Assembly: GCF_003634935.1 (NCBI RefSeq) | Contig: NZ_RBXO01000001.1 | Location: forward strand, 5,791,501-5,855,500 | Length of the DNA stretch: 64,000 bases | Direction of reading: 5' to 3' | DNA from: Saccharothrix australiensis | GTDB lineage: Bacteria > Actinomycetota > Actinomycetes > Mycobacteriales > Pseudonocardiaceae | Shown here: positions 1-64,000 of the stretch, in pieces | Numbering within the stretch: the first letter of the stretch is position 1 | How the letters are laid out: the number at the start of each line of letters is the position of its first letter | Position numbers and translations under genes: made by a program | The notes under the pieces: generated by a model | What the model was told of the DNA's origin: nothing | Database searches by the model: none | Seen by the model: only the letters and a program-made list of their open reading frames with translations

Positions 1-70
1 GCCGGTCCGCACCGGTCCCCGCGCGCGACCCCGCTGAGCCGCCGCCCGGCCGCCGTGTTTCCGTAATCGC

Positions 71-1312
71 GTGCACCCAGCATCCGGACCCGCGGCGAGC
101 CGGGGTCGAGTCACCGTCGTCGGCATACCCGCCCGCGACGAGGAGAGCACGGTCGGCGCGGTGGCGCGTGCCGCCGACGCCGGCCTGCACCATGCCTTCC
201 CGCACGGCACGAACGTGGTGGTGCTGGCCGAGAACGGCAGCACCGACGACACCGTGCGGCGGTTCGCCGACGCGCCGCTGCGCTCCCGCAAGCTCGTGAT
301 TAGCTCGGACGGCCCCGGCACCGGCAAGGGCACCAACGTGTTCGCGATCATGGACCGCGCGCTCGAACTTGACGCCGACCGCGTGCTGCTGCTGGACGCC
401 GACGTGCGGTCCGCCGAGCCGGGGTGGGTCGGCCTGCTCGCGGACGCCGTGGCGGGCGACGAGCCGGTGCTGGCCGTGCCCGCCTACCGGCGCGACCGGT
501 TCGAGGCGAACACCACCAACCACCTCGCGAGCCCGCTGCTCGCGGCCGTCTTCGGCGTGCACGTGCAGCAGCCGATCGGCGGCGAGTTCGCGTTCAACCG
601 GGCGTTCCTCGACCTGGCCGCCTCGTGGCCGCGGCCGGGCAGCGCCTACCTGTACGGCATCGACGTGTGGCTGACCGCCAACGCCCTGCGCGAGCGCGTG
701 CGCGTGGTGGAGGTGCCGCTGGGCCGCAAGCTGCACAACTCGCCGTTCCCGAAGATCCTGCGGCTGCCGCAGCAGGTGCTGGACTCGCTGTTCCACGTCG
801 TGCTGCGCACCGACCGGGTGCGACCGCCGGGTCCGGTGGCGCCCGCGGCGCGGTCGGCGGTGGACGGCGCGGCGGTGCGGCAGGACCCGGCGGTGGTGGC
901 GCGGGTCTCGGCGGCGGTGGCGCGGTACCTGGCGGCGCACCGGGACGGCGTGCGGCTGCTGTTCCCGTCGGCCGACGGGCTGCGCACCGCGCCGTGGGGC
1001 CTGCGGGTGACCGCGCGGGACTGGCCGGACGTCCTGGCCGACGCCCTGGTGGCGGTGTCCGGCGGCCGGTTCGCGGCGGCGCGCGACCACCTGGTGGCGC
1101 TGTACGTGAACCGCGTGCTGACGTTCTGGGACGAGATCGACGGGCTGGGCGGCGACGAGATCGACGAGCTGCTGGACCGGCAGGCGGCGCGGACCGTGCG
1201 CGCGGTCCGGTCGCGGGGTGTCGCGCTGGGCGGCGCGACCGGGCCCGACCGGTTCGACGTCGGGCACTGGGCCGGGTTCAACGACGAGCCCGTCCTGAGC
1301 GTGCCCGGTTAG
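71..1312 (+). CDS. GT-A fold glycosyltransferase (GT2/GT81-like)
   Basis: Predicted 413-residue cytoplasmic glycosyltransferase using a nucleotide-sugar donor; the acceptor is unknown. The N-terminus carries the GT-A nucleotide-binding strand (VVGIPARDEE, near residues 16-25), followed by ENGSTDDT. The metal-binding DxD is in LLLDADV (about 107-113), and QPIGGEFAFNR plus YGIDVWLTANAL look like acceptor and catalytic-loop motifs of the mannosylglycerate/glucosyl-phosphoglycerate synthase type. No membrane segment is visible. A GTG start is used; GTG codons a little downstream, just before VTVVGIP, are alternatives, since no strong ribosome binding site is seen. It stands alone, with a small membrane-protein gene about 130 bases downstream. 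The family assignment is by motif and the substrate is not inferred. Confidence 0.75.
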   Translation: MHPASGPAASRGRVTVVGIPARDEESTVGAVARAADAGLHHAFPHGTNVVVLAENGSTDDTVRRFADAPLRSRKLVISSDGPGTGKGTNVFAIMDRALELDADRVLLLDADVRSAEPGWVGLLADAVAGDEPVLAVPAYRRDRFEANTTNHLASPLLAAVFGVHVQQPIGGEFAFNRAFLDLAASWPRPGSAYLYGIDVWLTANALRERVRVVEVPLGRKLHNSPFPKILRLPQQVLDSLFHVVLRTDRVRPPGPVAPAARSAVDGAAVRQDPAVVARVSAAVARYLAAHRDGVRLLFPSADGLRTAPWGLRVTARDWPDVLADALVAVSGGRFAAARDHLVALYVNRVLTFWDEIDGLGGDEIDELLDRQAARTVRAVRSRGVALGGATGPDRFDVGHWAGFNDEPVLSVPG

Positions 1313-1440
1313 CCGATCGGCCCCTGCCCGGCCGCGTCGACCGCCGGCGGGGCCGTCGCCAGGGGTGACCGGTGGGCTGCCGGGTACCCGATCGGATGGC
1401 TCCGCGTAACGACACGCCCACGCTGAGCGCTGTTCAGGGC

Positions 1441-1659
1441 ATGAGAGCGCGGAGCACCCCACGACAGGAGCGGAGCACCCCACGACAGAAGTGGTCGAAG
1501 CCCCTGGTCGCGCTGGCCGCCGTGTTCCTGGCGGTGGCGTTGTGGAACGGCGTGCTGGCCTTGGCGGACCAGGCGCTGTGGCGGGGCGCGACGGCCGCGG
1601 GGTGCGCGGCGGCGGCGGCCGGGCTCTGGTACGCGGCCGGGCCCGAGCGCCGCCGCTGA
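1441..1659 (+). CDS. small two-helix membrane protein, function unknown
   Basis: A 72-residue protein with a basic, repetitive N-terminus (two copies of RSTPRQ) followed by two hydrophobic helices (about residues 27-45 and 50-66) and a basic end (GPERRR). No family is recognised. The reading frame is open further upstream to 1372, but ATG 1441 is preferred because the upstream codons add only a non-hydrophobic, low-complexity extension. Coding preference is weak in a protein this small, so it could be a chance ORF, though two well-formed membrane segments argue for a real product. Confidence 0.45.
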   Translation: MRARSTPRQERSTPRQKWSKPLVALAAVFLAVALWNGVLALADQALWRGATAAGCAAAAAGLWYAAGPERRR

Positions 1660-1757
1660 CCCGAGCGCCGGCGGTCCACCGCGGTGCGCGGCCGGTCACG
1701 TTCGCGTCGCCCGCGCGAGATCCGGTGTCCGACCAGCGGGACCCGATACCATGAGCC

Positions 1758-2210
1758 GTGATCTTCTTCGGCATCATGCTCGCGGCGATCGGGGTGTCGA
1801 CCCTGGTGTGGCGCGATGCCGACGTGATCGGTCTGCCGCCGGTCGCGGTCGGCGTGGCGCTGCTCGTCCTGGCCGCCGCCGCGATCGCGCTCGGCGTCGC
1901 GCGGCGCAAGCGCAGGCGCGTCGCCAGGGGCGAGCCCGAGCCGGTCGGGTCCGTGCTGGACCGGGCGAAGGCGCTGCCCCGCCTGCTGCGGCAGCGCAAG
2001 GCGTACGGCCTGCCCGCGTCCCGGCTGGCGCAGTGGGGCTTCGCGCTGGTCTACCTCGTGTCGCCGATCGACATCCTGCCCGAGCTGCTGCCGGTCGTCG
2101 GCATCACCGACGACGCGGGCGTGGCGGTGTGGTTGCTCACCAGCCTGTCCACCGCCACCGGCCAGTACCTGAACTGGGAGCGTTCAAAAAAGCAGCACCG
2201 CGAGCCCTAG
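1758..2210 (+). CDS. YkvA/DUF1232 family membrane protein
   Basis: A 150-residue protein with two N-terminal membrane helices (residues 1-20 and 28-48), a basic stretch RRKRRRVARGE, and then the DUF1232 core with its hallmark YLVSPIDILPELLPVVG. Family members are small membrane proteins of unknown role. A GTG start begins directly with the hydrophobic segment. The 3' end overlaps by 27 bases the end of the convergent yeiH-like gene, so the two transcripts are antisense at their tails. Confidence 0.75.
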   Translation: MIFFGIMLAAIGVSTLVWRDADVIGLPPVAVGVALLVLAAAAIALGVARRKRRRVARGEPEPVGSVLDRAKALPRLLRQRKAYGLPASRLAQWGFALVYLVSPIDILPELLPVVGITDDAGVAVWLLTSLSTATGQYLNWERSKKQHREP

Positions 2211-3257
2211 CGCGGCCAGCAGGTTCACCGCCGTCGAGGCCGCGAACACGCCGACCGGCCGCCACCCCGCCTGCTTGAGCGCGCCCAGGCGGAACTCCAG
2301 CCCGATGCTCACGAACGCCAGGATCAGGAACCACGTGCGGAGGTCGTTCACGACGCCGATGGCCGCCTTCCCGGAGGGCACGGCGGCGAGGTAGGCGGTC
2401 GCGACGACCGACGTGACCAGGAAGCCCAGCACGAACTTCGGGAACCGCTCCCACAGCTGCCGCCCCGCCGACACGCCGACCGGCTTGCGCTCGACCCTCA
2501 GCGCGAAGTACGCGGTCAGCGCCACCGCGACCACGCCGAGCAGCGCGTTCTGCGTCACCTTCACGATCGTGGCGATCTGGAGCGACTCCTCGCCCGCCAG
2601 CGCGCCCGCCGCCGTCACCGCCGCCGTCGTGTCGATGTTGCCGCCCAGCCACGCACCGGTGGTCCGCGCGTCCAGCCCCAGCGCGGTCGCGGCCACCGGC
2701 AGGACGAAGATCGACGGCAGCGCGAACGCGATCACCAGGGCCGCGCTGTAGGCCAGCTGCTCCCGCTTGGCCTGCACCGCGCCCGCCGCCGCGATGGCCG
2801 CGCTGACGCCGCAGATGGCGACGGCCGCCGACAGCAGGGCCCGCAGCCGGTCGTCCAGCCCGAACCGGCCGCCCAGCCACCAGGAGAACCCGAACACCAC
2901 GCCGATCAGGACCACCGACTGGACGACGGCGGGCCCGGCGGCGGACACGATCACCTTCAGGTTGATCGACGCGCCGAGCAGCACCAGGCCGGTCTTGATG
3001 AAGAACTCCGTCCGGAACCCGCCGGACAGCCGCTCGCGCAGGCCGGTCGCGCCGAGCACCGCGTTCCCGAGCAGCCCCAGCGCGATCGCGTACACCGGGA
3101 ACTCGACCGCCGCGCCGACGCCCGCCAGCCCGGTGCCCTCGGTGGCCTCCGGCACGGCCGTCGACAGGTACCGCGCCACCCACGACAGCGCGAGCACCAC
3201 CGCGACGCCGGCCGCGGCGTGCGCCAGGGGCCGGCGGGTCCACGCCGAGGTGGCCAT
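2184..3257 (-). CDS. yeiH: YeiH-family putative sulfate exporter
   Basis: A 357-residue polytopic membrane protein of the UPF0324/YeiH (PSE) family, annotated in databases as putative sulfate exporters. It has about ten hydrophobic helices and the family signatures FFIKTGLVLLGASINLKV, AICGVSAAIAA and GGNIDTTAAV. The frame is open to 3431, but ATG 3257 is chosen because the upstream part overlaps a 39-codon gene whose TGA shares one base with this ATG, and because the hydrophobic core begins right after it. Substrate specificity cannot be read from the sequence. Confidence 0.85.
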   Translation of the reverse strand: MATSAWTRRPLAHAAAGVAVVLALSWVARYLSTAVPEATEGTGLAGVGAAVEFPVYAIALGLLGNAVLGATGLRERLSGGFRTEFFIKTGLVLLGASINLKVIVSAAGPAVVQSVVLIGVVFGFSWWLGGRFGLDDRLRALLSAAVAICGVSAAIAAAGAVQAKREQLAYSAALVIAFALPSIFVLPVAATALGLDARTTGAWLGGNIDTTAAVTAAGALAGEESLQIATIVKVTQNALLGVVAVALTAYFALRVERKPVGVSAGRQLWERFPKFVLGFLVTSVVATAYLAAVPSGKAAIGVVNDLRTWFLILAFVSIGLEFRLGALKQAGWRPVGVFAASTAVNLLAALGLAVLLF

Positions 3258-3376
3258 CACGGCACCAGCCCCGCCGGTATCGCGCCGACCAGCGCCAGCG
3301 CGAACAGCGCCAGGCCGACGACCACGGCCAGCCAGTCCTCGTCGATCCGCCGCTTCGGGCTCGGTGGTTCGGCCAT
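3257..3376 (-). CDS. 39-residue membrane peptide coupled to yeiH
   Basis: Small ORF read directly from the sequence. It encodes a charged N-terminus (MAEPPSPKRRIDEDW) followed by one hydrophobic helix (LAVVVGLALFALALVGAIPAG) and ends VP. Its stop TGA overlaps the yeiH start in TGATG, a classic re-initiation overlap. In longer YeiH homologs a similar charged-then-hydrophobic EDW segment is, to my knowledge, part of the exporter's own N-terminus, so this may be a split-off first helix working with the next gene product. The coupling and the perfect helix make it likely real, although no family search was possible. Confidence 0.65.
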   Translation of the reverse strand: MAEPPSPKRRIDEDWLAVVVGLALFALALVGAIPAGLVP

Positions 3377-3440
3377 CGCGCACGCTCCACGATACGGGAA
3401 GGCAAGGAGCGTCAAACGCTAGCGCCGGCAACGGAAAGCG

Positions 3441-4157
3441 TCACCGGTTCCCAGGGTGTGGGACGCCTCGGACGTCCTCCAGCAGCGCGGTGAGCGCGGC
3501 CATGACGCGTGCGGTGGCCACGTCGAGCACCTGCCGCGTCAGGTCCAGCCCGTACAGGTCCGACAGGTCGACCGGCGCGCCCGCCACCACGTGCACCTTC
3601 GTCCACGGCCGCGGCACGAACCGGCCGGGCGGCAGCAGCTCGCGGGTGCCCCACTGCGCCACCGGCACGACCGGCGTCCGGGTCTCCAGGGCCAGCCGCG
3701 CCACGCCGTTCCGGCCGCGCATCGGCCACCCGTCCGGGTCGGTGCTGAACGTGCCCTCGGGGTAGACGATCACGCACTCGCCCTCCTCCAGCGACGACCG
3801 CGCCGGCCCGAGCGCCTGCCCGCCCCGGACGCCGCCCCGGTCCACCGGGATGTGCCGCCCCGACGCCATCACCCACCCGATCACCGGCGCCTTCCACAGG
3901 CTCGCCTTCGCCAGGTACCGCGGCACCCGCCCGGACGCGAGCGCGAACGCCGTCAGCGTCACCGGGTCCGCGAAGGACAGGTGGTTGGACGCCAGCAGCA
4001 CCGCACCCCGACGGGGGATGTTCGCCCCGCCCGCCATCCGCACCCGGACGAACAGCACGACCAACGGCCACAGCACGTCGATCGCCACCGAGTACCAGAA
4101 ACCCCTGCCGCGCCTGGGCAACCGCGCGGTCATCGCCACCATCCGGGAGAAGCTCAC
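3441..4157 (-). CDS. plsC: 1-acyl-sn-glycerol-3-phosphate acyltransferase family
   Basis: A 238-residue PlsC-family membrane-associated acyltransferase, expected to transfer an acyl chain to lysophosphatidate or a related acceptor. The NHxxxxD catalytic motif is seen as SNHLSFAD, followed by the VIVYPEGTFS block (family form FPEGTRS). A hydrophobic anchor (VAIDVLWPLVVLFV) lies near the N-terminus. The frame is open to 4538, but that part lies antisense to the next gene; GTG 4157 has GAGGA about six bases upstream and is preferred over the in-frame ATGs at 4142 and 4133. It is divergent from the REC-PP2C gene. Confidence 0.85.
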   Translation of the reverse strand: MSFSRMVAMTARLPRRGRGFWYSVAIDVLWPLVVLFVRVRMAGGANIPRRGAVLLASNHLSFADPVTLTAFALASGRVPRYLAKASLWKAPVIGWVMASGRHIPVDRGGVRGGQALGPARSSLEEGECVIVYPEGTFSTDPDGWPMRGRNGVARLALETRTPVVPVAQWGTRELLPPGRFVPRPWTKVHVVAGAPVDLSDLYGLDLTRQVLDVATARVMAALTALLEDVRGVPHPGNR

Positions 4158-4254
4158 CCCCCGATCCTCGCCCGCGCGACCCACCGCGCCCGCCGCGACC
4201 CACCGAACCCGCCCACCACCGGCGGTGATCGCCGTTCGGCTAGGGTCCTTCCCC

Positions 4255-5445
4255 GTGACCGGGATCAGCGGAACGCGTGCGGCGGTGGACCGCATCACCG
4301 TGCTGCTCGTCGAGGACGACGAGGGCGACGCGGTGCTGGTCGAGGCGCTGCTCGACGAGGTCGGCGCGGACATCGACCTGCTGCGGGCGCGCACGCTGCG
4401 CGAGGCGCGCCCGCTGGTGCCGAAGGTGGACTGCGTGCTGCTGGACCTCGGCCTGCCCGACACGACCGGCCTGGACGGGCTGACCAGGCTGCTCGCCGAG
4501 CACTCACCCGCCGCGATCATCGTCCTGACCGGACTCACCGACGAGCGCCAGGGCGAGCGCGCGGTGGCCGCCGGCGCGGAGGACTACCTGGTCAAGGGCC
4601 AGGTCGACGGACAGGCGCTGGTGCGCGGCATCCGGTACGCGGTCGGCCGCAAGCACGTCGAGGAGACGCAGCGGCAGCTCCGCGACGAGCAGCTGCACGC
4701 CGCGGAGAAGACGCGCTTGGAGCGCGGCCTGCTGCCGTCGCCGATCCTGCACGGCCAGGGCCTCGGCCTGGAGGTCCGCTACCAGCCGGGCGGTAGCCGG
4801 ATGCTGCTGGGCGGCGACTTCTACGACGCGGTGCGCACCCCCGACGGCACCCTCCAGGTGATCGTCGGCGACGTGTGCGGCCACGGGCCGGACGAGGCGG
4901 CGCTGGGCGTGTTCCTGCGCATCGCGTGGCGGGCGCTGGTGCTGGCCGACCAGGAGCCGTCGCGGGTGCTGCGCACGCTGCACGAGATCCTGGAGCACGA
5001 GCGCCACCAGCCGGGGCTGTTCACCACGGCGTGCATGGTGACCATCTCGCCGGACCGCCGCTGGGCGCGCATCTACCTGGCGGGGCACCCCGAGCCGATG
5101 CTGCTGGTCGGCGACCGCGTCGAGGAGCTGCCGCGCGACCGGGCCGGCCTGCCGCTCGGCGTGCTGCCGGACAGCACGTGGAGCGGCCTGGACGTGCCGC
5201 TGCCGCCGGGCTGGTCGCTGCTGCTCTACACCGACGGCCTGGTCGAGGGCCGCGTCGCGGGCGACACCGAGCGGCTGGGCTCGGACCGCCTGATCGAGCT
5301 GATCGGCCGGATCACCCGGACCCGCCCGGACTGGGCGAGCCACCCCGCGGGCCTGCTCGACGAGCTGATCACCCAGGTCAAGGAACTCAACGGGGGCGAG
5401 TTGGACGACGACATGGCCGCGCTGCTCATCTCGGACCAGGGCTGA
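4255..5445 (+). CDS. response regulator fused to SpoIIE/PP2C phosphatase
   Basis: A 396-residue protein with an N-terminal REC domain (VLLVEDDEGD, phospho-acceptor Asp in CVLLDLGLPD, conserved Lys in YLVKGQ), a short coiled linker (EETQRQLRDEQLHAAEK) and a C-terminal PP2C-type serine phosphatase of the RsbU/SpoIIE class (LLPSP, GGDFYDAV, VIVGDVCGHGPDEA, LLLYTDGLVE, DDDMAALL). Such proteins dephosphorylate STAS anti-anti-sigma factors when their REC domain is phosphorylated. GTG 4255 is chosen; GTG 4285 (VDRITVLL) is also possible. The TGA overlaps the ATG of the next gene by one base, so a histidine kinase is co-translated and is the probable input. Confidence 0.9.
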   Translation: MTGISGTRAAVDRITVLLVEDDEGDAVLVEALLDEVGADIDLLRARTLREARPLVPKVDCVLLDLGLPDTTGLDGLTRLLAEHSPAAIIVLTGLTDERQGERAVAAGAEDYLVKGQVDGQALVRGIRYAVGRKHVEETQRQLRDEQLHAAEKTRLERGLLPSPILHGQGLGLEVRYQPGGSRMLLGGDFYDAVRTPDGTLQVIVGDVCGHGPDEAALGVFLRIAWRALVLADQEPSRVLRTLHEILEHERHQPGLFTTACMVTISPDRRWARIYLAGHPEPMLLVGDRVEELPRDRAGLPLGVLPDSTWSGLDVPLPPGWSLLLYTDGLVEGRVAGDTERLGSDRLIELIGRITRTRPDWASHPAGLLDELITQVKELNGGELDDDMAALLISDQG

Positions 5446-6944
5446 TGGAGTACCGCACCCGCTGGTCGGCGAGCCGGCTGCTGATCGCCTCCGTGGCGCT
5501 CCTCATCATCGTGTGCGCGGGCGCGATCGGTGGTGTCACGGTGGCGCTGACCGGCCTCACCAAGGCCCGCGTGCTGCTGCTGGACAACGTCGGACCGGCC
5601 CGCCGCGTCGTGCTCGAACTGGACCGGGCGCTGATCGACCAGGAGAACGGGGTGCGCGGCTTCGCGCTCACCGCGGGCGACGACTTCCTCGACCCGTACC
5701 AGGAGGGGCAGCGGGCCGAGCGCGCCGCGCTGGCCACCGCCCGGTCGGCGATCGAGCCGGTGCGGCCCGACCTCGTCCAGGACCTGGACGACATCGGCAG
5801 CCTCGCCGTCGGCTGGCGCGCCGGGTACGCCGAGGTCGTCATCTCCGAGGTGCGGGCGGCGGGCGCGCCGCGGGCGGACCGGGCCGACGCCGAGCGGGGC
5901 AAGGAGCTGTTCGACAACGTCCGGCGCGCGGTCGGCGCGCTCCAGCGCGAGCTGGACGACGAGTCGGCGAAGGCCCGCACCGACCTGGACGCGGTGGCCT
6001 CGCAGGTGCTCGTCCTGGTCATCGCCCTGGGCGTGCTGCTGGTGGTCATCATCGCCGGGGTGGCGGTCGTGCTGCACCGCATCCTGATCCGGCCGCTGGC
6101 GGGGCTGACCGAGGAGGTGCGGCGGGTGTCCTCGGGTGACTTCGAGCACGCCGTGCGGACCGGCGGGCCGCGCGAGACGGTGATGCTGAGCCAGGACGTG
6201 GACGCGATGCGCACCCGCATCCTGAACGACGTGGAGGAGCTGCGCCGGTCGAACTCGGAGCTGGAGCAGTTCGCCTACGTCGCCTCGCACGACCTCCAGG
6301 AGCCGCTGCGCAAGGTGGCGAGCTTCTGCCAGCTCCTGGAGCGCCGCTACTCGGGCCAGCTCGACGACCGCGGCGAGCAGTACCTGCGGTTCGCCGTGGA
6401 CGGCGCGAAGCGGATGCAGGTGCTGATCAACGACCTGCTGGCGTTCTCCCGCGTGGGCAGGCTCACCCGCGAGCACGTGCTGGTCGACCTGGACGAGACG
6501 GTCGAGCAGGTGCTGGACAGCTACTCCGAGGTGATCGAGCGGACCCGCGCGACCGTGGAGGTGGCGGAGCTGCCGACGGTGCGGGGCGAGGCGTCGCTGC
6601 TCGGCGGGGTGTTCGGCAACCTGATCAGCAACGCCCTGAAGTTCCACGGCGAGCAGCCGCCGGTGGTGCGGGTCGACGTCGAGCGGACCGGCGAGTTCTG
6701 GACCTTCACCGTCAGTGACAACGGCATCGGGATCGAGCCGGAGTACGCTGAGCGGATCTTCGTCATCTTCCAGCGGCTGCACCACAAGGACGACTACCCC
6801 GGCACGGGTATCGGGCTCGCGATGTGCCGGAAGATCATCGAATACCACGGCGGCACCATCTGGTTGGACACCGGTGAGGGCGCCGGCACCACCTTCAAGT
6901 TCACCCTGCCGGCTATCGAGGACACCGAGGGAACCGATGAATGA
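5445..6944 (+). CDS. CHASE3-HAMP sensor histidine kinase
   Basis: A 499-residue membrane sensor kinase. Helix 1 (about 11-33) and helix 2 (about 187-210) bracket an extracytoplasmic helical CHASE3-type domain ([18 protein letters not shown]). A HAMP linker follows, then HisKA with H-box [10 protein letters not shown] (His about 282) and HATPase with N-box [19 protein letters not shown] and [13 protein letters not shown]. It closely resembles the phytochrome-type kinases that pair with stand-alone REC proteins. The start ATG overlaps the stop of the REC-PP2C gene and its stop overlaps the following REC gene, making a three-gene translational unit. It likely phosphorylates one or both REC partners; the stimulus is unknown. 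Confidence 0.9.
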
Positions 6945-7377
6945 CTCGCTGAGCGTGGTCGACGTGCTGCTGGTCGAGGACGATCCGGGCGACGCGCTGA
7001 TGACGCAGGAGGCGTTCGAGCACCACAAGATCCGCAACCAGCTCCACGTGGTGCGGGACGGTGTCGAGGCGCTGGAGTTCCTGCGGCGGGAGGGCGGGCA
7101 CGCCGACGCGCCCCGGCCCGGCCTGATCCTGCTCGACCTGAACCTGCCGAAGATGGACGGGCGCGAGGTGCTGGCGGAGGTCAAGGCGGACGCGAGCCTG
7201 CGCACCATCCCGGTGGTCGTGCTGACCACGTCGGAGGCGGAGGAGGACATCCTGCGCAGCTACAACCTGCACGCGAACGCCTACGTCACCAAGCCGGTCG
7301 ACTTCGACCGGTTCATCGAGGTCGTGCGGCAGATCGACGACTTCTTCGTGACGGTCGTGAAGCTGCCCCGCACCTGA
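6937..7377 (+). CDS. stand-alone REC response regulator
   Basis: A 146-residue single-domain receiver with acidic pocket LLVEDDPGD, phospho-acceptor Asp in [13 protein letters not shown], Thr in [11 protein letters not shown] and the Lys in [11 protein letters not shown]. It matches the Rcp1/CheY-like family that partners with CHASE3 or phytochrome kinases; there is no output domain, so it acts by protein contact. ATG 6937 overlaps the end of the kinase gene by eight bases. A GC-rich hairpin lies downstream. Confidence 0.9.
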
Positions 7378-7439
7378 CCGGCGGTTCGCGGGGCCGCCGC
7401 CGTCGGTGCGGCGCGGTCCGGCGGCGCTGGTCGGGCGGC

Positions 7440-7467
7440 GCGGTCGGGCGGCGCGCGGCCCGACCGC
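7440..7467. terminator. GC-rich hairpin between convergent genes
   Basis: Perfect 10-base arms GCGGTCGGGC and GCCCGACCGC around an eight-base loop, placed between the stop of the REC gene and the stop of the convergent GNAT gene. No T-tract follows on either side, as is usual for actinomycete hairpins, so a bidirectional terminator role is inferred from position. Confidence 0.5.
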
Positions 7468-7478
7468 GTGCGCCGGTG

Positions 7479-7754
7479 CTAGCGGTCGGCGACCTCGGCC
7501 AGTTCGGGGTGCTTCTCCAGGTAGCCGCGCACGAACGGGCACCGCGGGACGACCACCAGGCCCCGTTCCCGCACGTCGGCCAGCGCCTGCTCGACCAGCG
7601 CGCTCGCCAGCCCCTTGCCCTCGACGGCCACCTCGGTGTGCGTGAACGTGATCCGGCCGGGTTCCAGCGCGTACTCGGCGAACCCGGCCCGCTCACCGTC
7701 CAGGAAGACCTCGAAACGCGACGCCTCGGCGTTGTCGGACACGGTCACGGCCAC
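7479..7754 (-). CDS. GNAT-like N-acetyltransferase (COG2388 type)
   Basis: A 91-residue protein of the small YjdJ-like GNAT group. The acetyl-CoA region is visible as HTEVAVEGKGLASALVEQAL, and the C-terminus PRCPFVRGYLEKHPE is typical of the family. Family members are short single-domain putative acetyltransferases of unknown substrate. The GTG start has GAGGAG five bases upstream. Confidence 0.85.
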   Translation of the reverse strand: MAVTVSDNAEASRFEVFLDGERAGFAEYALEPGRITFTHTEVAVEGKGLASALVEQALADVRERGLVVVPRCPFVRGYLEKHPELAEVADR

Positions 7755-7903
7755 AGCGGCTCCTCACTCCGTTCGGGCGGTTCGACGGGAGCCCCGGCGC
7801 GGTGCCCCGGTGCGACGCCCCGGCGCGACGCCGCGGCGGGTCGACAGGCCGCCGCGGACTCCTCGACGAGGTCCACCGTAACCGCGCCGGGCAAGATGGC
7901 GCG

Positions 7904-8890
7904 ATGGACGTCTACCTGCTGATCCTCGGCGACCACCTGCCGGAGCCGAACTCGGGCCGCGTGGTCAGCGAGGCCGAGCGCCTGCGCGCGATCGTGGAAC
8001 AGGCCGTCGTCGCCGAGGAGGCGGGCTTCACCGGGGTGGCGATCGGCGAGCACCACTTCACGAGGTACATCGTCAGCGCGCCGGAACTGCTGCTGGCGAC
8101 CATCGCGGAGCGCACGTCGACGCTGCGCCTCTCGACCGGCGTCACCCTGCTCGCCCACCACGACCCGGTCCGGGTGGCCGAGGAGCTGGCGATGCTCGAC
8201 GTCCTGTCCGGCGGGCGGACGGAGCTGATCGTCGCCCGCGGCGTGTCGCAGCGCACCGACGTGGCCTTCGGCGTCCAGGACGACCTGCGGGCGCGGTTCG
8301 ACGAGAACCTGCGCCTCCTGCTGCGCCTGCTGGAGGAGCCGCACGTGACGTGGACGGGCCGCTTCCGCAGCCCGCTGGTCGACGTCACCACGAGACCGCG
8401 ACCGCTCCAGCGGCCCAGGCCGCCGGTGTGGATCGGCAGCGGCTCGGCCGTCTCGACCGACCTGGCGGTCGAGCTGGCGCTGCCCCTGATGCTGCCCAGC
8501 ACGCTGCGCGACCCGAACACGCACCGGGCCGTCGTGGGGCGCTACCGCGCCGCGATGGGCGGCGGCGGTCGGGTGGCCCTGCCCAGCCACGTGTTCGTCG
8601 CGCCGACGGCGTCGGCGGCGCGGGAGACGTGGCGACCGCACCTGGCGGCGTACGCGCGCTTCGCCGACCGCTGGCGGGGTGACGGCGACGTGGACGTGGC
8701 GGCCCTGATGGAGGGCGCGGCCGTGTGCGGCGACCCGGCGGAGGTCACCGACCGGCTCAACGCGCTGGGCAAGCTCCTCGGGCTCGACGCGCAGCTGGTG
8801 ATGGTCGACATCGGTGGTCTGCCGCACTCGGCCGTGCTGGACACGATCCGGCTGTTCGGGGCCGAGGTGCTGCCCGGCCTCGAACCGTGA
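7904..8890 (+). CDS. LLM-class (luciferase-like) flavin oxidoreductase
   Basis: A 328-residue luciferase-like monooxygenase-family protein, expected to use reduced FMN or coenzyme F420 in a TIM-barrel fold. Family signatures include FTGVAIGEHHFTRYIVSAPELLLA, STGVTLLAHHDPVRVAEELAMLDVLSGGR and the C-terminal VCGDPAEVTDRL. The frame is open upstream to 7802 but ATG 7904 gives the canonical MDVYLL beginning. It is convergent with the helicase-like gene; the substrate is unknown. Confidence 0.85.
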   Translation: MDVYLLILGDHLPEPNSGRVVSEAERLRAIVEQAVVAEEAGFTGVAIGEHHFTRYIVSAPELLLATIAERTSTLRLSTGVTLLAHHDPVRVAEELAMLDVLSGGRTELIVARGVSQRTDVAFGVQDDLRARFDENLRLLLRLLEEPHVTWTGRFRSPLVDVTTRPRPLQRPRPPVWIGSGSAVSTDLAVELALPLMLPSTLRDPNTHRAVVGRYRAAMGGGGRVALPSHVFVAPTASAARETWRPHLAAYARFADRWRGDGDVDVAALMEGAAVCGDPAEVTDRLNALGKLLGLDAQLVMVDIGGLPHSAVLDTIRLFGAEVLPGLEP

Positions 8891-8916
8891 TCCCACCCGG
8901 ACCGGACCGCGAACCC

Positions 8917-8960
8917 CGGTCCGGACCGCAGGCCGGCCGGCGCGGACCCGGTCCGGACCG
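8917..8960. repeat. two copies of a 12-base palindrome
   Basis: CGGTCCGGACCG occurs at 8917-8928 and again at 8949-8960, 32 bases apart, in the gap between convergent genes. Similar CCGGACCGGACCG text precedes the first copy. It may act as overlapping terminator hairpins or simply be GC-rich low-complexity sequence. Confidence 0.4.
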
Positions 8961-8996
8961 TGCGGCCGGACCGGGCGCCGGGCGCCACGCGCGGCC

Positions 8997-11006
8997 TCAG
9001 CGCTTGAGCCGCACCACCACCAGCCGCTGCGTGGCGCGGGTGAAGGCGACGTAGCGCTCCGCCGCCGTCATCCGCTCCGGCTCCACCACGACCACGGTGT
9101 CGAACTCCAGCCCCTTCGCCTCCCGCGGCGACAGCCCGCCGTCGACGCCGATCACCGCGAACGTGCCCGACTCCGCGCACAGCCGCCACACCACCGCCAG
9201 GTCGTCCACCTCCATCTCCACCGGCGACTCGCCCCGCCGCACCGAGACGGGTTGCTCCGCCGACGGGTCGACCAGCGCCAACGACGACGCCGCGTAGTCC
9301 ATGACGGCCGCGGGCGTCCGGTAGTTGACGGTCAGCCGCCGGTGGACCCACCGGTCGCCCACGTAGGGCGACAGCACCGCATCCCACGAGCGGGCGCCTG
9401 CTTCCGCCTGGCGCTGGGCCAGGTCGCCGACGACGGTCATGGAGCGGTTCGGGCTGCGGCGCATCAGCACCCGCCACTCCATCTCGGACAGCTCCTGCGC
9501 CTCGTCCACCACCACGTGCCCGTAGGTCCACTCCCGGTCCGCCGCGGCGCGCTCCGCCGTGGTCCGGTGGTCGCGGGCCTCGTGGCGGTCGGCCAGCCAC
9601 TCCGCGTCGACCAGGTCCACGGCGCGCAGCTCGTCCTCGTGCAGCTCGGGGTCGGTGTCGACGACCTCCAGCACGCCGCGCGCGTACTCGACCTGCTCGG
9701 CGCGCTCGCGCTCGGCCGCCCGCTCGGCCTCGTCGGACGTGCCCAGCAGCTCGGCCGCCTCGTCCAGCAGCGGCACGTCGGAGACGGTCCACGCGCTGCC
9801 GTCCGCCCGGTACAGCTCGGGGTAGCCGACGGCGAAGCACCGGCCCTCGTACAGGTCGGCCAGCAGCCGGCGCGGGGTCAGCGGCGGCCACAGCGCGTCG
9901 ACCGCCCGGCGCAGGTCGGGGCTGTCGCCCAGCTCGCGCCGCACGTCGTCGGCCAGCTCCGCCCAGTCCGGCCCGATCAGCGCGAGGGCGGGCTCGACGA
10001 GCGCGTCCGCCAGGGCGTCGTGGAACACCTGCCGGGCCTCGTTGTGCCGCAGCCCACTGGCCCGCGCCCGGTCGCGCGCGTACAGGGCCGCCGACGCGTC
10101 GACGTGCACGGTGACGTCCTCCAGTTCGACCGGGATCGGGCGTTCCGGCAGCTCCTGGCGGTCCGCGACGGCCTCGCGGAGCAGGTCCACCGCGGCCAGG
10201 CCGCCCTTGAGGCCCCGCAGTTCCAGCGTGTCCTCCCGGACGGCGCGGACGCCGGGGAACAGCTCGCCGGGTGCCGCGAACACGACGTCGGTCTCGCCCA
10301 GCGACGGCAGGACGTCCCCGATGTAGCGCAGGAAGCCCGCGTTGGGCCCGACGACGAGGACGCCCTGCCGCGCCAGGCGTTCCCGCCGCGTGTAGAGCAG
10401 GTAGGCGACGCGGTGCAGGGCGACGGCGGTCTTGCCGGTGCCGGGACCGCCCTCCACCACCAGCACGCCGCGGTGGTCGAGCCGGATCACCTCGTCCTGC
10501 TCGGCCTGGATGGTCGCGACGATGTCGCGCATCGTCCCGCCGCGCGGCGCGTCCAGCGCCTCCCGCAGCGCGGCGTCGGCCAGTCCCAGCTCGTCGTCGT
10601 GGAAGCCCTCCAGCCGCCGGCCGCGGGTGCGGAAGTGCCGCCGCCGGGTGAGCCCCTCCGGGTGCGCGCCGGTCGCCGTGTAGAACGGCCGGGCGACCGG
10701 CGCCCGCCAGTCGGTGAGCAGCGGCCGGTAGTCGTCGGCGGGGTCGGACAACCCGATCCGGCCGATGTACCGACGGCTGCCGTCGGTGTGGTCGGTGCGG
10801 CCGAAGCACAGGCCCTCCTCCGCCACCTTCAGCCTGCCGAGCTGCTCGGACCACGTCCGCACGGCCACTTCGCGGTGCACCCGCCGCTCGTGCGGGTCGC
10901 GCAGGGCGGCGTCGAGGGCCGCTTTCGCGGCGGCCCTCTCCCGATCGAGCCGGTCGTAGAGGGAAGAAATCCGCTGCTGTTCCGTGGACAATTCCCCTGT
11001 TGCCAC
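8997..11006 (-). CDS. helD: HelD/HelR-like RNA polymerase-recycling ATPase
   Basis: About 669 residues of a superfamily 1 helicase-like ATPase. An N-terminal coiled arm (STEQQRISSLYDRLDRERAAAK) precedes the Walker A GGPGTGKTAVALHR (about 210-223 from ATG 11045), Walker B-type HVVVDEAQEL, and late motifs YRTPAAVMD, GLEFDTVVVVEP and YVAFTRATQRLVVV. HelD-class proteins strip stalled RNA polymerase from DNA, and the actinobacterial HelR branch protects it from rifamycins. GTG 11006 is preferred for its GGGGG spaced six bases away; ATG 11045 is in frame but lies in AT-rich promoter-like sequence without a good ribosome binding site. Confidence 0.8.
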   Translation of the reverse strand: MATGELSTEQQRISSLYDRLDRERAAAKAALDAALRDPHERRVHREVAVRTWSEQLGRLKVAEEGLCFGRTDHTDGSRRYIGRIGLSDPADDYRPLLTDWRAPVARPFYTATGAHPEGLTRRRHFRTRGRRLEGFHDDELGLADAALREALDAPRGGTMRDIVATIQAEQDEVIRLDHRGVLVVEGGPGTGKTAVALHRVAYLLYTRRERLARQGVLVVGPNAGFLRYIGDVLPSLGETDVVFAAPGELFPGVRAVREDTLELRGLKGGLAAVDLLREAVADRQELPERPIPVELEDVTVHVDASAALYARDRARASGLRHNEARQVFHDALADALVEPALALIGPDWAELADDVRRELGDSPDLRRAVDALWPPLTPRRLLADLYEGRCFAVGYPELYRADGSAWTVSDVPLLDEAAELLGTSDEAERAAERERAEQVEYARGVLEVVDTDPELHEDELRAVDLVDAEWLADRHEARDHRTTAERAAADREWTYGHVVVDEAQELSEMEWRVLMRRSPNRSMTVVGDLAQRQAEAGARSWDAVLSPYVGDRWVHRRLTVNYRTPAAVMDYAASSLALVDPSAEQPVSVRRGESPVEMEVDDLAVVWRLCAESGTFAVIGVDGGLSPREAKGLEFDTVVVVEPERMTAAERYVAFTRATQRLVVVRLKR

Positions 11007-11017
11007 GCTTGCCCCCT

Positions 11018-11080
11018 GTGATACACTGATTCGGGATATCGCCATCCGATTAAGGATGAATTAACCCTTATTTGTATCAC
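11018..11080. promoter_or_regulatory. AT-rich helD upstream region with inverted repeat
   Basis: GTGATACA at 11018-11025 and TGTATCAC at 11073-11080 form a perfect 8-base inverted pair 47 bases apart in unusually AT-rich DNA just upstream of the helD-like start. The canonical rifamycin-associated element of rifamycin-responsive helR genes is not evident. A promoter/operator role is inferred from composition and position. Confidence 0.35.
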
Positions 11081-11118
11081 GGGAGTCGCCCGCGCGGTAC
11101 CCTGCGGGCGGACGCGGT

Positions 11119-11937
11119 TCAGCCGACGCGGCTCGCGGACCCCACCGCGACCCGCTGCCGCCGCAGGGGCACGACGAGCGGCGTGTCCGTCTCGGGGTCG
11201 GCGATCACCCGGCACGGCAGGCCGAACACGTCCTCGACCAGTTCCGCCGTCACGATGTCGGCGGGGCGGCCCTGCGCGACGATGCCCTCGCCCGGCTTCA
11301 TGGCGATGAGGTGGGTGGCGTAGCGGCACGCCTGGTTCAGGTCGTGCAGCACCGCGACCAGCGTGTGCCCGTCCTCGTGCAGCTCGGCGCACAGGTCCAG
11401 CACCTCGATCTGGTGCGCGATGTCGAGGAACGTGGTCGGCTCGTCCAGCAGCAGGATCGACGTCTGCTGGGCGAGCACCAGGGCCAGCCACACGCGCTGC
11501 CGCTGCCCGCCGGACAGCTCGTCGACCACCCGGCCCGCGAGGTCCTGCACGTTGGTCAGGCGCATGGCCCGCGCGGTGGCCTCCTCGTCCTCCAGGGACC
11601 ACTGCCGCAGCAGCCGCTGGTGCGGGTACCGGCCGCGGGCGACCAGCTCGCCGACCGTGATGCCGCCGGGCGCGATGGACGACTGGGCCAGCAGGCCGAG
11701 CCGCCGCGCGACCTCCTTGGAGCGGTAGGACGAGATCGCCTCGCCGTCGAGGTACACCGCGCCCGAGCGCGGCTTCAGCATCCGCGCCAGCGCCTTGAGC
11801 AAGGTCGACTTGCCGCACGCGTTGGGGCCCACGATGACCGTGAACGACCCGTCCGGGACCGCCACGTCCAGCCCCGCGGCGACCACCCGCTCGTCGTAGG
11901 CCAGCGTCAGGTCCTCGGCGTGCAGTCGGGTCGTCAT
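11119..11937 (-). CDS. iron-siderophore ABC transporter ATPase (FecE/FepC type)
   Basis: A 272-residue ABC ATPase. Walker A is GPNACGKSTLLKAL, the signature is ELSGGQRQRVWLALVLAQ, Walker B is SILLLDEPTTFLDIAHQ, and the switch His is in VLHDLNQA. The RYPHQ and DIAHQIEVLDL blocks are typical of ferric-siderophore importers. ATG 11937 has AAGGGGAG eight bases upstream. An iron box lies about 150 bases upstream. No permease or binding protein is adjacent, so it must work with subunits encoded elsewhere. Confidence 0.9.
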   Translation of the reverse strand: MTTRLHAEDLTLAYDERVVAAGLDVAVPDGSFTVIVGPNACGKSTLLKALARMLKPRSGAVYLDGEAISSYRSKEVARRLGLLAQSSIAPGGITVGELVARGRYPHQRLLRQWSLEDEEATARAMRLTNVQDLAGRVVDELSGGQRQRVWLALVLAQQTSILLLDEPTTFLDIAHQIEVLDLCAELHEDGHTLVAVLHDLNQACRYATHLIAMKPGEGIVAQGRPADIVTAELVEDVFGLPCRVIADPETDTPLVVPLRRQRVAVGSASRVG

Positions 11938-12088
11938 CGCCCGCTCCCCTTTTCCACTCGTTCGGTCGGTGCGCCACGCGGCTCCGACCGCACCCGGGCG
12001 ACGCCGGACGCGACCAGGCGGTCCGGGGCCGTCCGGGCCGGGACGAGGGCCGCCTCCCGCCGACGTCCCGTCCCGCGCCTCCTGTTGT

Positions 12089-12107
12089 TTAGGCAAGGCT
12101 AACCGAA
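12089..12107 (-). promoter_or_regulatory. IdeR/DmdR iron box upstream of ABC ATPase
   Basis: TTAGGCAAGGCTAACCGAA matches the actinobacterial iron-regulator consensus TTAGGTTAGGCTAACCTAA at 16 of 19 positions. It sits between the mbtH-like stop and the ABC ATPase start, so it could give the ATPase gene its own iron-repressed promoter. Confidence 0.75.
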
Positions 12108-12159
12108 TGGATGATCGAAGTGGAGGCGGACCGCGGAACCGCCGCGCCCTCGGCCGGTC

Positions 12160-12357
12160 TCAGTCGCGCACGCTCAGCGGGCGCAGGTCGGTCCAGTGCT
12201 CCTCCACGTAGGCCACGGCGGCCTCGCGCGCGCCGGGGCCGAACACCGCCCGCCAGCCGGCGGGGATCTCGGCGAAGGACGGCCACAGCGAGTGCTGCCC
12301 CTCGTCGTTGACCAGCACGTGGAACCGGCCTTCGGTGTCGTCGAACGGGTTGGTCAT
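12160..12357 (-). CDS. mbtH: MbtH-like NRPS accessory protein
   Basis: A 65-residue MbtH-family protein, which binds and activates NRPS adenylation domains. The family signature is complete: [19 protein letters not shown], the downstream V, and HWTDLRPLS. The ribosome binding site GGAGGA lies seven bases before the ATG. No NRPS is encoded in this window, so its partner must be elsewhere; the adjacent N-monooxygenase and ABC ATPase point to a hydroxamate siderophore. The ATG overlaps the stop of a 10-codon leader ORF. Confidence 0.9.
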
Positions 12358-12386
12358 CGGGTCCTCCGGTCGAGCGGGTCGGTCAT
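12354..12386 (-). CDS. 10-residue leader peptide overlapping mbtH start
   Basis: A mini-ORF encodes [10 protein letters not shown] and ends TGA overlapping the mbtH ATG (ATGA). It seems to arise from an imperfect tandem duplication of the mbtH initiation region: the text GGTCATCGG-TCC/TTC-TCCGGTCGAGCGG appears twice on the plus strand. The leader has its own purine-rich site (GGAAGA) upstream. A role in translational coupling is inferred; it may be incidental. Confidence 0.35.
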
Positions 12387-12521
12387 CGGTTCTTCCGGTC
12401 GAGCGGTCCGGCCGCCGGCTTCCCGGCCGAGCGGCCCGGTCGTCGGGACTCCCGGTCGTGCCCGGCGCGCGTCGGGCGCGCCACCGAGCAGCGGTCCACT
12501 GTGGACGAGCACCCTGGCGTG

Positions 12522-13850
12522 CTACCCCGGGTGGGAGGCGCTGATCGCGTACGCGGGCTGCGCCGGCAACGAGGGTTCGCGCCGCCCGAGCACCGACTGG
12601 AGGATTTCGCCCACCCGCACGGAGGTGTTGGACAGCAACGACGAGGAGATGCCGTGCGTGTGCTCGGTGCCGCCCTGGAGGTAGATGCCGCCCACCACGT
12701 CGTCGTCGGTCTCCAGCCGGTAGTCGCGGCCGACGCGCAGGCGACCGCGCTCGTCGCGCGGGCACCGGGCGGACAGCTCGCCGAGCAGCGGCGTCGGATC
12801 GGCCTCGTGGTAGCCGGTGGCGTAGACGATCGCGTCCGCGTCCAGGACCGTCCGCGCGCCGGTGGCCAGCGACTCGACGGTCACCCGCACGCCGTCCGGA
12901 CCGTCCGCCAGGTCCGTCACGCAGGACGTGTTGAACAGCCGGAGCCGCGTCGTGCCGAGGACCTTCTCCCGGTACACCCGCCGGTACAGCTCGGCGATGA
13001 GGTCGTTGTCCACCACCGCGTAGTTGGTGTTGCCGTGGTAGTCCATGAGCTGCCGCTTGACCGGCTCGGGCGCGGCGTAGAAGTCGTCGACCGCCTCCGG
13101 GTCGAAGATCCGGTTCGCGAACGAGCTGTCGTCGGCCGGGCTGTAGCCGTACCGCGCGAACACCGCGCACACCTCGGCGTCGCGGAACCGCTCGTGCAGG
13201 AACGCGGTCACCTCCGCGCCGCTCTGGCCCGCGCCGACGACCACCAGCCGCGCTGGGTTCTCCAGGCTTCCGACGCGCTGGAGGAAGTCGCTGTTGTGCC
13301 ACACGCGGTCCGACTGCGCGACGCCGTCGGGCAGCCGGGCCCGCAGGCCCGTGGCCACGACCAGGTTGCGCGCCCGCCGCACCTCGACCTCCCCGGTGGA
13401 CGCGCGCGACGACACGTCGAAGTGGGTCACCGCGTCGCCCTCGAACACCGGGCGCACGCCGACCACCTCGTGGCCGTAGGACACCAGGTCGTCGACCTGC
13501 TCGGCGGCCCACTCGAAGTAGTCGTGGAACTCCACGCGCAGCGGGAAGAGGTTCTTGTGGTTGATGAAGTCGACCAGCCGGCCCCGGCCGTGCAGGTAGT
13601 TCAGGAAGCTGAAGGTGCTGGTGGGGTTGCGCAGCGTCACCAGGTCCTTGAGGAAGGAGACCTGCATGGTGGCGTCGTCGAGCAACATGCCGCGGTGCCA
13701 GCCGAATCGGGGCTGCCGCTCCAGGAAGTGGGTGGTCACCACGTCTTCGGGGCGGGCAGCGGCGTTGTGCTCGGTGACCGCGATCGCCATCGCGAGGTTC
13801 GATGGTCCGAAGCCGACGCCGAGGAGGTCGAAGACAGGTGGCTGTGGCAT
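12522..13850 (-). CDS. L-ornithine/L-lysine N-monooxygenase (siderophore)
   Basis: A 442-residue flavin N-hydroxylase of the SidA/PvdA/IucD family, which hydroxylates the side-chain amine of ornithine or lysine for hydroxamate siderophores. FAD site [14 protein letters not shown], substrate region [30 protein letters not shown] site [16 protein letters not shown] and the late motif [14 protein letters not shown] are all visible, as is [16 protein letters not shown]. The ornithine versus lysine choice is not decided by eye. An iron box lies 39 bases upstream of the ATG. It is followed, after about 160 bases, by mbtH on the same strand. Confidence 0.9.
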
Positions 13851-13888
13851 GTCCGTCCCATCGGTGCGACAACAGGGCGTGATCGAAC

Positions 13889-13907
13889 TTCGGTTACCCT
13901 AACCTAA
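13889..13907 (-). promoter_or_regulatory. IdeR/DmdR iron box upstream of N-monooxygenase
   Basis: On the minus strand TTAGGTTAGGGTAACCGAA matches the consensus TTAGGTTAGGCTAACCTAA at 17 of 19 positions, 39 bases upstream of the monooxygenase start. It predicts iron repression of the siderophore genes. Confidence 0.8.
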
Positions 13908-14276
13908 GTACGATGCCGGCGGGAGTGATCCAGACCTCTTTCGATCCAGGCTAGCCACGGCCGGCGAGGAGAGGAAGGCGCTTGCCGCGCCGAACCGGTC
14001 ATGGCCGGTCCCGCCACCGGCGGTGTCGGTCCGCGCGCCCGGCGTGCCCGTGGGAACGGGGCCCCACCAGGCCGGGACGCGGCGCGATCCGGTGCTGCGG
14101 AACGGCGAGCACCACGCCGTCCGGACGTCCGCGTCACCGGCCCGAGGCAGGCAGCCGTGGCACTTTCACCGGGTGGGTGTGGCACTGGAACCGGCTGCGG
14201 CACCGGCCTCCGCCGTGGCGCGCCTGCGTGGAAACCACTCGAACGGCGCAGCGGCGCGGGGTGGAATCGCGACCCT
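13908..14276. other. intergenic stretch without a recognisable gene
   Basis: About 370 bases between the iron-box promoter and the small gene ending at 14277. Open frames exist on both strands but encode only Arg/Ala/Gly/Pro-rich low-complexity text with no start signals or family motifs. No RNA structure stands out by eye. Confidence 0.5.
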
Positions 14277-14522
14277 TCAGGCGAGGACCGCGCGGCCGGC
14301 GGGCGTCAGCTCGGCGGGCGCCCACAGGCCGTCGCCGTCGTGCCGCGCCGGTCGGAGCAGCCCGGCGTGCGCCAGGAGGCGGGCGGTCATCTGGTCGCTG
14401 CACAGCAGCCCGTCCACGCGCAGGTCCGGTTCCCGGCTGCGGGTCACCTCGGCGCGGCCGGCCGCCACCGCGCGGAGCAGGGCGCGGGCCCGGTGGGTCA
14501 ACTCGTCGTCCATGATCTTCAC
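14277..14522 (-). CDS. small hypothetical protein, winged-helix-like
   Basis: An 81-residue protein with alternating helices and a C-terminal LLRPARHDGDGLWAPAELTPAGRAVL that resembles the wing and last helix of winged-helix proteins (the TPAGRAVL ending is common in MarR/PadR-like folds). Only one helix pair precedes it, so DNA binding is not assured. A GTG at 14522 or an ATG at 14513 may start it. It is divergent from the MOSC gene and might regulate it, which is inference only. Confidence 0.5.
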   Translation of the reverse strand: MKIMDDELTHRARALLRAVAAGRAEVTRSREPDLRVDGLLCSDQMTARLLAHAGLLRPARHDGDGLWAPAELTPAGRAVLA

Positions 14523-14643
14523 CGTCGTTCGCGGGGTGGTACACCCGGTTCATCGCCGCGACCGGCCGAAGTCTTACCGGTGCGCGGGCGGTCGTGCCCC
14601 GATTCCCGCCGGGGAGGGAAAAGACCTGGGTAGGGTCGAGGTC

Positions 14644-15183
14644 ATGGGCATCGTGGAGGCCGTGAGCCGGAGCGCCGAGTACACCTTCACCAAGCCGAAC
14701 GCGGGCGTCGTCCGGCTCCTCGCCGGCCTCGGCGTCGAGGGCGACGCGCACGCGGGCGAACTGGTGAAGCACCGTTCGCGCGTGCGCCGCGACCCGACGC
14801 GGCCGAACCTGCGCCAGGTGCACCTGATGCACGCCGAACTGCACGACGAGCTGAACGCCCTGGGCTTCTCCGTCACCCCCGGCGGGCTCGGGGAGAACAT
14901 CACCACGCGCGGCGTCGACCTGCTCGGGCTGTCGGCCGGGACCCTGCTGCGGCTGGGCGCGGAGGCGGTCGTGGAGGTGACCGGGCTGCGCAACCCGTGC
15001 CCGCAGATCGACGCCTACCAGGACGGGCTGCTCAAGCACGTCGTCGGGCGGGACGACGAGGGGAACGTGGTGCGCAGGGCCGGGATCATGTCGGTCGTGG
15101 TGGTCAGCGGCGACGTGCGGCCGGGCGACGGGATCCGGGTCGAGCCGCCCGCCGGTCCCCACGTCCCGATGGGCCCGGTGTAG
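14644..15183 (+). CDS. MOSC domain-containing protein
   Basis: A 179-residue MOSC-domain protein (the molybdenum-cofactor sulfurase C-terminal domain family), which in relatives binds sulfur or the molybdenum cofactor. Visible marks are GVEGDAHAG near the N-terminus, RQVHLMHAEL, PGGLGENITTRGVDL and VTGLRNPCPQID with the candidate conserved Cys. ATG 14644 follows GTCGAGG at short range. The SDR gene begins two bases after its stop, so the two are probably co-transcribed. Confidence 0.85.
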   Translation: MGIVEAVSRSAEYTFTKPNAGVVRLLAGLGVEGDAHAGELVKHRSRVRRDPTRPNLRQVHLMHAELHDELNALGFSVTPGGLGENITTRGVDLLGLSAGTLLRLGAEAVVEVTGLRNPCPQIDAYQDGLLKHVVGRDDEGNVVRRAGIMSVVVVSGDVRPGDGIRVEPPAGPHVPMGPV

Positions 15184-15185
15184 CC

Positions 15186-15902
15186 GTGGACCTCACGGGC
15201 ACCGTCGCGCTCGTGACCGGGGCGAGCGGTGGCATCGGCGCCGGTGTCGCGCGGCGGTTCGCCCGCGCCGGCGCCGCCGTGGTCGGCCACGCGTTCCGGG
15301 GCGAGGTCGAGGGCGCCGGGCTGGTGGTGCGGGGCGACCTGACCGACGAGGGCGAGTGCTCCCGAGTGGTGCGCGAGGCGGCGGCGTGGCGCGGTCGGCT
15401 GGACGCGGTGGTGAACTGCGCCGGGGTGCAGCCGGTGCGGGACCTGGCCGAGCTGACCGCCGCCGACTGGCGCGAGGTGGTGGACGCGAACGTGCTCGCC
15501 GCGTTCTCCTGCACCAGGGCCGCCGCCGAGGTGATGCGGTCGACCGGCGGTTCGGTCACGCACATCGCGTCGATCGAGGGCAGCCGGCCCGCGCACGGGC
15601 ACGCGCACTACAGCGCGTCGAAGGCGGCTCTGATCATGTTCGCGCGGTCGGCGGCGCTGGAGTACGGGCGGCACGGCATCCGGGTGAACACCGTGTCACC
15701 GGGCCTGGTGGACCGGCCGGGCCTGGCGGAAGCCTGGCCGGAGGGCGTGGCGCGGTGGCGGGCCGCCGCGCCGCTGGGCAGGCTCGGCACGCCGGACGAC
15801 GTGGGCGACGCGTGCGTGTTCCTGGCGTCCCCGGTGGCCTCGTGGATCACCGGCCACGACCTGGTGGTCGACGGCGGGGTGGGCGCGCACCCGACGTGGT
15901 GA
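15186..15902 (+). CDS. SDR-family NAD(P)-dependent oxidoreductase
   Basis: A 238-residue classical short-chain dehydrogenase/reductase of the FabG-like group. Cofactor motif is TGASGGIGAG (about 10-19), then NCAG, the catalytic Ser in HIASIEG, Tyr/Lys in HYSASKAAL, and the C-terminal PDDVGDACVFLASPVASWITGHDLVVDGG. GTG 15186 starts two bases after the MOSC stop. Substrate unknown; it lies beside, but points towards, the pca operon. Confidence 0.9.
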   Translation: MDLTGTVALVTGASGGIGAGVARRFARAGAAVVGHAFRGEVEGAGLVVRGDLTDEGECSRVVREAAAWRGRLDAVVNCAGVQPVRDLAELTAADWREVVDANVLAAFSCTRAAAEVMRSTGGSVTHIASIEGSRPAHGHAHYSASKAALIMFARSAALEYGRHGIRVNTVSPGLVDRPGLAEAWPEGVARWRAAAPLGRLGTPDDVGDACVFLASPVASWITGHDLVVDGGVGAHPTW

Positions 15903-15944
15903 CGGGGCGGCGGCCTCGCCGGAACCCGATGCCGAAGACCGGCC

Positions 15945-15972
15945 CGGCACCCCCGCCCGCGCGGGGGTGCCG
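15945..15972. terminator. perfect hairpin between SDR and pcaC
   Basis: Twelve-base arms CGGCACCCCCGC and GCGGGGGTGCCG flank a four-base loop in the 124-base gap between the convergent SDR and pcaC stops. It probably ends transcription from both sides. Confidence 0.7.
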
Positions 15973-16026
15973 CGCGTCCGCCGGATCCGTGCGCGCACCT
16001 TGCCCGGTGCGCCGGGCACCGCCCGC

Positions 16027-16407
16027 TCACCCGGTCGCGTCGGGCTCCGCCAGGATCGGCTGGGCGATCGCGAACGCCCGGTTCGCCGCCGGGACACCCG
16101 CGTAGACCGCGACCTGGAGCAGCACCTCCTTGATCTCGTCCCGGCTCAGGCCGTTGCGCAGCGCGGCCCGCACGTGCATCGCCAGCTCGCCGTCGTGGCC
16201 CAGGGTCGCGAGCATCGCCAGCGTCACGCACGACCGCGTCCGCCGGTCCAGGCCGGGCCGCGTCCAGATCGAGCCCCACGCGTAGCGCGTGATCAGCTCC
16301 TGGAAGTCGGCGGTGAACCCGTCGGTCCGCGCCACGGCCCGGTCCACGTGCTCGTCGCCCAGGACCTCGCGGCGAACCCGCATGCCCTCGTCGTAACCGC
16401 TCGTCAC
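16027..16407 (-). CDS. pcaC: 4-carboxymuconolactone decarboxylase
   Basis: A 126-residue PcaC of the CMD/AhpD-like fold, converting 4-carboxymuconolactone to 3-oxoadipate enol-lactone. Typical text: RREVLGDEHVDRA, FTADFQELITRYAWGSIWTRPGLDRRTRS, and NGLSRDEIKEVLLQVAVYAGVPAANRAF. The GTG start overlaps the pcaD stop by four bases (GTGA). It is a separate gene here, whereas several actinomycetes carry a pcaD-pcaC fusion (pcaL). Confidence 0.95.
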   Translation of the reverse strand: MTSGYDEGMRVRREVLGDEHVDRAVARTDGFTADFQELITRYAWGSIWTRPGLDRRTRSCVTLAMLATLGHDGELAMHVRAALRNGLSRDEIKEVLLQVAVYAGVPAANRAFAIAQPILAEPDATG

Positions 16408-17153
16408 AGGTGCCTCCGCAGGATCTCGGCCACGGTGTCGGCCGCCTCGACGTTGGCCAGGTGGGCGGCCTCGACCACGAACAGCTCGGCCTTCGGGATG
16501 GCCTCGGCGATGTCGCGCAGGCACGCGGTCGGGGTCGCCTCGTCCAGCGCGCCCGCCACCACGGCCGTCGGCGCCTCGATCGCGGGCAGCACGGACCGCA
16601 GGTCGAGGGACGACAGCGCCTCGCAGCACCCCGCGTAGCCCTCGTCGTCCACACCGGACAGCATCGCCTCGAACGCCGCGACCGTCTCCGGCGACCGCGA
16701 CCGCAGGGCGGGTGTGAACCAGCGGCTCACGACCTGCGCCGCGATCGAGCCCGTGCCGGACCGCCGCACCGCCGCCGCGCGCTCCAGCCACGGCCGCCCG
16801 TCCGGGTACGCGGCGGTGGTGCAGCACAGCACGAGCCGCTCGACGCGCTCGGGCGCGTGGCCGGCCAGCCACATCCCGACCATCGCGCCCATCGACACGC
16901 CGCAGTACGACACGCGGTCGAGGCCGAGGGCGTCCAGCAGTTCCAGCACGTCGTCGCCGAGGTCGTCGATCCGGTACGGACCGGGCGCGGCCGGGCTGCC
17001 GCCGTGGCCGCGGTGGTCGTAGCGCAGCACGCGGAACCGCTGCCGCAGCTCCGCCACCTGCGGCTCCCACAGGGCCGTCGTCGTGCCCAGCGAGTTGCCG
17101 AGCACGACGACCGGCGCGCCCTCCGGTCCGCTCAACTCGTAGTGCAGCCTCAC
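16404..17153 (-). CDS. pcaD: 3-oxoadipate enol-lactonase
   Basis: A 249-residue alpha/beta hydrolase that opens 3-oxoadipate enol-lactone. Oxyanion region GNSLGTTTALWEPQ, nucleophile elbow in GVSMGAMVG, acid-region VVAGALDEATP and catalytic His in EAAHLANVEAAD are seen. The GTG start overlaps the pcaB stop by four bases, and its stop overlaps pcaC in the same way, showing tight translational coupling. Confidence 0.95.
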   Translation of the reverse strand: MRLHYELSGPEGAPVVVLGNSLGTTTALWEPQVAELRQRFRVLRYDHRGHGGSPAAPGPYRIDDLGDDVLELLDALGLDRVSYCGVSMGAMVGMWLAGHAPERVERLVLCCTTAAYPDGRPWLERAAAVRRSGTGSIAAQVVSRWFTPALRSRSPETVAAFEAMLSGVDDEGYAGCCEALSSLDLRSVLPAIEAPTAVVAGALDEATPTACLRDIAEAIPKAELFVVEAAHLANVEAADTVAEILRRHL

Positions 17154-18490
17154 CGCCCGGCCCTCCCCCGGTGCGCCGCGAGCGCCCGGTCCACGAACTC
17201 GCCCGCGCTCCCGGTGTACCCCGCCGGGTCGAGCGCCTCGTCGATCTCCGCTTCCGACAGGTCGATCCGCAGGTCCGCCAGCAGCGCGGCGCGCAGCGGA
17301 CGCCCGGACAGCGCCGCGCTCCGGCACACCTCGGCGACCAGTTCCTGCGCCTCGGCGCGGCCGACCCGCGCGGCCAGCCGGCCGGCCACGCGCTCCGCCA
17401 TCAGCAGCCCGCCGGTCAGCTCCAGGTTGCGCCGCATCCGCTCCGCGTCGACCCGCAGCCGCGACAGCAGCTCGCACAGGCCGTGCGCCGCGCCGCCGAC
17501 CAGCCGCAGCAGCTCGGTCACCGACTGCCACTCGCTGTGCCACGCGCCGACCGCGCGCTCGTGCTCCTGCGCCATCGCCGCCAGCACCGTCGACACCAGG
17601 CCCGGCACCCGTTTCGCGCCCGCCGCCACCAGCACCGCCCGCACCGGGTTGTGCTTGTGCGGCATGGTCGACGACGTGCCGCCCTCGCCCTCGGCGACCT
17701 CGGCCACCTCGGTCTGCGCCAGCAGCACCACGTCCTGCGCGACCTTGGCCAGCACCCCGGCCGCCGCGCCGAGCGCGCCGGCCAGCTCGGCGATCCGCGT
17801 CCGGTCGGTGTGCCACGGGACCAGCGGCGCGGCCAGCCCCAGCTCCGCGGCGAGCTGGTCGGTCAGGCCGGGGTCGGCGACCGCCGCCAGCGTGCCCACC
17901 GCGCCGCCGAACTGCACGGCGAGCCGGTCGGTCCGCACGCGCTCCAGCGCGTCCACCACCTCGTCCACCGCCACCAGCCAGCCGGCGCACTTGAGCCCGA
18001 ACGTCGTCGGCAGCGCGTGCTGGCCCAGCGTCCGCCCGGTGATCAGCGTTCCCCGGTGCTGCCGCGCCAACCGCTCGCACTCGTCCGCGACACCGCGCAG
18101 CCCCGCCAGCAGCGGGCCCAGCGCGCGGTGCGCGACCAGCGACATCGCCGTGTCCAGCACGTCCTGGCTGGTGGCCCCGTTGTGCACGGCGGACCGGCCC
18201 TCGGCGGTGACGTGCGCGCCGATCGCCCGCACCAGCGGCACCACGGGGGTGCCGGAGGTGAGCGCGCCCTCGCCGAGCGCGGCCGGGTCGTAGTGGCCGA
18301 CGTCGATCGCGGTCACCACCATCCGGGCCGCGTCCTCGGTGACCAGGCCGGCCCGTGCCTGGACGATCGCGAGCGCGCGTTCGAAGTCCAGCATCGCCCG
18401 CACCCACGCCTGGTCCGAGATCTCGGCTTCCACGTCGGGGTCGGTGAACAGCGGTCCGAACAGCTCAGACGTCGAAGAAGACGGTTTCAT
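17150..18490 (-). CDS. pcaB: 3-carboxy-cis,cis-muconate cycloisomerase
   Basis: A 446-residue protein of the fumarase/argininosuccinate lyase superfamily that lactonises beta-carboxymuconate. The superfamily signature is GGTSSTMPHKHNPVRA, and HNGATSQDVLDTA is the substrate loop. The ATG lies 26 bases inside the 3' end of pcaG. It sits third in the pcaHGBDC operon. Confidence 0.95.
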   Translation of the reverse strand: MKPSSSTSELFGPLFTDPDVEAEISDQAWVRAMLDFERALAIVQARAGLVTEDAARMVVTAIDVGHYDPAALGEGALTSGTPVVPLVRAIGAHVTAEGRSAVHNGATSQDVLDTAMSLVAHRALGPLLAGLRGVADECERLARQHRGTLITGRTLGQHALPTTFGLKCAGWLVAVDEVVDALERVRTDRLAVQFGGAVGTLAAVADPGLTDQLAAELGLAAPLVPWHTDRTRIAELAGALGAAAGVLAKVAQDVVLLAQTEVAEVAEGEGGTSSTMPHKHNPVRAVLVAAGAKRVPGLVSTVLAAMAQEHERAVGAWHSEWQSVTELLRLVGGAAHGLCELLSRLRVDAERMRRNLELTGGLLMAERVAGRLAARVGRAEAQELVAEVCRSAALSGRPLRAALLADLRIDLSEAEIDEALDPAGYTGSAGEFVDRALAAHRGRAGR

Positions 18491-19079
18491 GCTCCCCTTG
18501 CAGGCAGATGTCGAAGTGGTAGCCGAACGGCGCGCTCTTGGCGACGAGCGTGCTCCGGGCGGCCGGGTCGTCGATCGAGTTCAGCACGGGGTCGTGCGCG
18601 TTGGCCTCCTCGTCGGGGAAGTACAGGCGCGTCACCAGCCGCACCAGCATCCCCCGGCAGAACACCGACACGTTGAGGTGGGGCGCCTCGAACCCGCCGT
18701 CGGGGGTCGGCAGCGAACCGGGCTTGACGGTCAGCACACCGTAGCGGCCCTCGACGTCGGTGGGGCAGCGGCCGAACCCGCGGAAGTCCTTCCAGCGCAC
18801 CGCTCCGCGCGGGTCGTCCGGGTGGTCGAACCGGCCGTCGGGGTCGGCCTGCCAGGTCTCCACGACGGCGTCCGGCACCGGGTCGCCGTTGCCGTCGAGC
18901 ACGTAGCCCTCGACCCGGAACGCGCCGGGGGTGTGCTCGGGCACCACGAGCGGGCCGTCCTCCCAGGGGAGGCCGATGCCGAAGAACGGGCCGACGGTCT
19001 GCGACGGCGTGGTGAGCAGCGGCGGGGTGGCGTGCGCGGCCGGGGTGGCGGTCGGCGGGGTGGCGGTCGGCTCAGTCAT
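18465..19079 (-). CDS. pcaG: protocatechuate 3,4-dioxygenase alpha subunit
   Basis: A 204-residue alpha subunit of the intradiol dioxygenase that cleaves protocatechuate to beta-carboxymuconate. It has a Thr/Pro/Ala-rich N-terminus, then TPSQTVGPFFGIGLPW and the intradiol core DAVVETWQADPDGRF, with HLNVSVFCRGM where the beta subunit has its iron ligands. The alpha chain lacks the ligand set and is partner to PcaH. The start overlaps the pcaH stop by eight bases. Confidence 0.95.
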   Translation of the reverse strand: MTEPTATPPTATPAAHATPPLLTTPSQTVGPFFGIGLPWEDGPLVVPEHTPGAFRVEGYVLDGNGDPVPDAVVETWQADPDGRFDHPDDPRGAVRWKDFRGFGRCPTDVEGRYGVLTVKPGSLPTPDGGFEAPHLNVSVFCRGMLVRLVTRLYFPDEEANAHDPVLNSIDDPAARSTLVAKSAPFGYHFDICLQGEHETVFFDV

Positions 19080-19803
19080 CGTCGTCGTCCTCGTCCTCCA
19101 GCGGCGTGGGGTTCTTGCCTCGCAGCACGATGTCCCACTGGTAGCCCAGCGTCCACTCGGGCACGGTGCTGTCCAGGTCGAACCGGGCGATCATGGCCTC
19201 GCGCGCCTTCGGGTCGCGCACCGAGTTGAAGATCGGGTCCTGGAAGAACAGCGGGTCGCCGGGGAAGTACATCTGCGTGATCAGCCGCTGCGTGAACGCG
19301 GTGCCGAACAGCGAGAAGTGGATGTGCGCGGGCCGCCACGCGTTGTCGTGGTTGCGCCACGGGTACGCGCCGGGCTGGATCGTGGTGAACGAGTACCGGC
19401 CGTCGGCGTCGGTGATGGTGCGGCCGACACCGGTGAAGTTCGGGTCCAGCGGCGCGGGGTGCCGGTCGCCGTCGTGCCGGTACCGACCGCCCGCGTTGGC
19501 CTGCCACACCTCCAGCAGCGTGCCCGCGACCGGGCGCCCGTCGCCGTCGAGCACGCGACCGGACACGATGATCCGCTGGCCCTGCGGCTCGCCGTCGTGA
19601 CCTGCCGTGAGGTCGTTGTCGTGCGGCCCGACCCGGCCCTCGCCGAGCAGCGGGCCGGTGATCTCGCCGAGCCGCTGCGGGAGCAGCGTCAGCGGCCGGT
19701 GCGGGTGCCGCAGCAGGTTCGACCGGTAGTCCGGCCAGGCCAGGGGTGGCTGCGACCCCGCGTCGTCACGCCGGTACTGCGGCGTGGTGGTGTCCAGTGG
19801 CAC
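19072..19803 (-). CDS. pcaH: protocatechuate 3,4-dioxygenase beta subunit
   Basis: A 243-residue catalytic subunit. The ferric iron ligands are recognisable as Tyr in GGRYRH, Tyr in GAYPWRN and two His in AHIHFSLFG. GTLLEVWQANAGGRY is the intradiol signature. The C-terminus is strikingly acidic (EDEDDDDD), encoded where the gene overlaps pcaG. First gene of the operon; it starts with GTG, and a 19-base palindrome lies about 120 bases upstream. Confidence 0.95.
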   Translation of the reverse strand: MPLDTTTPQYRRDDAGSQPPLAWPDYRSNLLRHPHRPLTLLPQRLGEITGPLLGEGRVGPHDNDLTAGHDGEPQGQRIIVSGRVLDGDGRPVAGTLLEVWQANAGGRYRHDGDRHPAPLDPNFTGVGRTITDADGRYSFTTIQPGAYPWRNHDNAWRPAHIHFSLFGTAFTQRLITQMYFPGDPLFFQDPIFNSVRDPKAREAMIARFDLDSTVPEWTLGYQWDIVLRGKNPTPLEDEDDDDD

Positions 19804-20351
19804 CGCGCCCTCCTGTTCGTCCGCCGGGGGACTCGTTCCGACCGGTTGGCCCCGGACGGCACGACGGCGGCCACCGGGGTGGTGCGAACCTAGAGACGAT
19901 CACCGGGCCGGACAATGACCGCTTCCACTGACTGGAAGCCCGATGTGCGGGCGGCGGTGGCCGGCCCCGGTCCCGACCGTCCGAAGTGCACGGACGGGAC
20001 CGGACCGGTCGGCGGTGGCGCGTGGCGGGCGCGGCCGGTGCGATCGGCGCAGGCGCGGTGCGGCGGACTGCGGGGGCAGGGGCGGCACGTGGCCCGGAGC
20101 GGCGGGCGGGGCGGTCGGCACGGCGCTGGTCGGCACGCGGTGGCTGTGGCGGCTGTGGCGGCCGGTGGCGGTTGGAACGGCGGCGGCCGGCGGTACCCCC
20201 TCACCCGCGTGGGTGAGGTGTGCGGTGCGCCGCCCGGACCCCCGTCGACGCCCGGCCGCGCCGGCCGGGCCCTCGACCGACCACCCGGCCGCTCCAGGAC
20301 TAGGGTGGGAGTCCCTGCTCGGGGTTCCCACCCGTCATGAGGTCGACGCAC
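19804..20351. other. intergenic stretch between pcaH and LuxR-type regulator
   Basis: About 550 bases between divergent genes. Open frames here encode only low-complexity Gly/Arg/Pro text. Two structured sites stand out: the palindrome at 19921-19939 and a hairpin at 20199-20218 (CCTCACCC, loop GCGT, GGGTGAGG). No dedicated pca regulator is encoded in it. Confidence 0.5.
19921..19939. promoter_or_regulatory. perfect 19-base palindrome upstream of pcaH
   Basis: GCTTCCA-CTGAC-TGGAAGC has perfect seven-base arms and a five-base centre, the size expected for a dimeric regulator. It lies about 118 bases upstream of the pcaH GTG. Candidate binders are the IclR-type PcaR or MarR-type PcaV regulators known from other actinomycetes, but none is encoded nearby. 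Confidence 0.45.
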
Positions 20352-21002
20352 ATGCCCGAACCGCCCAGCCGACCCGACCTGATCCGGGTGCTCCTCGTGG
20401 AGGACCACGACATGGTCGCGGAGGCGATCGGGCTGGCGCTCCAGCAGGCGGGCGGGGTGGAGGTGGTCGCCACGGTCCGCTCCGTGGCCGCCGCGCTGGC
20501 CTCGGCCGAGCGGCACCTCCCGGACGTCGTCGTGCTCGACCGGCGGCTGCCCGACGGCGACGGCATCGCCGCGATCGCCGCGCTCCGGGCACGGGGCGCG
20601 CAGGTGCTGGTGCTGACCGGGGAGGCGACGCCGGCCATCGCCGCCCGCGTGGTGGACGAGGGCGGCGCGGGGCTGGTGCTCAAGTCGTCCCGGCTGGACG
20701 AGCTGACCGCCGCGGTCCGGCGGGTCGCGGGCGGCGAGGCGGTGTTCGACGGGTCGATGCTGGCCGGCGTGCTCAACCGCCTCACCGGCCGGGTGGCCGC
20801 GACCGGCGCGGCGCTCACCGCGCGCGAGCGCGAGACGCTGACCCTGCTGGCCGACGGCGCGAGCACGGACGAGATCGGGCGACGGCTCGGCGTCGCCCGC
20901 AACACGGTCCGCAACCACGTCCAACGCGTGCTGGACAAGCTGGGCGCGCGGTCGAAGCTGGAGGCCGTCTCGATCGCCCGCCGGGAGGGTTTGGTGGATT
21001 GA
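20352..21002 (+). CDS. LuxR/NarL-family response regulator
   Basis: A 216-residue regulator with an N-terminal REC domain (VLLVEDHDMV, phospho-acceptor Asp in VVVLDRRLPDGDG, Lys in LVLKSSRLDEL) and a C-terminal LuxR helix-turn-helix (LTARERETLTLLADGAS and RRLGVARNTVRNHVQRVLDKLGARSKLEAV). ATG 20352 has GAGG nine bases upstream; ATG 20337 is an alternative five codons earlier. No histidine kinase is next to it; the PAS kinase at 22625, whose own partner lacks an output domain, is a possible cognate. Confidence 0.9.
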   Translation: MPEPPSRPDLIRVLLVEDHDMVAEAIGLALQQAGGVEVVATVRSVAAALASAERHLPDVVVLDRRLPDGDGIAAIAALRARGAQVLVLTGEATPAIAARVVDEGGAGLVLKSSRLDELTAAVRRVAGGEAVFDGSMLAGVLNRLTGRVAATGAALTARERETLTLLADGASTDEIGRRLGVARNTVRNHVQRVLDKLGARSKLEAVSIARREGLVD

Positions 21003-21005
21003 GGG

Positions 21006-21068
21006 GTGTTGGATGTGCGAGTGTGTTGGATTGGCCCGGCTGTGTTGGATGGCCCGACTGTGTTGGAT
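21006..21068 (+). repeat. four short tandem repeats (GTGTTGGAT units)
   Basis: GTGTTGGAT occurs at 21006, 21023, 21042 and 21060, a spacing of 17-19 bases. The last three are followed by (T)GGCCCG-CT-type text, so the unit is about GTGTTGGATGGCCCGACT. It begins just after the stop of the response regulator. A related text, TGTGTCGGATTGCCCG, occurs at 24508. Confidence 0.6.
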
Positions 21069-21103
21069 GGCCCGACTCCGTCGGGCGGCTCGGCCGCCTG
21101 GGA

Positions 21104-21176
21104 GTCGGCGGCTCACGGGGCGGATTTCGCCGATCGAAAAGCGTGATCGGCGAAATCCGCGCCGTGAACCGCCGAC
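21104..21176. terminator. long near-perfect hairpin, 32-base stem
   Basis: The inner arms GCGGATTTCGCCGATC and GATCGGCGAAATCCGC (21120-21135 and 21145-21160) pair perfectly around a nine-base loop. The stem extends outward through TCACGG/CCGTGA and GTCGGCGG/CCGCCGAC with only two mismatches. It lies between the LuxR-type regulator and the convergent oxidase gene. The length is greater than usual for a terminator, so it may also be a mobile palindromic repeat. Confidence 0.6.
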
Positions 21177-21375
21177 GCGGCCTCGCGGTGGCGAGTTCGA
21201 GGGGCGGGGGCAGAACACCGCCGACGCGTGGGCACACCTGCGCCGGCGACACGTCGGTGGGCCGGAATGCGTCGGTCGGGCGGGTGACCTTCGCTCACAG
21301 GTGCACCCGTCACCGAGCCACGAGTGATCGCAGGCCCTGGACTCGTGCGCGCCCCCGGCGCTCGGCGGCCGGCCC

Positions 21376-21882
21376 TTACCCCGAGTGGTCGGCGGCGGCG
21401 TGGTTGCGGAAGGCGATCATCCGCGCCGGCTCGATCCGTGCCCATGACAGCGCGCTCATCCAGCCGTCCCACGCCTCCCGCCCGTACACGCCGACCAGGA
21501 ACGAGACCAGCGCCTCGTCCTCCGCCGGGCGCACCGGGCGGGCCGTGCCGTGCACGGTGACCTGGAGCCGCTCGCCCTCGATGACGGAGGCCGACACGGC
21601 CGGGCGGGCGAGGACGTGCCGCCACCGCAGCGAGTCCGCGCTCGATCCGAAGTGCAGGCGTCCCCGGTGGAACAGCCCGTCGACCGGCGCGACGCGCGGC
21701 TCGCCCCGCGCGGTCGTCGTGGCCAGCGCCATCACGCGCATCGCGCCCAGCTCCGCGACCACGCCCGCGGCGTCCAGGCGGCGTTCCGGGGTGATGATCG
21801 AGCGGAGGTGCGCGCCGGACGCCGCGTACGAGTCGTCGAGCACGCGCTGCAACCACGCCAGGTCGTCCGGGCTCTCGTGCAC
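21376..21882 (-). CDS. pyridoxamine 5'-phosphate oxidase-family protein
   Basis: A 168-residue split-barrel flavin- or F420-binding protein. The core shows MRVMALATTTARGEPRVAPVDGLFHRGRLHFGS, the paired-strand pattern of the PNPOx-like family, then VSASVIEGERLQVTVHGTA. Family members reduce or sense diverse substrates, so no reaction is claimed. It is divergent from the RsbW-like gene. GTG start. Confidence 0.8.
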   Translation of the reverse strand: MHESPDDLAWLQRVLDDSYAASGAHLRSIITPERRLDAAGVVAELGAMRVMALATTTARGEPRVAPVDGLFHRGRLHFGSSADSLRWRHVLARPAVSASVIEGERLQVTVHGTARPVRPAEDEALVSFLVGVYGREAWDGWMSALSWARIEPARMIAFRNHAAADHSG

Positions 21883-21995
21883 GACGCCCAGCGTGCCAGA
21901 CCACCGACTGCCACGAAATCCCCATCGGGTTAGTGCACCTGCACTAGAACGGCTGACGTGACTGCGTCTCGCAATGACCGGCCCGGTACCGCACA

Positions 21996-22382
21996 GTGCG
22001 TGGCGTGGACGTCCCGACGGTGAACCTGGTGGCTGAGTACAGCCCTCCGGGCGGTGCGGGCAGCGCCGGTCTGGCCCGCGAGTTCACCCGCAGGACGCTG
22101 GCCGCCTGGGGCTACCTGGGCGCGCACGACGACGTCGTGCTGGCCGTCTCCGAGCTGGTCGCGAACGCGGCCAGGCACGCGGGCGGCACCTCCACCGTCC
22201 GGCTGGCGGGCGGCGCGGGCCGCGTGCGCGTGGAGGTGGCCGACGACAGCCCGGTGCGCCCGCACCTCCGCCCGCAGGGCACGGACGGCGGGTGGGGTCT
22301 GCCGCTGATCGACCGCCTGGCGCGCTGCTGGGGCGTCGTCGCCCACGGCCACGGCAAGGTCGTGTGGTGCGAACTCGCCTGA
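21996..22382 (+). CDS. RsbW-like ATP-binding anti-sigma/serine kinase
   Basis: A 128-residue GHKL ATPase of the anti-sigma regulatory factor type. N-box ELVANAARHAGG, the ADDSPVRP block and the G2-box GGWGLPLIDRLA are present; there is no dimerisation domain or H-box. Such proteins bind and inhibit a sigma factor or phosphorylate a STAS antagonist. GTG 21996 or GTG 22005 may start it. Neighbouring STAS and phosphatase genes suggest a partner-switching role. Confidence 0.85.
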   Translation: MRGVDVPTVNLVAEYSPPGGAGSAGLAREFTRRTLAAWGYLGAHDDVVLAVSELVANAARHAGGTSTVRLAGGAGRVRVEVADDSPVRPHLRPQGTDGGWGLPLIDRLARCWGVVAHGHGKVVWCELA

Positions 22383-22624
22383 CGCCGGCGACGCGACGCG
22401 CGGGCGCGCCGATCGCCGGGGACGCACGGCCCGCGTGGTGCCGCGCCGACCCATGCCCCGCGCAAGGCCGGTCTCCCGTGCGACACCCGTCCCCCGCGCG
22501 AGGCGCGGTCGGTCGGCGTGCGGCGCGCCGCCCCCGGTCACGGCCGGGGTTCGCGGCCGGCGGTGGGCCCGGTGGTCGGGTGGGTGTGACCGCGACCGGC
22601 GGGCGCGTGGTGCACAGTGGCATC

Positions 22625-23695
22625 ATGTCGCACCCACCGCGCCGCCGACCCGACCGGATGCCCGAGTCGGCGTTCCAACTGCTGGTCGAGGGGGTGCTCG
22701 ACTACGCCATCTTCATGCTCGACCCGGACGGGCACATCGTCAGCTGGAACATCGGCGCGGAGCGCATCAAGGGCTACTCGGCCGACGAGATCCTCGGCAG
22801 GCACTTCTCCGTGTTCTACCCGCCGGAGGACATCGCCACCCGCAAGCCGGACCGCGAGCTGGAGACCGCCATCGCCGACGGCCGGCTGGAGGACGAGGGC
22901 TGGCGGCTGCGCAAGGACGGCACCCGGTTCTGGGCGAACGTCGTGATCACCGCGCTGTTCGACCACACCGGCAGCCTGCGCGGGTTCGGCAAGGTCACGC
23001 GGGACATGACCGAGCGCCGCAAAACCGAGCAGGCCCTGCTCGCCCGGCGGCGGCTGGTCACGCACCTGGTGGAGGCGCAGGAGTTGGAGCGGCGGCGGAT
23101 CGCCTGGGACGTGCACGACGACTCCATCCAGTCGATGGTCGCCGTGGGCATGCGGCTCCAGCTGCTGGCGACGAAGCTGCCCGCGGAGCACGCGGCGACC
23201 GTGGCCAGGCTCGACGAGACGGTGCGCGCCGCCGTCGAGCGGCTGCGGATGCTGGTGTTCCGGCTGCGCCCGCCGGAGATCGACCGGAGCGGGCTGGTGG
23301 TCGCGCTGGAGCGGTACCTGGGCGACGTCGCGCCCGCGTGGGGCCTGGACCACGCCGTCCGGGACGAGCTGCGCCGGGAACCGCTCGGCGACACGGCCGT
23401 CACCATCTTCCGCATCTGCCAGGAAGCCGTGGCCAACGTGCACAAGCACGCCCGCGCGTCGACCGTCGAGGTCCGGCTGGCCACCGTGGACGACGGGACG
23501 CTGGTCGAGATCTCGGACGACGGCGTCGGCATGACCATGACCGCCGACCACCAGGCCGGCCTGGAGCACTTCGGCATGATCGAGATGCGCGAGCGCGCCG
23601 AGACCGCGGGCGGCTGGTGGACGGTCGCCGAACGGCCCGGTGGCGGTACCGTCGTGCGCTGCTGGCTGCCCACCACGGCGCCGGACGCCTCATGA
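22625..23695 (+). CDS. PAS-domain histidine kinase (HisKA_3 type)
   Basis: A 356-residue soluble kinase. A PAS domain (about 15-128: DYAIFMLDPDGHIVSWNIGAERIKGY, then GFGKVTRDMTERR) leads to a HisKA_3 dimerisation domain with the phospho-His in AWDVHDDSIQ (about 164) and a HATPase (EAVANVHKHA, EISDDGVGM, GLEHFGMIEMRERAE). No membrane helix is visible, so it senses an intracellular cue. The stop overlaps the next gene's ATG (ATGA). Kinases of this class normally phosphorylate NarL/LuxR-type regulators. Confidence 0.9.
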   Translation: MSHPPRRRPDRMPESAFQLLVEGVLDYAIFMLDPDGHIVSWNIGAERIKGYSADEILGRHFSVFYPPEDIATRKPDRELETAIADGRLEDEGWRLRKDGTRFWANVVITALFDHTGSLRGFGKVTRDMTERRKTEQALLARRRLVTHLVEAQELERRRIAWDVHDDSIQSMVAVGMRLQLLATKLPAEHAATVARLDETVRAAVERLRMLVFRLRPPEIDRSGLVVALERYLGDVAPAWGLDHAVRDELRREPLGDTAVTIFRICQEAVANVHKHARASTVEVRLATVDDGTLVEISDDGVGMTMTADHQAGLEHFGMIEMRERAETAGGWWTVAERPGGGTVVRCWLPTTAPDAS

Positions 23696-24069
23696 TCCGA
23701 GTGCTCATCTGCGACGACGACGACCTGATCGGGGAAGCGCTGCACGAGGTGCTGTCGGCCGAGCCGGACCTGGAGGTGGTGGCGGTCGCGCGGACCGCCG
23801 GGGAGGCCGCCGAGCTGGCCGGGAAGCACGCGCCCGACGTCGTGGTGCTGGACGTGCGGATGCCCGGCGGGGGCATCCAGGTGGCGCGGGCGCTGCGCGA
23901 GCGCCACCCGCGGACGCGCGTGATGGGGTTCTCCGCGTACGCCGATCCCGCGACGATCGCCGAGATGCGCCGCGCGGGCGTGGCCGAGTACCTGGTGAAG
24001 GGCGTGTCGAACAGGGAGATCGTCGAGGCGGTCCGGCGACTGGGACGGGCGCCGACGGGGAAGTTGTAA
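23692..24069 (+). CDS. REC-only response regulator
   Basis: A 125-residue NarL-like receiver (LICDDDDLIGEAL, phospho-acceptor Asp in VVVLDVRMPGGG, Ser in MGFSAYADP, Lys in YLVKGVSNREIVEAV) that stops directly after the receiver, with no helix-turn-helix. The four-base overlap with the kinase gene shows co-translation. It may act as a phosphate sink or by protein contact, unlike the usual DNA-binding partners of HisKA_3 kinases. Confidence 0.9.
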   Translation: MIRVLICDDDDLIGEALHEVLSAEPDLEVVAVARTAGEAAELAGKHAPDVVVLDVRMPGGGIQVARALRERHPRTRVMGFSAYADPATIAEMRRAGVAEYLVKGVSNREIVEAVRRLGRAPTGKL

Positions 24070-24130
24070 CCTTACCCGGACTACCGTAACGTCGGCCACT
24101 CAGCCAGCCGACGGCGTCGGGAGTGCCGGC

Positions 24131-24484
24131 ATGGACCAGCCGATGATCACCGTCCGATCCTCGTGGCGGGACGACGTGCTGGTGGTGTCCGTCGCGGGCG
24201 AGGTCGACATGGACACCGCGCCACGCGCCCGCGCGGCCCTCCAGCACCCGGCGGCGGTGGTCCTGGACCTGGACGAGGTGACCTTCTTCGGCTCGGCGGG
24301 CATCCAACTCCTGGTCGACGCCCACGCCATGGTCGAGGACCTGGCCGTGGTCGCCACCCGCCGCCCCGTGCTGCGCCCGCTGGAGGTGACGGGCCTGACC
24401 GAGCACCTGGCGCTGTGCCCGTCGGTGGACGCGGCCCTGGACCGCGTCCAACGCCGCATCAGGTCCCGCGCCGGTTGTGTCTGA
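24131..24484 (+). CDS. STAS anti-anti-sigma factor
   Basis: A 117-residue RsbV/SpoIIAA-like protein. SVAGEVDMDTAPRAR and VLDLDEVTFFGSAGIQLLVDAH carry the domain signature, with Ser (in FFGSAGIQ) as the expected phospho-switch. Unphosphorylated STAS proteins bind RsbW-like kinases and free a sigma factor. GGGAG precedes the ATG at good spacing. Confidence 0.9.
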   Translation: MDQPMITVRSSWRDDVLVVSVAGEVDMDTAPRARAALQHPAAVVLDLDEVTFFGSAGIQLLVDAHAMVEDLAVVATRRPVLRPLEVTGLTEHLALCPSVDAALDRVQRRIRSRAGCV

Positions 24485-24506
24485 TCGCCTTCCCCTGTCG
24501 AGCGGT

Positions 24507-24545
24507 TGTGTCGGATTGCCCGACGAAGGAGGGCGATCCGACACA
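24507..24545. terminator. hairpin between convergent STAS and hybrid kinase genes
   Basis: Arms TGTGTCGGATTGCCC and GGGCGATCCGACACA (one T-G wobble) flank a nine-base loop, within 25 bases of one stop codon and three bases from the other. A second near-copy of the left arm, TGTGTCTGATCGCC, lies about 32 bases upstream and could pair with the same right arm, giving alternative folds. Confidence 0.65.
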
Positions 24546-24547
24546 GC

Positions 24548-27500
24548 TCAATCCTGCTCCAACCCCAGGTAGAACGCGATCAGTCGCAGCAGGTGCTCGG
24601 TGTCCACCGGCTTGGTCACGTAGTCCGTCGCCCCCGAGGCCAGGCTCTTCTCCCGGTCGCCCTTCATCGCCTTCGCGGTCACCGCGATCACCGGCAGGTC
24701 CGCGTACCGCGCCATCGCCCGGATCGCCGACATGGTCGCGTTGCCGTCCAGCTCGGGCATCATGATGTCCATCAGCACGAGCGACACGTCGTCGTACTGC
24801 TCCAGCGCCCGCACCCCGGTGATCCCGTTGTCGGCGTAGATGACCTCCAGCCCGTGCAGCTCCAGCACGCTGGTCAGCGCGAACACGTTGCGCAGGTCGT
24901 CGTCGACGATCAGCACCTTCTCGCCGTGGAAGCGCATCGGCGCGGGCGGCAGGTCGGTGGGCGCCGGCTGCGGCGGTCCGGGTTGTTCGGCGGGCACCGA
25001 CAGCGGCTCGGGCAGTTCGGGTTCGGCGGCCACCGGCATCAGGCCCTGGTCGCTCAGCGGCAGGTACAGGGTGAACGTCGAGCCCACGCCCGGCTCGCTG
25101 CGCACGTCCAGGCGGCCGTCGAGCAGGGCCGACAGCTCGCGGCTGATGGACAGGCCCAGCCCGGTGCCGCCGTACTTGCGGGACGTGGTGCCGTCGGCCT
25201 GCTGGAACGCCTCGAAGATCACCGACAGCTTCTCCGCCGGGATGCCGATGCCGGTGTCGTGCACGTCGAACGCGACCGTGCCCTCGTTCACCCGGATGTG
25301 GAGGCGGATCTCACCGCTGTGGGTGAACTTCACCGCGTTGGACAGGAGGTTGCGCAGGATCTGCTGGAGCCGGTGCTCGTCGGTGTGCAGGGTGGACGGC
25401 ACGTCCGGGTCCACCTTGACGTCGAACTCCAGCCCCTTCTCGGCCGCCAGCGGCAGCGTCAGCGCCTCCACGTACCCGACGACGTCCGCGACCCGCACCG
25501 GGTCGGTCTGCACCTGCATGTGCCCGGACTCGACCTTCGTCAGGTCCAGGATGTCGTCGATGAGCTGCAACAGGTCCGTGCCCGACGAGTGGATGGTCTT
25601 CGCGAACTCGACCTGCTTGGGGTTGAGGTTGCCGTCGAGGTTGTCCGCCAGCAGCTTGGCCAGGATCAGCAGCGAGTTCAGCGGCGTGCGCAGCTCGTGC
25701 GACATGTTCGCCATGAACTCCGACTTGTACTTCGACGCCGACGACAGCTGCCGCGCCCGCGCCTCCAGCTCCACCGAGCCGGCCCGCAGCTCCTCGGTCA
25801 GCCGCTGCGACTCGACCAGCAGGCTGTCCGTGCGGGCGTTGGCGAGCATCGTGTTGACGTTGACGCCGATGTTCTCCTTGAGCTGGTCCAGCAGGTCCAG
25901 GTGCACCTCGGTGAACTCGCCGAACGACCCCAGCTCGATCACGCCCAGCGTCTCGCCCTGGAACACCACGGGCAGGATCACCAGGTTCAGCGGCGGCGCC
26001 GCGCCCATGCCGGACCCGATCTCCAGGTACCCCGGCGGCACGTCGGTGACCAGCACCGTCTTCTTCTCCACCGCCACCTGGCCGATCAGCGACTCGCCGC
26101 GCGCGAACCGGGTCGGCCGGCCGCCGCGCGGCTGGTAGGCGTAGGTGGCGGTCAGCTCCAGGGCGTCGGAGTCGCCGTCGACCAGGAAGAACGCGCCGTG
26201 CTGCGCCGACACCAGCGGCGTCAGCTCGCTCATCACCAGTGACGCCATCGCGTGCAGGTCGCGGTGGCCCTGCATGAGGCCGGACAGGCGGGCCAGGTTG
26301 GTCTTCAGCCAGTCCTGCTCCTGGTTGGCCCGCGTCGACTCGCGCAGGTTGCCGATCATCCGGTTGACGTTGTCCTTCAGCTCGGCGACCTCGCCGGACG
26401 CGTCGACGGTGATCTGCCTGGTCAGGTCGCCCGCGGTGACGGCGGTGGCGACGACCGCGATCGCCCGCACCTGCCGGGTCAGGTTCCCGGCCAGCTCGTT
26501 GACGTTCTCGGTGAGCCGCTTCCAGGTGCCCGAGACGCCCTCCACCTCGGCCTGGCCGCCCAGCTTGCCCTCCGTGCCGACCTCGCGCGCCACGCGGGTG
26601 ACCTCGTCGGCGAACGACGACAGCTGGTCGACCATCGTGTTGATGGTGGTCTTCAGCTCCAGGATCTCGCCGCGCGCGTCCACGTCGATCTTCTTCGACA
26701 GGTCGCCGCGCGCCACGGCCGTCGTGACCTGGGCGATGTTGCGCACCTGGTTGGTCAGGTTGTTCGCCATGAAGTTGACGTTCTCGGTGAGGTCCTTCCA
26801 GGTGCCCGCGACGTTCGGGACCCGCGCCTGGCCGCCGAGGATGCCCTCGGTGCCGACCTCGCGGGACACCCGCGTCACCTCGTCGGCGAACGCCCGCAGC
26901 GTGTCCACCATCCCGTTGATGGTGTCGGCCAGGGCCGCGATCTCGCCCTTGGCCTCGACGGTGATCTTCTTGGACAGGTCGCCGCCCGCCACCGCCGTCG
27001 CCACCGCCGCGATGCTGCGCACCTGCGTGGACAGGTTGTCGGCCATGACGTTGACGTTGTCGGTGAGGTCCTTCCAGGTGCCCGCGACGCCCGGCACCCG
27101 CGCCTGACCGCCCAGTCGGCCGTCCGTGCCCACCTCGCGCGCCACCCGCGTCACCTCGTCGGCGAACCCGGAGAGCTGGTCGACCATCGTGTTGATGGTC
27201 GACTTCAGCTCCAGGATCTCGCCGCGCGCGTCGACGGTGATCTTCTGGGACAGGTCGCCGCCCGCGACCGCCGTCGTCACCTGCGCGATGTTGCGCACCT
27301 GGGCGGTCAGGTTGTTGGCCATGAAGTTCACCGAGTCGGTCAGGTCGCGCCACGTGCCGCCGACGCCCGGCACCTGCGCCTGACCACCCAGCCGACCGTC
27401 GGTGCCCACCTCGCGCGCCACCCGCGTGACCTCGTCGGCGAACGACGACAACTGGTCCACCATCGTGTTGACGGTGTCCTTCAGCTCCAGGATCTCGCCG

Positions 27501-28984
27501 CGCGCGTTCACCGTGATCTTCTGGGACAGGTCGCCGCGCGCCACCGCCGTCGCCACCTGCGCGATGTTGCGCACCTGCGAGGTCAGGTTGCCCGCCATGA
27601 AGTTCACCGAGTCCGTCAGGTCCCGCCACGTGCCCGCGACCCCCGGCACCTGCGCCTGACCACCCAGCCGACCGTCGCTGCCGACCTCGCGCGCCACCCG
27701 CGTCACCTCGGCCGCGAACGACGACAACTGGTCCACCATCGTGTTGATCGTCGTCTTGAGCTGGAGGATCTCGCCGCGCGCGTCGACGTCGATCTTCTGC
27801 GACAGGTCGCCCTGCGCGACGGCGGTCGTGACCTGCGCGATGTTGCGCACCTGCGAGGTCAGGTTGCCCGCCATGAAGTTCACCGAGTCCGTCAGGTCCC
27901 GCCACGTGCCCGCGACCCCCGAGACCTGCGCCTGACCGCCCAGGCGGCCTTCCGTGCCCACCTCGCGCGCCACGCGGGTCACCTCGTCGGCGAACGACGA
28001 CAGCTGGTCGACCATCGTGTTGATGGTGTCCTTCAGCTCCAGGATCTCGCCGCGCGCGTCCACGGTGATCTTCTGCGACAGGTCGCCCTGCGCCACCGCC
28101 GTCGCCACCTGCGCGATGTTGCGGACCTGCGAGGTCAGGTTGTTCGCCATGAAGTTGACGTTGTCGGTCAGGTCGCGCCACGTGCCGCCGACGCCCGGCA
28201 CCTGCGCCTGACCACCCAGCCGACCGTCGGTGCCCACCTCGCGCGCGACCCGCGTCACCTCGTCGGCGAACGACGACAACTGGTCCACCATCGTGTTGAC
28301 GGTGTCCTTCAGCTCCAGCATCTCGCCCGCCACCGTGACGGTGATCTTCTGGGACAGGTCGCCCTGCGCCACCGCCGTCGCCACCTGCGCGATGTCGCGC
28401 ACCTGGGCGGTCAGGTTGTCGGACATGAAGTTGACCGAGTCGGTGAGGTCCTTCCAGGTGCCCGCGACACCCGGCACGGTCGCCTTGCCGCCCAGCCTGC
28501 CGTCCGTGCCGACCTCGCGCGCCACCCGCGTGACCTCGCCCGCGAACGTGCGCAGCGTGGCGGTCATCGAGTTGAAGCTCTCCACCAGCTTCGCGACCTC
28601 GCCGCGCCCGGTGACCTTGATCTCCTGCGACAGGTCGCCCTGCGCGACCGCCGCGAGCACGCGGCTCAGCTCGGTCGTGGGCCGGGTCAGGTCGTCGATC
28701 AGGCCGTTGACCGCCTTGGCGGCCATGTCCCAGCCCATCGGGCCCGCGCCGGGCGCGAGCCGCTCGCCCAGCCTGCCCTCCTGGCCGACCGCCTGGCGGA
28801 CCCGCACGAGCTCGGCGACCAGCCACTGGTTGCGCTCCGCGATCTCGTTGAACACCTCGGCCAGCTCGCCGTGCGGGCCGCGCGGCACGACGAGGCGGCG
28901 GCGGAAGTTGCCGTCCCGCATCTCGCGCATCGCGGTCAGCAGCCTGGCCAGGGTCACGTCCGTGTCGTCCTGCGCGGTCGTCAC
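24548..28984 (-). CDS. poly-HAMP GAF hybrid histidine kinase
   Basis: A 1,478-residue soluble hybrid kinase. After about 115 residues come nine GDL(S/T) HAMP units; eight full 92-residue repeats run from about 116 to 851. A GAF domain (about 900-1045), a coiled segment, HisKA with SHELRTP (His about 1096), HATPase ([24 protein letters not shown]), a Pro-rich linker and a C-terminal REC (LIVDDDLRN, Asp in [10 protein letters not shown], Lys in YVTKPVD) follow. This layout resembles the Streptomyces osmotic-stress kinase OsaA and fungal group III kinases. No membrane helix is visible. GTG 28984 is chosen because a longer frame would run over the divergent phosphatase gene. It is divergent from the PAS-GAF-SpoIIE gene. 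Confidence 0.9.
26432..28639 (-). repeat. eight 276-base tandem repeats (poly-HAMP)
   Basis: Eight in-frame units of 276 bases (92 residues, from GDLSQKI to VATAVAQ) in the hybrid kinase gene, with a ninth partial copy below 26432. Units differ at scattered positions (for example [12 protein letters not shown] versus [12 protein letters not shown]) but the length is fixed, pointing to repeated unequal crossover with selection for the helix register. Confidence 0.85.
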
Positions 28985-29080
28985 GTGGGCCTCCAACGTC
29001 AGCGGATCTGCGCCAAGCCTGCCACTGTTGGACGCGGCGTGTCCGCTAGGTTGGTCACGACCCGACACACAGGAGCCGCA

Positions 29081-30472
29081 ATGGCCCAGGGCTACCGGCA
29101 AGGCGCCGATGCGGGCCTCGACCTCGACGCGTGGCGCCGCCTCGTCGACGGCTTCCACGAGGCCGTCGTCGTGCTCGACGGCGACGGTGTCGTGCGCCTG
29201 GCCAACCCGCTGGCCGCCGTGCTGTTCCCCGAGGTCAGGCCGGGTCGGCCGGCGGCCGTGGAGGGTCGTTCGCAGGACCTGGGCGGCGGCTGGACCGCGT
29301 GGTACCGGACGGTGGTGGACTTCCTCGACGAGGCGTCCCGCGAGCTGGCCGGGATCACCGACCGCACCGAGGCGTTGCGCAAGGTGGTCGAACTCGCGCC
29401 GGCGCGGCACGCCGTGCTGATCGTCCCCGGTGGCCGCGGCCGGGTCGAGTGGTGGCGGCGCGGCCCGGACGGCGTGGTGCTGACGTCCCGCACGCCGCGG
29501 CAGACCGCCGGCGCGACGCCGGGCCTGCTCGCCGTCCTGGACGGGGCGACCGCGCACCGCGAGATCACCCAGCTCGGTGATGGCGGCTGGGGCGGGGCGG
29601 CCGGCCCCGGCACGGCGGTGCCGCTGGCCGGCGGCGGCGCGCTGGTGTGCTTCGGCGGTCCGCGCGACGTCGACCTGCTCACGCGCTTCGCCGAGCGGGC
29701 CGGGACGGCGCTGGCGGTGGGCAACCGGTTCAGCGAGCAGGAGCGCACGGTCGAGGTGCTGCGGGCCAACCTGCTGCCCAGCCCGCTGCCCACCGTCGCG
29801 GGCGTCCGGCTGGCGCGGGTGTACGAGCCGGCGCACCCCCGCGCCCTGGTCGGCGGCGACTTCTACGACGTGCACCCCAGGGAGGACGGCAGCGCCGCCT
29901 TCGTGCTCGGCGACGTCGCGGGCAACGGCCTGGAGGCCGCGGTGCACTCCGGGCGGGTCCGGCAGAGCCTGCACACCCTGCTGGTCGTCGAGCAGCGGCC
30001 CGCGCAGCTGCTCACCCTGCTCAACACGGCGCTGCGGGCCGCGGGCAGCAGGCTGTTCACCACGCTCGTCGTCGGCAACCTGGTCCCCGTGCAGGCGGGC
30101 GGGCTGCGCGTGTCGCTCTCCGCGGGCGGCCACCCCGCTCCCCTGGTGCTGCGCTCCGGCGGGCGCGTGGACGAGGTGGCGGTGCACGGCGGCATCGTCG
30201 GGGTGCTGCCCGAGGTGCGCTTCCACCAGACGACCGTGACACTGGGGCCGGGCGAGACGCTGCTGCTCTACAGCGACGGCGTCACCGAGGCCCGCGCCCG
30301 CGGCGACCGCCGGAACCTGTTCGGCGACGTCCGGCTCAAGACCGCGCTCGCGGAGTGCGCCGGCCTGTCCGCGAGCGCCGTGGCCGAGCACGTGCGCCGC
30401 GTGGTCTTCTCCTGGCTGGGTCCGTCCGAGCACGACGACCTGACCGTGCTGGTCGTGCAGGCGGAGCACTGA
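29081..30472 (+). CDS. PAS-GAF SpoIIE-type serine phosphatase
   Basis: A 463-residue RsbU-like phosphatase. An N-terminal PAS-like segment ([25 protein letters not shown]) is followed by a GAF-like middle region (about 90-215) and a PP2C domain ([52 protein letters not shown]). It is expected to dephosphorylate a STAS protein on an internal cue; the STAS gene directly downstream on the opposite strand is a candidate. AGGAG lies five bases upstream of the ATG. Confidence 0.9.
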
Positions 30473-30475
30473 ATG

Positions 30476-30799
30476 TCAACTCGTCGCGTCCTCCACGGAC
30501 TCGTGGATGTGCATGACCTCGACCAGCTCGGTGAGCCGGAACAGCTTGTAGACCGAGGTCTGGAGCGACGCCATCCGGAACTGGCCGCCCGCGCCGTCGA
30601 GCCGCCGGTGCCAGTCGAGCATGAGCGACAGGCCGGTGGTGTCCATGAAGGGCACACCGCTCAGGTCGACCACGACCTGTCGGTTCGGTGTCTCCTCCAG
30701 CAGGTCGGACAGCACCGGTACGGTGTCCGCGTCCAGCTCGCCCGACACCGCGACGACCGTCCAGCCGCCGCGGACCTCACTGCGCACCTGCAAGTCCAT
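30476..30799 (-). CDS. STAS protein with Thr at the switch position
   Basis: A 107-residue anti-anti-sigma-like protein: VVAVSGELDADTVPVL and VVVDLSGVPFMDTTGLSLMLDWH. The residue usually a phosphorylatable Ser (DSSGL-type) is Thr here (MDTTGLS). Its stop lies three bases from that of the convergent phosphatase gene. It is divergent from the RsbW-like gene, whose product could be its kinase. Confidence 0.85.
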   Translation of the reverse strand: MDLQVRSEVRGGWTVVAVSGELDADTVPVLSDLLEETPNRQVVVDLSGVPFMDTTGLSLMLDWHRRLDGAGGQFRMASLQTSVYKLFRLTELVEVMHIHESVEDATS

Positions 30800-30937
30800 C
30801 GCGTCCGCGCCTCTCCGCCCGGCGGGTGCCGTGCCGGTACAGATCGTGCAGCAAGGCTACCCCGGACGCGACCACTGGGTGGTTGAAGCGACGGGATGTG
30901 CGACGATGCGGTAACGGCCGATCAACGGGAGCGGATT

Positions 30938-31321
30938 GTGCGCAACGAGCCAGCGACGCCGGTGGCCGTCACGCTGCCCGCAACCGCCGGGGCGTCCGCG
31001 CAGGCCCGACGCATAGTCGGCGAGGCGGTGGCGACGTGGGGCGTGTCACCCGACGTGGCCGAGGACGCGGCCCTGGTGGTGACGGAGCTGGTGTCGAACG
31101 CGGTGGACCACGCCACGGGACCGCTGGAGCTGGCGGTCTCGCGGACGGCGCAGGGCATCCGCATCGAGGTGTCCGACCGGTCGCCGACCATGCCCGAGCC
31201 GCGACCCGTCCAGGTCGACTCGGCCCGCGGTCGCGGCCTGATCATCGTCGCCGCGCTGAGCCGCGAGTGGGGCACGTCACCCACCGCCGACGGGAAGACG
31301 GTCTGGGCGGAACTCGCCTGA
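30938..31321 (+). CDS. RsbW-like ATP-binding anti-sigma/serine kinase
   Basis: A 127-residue GHKL ATPase of the RsbW type with N-box ELVSNAVDHATG, the VSDRSPTMPEP block and G2-box ARGRGLIIVAALS. GTG 30938 (VRNEPATP) has GGGAG six bases upstream; ATG 30896 is in frame but lacks such a site. A STAS gene is divergent on the left and a small acidic-protein gene follows on the right. Confidence 0.85.
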   Translation: MRNEPATPVAVTLPATAGASAQARRIVGEAVATWGVSPDVAEDAALVVTELVSNAVDHATGPLELAVSRTAQGIRIEVSDRSPTMPEPRPVQVDSARGRGLIIVAALSREWGTSPTADGKTVWAELA

Positions 31322-31375
31322 CGACCCGGTCCGGCGAAGGCGAGGGCGGCTCTGGTCCGGGCGCGCGGTCGGCAG

Positions 31376-31400
31376 GGGTACGGTGCCGGTTCGTGGGTAC
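31376..31400 (+). promoter_or_regulatory. possible sigma-B-like promoter
   Basis: GGGT at 31376-31379, 15 bases, then GGGTAC at 31395-31400 fits the loose actinobacterial sigma-B/H consensus GNNT-N14-16-GGGTAY, about 40 bases upstream of the 31438 start. The consensus is weak, so this is a suggestion only. Confidence 0.25.
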
Positions 31401-31437
31401 TCCCCCGCGTGGGAGAGACCACGACTGAGGAGGGCAC

Positions 31438-31665
31438 GTGTCCACCACGGAAAGCGGTCAGGTGACCGGCACGAAGGACAAGGACTACAACATCATCTGG
31501 TTCGTCGAGGCGTGCCTGGCCAACGCGCTGCGCCTGGAGACCTACATCGCCGACGCGGAGCGGGACGGCGACTCGGAGCTCGCCGACTTCTTCCGCCGCG
31601 CGCAGGGCGAGAGCAGGAAGGGCGCGGAGCAGGGCAAGGAACTCCTGGCGGCCCGCCTCAAGTAG
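31438..31665 (+). CDS. small helical protein of unknown function
   Basis: A 75-residue, mostly helical charged protein. It has a tail-like polar N-terminus and a helical pair WFVEACLANALRLETYI and LADFFRRAQGESRKGAEQGKELLAARL, reminiscent of half a ferritin-like bundle but without the full metal ligand set. GTG 31438 has GAGGAGGG five to six bases upstream. A hairpin follows the stop. Function unknown; position after anti-sigma genes and a sigma-B-like box hint at stress control. Confidence 0.75.
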   Translation: MSTTESGQVTGTKDKDYNIIWFVEACLANALRLETYIADAERDGDSELADFFRRAQGESRKGAEQGKELLAARLK

Positions 31666-31674
31666 TCCTCGAAC

Positions 31675-31713
31675 CGGGGGAAGGGTCGTCCGCGCGAGGA
31701 AGGCCCTTCCCCT
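31675..31713. terminator. hairpin at the edge of the polyketide cluster
   Basis: GGGGAAGGG (31677-31685) and CCCTTCCCC (31704-31712) form a nine-base stem, extendable by two pairs, around an 18-base loop. It lies between the convergent small-protein and glycosyltransferase stops and likely ends both transcripts. Confidence 0.65.
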
Positions 31714-31730
31714 CGGCGTGCGCGTGCTCA

Positions 31731-31780
31731 CGGCCGGCCGGTGAGCCCGGTGTGCGCGTACTACGGCCGGCCGGTGAGCC
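31731..31780. repeat. 17-base direct repeat at glycosyltransferase 3' end
   Basis: CGGCCGGCCGGTGAGCC occurs at 31731-31747 and 31764-31780, 33 bases apart. The second copy encodes the last codons of the glycosyltransferase (LTGRP) and the first lies just beyond its stop, so the gene end seems locally duplicated. Confidence 0.6.
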
Positions 31781-32930
31781 GCGCCTCCACCGCGTCCGCC
31801 GCCGCGACCGCGCCGCCCGCGCCGCGCACCACCGCGCCGAGTTCCGCTGCCGCCCGCCGGCACCGCTCGGCCGACGCCACCGCCGCCCGGAGGCCCTCGA
31901 CCGACAGGTCGGCGGGCACCACGCCGACACCCAGCTCCTCGGCCCGCTTCGCGACGGCCCGCTGCTCGGGGATCCGCGGCACGGCGACGAGCGGCACGTC
32001 GTGGTACAGCGCCTCCATCACCGAGTTCATCCCGGCGTGGGTGACGAACGCCCGCGCGTGCCGCAGCACGGCCACCTGGGGCACCCGCGCCGCCACCTCG
32101 ACGTTCGGCGGCACCTCGCCCAGTTCCGCCGGGTCGAGCCCGCCGATCGACATCACCACCTGCCAGGGCGTGCCGCCGAACGCCTCGACGCACGTCCGGA
32201 AGAAGTCGGGCCGCCGGTTGAACACCGTGCCCAGGGAGATCAGCAGCACGGGGTCGGCGGTGCGCGGCGTCCACGCCTCCCGCTCCGGCCGGCCGCCCAG
32301 CGACGGCCCGACGAAGTGGAAGCGGCCGTCGAAGCCCTCGCCCGACGGCTGGAACTCGCGCGGGATGAAGACCACGTTGGTGGGCGCGACGTAGCCGAAC
32401 ATCAGGTTCGGGTCGGCGAGGAACTCGTGCCCGGAGGCGAACTCGCCCATCGCCGCGACGGCGGCCACCAGGCGCGGGTGGGCGTGGTCGAAGGACGGCG
32501 GCAGGTACACCCGCGTCGCCGAGAAGGACTCGTTCTCGGCGAACGTGGGCACCAGCGCCACCTCGGGCGCGTCGAGCAGGTTCGCGAGCATCCGGCCGGT
32601 GAAGGTGACCGAGTCGTAGCACACCACGTCCGGCCGGTCGGCCGTGAAGTGGCCGGACAGCACGGGGAACGCGGTCCGCGCGTCGGCGAGGAAGTGCTCC
32701 AGCGTCACCGCGAGCTGGTCGGCGGTGTAGTCCGCGCGGGAGTCCAGGTCGGGCGGCAGCTCGGAGGGCAGCACGACCGGGGCCGCGCCCGCCGCCACCG
32801 GGCCGTCCACCGTGGCCGGACCGGTGGCGTAGGACACCCGGTGGCCCCGCCGGACCAGCTCCTCCACCAGGGGGAGCGTCGGGTTGACGTGACCGGGCGC
32901 GGGCGCGCTGACGAACGCGATGTGGGCCAT
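31761..32930 (-). CDS. macrolide-type (MGT/GT1) glycosyltransferase
   Basis: A 389-residue GT1 enzyme of the MGT/OleD group. The N-terminal catalytic His is in SAPAPGHVNP, and the donor-binding block is VTHAGMNSVMEALYHDVPLVAVPRIPEQ. It probably attaches a sugar to the polyketide made by the adjacent synthase; because MGT enzymes also inactivate macrolides by glucosylation, self-protection is an alternative. The start lies five bases after the stop of the KAS III-P450 gene, so it is the last gene of the PKS operon as seen here. No sugar-biosynthesis gene is in the window. Confidence 0.85.
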   Translation of the reverse strand: MAHIAFVSAPAPGHVNPTLPLVEELVRRGHRVSYATGPATVDGPVAAGAAPVVLPSELPPDLDSRADYTADQLAVTLEHFLADARTAFPVLSGHFTADRPDVVCYDSVTFTGRMLANLLDAPEVALVPTFAENESFSATRVYLPPSFDHAHPRLVAAVAAMGEFASGHEFLADPNLMFGYVAPTNVVFIPREFQPSGEGFDGRFHFVGPSLGGRPEREAWTPRTADPVLLISLGTVFNRRPDFFRTCVEAFGGTPWQVVMSIGGLDPAELGEVPPNVEVAARVPQVAVLRHARAFVTHAGMNSVMEALYHDVPLVAVPRIPEQRAVAKRAEELGVGVVPADLSVEGLRAAVASAERCRRAAAELGAVVRGAGGAVAAADAVEARLTGRP

Positions 32931-32935
32931 GCGGA

Positions 32936-35182
32936 TCAGTCCTCCAGGATCACCGGCAGTGCCTTGTGGCCGTTGGTGAAGAACGATCCCAGCGGCGCGA
33001 GCCCGTCGGCGGGCACGGCGAGGCGCAGCTCCGGGAACCGCCCGAACAGCGCGGGCAGCGCCGTGGTCGCCTCCAGGCGCGCCAGCGGGCTGCCCAGGCA
33101 GAAGTGCACGCCGTGGCCGAACGCGAGGTGGTCGCGCCGCGAGGGGCGCGTCACGTCGAACCGCTCGGCGTCCGGGCCGTGCCGCGCGGGGTCGCGGCCG
33201 GCCGCGCCGAACGACACCAGGATCGCGTCGCCCCGCGCGATGCGCGTGCCGCCGACCTCGACGTCCCGCACCGCGTACCGCAGCGGCAGGTTCGGCACCG
33301 GCGCCTGCCGGCGCAGGGTCTCGTCCACCACGTCGTCCCAGGACGCGGTGCCCGCGACGACCAGGCCGAGCTGGGACGGGTGGGTGGCCAGGGCGTGGAT
33401 CGCGTGGTCGAGGAGGTTGACCGTGGTCTCGAACCCGGCGCTGATGGTCAGCAGCAGCGTGTCCAGCAGCTCCTGCTCGCCCAGCCGCGCGCCGTCCTCC
33501 CGCCGGGCGGCGATCAGGTCGCTGGTCAGGTCGTCGCCGGGCCGGTCGCGCTTCGCCGCGACCAGCTCCTTGAGCACCAGGTACAGCTCGCCGGACGCCG
33601 CGTGCACGCCCTCCGGGTCGGCGTCGAGGCTGAACACGGCCTCCACCAGCCGCCGCAGCTCCCGCCCCACCTCGGCGGGCACGCCGAACAGCCCGCCGAT
33701 CACCCGGATCGGCAGCGGGTGGGCGAACTCGGCGCGCAGGTCCACCACCTGCCCGGCGGGCCGCGCGGCGAGCCGCGCGACCAGCTCGGCGGTGATCGCC
33801 TCGACCCTCGGCCGGGTCGCCTCGACGCGGCGCGGGGTGAACGCCTTCGCGACCAGGCCGCGCAGCCGGGCGTGGTCGTCACCGTAGGCGGTGAACATGT
33901 TCTTCATGGCCACCCACGGGACCAGCGGCCAGTCCGGCGGGATCTCGCCGTTGCGCCACTTCGGCCAGTGCCGGTTCGCGTCCTTGGAGACGTCCGGGTG
34001 CAGCAGCAGCTCCCGGACCGCGTCGTGGCCGGTGACCGCCCAGGCGTGCACACCGCCGGGCAGCTCGACCGGCGTGACCGGGCCGCGCGCCCGCAGCCGC
34101 GCCGCCTCGCCGAAGATGTCCGCGCCGGACGGGTCGATGACGTACCGGTCCACGGGCGCGGGTCCGGGCTCGGCCGCCACGTCGAGCACGGTCGGCCGGG
34201 GGCGTGGCGGTTCGCCGACCTCCACCAGGGCGGCGGTGAACCGGGAGCCCATGCCCAGGCCCACCACCATGATCGTGTCGCCGGGGCGCAGCGAGTCGTC
34301 GTGCAGCAGGTGGTCCAGGCCCAGGAGCTGGTCGCACGGCCCGACGTGGCCGAGTTCGCGCAGGAACGACCACGTGGTGCGGTCCAGCGCGACGCCGAGC
34401 GGTTCCAGCACGACCACTTGGAGCTGGGCCAGCCCCAGGCCGGTGACGACGAACCGGGTGATGTCCGGCAGCGCGGTGTTCGCCTCCTTCGCGGCCTGCT
34501 CGACCGCGCCGACCAGCGCCTCGCTCATCAGCGTCAGGTACGGCGCGAGCCCGGTGACCTCGATCGGCGTGCGGTCGCGGTGCCCGAGCGGGTCCGGGAT
34601 CGTCGGCGTGGCCAGCACCTCCATCTGCGTGGCCGAGTTGTTGGCGGTGGCGACCAGCCGCGCCCGGCCGCCCTCGCGGGTGAGCACCGCCGACGCCGCG
34701 CCGTCGGCGAGGAAGATGCCGATGGTGGGCTGCCAGCGCTCCCAGCGGGGCGGCCGGAACCGCGACGTGGCGGTGACCAGCGTGGCCGTCGCGGACCGGT
34801 CGGCGACCAGGTGCGCCGCCGCGGACTGGAGCGCGGCCGACCCGCCGTTGCTGGTCGCCTCCACCTCGTAGACCAGGGCGTGGCCCAGGCCGAGCACCCG
34901 TTGCAGGTGGCAGGACGACGCCATGTGGTCCTGCGAGTCCATCTGGGCGTAGGCGGCCATGCCGATGTCCGCGCCGGTGAGGCCCGACTCGCGCAGCGCG
35001 CCGATGGCTGCCCGCACCGCCATCGCGTGCTCGGTGACGTCTTCGGAGCTGGTGAACGACGTGAAGTCGGACAGCGCGAGCAGCCGCCGCATGGTCTCGG
35101 TGTCCGGCACGGCGTCGGTGGCCGGCGTGCGCGGCGGCAGGTAGTGGCCGGTGCCCCCGATGAACACGTCATCCCAGATCAT
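32936..35182 (-). CDS. KAS III-like acyltransferase fused to cytochrome P450
   Basis: A single uninterrupted 748-residue frame joins two enzymes. Residues 1-325 are KAS III/FabH-like ([10 protein letters not shown] start, [14 protein letters not shown], late [14 protein letters not shown]). Where FabH has its catalytic Cys there is Ser111; the usual His (as in NxR) and Asn positions read LGLAQLQ and GHVGPCD, so the triad is not canonical. Residues about 345-748 are a complete P450: HARLR (C-helix), AGFETT oxygen groove (582-587), ExxR at 621-624 and [10 protein letters not shown] with heme Cys 695. The ATG overlaps the terminal PKS stop by 14 bases. Roles in acyl transfer and oxidation of the polyketide are inferred. 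Confidence 0.9.
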
Positions 35183-38100
35183 GGCCGTCCCTTTCCCTCA
35201 GTTCGGAGAGCCCGGCGCCGTAGCCGGCGAAGTCCAGCAGCCACGTGCTGATCGCCAGCGCGGTGGACGCGGAGTGCTGTTCCAGCACGGTGAAGTGGTC
35301 GCCCGGCACGGTCAGCGCTTCCTGGGCGGTCGTGGACAGCTCGGGCCACGCGCGCTTGCGGGTGCCGACCAGGAGGACCGGCGCGCGCACCGGGCGCGGT
35401 GGCCGCGCGAGGTCGAGGTAGCGCCCGGTGGCGAGGAGCCGGTCGTCGTCGATCGGCCGCAACTGGTGCTCGGCGGCCAGCATCCCGTCGAGCACGCCCG
35501 GCAGGTCGTCCGGGAAGCCGTCGATGAGCACCACCGCCGCGAGCGGTTTCCCGTGGTCCTCCAGGTGGTGCGCCGTGGCGAGGGCGAGCCACGCGCCGAT
35601 CGAGCGGCCCACCAGGACCGGGGTGTCCACGGTGGCCGCCGCCGCGGCCAGCGCGTCGACCAGGTCGGCCGCCGAGGACGGCAGCGGGTCGCCCGCGAAG
35701 CCGGGCAGCGGCAGCACGGTCACGTCGCGCGTCGCCGCCAGCGCCGCCGCGAACCGCCCGTACTCCTCCACCCCCGAGAACGCGAGCGCCGACGGCAGGC
35801 AGACCAGGGACGGCCGCAGGAAGCCCTCGGCGAGCCGCACCGGCTCGACCACCGGCGGACCGAGGCGGCCCAGTCGCGCGGCGGTCGAAAGCAGGTCGAC
35901 GCCGTCCTGCGCGCGGTCGGCCGCGATCGCCTTGCGCAGCAGCGCCTCCATCGGGCCGGCGACCCGGTTGCCCGTGCCGCACAGGCGGCCGTGGAGGTGG
36001 TCGGCCAGCCGGTCCGGTGTCGGGAAGTCGAACACGACGGTCGCCGACAGGTGCAGGCCGGTGGCGGCGTTGAGGCGGTTGCGCAGGTCGATCGCGGTCA
36101 GCGAGTCCACGCCGTGGTCGCGGAACGACTGCCGCGGGTCCTCGGTGATCCGCGTGGTGTGGCCGAGGACGGCGGCGCTGTGCGCGTTGACGACCTCCAG
36201 CACCAGCGCGCGCTGCTCGGGCTCGGGCAGGGCCGCCAGGCGCCGCGCCAGGTCCGCCGGCTCCGCCCGTGCCGCCTTCGGCCGCACCAGGCCGCGCAGC
36301 AGCGCCGGCGGCGTGCCGATCGCGCCGAGGTCGAGGCGGATCGGTGTCAGGACCGGCCGGTCGGCGGCGAGGCCGAGGTCGAACAGGGCCAGCGCCTGGT
36401 CGGTGCCCAGCGGCAGCATCCCCGTCCGGGCCAGCCTCCGGTGGTCGGTCGCCGTCAGGTGGCCCGTGGTGCCGCCCGCCTCCGCCCAGTAGCCCCACGC
36501 CAGCGAGACGGCGGGCAGCCCCTCCGCGCGGCGGTGGCGCGCCAGGGCGTCGAGGAAGGCGTTGGCCGCTGCGTAGTTGGCCTGGCCCGGCGCGCCGAAC
36601 GTGGCCGCCGCCGAGGAGAACAGCACGAAGGCCGCCAGGTCCCGGTCCCCGGTCGCCTCGTGCAGGTGCCACGCGGCGTCCACCTTGGGCCGCAGGACGC
36701 CGGTCAGCCGCTCCGGTGTCAGCGTGGCCACCACGGCGTCGTCCACGACGCCGGCCGCGTGCACGACCACGCTCAGGTCGGGGATGCCCGCGACCAGCGA
36801 CCGCACCGCCGTCGGGTCGGTGACGTCGCACGCCACGAGGGTGACCGCCGCGCCCAGTTCGGCGCGGAGTTCGGCCGCGCCCGGCGCGCCCGGTCCCCGG
36901 CGGCTCGCCAGCACGACGTGCGGCGCGTGGTGCCGCGCGACGACGTGCCGCGCGACCAGGCCGCCCAGCGCGCCGGTGCCGCCGGTGATCAGCACCGTGC
37001 CGTCGATGGCGGGCGGTGCGCCGTCCACGGCGGACCGGACGAGCCGGGGCGCGGTGGCCCGGCCCGAGTCGAGCACGACGTGGGTTTCGCCGTCGGCGAT
37101 CGCGGTCCGCACCGCGCGGTCCAGCACCCGCGCGGACGCCGCCGAGCCGTCGGTCTCGACCAGCACGATCCGGTCCGGGTGCTCGGTCTGCGCGCTGCGC
37201 AGGAAACCCCGCGCGGCGGCCGACGGCAGGTCGCCGCCGGTCACCACCACCAGCCGCGCGTCGCCGCCGTCGGACAGGAACGCCCGTGTCACGTCGAGCA
37301 GCCGCCGGGTGGCCGCGTGCGTCCCCTCGACCGGGTCGTCGCCGCCGGTGACCTCGTGCACCACGACGTCGACCGGCGGCGCGTCCCGCACGGCCAGTGG
37401 CGCCGGTTCCACCGCGAACAGCGCGTTGCGGGGCCGGGCGGTGGCGGGTCCGGGCTCCACCGGGCGCAGGACCAGCCGGTCGATCGAGGCGACGGGCGCG
37501 CCGGCGGTGTCGGTGAGCCGGACCGAGCAGGTGTCCGGCCCGGTCGGCGTGAGGACGACGCGGACCGCCGCCGCCGTGCCGGTGACCGAGACGCCGGCGA
37601 AGGAGAACGGCAGCCGCGCCGCCGCCGCGCCGGGTGCTGCGGTGCTCCCGGTGAGCAGGGTCAGCGGCTGGATGGCCGCGTCGAGCAGCGCCGGGTGGAT
37701 GCCGAACCCGTCGAGCGCGACACCGGGGAACGTCACCTCGGCGTGCAGGTCGTCACCGTCCCGCCAGATCCCGGTCAGCCCCCGGAACGTCGGCCCGTAG
37801 TCGTAGCCGGCTCCGGCGAGGGTGTCGTACAGGCCGGTGATGTCCACCGGCCGCGCGTCGGCGGGCCGCGGCCGCGCCTCCCGCCGGACCGGGGGTTCCG
37901 GGCTCAGCGCGCCGGTGGCGTGCCGCGTCCAGTCGTCCGGATCGGCCGAGGTGCGGGAGTGGATCGCGAGCGGGCGGCGGCCCGCGTCGTCGGGCGCGCC
38001 CACGGTGACCTGGACGTGGACGGTGTCCGCCGCGAGCGGCAACGGCGATTCCAGCACCAGCTCCTCGACCACCGGGCACCGCGCGTGCGCGCCGGCCTGG

Positions 38101-40825
38101 ACGGCCAGCTCCACGAAACCCGTGCCCGGCAGCAACGCCGACCCGTGCACGGTGTGCTCGCCCAGCCAGGGGTGCGCGGACTTCGCCAGCCGGCCCGTCG
38201 CCACCAGGCCCTGGTCGTCGGGCAGCCGCACCACCGAGCGCAGCAACGGGTGGTCCACCGCGTCCAAGCCGTCACCGGGCGGCGGCGGCACCAGCCAGAA
38301 CCGCTCCCGCTGGAACGGGTACGCCGGCAGCTCCACGTCGTGCGCGCCCGCTCCCCCGGTGTCCGGTGCCCGGTCCGCGCCGTCCACCCACAGGCGCGCC
38401 ACCGCCGCCACCAGGCGTTCGGGTTCGTCGTGGTCGCGCCGCATGACCCCGGACGGCACCAGCACCGGGTGCGGCCCGATCTCCAGGAACCGGGTGGCGC
38501 CGTTGGCGCGCAACCACTCCACGCCGTCGCCGAACCGCACCACCTCGCGGACCTGCCGCGCCCAGTAGCCGGGCGCGCCGGGGTCGATCCGCCGTCCCTC
38601 CACAGTGGACACGAAGGGGATTTCCGGCTCGCCGAAGCCGATCTTCGCGGCGACTCGCTCGATCTCCGCGATCATCGGTTCCATCCGCGCCGAGTGGAAC
38701 GCGTGGCTGACCGCCAACCGCCGCGTTTCCCGGCCGCGCGCCGACCAGAGCGCGGCGACCTCCAGCACGGCGGCCTCGTCACCGGACACCACGACCGCGT
38801 CGGGCCCGTTGACCGCCGCGATGCACACCCCGTCACCCAGCGACACCGCCACTTCCGCCTCAGTGGCCCGCACCGACACCATCGCGCCGCCGGACGGAAG
38901 CTCACCCATCAACCGGCCACGCGCCGAAACCAGCGCACAGGCGTCCTCGATGCCCAGCACACCCGCGACATGCGCGGCGGCCACCTCACCCACCGAATGC
39001 CCGATCACATAGTCCGGCCGAAAACCCAGGCTCTCCACCAACCGGAACAACGCGACCTGCAACGCGAACAACGACAACTGCGTGAAACAAGTCCGGTCCA
39101 ACACGCCATCCGGGTCCGTGAACAACACCTCACGAGACAGGTCCAGCAACCCGCACACCTCGTCCAACGCCCGCGCGAACACCGGAAACACCTGGTACAG
39201 GCGACGACCCATCCCCACCCACTGCGAACCCTGACCCGAGAACACGAACGCCGTCTTCCCCGGCTGCGCGACACCGGTGACGAGGTCCGGCGACTCCGTC
39301 CCGGCCACCAGCGCGTCGAGCGCACCGGTGACGCCGGCCGCGTCGCGCCCGATCAGCACCGCCCGGTGCGCGAACCGGGTCCGGGCGCTCAGCGCCCGCG
39401 CGACCGCCCGCCGGTCGAGGTCGGCCACCGCCCGCAGCCGCTCCCCCTGTGCCCGGAGCGCTTCCGGCGAGGCCGCCGAGAGCGCCCACGGCACCGGTCC
39501 GCCCGCGTCCGCGCCAGGCGGCGGCCCGACCACCGGTTCCGGGCCCTGTTCGAGGACCAGGTGCGCGTTGGTCCCGCTGATCCCGAAGGCCGACACGCCC
39601 GCCCGGCGCGGTCGGCCGGTCTCCGGCCACGGCGTGGCCTCCGCGAGCAGCCGCACGTTGCCGGTCGACCACTCGACGTGCGGTGTCGGCGCGTCGACGT
39701 GCAGGGTGCGCGGCAGCCTGCCGTGCCGCATCGCCATGATCATCTTGATGACGCCGGCGATGCCCGCCGCCGCCTGGGTGTGCCCGAGGTTCGACTTCAC
39801 CGAACCCAACCACAGCGGCTCACCGCGATCCTGACCGTATGTCGCCAGCAACGCCCGCGCTTCGATCGGATCGCCTAGCGCCGTTCCGGTGCCGTGCGCC
39901 TCCACGGCGTCCACTTCGGACGCTCGCAGCCCGGCGTTCGCCAGCGCTTGCCGAATCACGCGCTCCTGCGAAGGTCCGTTCGGCGCGGTGAGGCCGTTCG
40001 ACGCGCCGTCCTGGTTCACCGCCGAACCACGCACCACGGCCAGCACCCGGTGACCGTTGCGCCGCGCATCGGACAACCGCTCCAGCACCACCAGGCCGAC
40101 GCCCTCACCCCAGCTCGTGCCATCGGCCGACGCGGCGAACGGCTTGGCCCGCCCGTCCTCCGCCAGTCCGCGCTGGCGCGAGAACTCGACGAAGCCGGCC
40201 GGTGTCGCCATCACCGTCACGCCGCCCGCCAACGCCAGCGAGCACTCCCCCGACCGCAACGCCTGCGCCGCCAGGTGCACCGCCACCAACGACGACGAAC
40301 ACGCCGTGTCGACCGACACCGCCGGCCCCTCCAACCCGAGCAGGTAGGACACCCGCCCCGACGTCACGCTCGTCGCCGTCCCGGTCGACAGGTACCCCTC
40401 GACGTCACGGGCCACCTGCTCCACCCCGCCCGCGTACCCGGAGGTGAAGATCCCGGTGAACACGCCGGTCGCGCTGCCCCGCAACGACGTCGGGTCGATC
40501 CCGGCGTGCTCCAACGCCTCCCACGCCGTCTCCAGCACGAGCCGCTGCTGCGGGTCCATCGCCAACGCCTCACGCGGCGAGATCCCGAAGAACGCCGCGT
40601 CGAAACCCGCCACGTCGTCCAGGAAGCCCCCGGCACGGGTGTACGACGTGCCCGGCCCACCGGCCGGGTCGTACAACCGATCGACATCCCAGCCCCGGTC
40701 GCTCGGGAACTCCCCGATCGCGTCGACCTCGTCCGCCACCAGCCGCCACAGGTCGTCCGCCGACGCCACCCCACCGGGATAGCGGCAGCCGATGCCCACG
40801 ACGACCACCGGGTCGTCGGCCACCG
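35169..40825 (-). other. PKS module T3: KS-AT(mal)-DH-KR-ACP-TE
   Basis: AT has GHSVGE and SHAFHS, the malonyl signature. DH ([16 protein letters not shown]) and KR ([17 protein letters not shown]) are intact; there is no ER. ACP reads [11 protein letters not shown] terminal thioesterase follows with [10 protein letters not shown] at the nucleophile elbow, Arg replacing the usual His of GHSxG, and GDHFT near the catalytic His. Predicts a 2,3-unsaturated acid/lactone carboxyl end. Confidence 0.85.
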
Positions 40826-43800
40826 CGACACCCGCCGGGGCGTCGACCCGCCGCCGCGCACCGACGACCACGTCCCGCAGGTGCTCGGCCAACCGCTCGG
40901 GCGTCGGGTGGTCGAACACCATCGTCGCCGACAACCGCGTGCCAACGGCCGCCGACAGCCGGTTCCGCAGCTCCACCGCCGTCAGCGAGTCGAACCCCAG
41001 CTCCTGGAACGGCCGGTCCAGGGGCACCGCCGCGTCGTCGGCGTGACCCAGCACCGCCGCCGTGTGGACGGCCACCAGCCGCGCCAGCGCCGCCAACCGC
41101 CCGGTCTCCGGCAGGTCGGCGAGCGCGAGCGCCGAGTCCGCCCGCCGGACCGCCGCCCGCCCGCTCGTCAACGACCGGAAGACCGGTCGATCACCCAACG
41201 CCGACGCACGCAGCCGTGCGGTCACGACCACCGGGTCGGCGGCCGACTGACCCGCGTCGAACAGCGCCAGCCCCTGCGCCGAGGACAGCGGCAGCAGCCC
41301 GGACCGCTTCAGGCGTCGGTTGTCCTCTTCGGACAGACCTGCGGTGAGGCCGGTGCGCTCGGCCCAGGGCCCCCACGCCAACGACACGGCGGGGAGCCCC
41401 TGTGACCGCCGATGCGCGGCCAACCCGTCCAGGTAGGCGTTCGCGGCGGCGTAGTTCGCCTGCCCCGGCGCGCCGAACACCCCGGCCGCGGACGAGAACA
41501 ACACGAACGCCCGCAGGTCCAGCCCCTGCGTCAACTCGTGGAGGTGCTGTGCGGCCAGGGCTTTCGGTTCCCACGTGCGCGCGAGCCGTTGCGGGGTCAG
41601 CGATTCCACCACGCCGTCGTCGACCGCGCCGGCCGCGTGCACGACCCCGGTCAGCGGGTGCTCGGCGGGAACACCGGCCAGCAGCCGGGCGACCGCGTCG
41701 CGGTCCGCCACGTCGCAGGCCACCACCGAGACGTCCGCGCCCAGCTCGCGCAGCTCCGCCACGTCCGCCACGCCCGACCGCCCGGCCAGCACCAGCCGCC
41801 GGACGCCGTGCGCGACCACGAGGTGCCGCGCGACGAGTCGGCCCAGTACGCCCGTGCCGCCGGTGACGAGCACGGTGCCCCTGGGGTCGAGCGGGGCGGG
41901 CACGGTCAACACGATCTTGCCGACGTGACCGGCCTGGCTCATGTGCCGCAACGCTTCCCGCGCCCGCCGCACGTCCCACGCGCGCACCGGCAGCCCGTCC
42001 AGGTCGCCGTCGGCCAGCAGCGCGACCACCGCGCGCAGGATCTCGCCCAGCCGGTCCGGACCCGCCTCCGCCAGGTCGAACGCCCGGTAACCGGGCACGC
42101 CGTCGCGGAGGTCCGCCTTGCCCATCTCCACGAACCGGCCGCCCGGCGCGAGCGACCGCAGCGACGCGTCCACGAACGCGCCCGTCAACGAGTTGAGCAC
42201 CAGGTCCACCCGGCCGAAGCGCTCGGCGAACTCGACCGTGCGGGACGACGCGATGTGGTCGTCGTCCAACCCGAGGGCGCGCAACGCGTCCCACTTGCCC
42301 GGACTGGCCGTCGCGAACACCTCCGCGCCCCACAGCCGCGCCAGCCGCACCGCCGCCATGCCGACACCACCCGCGCCGGAGTGGACCAGCACCCGGTCAC
42401 CGGGCCGGAGCCGGCCCAGGTCCCGCAACGCGTACCAGGCCGTGAGGAACGCGACCGGCACCGCCGCCGCCCGCGGGAAGCCCCACCCCTCCGGGATCGG
42501 CACGAGCACGCGGTGGTCCGCCACCGCCACCGGCCCGAACGCGCCCGCCAGCAGGCCCAGCACCCGGTCGCCGGGCCGCAGCCCGGTCACCGCCGCGCCG
42601 ACCTCCACGACCACGCCCGCGCCCTCGCCGCCCAGCGGCGCGCGTTCCGGGTAGACGCCCAGGGCGATCAGCACGTCGCGGAAGTTCACCCCGGCGGCCC
42701 GCACGGCGACCCGGACCTCGTGCGGCGCCAACGGCTCGTCCGGGCAGGACGTGAACGCCAGGTCCGCCAGGCTGCCGCTCCCGGCCGCCGTGAGCCGGCC
42801 ACCGACCGCCTCGGCCGACGTCCGCACGAGCCTCGGGACGTAGGCCGCACCGCCTCGGACGGCGACCTGGTCCTCGTCGCCCACCGCCGACGGCAGCGGA
42901 CCGTCGGTGTCCACCAGCACGAACCGACCGGGGTGCTCGGCCTGCGCCGACCGCACCAGGCCCCACACCGCCGCGCCGACCGGGTCGGCCACGCGGTCAC
43001 CGGGCACGGCCGCGACCGCGCCGCCGGTCCGCACGACGAGCCGGTCGCCGTCACCGGCCAGGAAGTCCTGCACCAGCGCGAGCGCTTCCGCCACCGATCC
43101 CGGTGAGACCACCGCCGACGGCAGCGGTCCGCCCCCGGCCACCAGGGGGACCCAGTCCACGCGGAACAGCGCGTCGTCACCGCGCGCCAGGGGGCGCGTG
43201 GTGAGACCGCCGATGCTCACGACCGGTGCGCCGGTCTCGTCGGTCAGCTCCACCCGGTGCACGCCGTCGGCGGTGGTGTCGAGCCGCACGCGGGCCCTGG
43301 TGACGCCGCGGCGGTGGACGGTGATCCCGGTGAGGGAGAACGGCAACCGCGCCTCGCCGGTGTCGTCGGCCAGGCACGCCAGGGGTTGCAGCGCGGCGTC
43401 GAGCAGCGCCGGGTGCACGCCGAACCGCGCGGCGTCGTCGACCTCGACCTCGGCGAACACCTCGCCGCCGCGCCGCCAGGCCGCCCGCACGCCCCGGAAC
43501 GCCGGCCCGTACTCGTACCCGGCCGCCGCCAGCGCGTCGTACAGCCCCTCGACCTGCTCCGCGCCGGCCGGGGGCCACTCGGTGGTCGCGCGCGTCACCG
43601 CCGGCTCCCCGCCCAGCGAGCCGGCAGCGTGCCGCACCCAGCCGCCGTCGCCGCGTGAGCGGATCTCCAGCGACCGCCGTCCCGTGCCGTCCGGCGCGCC
43701 GACCGCCACCTGGACCGCGACCGCGCCGTCCTCCGGCAGCACCAGCGGCGCTGCCAGGACCAGCTCCTCCACCACGTCACCGGCGTGCGCCGCGAGTTCC

Positions 43801-46800
43801 ACGAACACCGCGGCGGGCAGCAGCACCGCTCCCTCGACCACGTGGTCGGCCAGCCAGGGGTGGGTGGTCGGGGAGAGCCGCCCGGTCCACACCGTCCCGC
43901 CGTCGCCCAGCTCGACCGCCGCGCTCACCAGCGGGTGGTCCACCGCGTCGAGCCCGGCCGCCGACACGTCGCCGACGCCGCCGGGGGTCAGCCAGAACCG
44001 CTCCCGCTGGAACGGGTAGGTGGGCAGCGACACCGCCGGCAGGTCCGGGAACGCCCACCGGACGTCGACGCCGCGCTCGAACAGCCGTCCCGCCGCCGCC
44101 AGGAAGCCCGCCGTCCCGCCCTGGTCGCGCCGCAGCGTGCCGAGCGCCACCGCGTCCTGCCCCGCCAGCGCGGGCACCAGCACCGGGTGCGGGCTGATCT
44201 CGACGAACAGGCCGTCGCCCGCCAACTCCCGCGCGGTGTCCGCGAACCGCACCGGCTCCCGCAGGTTCCGGTACCAGTAGGCGGCGTCCAGCCCGTCGCC
44301 GAGCACGCCGCCGGTCACGGTGGAGTGGAACGCGACACCGCCGGTTGCCGGGCGCACGTCGGCGAGGTCGGTGAGCAGCCGGTCGCGGATCGCCTCGACC
44401 TGCGGCGAGTGGGCCGCGTAGTCGACCGGGAGCCGCCGCGCGCGGATGCCGTCCGCCGCGCACGCCGCCAGCAGCTCGTCGAGGGCGGTGTCGTCGCCGG
44501 ACACCACGACCGCGTCGGGCGCGTTGAGCACGGCGACGGTGAGCCGGTCCGCCCACCGCGTCAGGTACTCGACCGCGCGGTCCTCCGACAGCGCCACGGA
44601 AACCATGCCGCCGCGACCGGCGATACCGGTCAACGCCTTGGCGCGCAGCGCGACGACCTTCGCCGCGTCCTCCAGCGACAACAACCCCGCCACGTGCGCG
44701 GCGGCGATCTCGCCCTGCGAATGCCCGACCACCGCATCCGGCACCACACCGTGCGACCGCCACAGCTCCGCCAACCCGACCATCATCGCCCACAACGCAG
44801 GCTGCACCACGTCCACCCGGTCCAGCGAACCGCCGGTCAACGCCTCCACCAACGACCAGTCCACGTACGGCGCCAACGCTTCCGCACACGCGTCCACACT
44901 CGCCCGGAACACCGCCGACTCCGCGTACAGCTCCCGCCCCATCCCCACCCACTGCGCACCCTGACCGGGGAACACGAACACGGTCCGGCGGGGGCGTCCG
45001 ACCGCCACGGGCTCGACGGAGCCCAGGCCCGCCAGCAACTCCCGGCGGTCGCGGCCCACCACCACCGCCCGGTGGTCGAACCTCGCCCGGCCCGACGCGA
45101 GCACCCGGCCCACCGCCGCCGGGTCGAGTTCCGGCCGCGCCGCGACGAAGTCGCCCAACCGCCGCGCCTGCGCCCGCACGGCGGCGTCCGTCCGACCTGA
45201 CAGCACCCACGCCACCGGGCCGTCCGCGTGCCCGGCGGGCGGCTCCTCCGCCGGGGCCTGCTCGATGACCAGGTGCGCGTTGGTGCCGCTGATCCCGAAC
45301 GACGACACACCCGCCCGGCGCGGCCGACCGGTCGACGGCCACGGCACCGGTTCGGTCAGCAGCCGCACGTTGCCGCTGTCCCACGCCACGTGCGGCGTCG
45401 GCTCCGCGACGTGGAGGGTGCGCGGCAGGACACCGTGCCGCATGGCCTGCACCACCTTGATGACACCCGCGACACCGGCGGCGGCCTGCGCATGCCCGAT
45501 GTTCGACTTCACCGAACCCAACCACAGCGGTGCCGCCCGATCCTGCCCGTACGTCGCCAGCAGCGCCTGCGCCTCGATCGGGTCACCCAACGCCGTCCCG
45601 GTGCCATGCGCCTCCACGACGTCCACATCGGACGGTGCCAGCCCCGCATCGGCCAACGCCTGCCGGATCACGCGCTCCTGCGCGGGACCGTTCGGCGCGG
45701 CCAGGCCGTTCGACGCCCCGTCCTGGTTCACCGCCGAACCCCGCACCACCGCCAACACCCGACGACCGTTGCGCCGCGCGTCCGACAGCCGCTCCAGCAG
45801 CACCAGGCCCGCGCCCTCGGCCCAGGCCGTGCCGTCCGCCGACGACGAGAAGGACTTGCACCGGCCGTCCGCCGCGAGCCCGCGCTGCCGCGAGAACTCC
45901 GTGAAGCCGACCGGGGTGGCCATCACCGTGACGCCGCCGGCCAGCGCGAGCGAGCACTCACCGGACCGCAACGCCCGTGCCGCGAGGTGGATCGCGACCG
46001 ACGACGACGAGCAGGCGGTGTCCAGCGACACCGCGACGCCCTCCAGCCCCAGCAGGTAGGCGATCCGCCCGGACGTCACGCTGGTCGCCGCGCCCGTGCC
46101 GACGTACCCCTCCACGTCACCCGACGCGCCCGCGCCGTAGCCCGACGACCAGATCCCGGTGAACACCCCGGTCGCGCTGCCCCGCAACGACGTCGGGTCG
46201 ATCCCGGCGTCTTCCAGCGTCTCCCACGCCGTCTCCAGCAGCACGCGCTGCTGCGGGTCCATCGCCAACGCCTCGCGCGGGGAGATGCCGAAGAACGCGG
46301 CGTCGAACCCGGCCACGTCGTCCAGGAACCCGCCGGCGCGGGTGTAGGAGGTGCCCGGATGGTCCGGGTCGGGGTGGTACAGCCCGTCGACGGGCCAGCC
46401 CCGGTCGGTCGGGAAACCGGTGATCGCGTCGACGCCGTCGGCGACGAGCCGCCACAGGTCGTCCGGCGAGCGCACGCCGCCGGGCAGCCGGCAGCCCATG
46501 CCGACGATGACCACCGGGTCGTCCCGGACGGCGGTCGGCGCGGCGGCGGCGCTCTCGCGGCGCGTGCCGCCGATCTCCGCCAGCAGGTGCTCGGCGAGGC
46601 GGCGGGGCGTCGGGTGGTCGAACGTCACCGTCGCCGGCAGCCGCAGGCCGGTCGCGACGCCGAGCCGGTTGCGCAGCTCGACCGCCGTCAGCGAGTCGAA
46701 ACCCAGGTCCTTGAACGCCGTCTCGGCGCGGACCGCGCCGGGGTCGCGGTGCCCCAGCACGATCGCGGTGTGGGTGGCCACCACCTCGACCGCCGCCGCG

Positions 46801-49800
46801 AGCCGTTCGGCCGGCGGCAGCGACCGCAGCCGGTCGACCACCGCGCCCGTCCGGCGGCGCGCCACCCGCCGCGCGCCGACCAGGTCGCGCAGCGCACCCG
46901 GCACCGCGCCGGCGCGCGCCACCGCGGCGAAGTCGAGCGCGACCGGCGCGAGCACCGCGCGGTCCACGGCCATCGCGGCGTCGAACAGCTCCAGCGCGTG
47001 CCCGGTGCCCAACGGCACCACGCCGGACCGGCGCAGCCGCGCGTGGTCGGTTTCCGCCAGGTGCCCGGTCATCCCGCTGGACTCGGCCCAGTGACCCCAC
47101 GCCAGTGAGGTCGCGGGCAGCCCCAGCGAGCGCCGGTGCACGGCCAGGGCGTCCAGGAACGTGTTGGCCGCGCCGTAGTGCGCCTGCCCCGGACTGCCCA
47201 GCAACCCGGCGGCCGACGAGAACAGCACGAACGCCTTCAGGTCGCGGGTCAGCTCGTGCAGGTGCCAGGCCCCGCGCACCTTCGGCGCGAACACCCGCTC
47301 GACCTGGTCCGGCGTCAGGGTTTCCAGCACGCCGTCGGCCAGCACGCCCGCCGCGTGCACGACGGCGCACAGCGGCCGGTCGGCGGGGACGGAGGCGAGC
47401 AGGCCGGCCACGTCCGCTCGGTTCGCCAGGTCGCAGGACGCGACGGTGACCCGCGCGCCCATCGCCGTCAGCTCCTCGCGCAACGCCTCGGCGCCACCGC
47501 CGCGGCTCGCCAGCAGCAGGTGCCGCACGCCGTGCTCGCGCACCAGGTGGCGCGCCAGCACGCCGCCGAGCGTGCCCGTGCCGCCGGTGACCAGCACGGT
47601 CCCGTCGAGGTCGGCCGGGAGGCCGAGGACGATCTTGCCGATGTGGTTGGCCTGGCTCATGTGCCGGAACACGTCCACCGCGTCCCGGACCCCGCGCACC
47701 TCCAGCGGCAGCGGCGTGAAGCCGCCCTCCGCGAAGGCCGCCAGCACGTCGGCCAGGATCTCGCCCAGGCGCTCGGGCCCGGCGTCGGCGATGTCGAACG
47801 CCGTGTAGGTGATGTCGTCGCGCTCCACGGTGTCGCGGACGTCGGTCTTGCCCATCTCCACGAACCGGCCGCCGGGCGCGAGCAGCCGCAGCGACGCGTC
47901 CACGAACTCGTCGGCCGCCGAGTCGAGCACCACGTCCATCGGCGGGAACCGCCGCTCGAACTCCACGGTCCGCGACGACGCGATGTGGTCGTCGGCGAAA
48001 CCCATGCCGCGCAGGGTGTCCCACTTCGCCGGCCCGGCGGTGGCGTACACGTCCGCGCCGAGCCGCCGGGCGAGCTGGACCGCCGCCAGGCCGACACCGC
48101 CGGTCGCCGCGTGGATCAGCACCCGGTCGCCGGGCCGGGTGCGCCCGAGGTCCACCAGGCCGTACCAGGCGGTCAGGAACGCCACCGGCACCGCCGCCGC
48201 CCGCGCGAACGACCAGCCGTCCGGGATCGCCGCCAGCAGGCGGTGGTCCGCCACCGCCACCGGACCGAACGCGCCGGGCACCAGGCCCATCACCCGGTCG
48301 CCGGGCCGGAAGGCCACGCCGGGGCCGACGTCGAGGACGACGCCCGCGCCCTCGCCGCCCAGCAACGCCGCGCCGGGGTAGACGTCCAGCGCGATCAGCA
48401 CGTCGCGGAAGTTCAGCCCGGCCGCGCGCAACGCGATCCGGACTTCGCCCGGACCCGGCGGCTCGGCGAGTCCGGGCCGGGCCACCAGCGCCAGGTCGTC
48501 GATGCCGCCGGTGCCGACGTCCTCCAGCCGCCACGGCCCGTCCGGCGGGGTGAGCGGTCGCGCCACGCGCGTGAGCCGGGGCACCCGCGCCACACCCCCG
48601 CGCACCGCGAACTCCGCCTCGTCGGAGCCGGCCACCACCGGCAGCGCGCAGTCGCCCTCGGCGTCGGCGTCGACCACCGCGAAGCGGCCGGGGTGCTCGG
48701 CGACGGCGCCGCGCACCAGGCCCCACACCGCCGCGTGCGCGAGGTCCACCTCGTCACCGGCCCGCGCCACGACCGCGCCGCGCGTCACGACGACGAGCCG
48801 CTTCCCGTCCGTGCCGAGGTGCGCCCGCATCAGGTCCAGCACGTGCAGGGCGCACGTCCGCGCCGCGTCCGCCGGGTCGCCGGTCGTCACGGGGACGTGG
48901 TGCGCCACAAGGTCGCCGGTGTCGCCGATGACCGGGTCGGGCAGCGGAACCCAGTCGAGCTGGAACAGGCTGTCCGGCCGCACGTCCGCCGCGCGCACCG
49001 CCAACGACCCGATCCGCGCCACCGGGCGGCCGTCGCCGTCGGCGATCGCCAAGCGGTAGGCGTCCGGCCCTGCGGCGGTCAGCCTCACCCGCAGCAGGCG
49101 CGCCCGCGTGGCGCGCACCGACACCTCGCGGAACGCGAACGGCAGCCGTGCCGCGTCCGCCGCGCCGGTTTCCCCGCGCAGCAGGGAGACGGCGTGCAGC
49201 GCCGCGTCCAGGGCGGCCGGGTGCAGGGCGAACCGGTCACCCTCGGGCACCTCGACCTCGGCGTACACCTCGTCGCCGCGCCTGCGCGCGGCCGTCACGC
49301 CCTGGAACACCGGCCCGTACTCGTACCCCGCGGCGGAGAACGCGTCGTAGAGGTCCGTGACGTCGACGGCGTCGGCGTCGGCGTCCGGCGGCCACGTCCA
49401 CTCGTCCCACACCGGTTCCCCGGCCAGCACACCGGTCGCGTGCCGCACCCATTCGTCGTCGGTCCGGGAGTGCACGGCCACGGACCGGCGGCCGTCCTCG
49501 TCCGGGCCCACCGCCACCTGGAGGTGCGCGACGCCGTCGCCCACGACGAGCGGCGCCTCCAGCACCAGCTCGTCGACCACCGGCGCGCCGACGTGGTCGC
49601 CCGCGTGGGTCACGAATTCAAGGAAGACGGTGCCGGGTAACAGGACCACGCCCTGCACGGCGTGGTCGGCGAGCCACCCGTGCGTCCCGAGCGACACATT
49701 GCCGCTCAGCACCGCGCCGCCGTCCGGCAGCGCCACGGCCCCGGTCAGGACCGGGTGGTCCCCGGACCCCGCCGCCGCCGGGCGCAACCAGAACGGCCGG

Positions 49801-52409
49801 CGCTGGAACGGGTACGTCGGCACGCCGTCCGCCATCGGTCCGGCCGGCATCCGCCAGTCGGCGGTGACACCGCGGACGTGCAGACCCGCCAACGCGGTCG
49901 CGAAGTCGCCGTCGCGCCGCAGCGTGCCCGACACGACCGCGTCCACCGTCCCCTCGATCGCCGACACCAGCACCGGGTGCGGGCTGACCTCCACGAACGC
50001 GCCGTGCCCCGCCTCGCGCAAGGCACGGGTCACGCGGTCGAACAGCACCGGCTCACGCAGGTTGCGGTACCAGTAGTCGGCGTCCACGAGGTCGACCGGC
50101 GCACCGGTCACCGTGCTGTGGAACGGAATCCGGGCCGGACGCGGCGCGATGTCGGCCAGCGGGCGCAGCAACCGGTCCCGGATCGGCTCGACCTCGGCGG
50201 AGTGCGCCGCGTAGTCCACCGGCAGCCGCCGCGCGCGGATGCCGTCCGCCTCGCACGCGGCGAGCAGTTCACCGAGGTCCTGGTCGTTGCCGGACACCAC
50301 GACCGCGCCGGGCGCGTTGACCACGGCCACGGTCAGCCGTCCCGCCCACCGGGCGAGTCGGTCGTGCGCCTGGTCCTCCGACAGCGCCAGGGACACCATG
50401 CCGCCCCGACCCGCCAGCGCCACCAGTGCCCGGCTGCGCAGCGCGACGACCTTCGCCGCGTCCTCCAGCGACAACAACCCCGCCACGTGCGCGGCGGCGA
50501 TCTCACCCTGCGAATGCCCGACCACCGCGTCCGGCACCACACCGTGCGACCGCCACAACTCCGCCAACCCGACCATCATCGCCCACAACGCAGGCTGCAC
50601 CACATCCACGCGATCCAGCGAACCGCCGGTCAACGCCTCCACCAACGACCAGTCCACGTACGGCGCAAGCGCTTCCGCACACGCATCGACCACCTCGCGG
50701 AACACCGGCTCCGACCCGTACAGCTCCCGCCCCATCCCCACCCACTGCGCACCCTGACCGGGGAACACGAACACCGTCCTGCCCACGTCGGCCGCGGTAC
50801 CGGTGACGAGCCCCGGCGCGTCCACGCCGTCGGCCAACGCCCGCAACGCGGCCGAATCACCCACGACGGCACGGTGTTCGTGCACCGCACGGGCCGCCAG
50901 CGCACGCCCGACCTCCGCCGAGGTCAGCTCGGGACGCGAGTCGACGAACGCGCGCAACCGGGCGGCCTGCGCGCGCAACGCCTCCGGTGTCCGCGCGGAC
51001 AGCGGCCACGGCACGGGGTCCGGCGAGCCCTCCTCCCGTTCCTCCTCCGGGGCCTGCTCGATGATCACGTGCGCGTTGGTGCCGCTGATCCCGAACGACG
51101 ACACACCCGCCCGGCGCGGCCGACCGGTCGACGGCCAGGGCGTCGCCTCGGTCGCCAGGAGGATGTCGCCTGCCGACCAGTCGACGTGCAGGGTGGGCGC
51201 GTCGATGTGGAGGGTGCGTGGCACGACGCCGTGCCGCATGGCCTGCACCACCTTGATGACACCCGCGACACCGGCGGCGGCCTGCGCATGCCCGATGTTC
51301 GACTTCACCGAACCCAACCACAGCGGTGCCGCCCGATCCTGCCCGTACGTCGCCAGCAGCGCCTGCGCCTCGATCGGGTCACCCAACGTCGTCCCGGTGC
51401 CATGCGCCTCTACAAAGTCCACTTCGGACGGTTCGAGCCGTGCGCCCGCGAGCGCCTGCCGGATCACGCGCTCCTGGGACGGCCCGTTGGGCGCGGCCAG
51501 GCCGTTGGACGCCCCGTCCTGGTTCACCGCCGAACCCCGCACCACCGCCAACACCCGGTGGCCGTTGCGCCGCGCGTCGGAAAGCCGTTCGAGCAACAGC
51601 AGACCGGCACCTTCGCCCCAGGCCGTGCCGTCGGCGGCCTCGGCGAACGGCTTGACCCGACCGTCCGGCGCGAGGCCGCGCTGGCGCGAGAACTCCACGA
51701 ACCCCTCGGGCGTGGCCATCACCGTCACGCCGCCGGCCAGCGCCAGCGCGCACTCGCCCGCCCGCAGCGCCCGCGCGGCGAGGTGGATCGCGACCAGCGA
51801 CGACGAGCACGCGGTGTCGACCGACACCGCCGGGCCCTCCAGCCCCAGCGCGTAGGACACGCGCCCGGACGTGGCGCTGGTCGCGATGCCGGTGGCCAGG
51901 AAGCCCTCCAGGTCGGGAGGTGGCTGCGCGCCGTACCCGGAGGACCACACGCCGGTGAACACGGCCGTCCGGCTGCCCTGGAGCGCCGTCGGGTCGATGC
52001 CGGCGCTCTCGAAGGTCTCCCAGGCGGTTTCCAGCAGCACGCGCTGCTGCGGGTCCATCGCCAGGGCCTCGCGCGGCGAGATGCCGAAGAACGCCGCGTC
52101 GAACCCGGCCGCGTCGGTCAGGAAACCGCCCTCGCGGACGTAGGTCGTGCCCGGCCGGTCGGCGTCCGGGTCGTAGCGCACGTCCCAGCCCCGGTCGGTC
52201 GGGAAACCGGTGATCGCGTCGACGCCGTCGGCGACGAGCCGCCACAGGTCGTCCGGCGAGCCGACGCCGCCCGGGTACCGGCAGCCCATGCCGACGATCG
52301 CGATCGGCTCGCGGGCCGCCTCCTCGACCTCGGCCAGCCGCCGGCCCATCAGCCGCAGGTCGGCGGTGGCGCGCTTGAGGTAGCTGCGGAGCTTCTGTTC
52401 GTCGGACAT
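35169..52409 (-). CDS. terminal modular type I polyketide synthase with TE
   Basis: A complete 5,746-residue PKS. The N-terminus ([19 protein letters not shown]) is a coiled docking helix. Domains (residue of a key motif): KS (Cys about 200), AT (GHSQGE about 633), DH (916), ER (1433), KR (1610), ACP (1906); KS (2133), AT (2563), DH (2853), ER (3343), KR (3516), ACP (3806); KS (4038), AT (4471), DH (4753), KR (5145), ACP (5435), TE (5600). It extends and then releases the chain, probably by lactonisation. The ATG lies two bases after the stop of the upstream PKS gene. The frame stays open to 53456, but that part is in the upstream gene. It acts in the cytoplasm, phosphopantetheinylated on each ACP. 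Confidence 0.95.
38681..39250 (-). repeat. AT block nearly identical to 55187-55757
   Basis: The malonyl-AT coding DNA of module T3 and of the last module of the upstream PKS is almost base-for-base the same over roughly 570 bases, far more alike than the surrounding KS and DH DNA. This indicates recent gene conversion or module duplication. Confidence 0.75.
40825..46530 (-). other. PKS module T2: KS-AT(mmal)-DH-ER-KR-ACP
   Basis: KS active-site text is [16 protein letters not shown] and VDYAAHS indicate methylmalonyl. [12 protein letters not shown] and [23 protein letters not shown] with Tyr in [17 protein letters not shown] with VDD and [19 protein letters not shown]. Fully reducing, like T1. 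Confidence 0.85.
46530..52409 (-). other. PKS module T1: KS-AT(mmal)-DH-ER-KR-ACP
   Basis: KS has DTACSSS and the two His motifs. AT carries GHSQGE and VDYAAHS, close to the methylmalonyl signature (YASH). DH has [10 protein letters not shown] and LDAALH. ER has [15 protein letters not shown] and keeps the Tyr (DVYPG) linked to 2S methyl branches. KR has [11 protein letters not shown] in place of LDD, and the Ser/Tyr pair (HYGAAN). The ACP Ser is in [10 protein letters not shown]. Predicted to add a fully reduced methyl-branched unit. Confidence 0.85.
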
Positions 52410-52411
52410 GG

Positions 52412-64000
<11,589 letters not shown>

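Follow-up and report, generated by a model that had tools for sequence, protein, structure and literature searches.

Organization of the locus

The window, that is, the whole stretch of DNA analysed (64,000 nucleotides of Saccharothrix australiensis contig NZ_RBXO01000001.1, positions 5,791,501 to 5,855,500), contains a gene in which a KAS III-like domain and a cytochrome P450 are encoded as one protein. The gene lies between modular polyketide synthase (PKS) genes and a glycosyltransferase gene, and the features of the locus are as follows.

31761..32930, minus strand: MGT-family macrolide-type glycosyltransferase (TIGR01426, 353 bits against a cut-off of 260)
32936..35182, minus strand: KAS III-like/P450 fusion protein, 748 amino acids (open reading frame, domain matches, kept in 20 genomes)
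32939..34147, minus strand: CYP154-type P450 domain, residues 346-748, with AGFETT, ExxR and heme Cys695 (alignments, motifs)
34148..34216, minus strand: inter-domain linker, residues 323-345 (variable; disordered at 331-343 in the model)
34217..35182, minus strand: KAS III-like domain, residues 1-322, with Ser111, Gly248, His279 and Asp284 (alignments, predicted structure)
35169..52409, minus strand: PKS2, with modules 5 (DH-ER-KR), 6 (DH-ER-KR) and 7 (malonyl-type AT, DH-KR) and TE
52412..64000, minus strand: PKS1, C-terminal part in the window, with modules 3 and 4 and part of module 2

The PKS2 stop overlaps the fusion start by 14 bases, and a few bases separate the fusion stop from the start of the glycosyltransferase. 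PKS1 extends to approximately position 10986 of the adjoining locus, L049, which holds a KSQ-AT-ACP loading module and module 1. Together with the fusion and the MGT glycosyltransferase, the two modular PKS genes, which close with TE, make up a tight cassette that is kept across two families.

Reading frame and domain composition

The open reading frame runs from 35182 to 32936 on the minus strand, with an ATG start and without an internal stop. PF08541 (KAS III C-terminal domain) was matched at residues 233-321 (E 9.5e-11) and PF00067 (P450) with E 8.7e-26, the KAS half was aligned with DpsC over residues 5-321 (E 1.2e-36), and the P450 half with CYP154A1 over residues 347-746 (E 2.2e-125). 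The thiolase (KAS III) fold covers the whole KAS domain. Characteristic motifs are found at 110 (TSNGG, containing Ser111) and 278 (GHVGPCDQ) in the KAS half, and at 582 (AGFETT), 621 (ETLR) and 688 (a ten-residue motif) in the P450 half. The sequence-only reading of this locus, according to which a single frame joins a FabH-like domain to a P450 with its motifs, is thereby borne out.

The same reading had named a sequencing frame error as a finding that would undo it. The chance that two separate genes were joined through a sequencing or assembly error is negligible, as an identical fusion layout occurs in 20 genomes of two families, and nothing was found in favor of such an error. Third-position GC is 0.94-1.00 in each 50-codon block across the junction, and this evenness gives no hint of a frame shift. 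Recurrence of the full-length fusion in 20 distinct genomes excludes a sequencing artefact. An internal start for a separate P450 was considered and rejected: in codons 319-360 of 12 fusion copies, a GTG about 5 bases after GGAGG is present in a single copy (L052), the other 11 have no spaced GGAGG/start pair, and one of these (L053) lacks any start codon in that stretch. Separate translation of the P450 from the fusion gene is therefore unlikely. The AlphaFold2 model, built with 52 sequences, has a mean pLDDT of 86 and two well-formed domains; given a pTM of 0.58 and the disordered linker (331-343), it describes each domain and not their placing relative to each other.

Distribution and conservation

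The full fusion occurs in 20 distinct genomes, 11 of Saccharothrix and 9 of Streptomycetaceae, and is thus a conserved enzyme and not a lone oddity. Full-length copies are present in 11 of 25 Saccharothrix genomes, the window's own included, the other ten being 82-86 % identical to it. A family sample yielded 11 of 390 genomes at E <=1e-160, all Saccharothrix and the same 11 as in the genus set. An even sample of the class gave the full fusion in 1 of 394 genomes, the window's own; the second match there (G664) is the P450 half, and the absence of the fusion from all 341 genomes of that genome's family has little bearing on the Streptomycetaceae. Named genomes were scanned with patterns covering, among other features, GH-G--D and the GG--A stretch that follows the nucleophile. 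Positions 248 and 111 were in no pattern, and the best 80 loci of at least 230 relatives were used. Twelve of these 80 are fused, 3 from Saccharothrix and 9 from Streptomycetaceae (Streptomyces, Kitasatospora and Actinacidiphila); the 3 Saccharothrix loci are identical in DNA to copies of the genus set and were counted once. Among plasmid records 1342 matches were obtained, none covering 80 % of the protein (the 20 matches listed are to the P450 half), and viral contigs gave no match to the fusion.

The 19 other copies are 79-86 % identical to that of the window over the whole protein; identity is highest in the KAS half (86-93 %), lower in the P450 half (75-82 %) and lowest in the linker (29-68 %). 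Simple dN/dS estimates for seven pairs ranged from 0.08 to 0.34 in the KAS half and from 0.23 to 0.36 in the P450 half, values that indicate purifying selection on both; the KAS half had the lower value in 6 of the 7 pairs and the higher in one. A tree was computed from the 20 fused KAS halves plus 28 stand-alone relatives, picked from 68 to spread over genera; in it the fused halves form one clade (support 100/99). Closest to this clade are two proteins from Saccharopolyspora (53-54 % identity) and, on a long branch, a row from Mycobacterium simiae (34 %). Together with these three outgroups the fused halves make a set of 23 that is supported at 100/100, and the order of the outgroups, at 79/14, is not settled.

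A P450 gene is present in the fetched DNA of 18 of the 68 non-fused KAS loci, some of which end at contig ends, and is too common there to be a sign of partnership. In the two Saccharopolyspora loci (L063 and L064, approximately 10001-18180) the surroundings of the stand-alone KAS relative include two P450 genes and a large protein of the ThiF type, to which L064 adds an AMP-binding enzyme. The second P450 of these loci carries FGHGIHRCPG, with the heme Cys present, and neither locus shows a PKS domain within the DNA retrieved.

Active site of the KAS III-like domain

The catalytic triad of FabH is Cys-His-Asn. The fusion has Ser111, Gly248 and His279 in these places, and Ser111, Asn112, Gly248, His279 and Asp284 are invariant in all 20 fused copies. 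A serine in place of the catalytic Cys had been pointed out beforehand and is indeed present in every copy; its standing as an odd feature is lost, since position 111 is Ser in 26 of the 28 stand-alone relatives (Cys in 2), and Ser111 is therefore not a mark of the fusion. The His and Asn regions had also been called non-canonical. Here the telling loss is Gly248 at the place of the FabH/DpsC His, the stand-alone relatives having His (20/28), Asn (4/28), Gly (3/28) or Ala (1/28), and His279 and Asp284 match the ChlB3/CerJ pair. Conservation of His279 and Asp284 among the stand-alone rows is partly a product of selection, because the scan pattern contained GH-G--D.

DpsC, ChlB3 and CerJ are the nearest solved sequences to the KAS half, DpsC being the best by E-value. 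Gly248 aligns with DpsC His266, where CerJ has Val and ChlB3 has Asn, and His279 and Asp284 align with His296 and Asp301 of ChlB3. According to the available sections of PMC9573744, ChlB3 works with Cys113-His296-Asp301, CerJ shares the His-Asp pair, and the site of DpsC is Ser-His-His, with His266-His297. In all 20 copies, the fusion combines the His-Asp pair of the CerJ/ChlB3 type with Ser111 in place of their Cys nucleophile; it thus has the Ser nucleophile of the DpsC type, with Gly248 in place of the second catalytic His. The KAS half resembles CerJ and ChlB3 in its KAS III fold, in the place of the His-Asp pair, in the missing DpsC-type His and in belonging to a natural-product pathway, whereas CerJ and ChlB3 are single-domain enzymes with a Cys nucleophile and known acyl donors. 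As Ser replaces the Cys nucleophile, the KAS half is likened to them in its working and is not classed as a member. With DpsC it shares the Ser nucleophile and the GH-G--D motif, but DpsC keeps His266 and is without a P450 fusion.

The same sections of PMC9573744 report that CerJ C116S lost malonyl transfer and was inactive, so that a Ser in a CerJ-like site does not automatically make an acyltransferase. They also place DpsC among condensing enzymes and in places count all homologs but CerJ as condensing, for which reason the split between acyl transfer and condensation is not sharp. Gly248 together with His279 and Asp284 favors acyl transfer over condensation, and the Gly at 248 in the three stand-alone relatives counts against this reading. 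At the two places by which acyltransferases and condensing enzymes are told apart the KAS half looks like an acyltransferase, and its nucleophile is like that of DpsC, so the earlier suggestion of an acyltransferase-like domain fits both its nearest relatives and its site residues. A Claisen condensation that joins a ketide to the product by a C-C bond would accord with a family and fold shared with FabH and DpsC, but is very unlikely with Gly248 and His279 where FabH has His and Asn.

Cytochrome P450 domain

The acid-alcohol pair of helix I (E585-T586), the ExxR residues E621 and R624 and the heme ligand C695 are present in all 20 copies, and the P450 half thus has the checked motifs of an active enzyme. 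Structurally, its model is best matched by CYP154A1 (55 % identity) and CYP154C1 (48 %), with a TM-score of 0.92 on target length. P450 families are named by an identity of >40 % to a named member, and the 55 % identity to CYP154A1 over the whole domain places the P450 half in CYP154. CYP154A1 and CYP154C1, which it resembles over its whole length, stand alone, without a fused acyltransferase. By its title, the CYP154C1 structure is that of a monooxygenase functionalizing the macrolide ring, and the available text of a P450 survey links CYP154C1 with macrolide biosynthesis and CYP154B1 with that of tylosin (PMC7369989). A macrolide-type substrate may be suggested for the P450 half by analogy, the one precedent being CYP154C1. 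P450BM3, in the excerpts available, is likewise a natural fusion of a P450 with a second enzyme domain; its partner is an electron-supplying reductase, whereas that of the fusion is a KAS III-like domain, with no joined redox partner.

Polyketide synthase genes and predicted product

The domain order over PKS1 and PKS2 is: loading module; module 1, KR; module 2, DH-ER-KR; module 3, DH-KR; module 4, DH-KR with malonyl-type AT; module 5, DH-ER-KR; module 6, DH-ER-KR; module 7, DH-KR with malonyl-type AT; TE. The AT types were assigned from motifs that we take to be diagnostic, and in the two Streptomycetaceae sets the GHSxG pattern used for this is missing from the module 1 AT. The TE of PKS2 carries a GxSxG motif. 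The order is the same in Actinacidiphila and another Saccharothrix; Streptomyces eurythermus (JCM 4206) has the same order except for module 6, whose absence coincides exactly with a stretch of ten N. In the four clusters read (S. eurythermus without module 6), all extension modules other than module 1 are DH-KR or DH-ER-KR, and the loading module is of the KSQ type (AQSS or GQSS) in 4/4.

The predicted product, C22H36O2, is a 16-membered macrolactone in a very reduced state; it would carry alkenes at 2, 8 and 10 and lack a free hydroxyl. The alternative is a 15-hydroxy acid with no other free hydroxyl. A macrolactone of this kind would need an oxygen from the P450 before glycosylation or O-acylation, and the P450 therefore probably acts before both, a conclusion that is weaker if the TE frees the open acid or if a DH is inactive. 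No compound could be assigned to the cassette; tianchimycin was considered as its product.

DpsC is the starter enzyme of daunorubicin and primes a type II PKS. As DpsC is the closest solved relative by E-value and has a Ser nucleophile, the KAS domain might similarly prime the PKS with a starter acyl unit. We consider this quite improbable: the type I PKS next to the fusion has its own KSQ-AT-ACP loading module, as do all four PKS1 sets read, so that KAS III priming is not needed; DpsC His266 is Gly248 in the fusion; and there is no evident reason for a starter enzyme to be fused to a P450.

Upstream of PKS1, nine called genes encode a peptidase, STAS, Nramp, Mn catalase, a BTAD regulator, Ppx/GppA, MEDS/ATPase, an alpha/beta hydrolase and a HAD protein. 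The BTAD-domain (SARP-like) regulator (L049:16177-16986, plus strand), a few kb upstream of PKS1, is a candidate pathway regulator.

Glycosyltransferase and conservation of the cassette

The solved proteins nearest to the glycosyltransferase are oleandomycin glycosyltransferase (2iya), YjiC and CalG2, and like these it is of the MGT kind, lying above the TIGR01426 cut-off. Against the macrolide-inactivating and OleI models it scored 242 and 234 bits, so far below their cut-off of 700 that a tailoring and a self-protection role are not separable. All 12 named fused loci (among the best 80) have a glycosyltransferase downstream of the fusion, and three pieces are conserved together here: the fusion (79-83 %), the glycosyltransferase (70-74 %) and the final 700 residues of PKS2 (61-69 %). 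Flanking genes called in four clusters have no common protein at E 1e-20, with the exception of one P450 gene next to PKS1 that S. eurythermus shares with Actinacidiphila. This extra P450 is divergent from PKS1 (L137:10630-11835, minus strand, with a matching place in Actinacidiphila L140-L142), and is 93 % identical between them; the flank ORFs called in the two Saccharothrix clusters contain no relative at E 1e-20. A carbamoyltransferase lies just past the glycosyltransferase in two Saccharothrix, on opposite strands (L053:13675-15651, plus; L145:11974-13950, minus), and none was recognised among the window neighbors scanned.

Neighbors were scanned with Pfam over 20 window stretches (including the glycosyltransferase and part of PKS2) and the nine genes upstream of PKS1. 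Neither a deoxysugar gene nor a special acyl-CoA gene or separate ACP was recognised among them, and in the latter respect the cassette differs from systems of the ChlB3 (6-methylsalicyl) type.

Proposed function

The fusion is proposed to be a bifunctional tailoring enzyme, in a compact pathway of the macrolide type, for P450 hydroxylation followed by O-acylation of the macrolactone or its glucoside, an interpretation that we hold at slightly better than even chances. The modular PKS (KSQ loading module, seven modules and TE) would make the reduced 16-membered macrolactone or the 15-hydroxy acid, which the CYP154-type half would hydroxylate. The KAS half would use Ser111, with His279-Asp284 as the activating pair, to accept an acyl group from a CoA thioester (alternatively from an ACP), and would then pass it to an oxygen, either the hydroxyl made by the P450 or a sugar hydroxyl after action of the glycosyltransferase. 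The fusion would keep the hydroxylation and acylation steps together. The cluster context fits the earlier suggestion of acylation and oxidation of the PKS product; the sugar that had been named as an acceptor is one possibility only, with one MGT glycosyltransferase and no deoxysugar gene recognised in the scanned neighbors.

The KAS domain could instead be non-catalytic, docking on the PKS or ACP, or holding a dimer, and so bringing the P450 to the chain or fresh macrolactone. KAS III enzymes bind ACPs, and the fusion gene overlaps the end of PKS2 in the window and adjoins the TE end in all 12 named fused loci. ChlB3 is a dimer in the available sections of PMC9573744. Docking is nevertheless unlikely, as the invariance of Ser111, His279 and Asp284 in 20/20 copies and the stronger selection on the KAS half in 6/7 pairs go beyond what it asks.

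A further alternative to O-acylation with a common acyl donor is that the KAS domain moves a PKS-made chain from the ACP to the P450-made hydroxyl, giving an ester-linked polyketide or a dimer. ChlB3 takes its acyl group from an ACP (PMC9573744, available sections), and the neighbors scanned gave no other recognisable acyl donor, whether within the cassette or adjoining it; but the PKS already has a TE with GxSxG, common CoA esters are always available as donors, and we give such chain transfer little credence. It is similarly improbable that the full sequence of events holds in which the P450-made hydroxyl is esterified by the Ser-His-Asp half of the same polypeptide, the substrate is passed between the two sites and the acyl group comes from the pathway's own PKS. 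If it did, the product would be an ester-linked polyketide of a kind so far undescribed.

For the proposed two-step tailoring enzyme, both halves are of known kinds, and no description of their combination was found in the open literature searched. A KAS III-P450 fusion is not named among the listed titles and abstract starts of open PMC literature, outside of which many subscription papers lie, and the words "fusion" and "fused" are absent from the available main text of PMC7369989. The conserved fusion next to an almost unchanged PKS in Saccharothrix and Streptomycetaceae marks out a group of clusters with a predictable aglycone, and the protein is a ready candidate for a catalyst that oxidises and then acylates. 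A Ser-His-Asp site in it would show how a condensing fold becomes a serine-nucleophile O-acyltransferase.

Other genes in the window

Elsewhere in the window, a hybrid sensor kinase of 1973 amino acids (24548-30469, minus strand) has nine HAMP stretches and GAF, HisKA, HATPase and receiver domains, and is adjoined by a small STAS protein (30476-30799). Two intradiol dioxygenases, one with a protocatechuate 3,4-dioxygenase beta N-terminus, lie beside a lyase with an adenylosuccinate-lyase C-terminus (17150-19803, minus strand), likely an operon for aromatic breakdown. A lysine/ornithine N-monooxygenase and an ABC transporter ATPase at 11119-13850 (minus strand) suggest siderophore genes.
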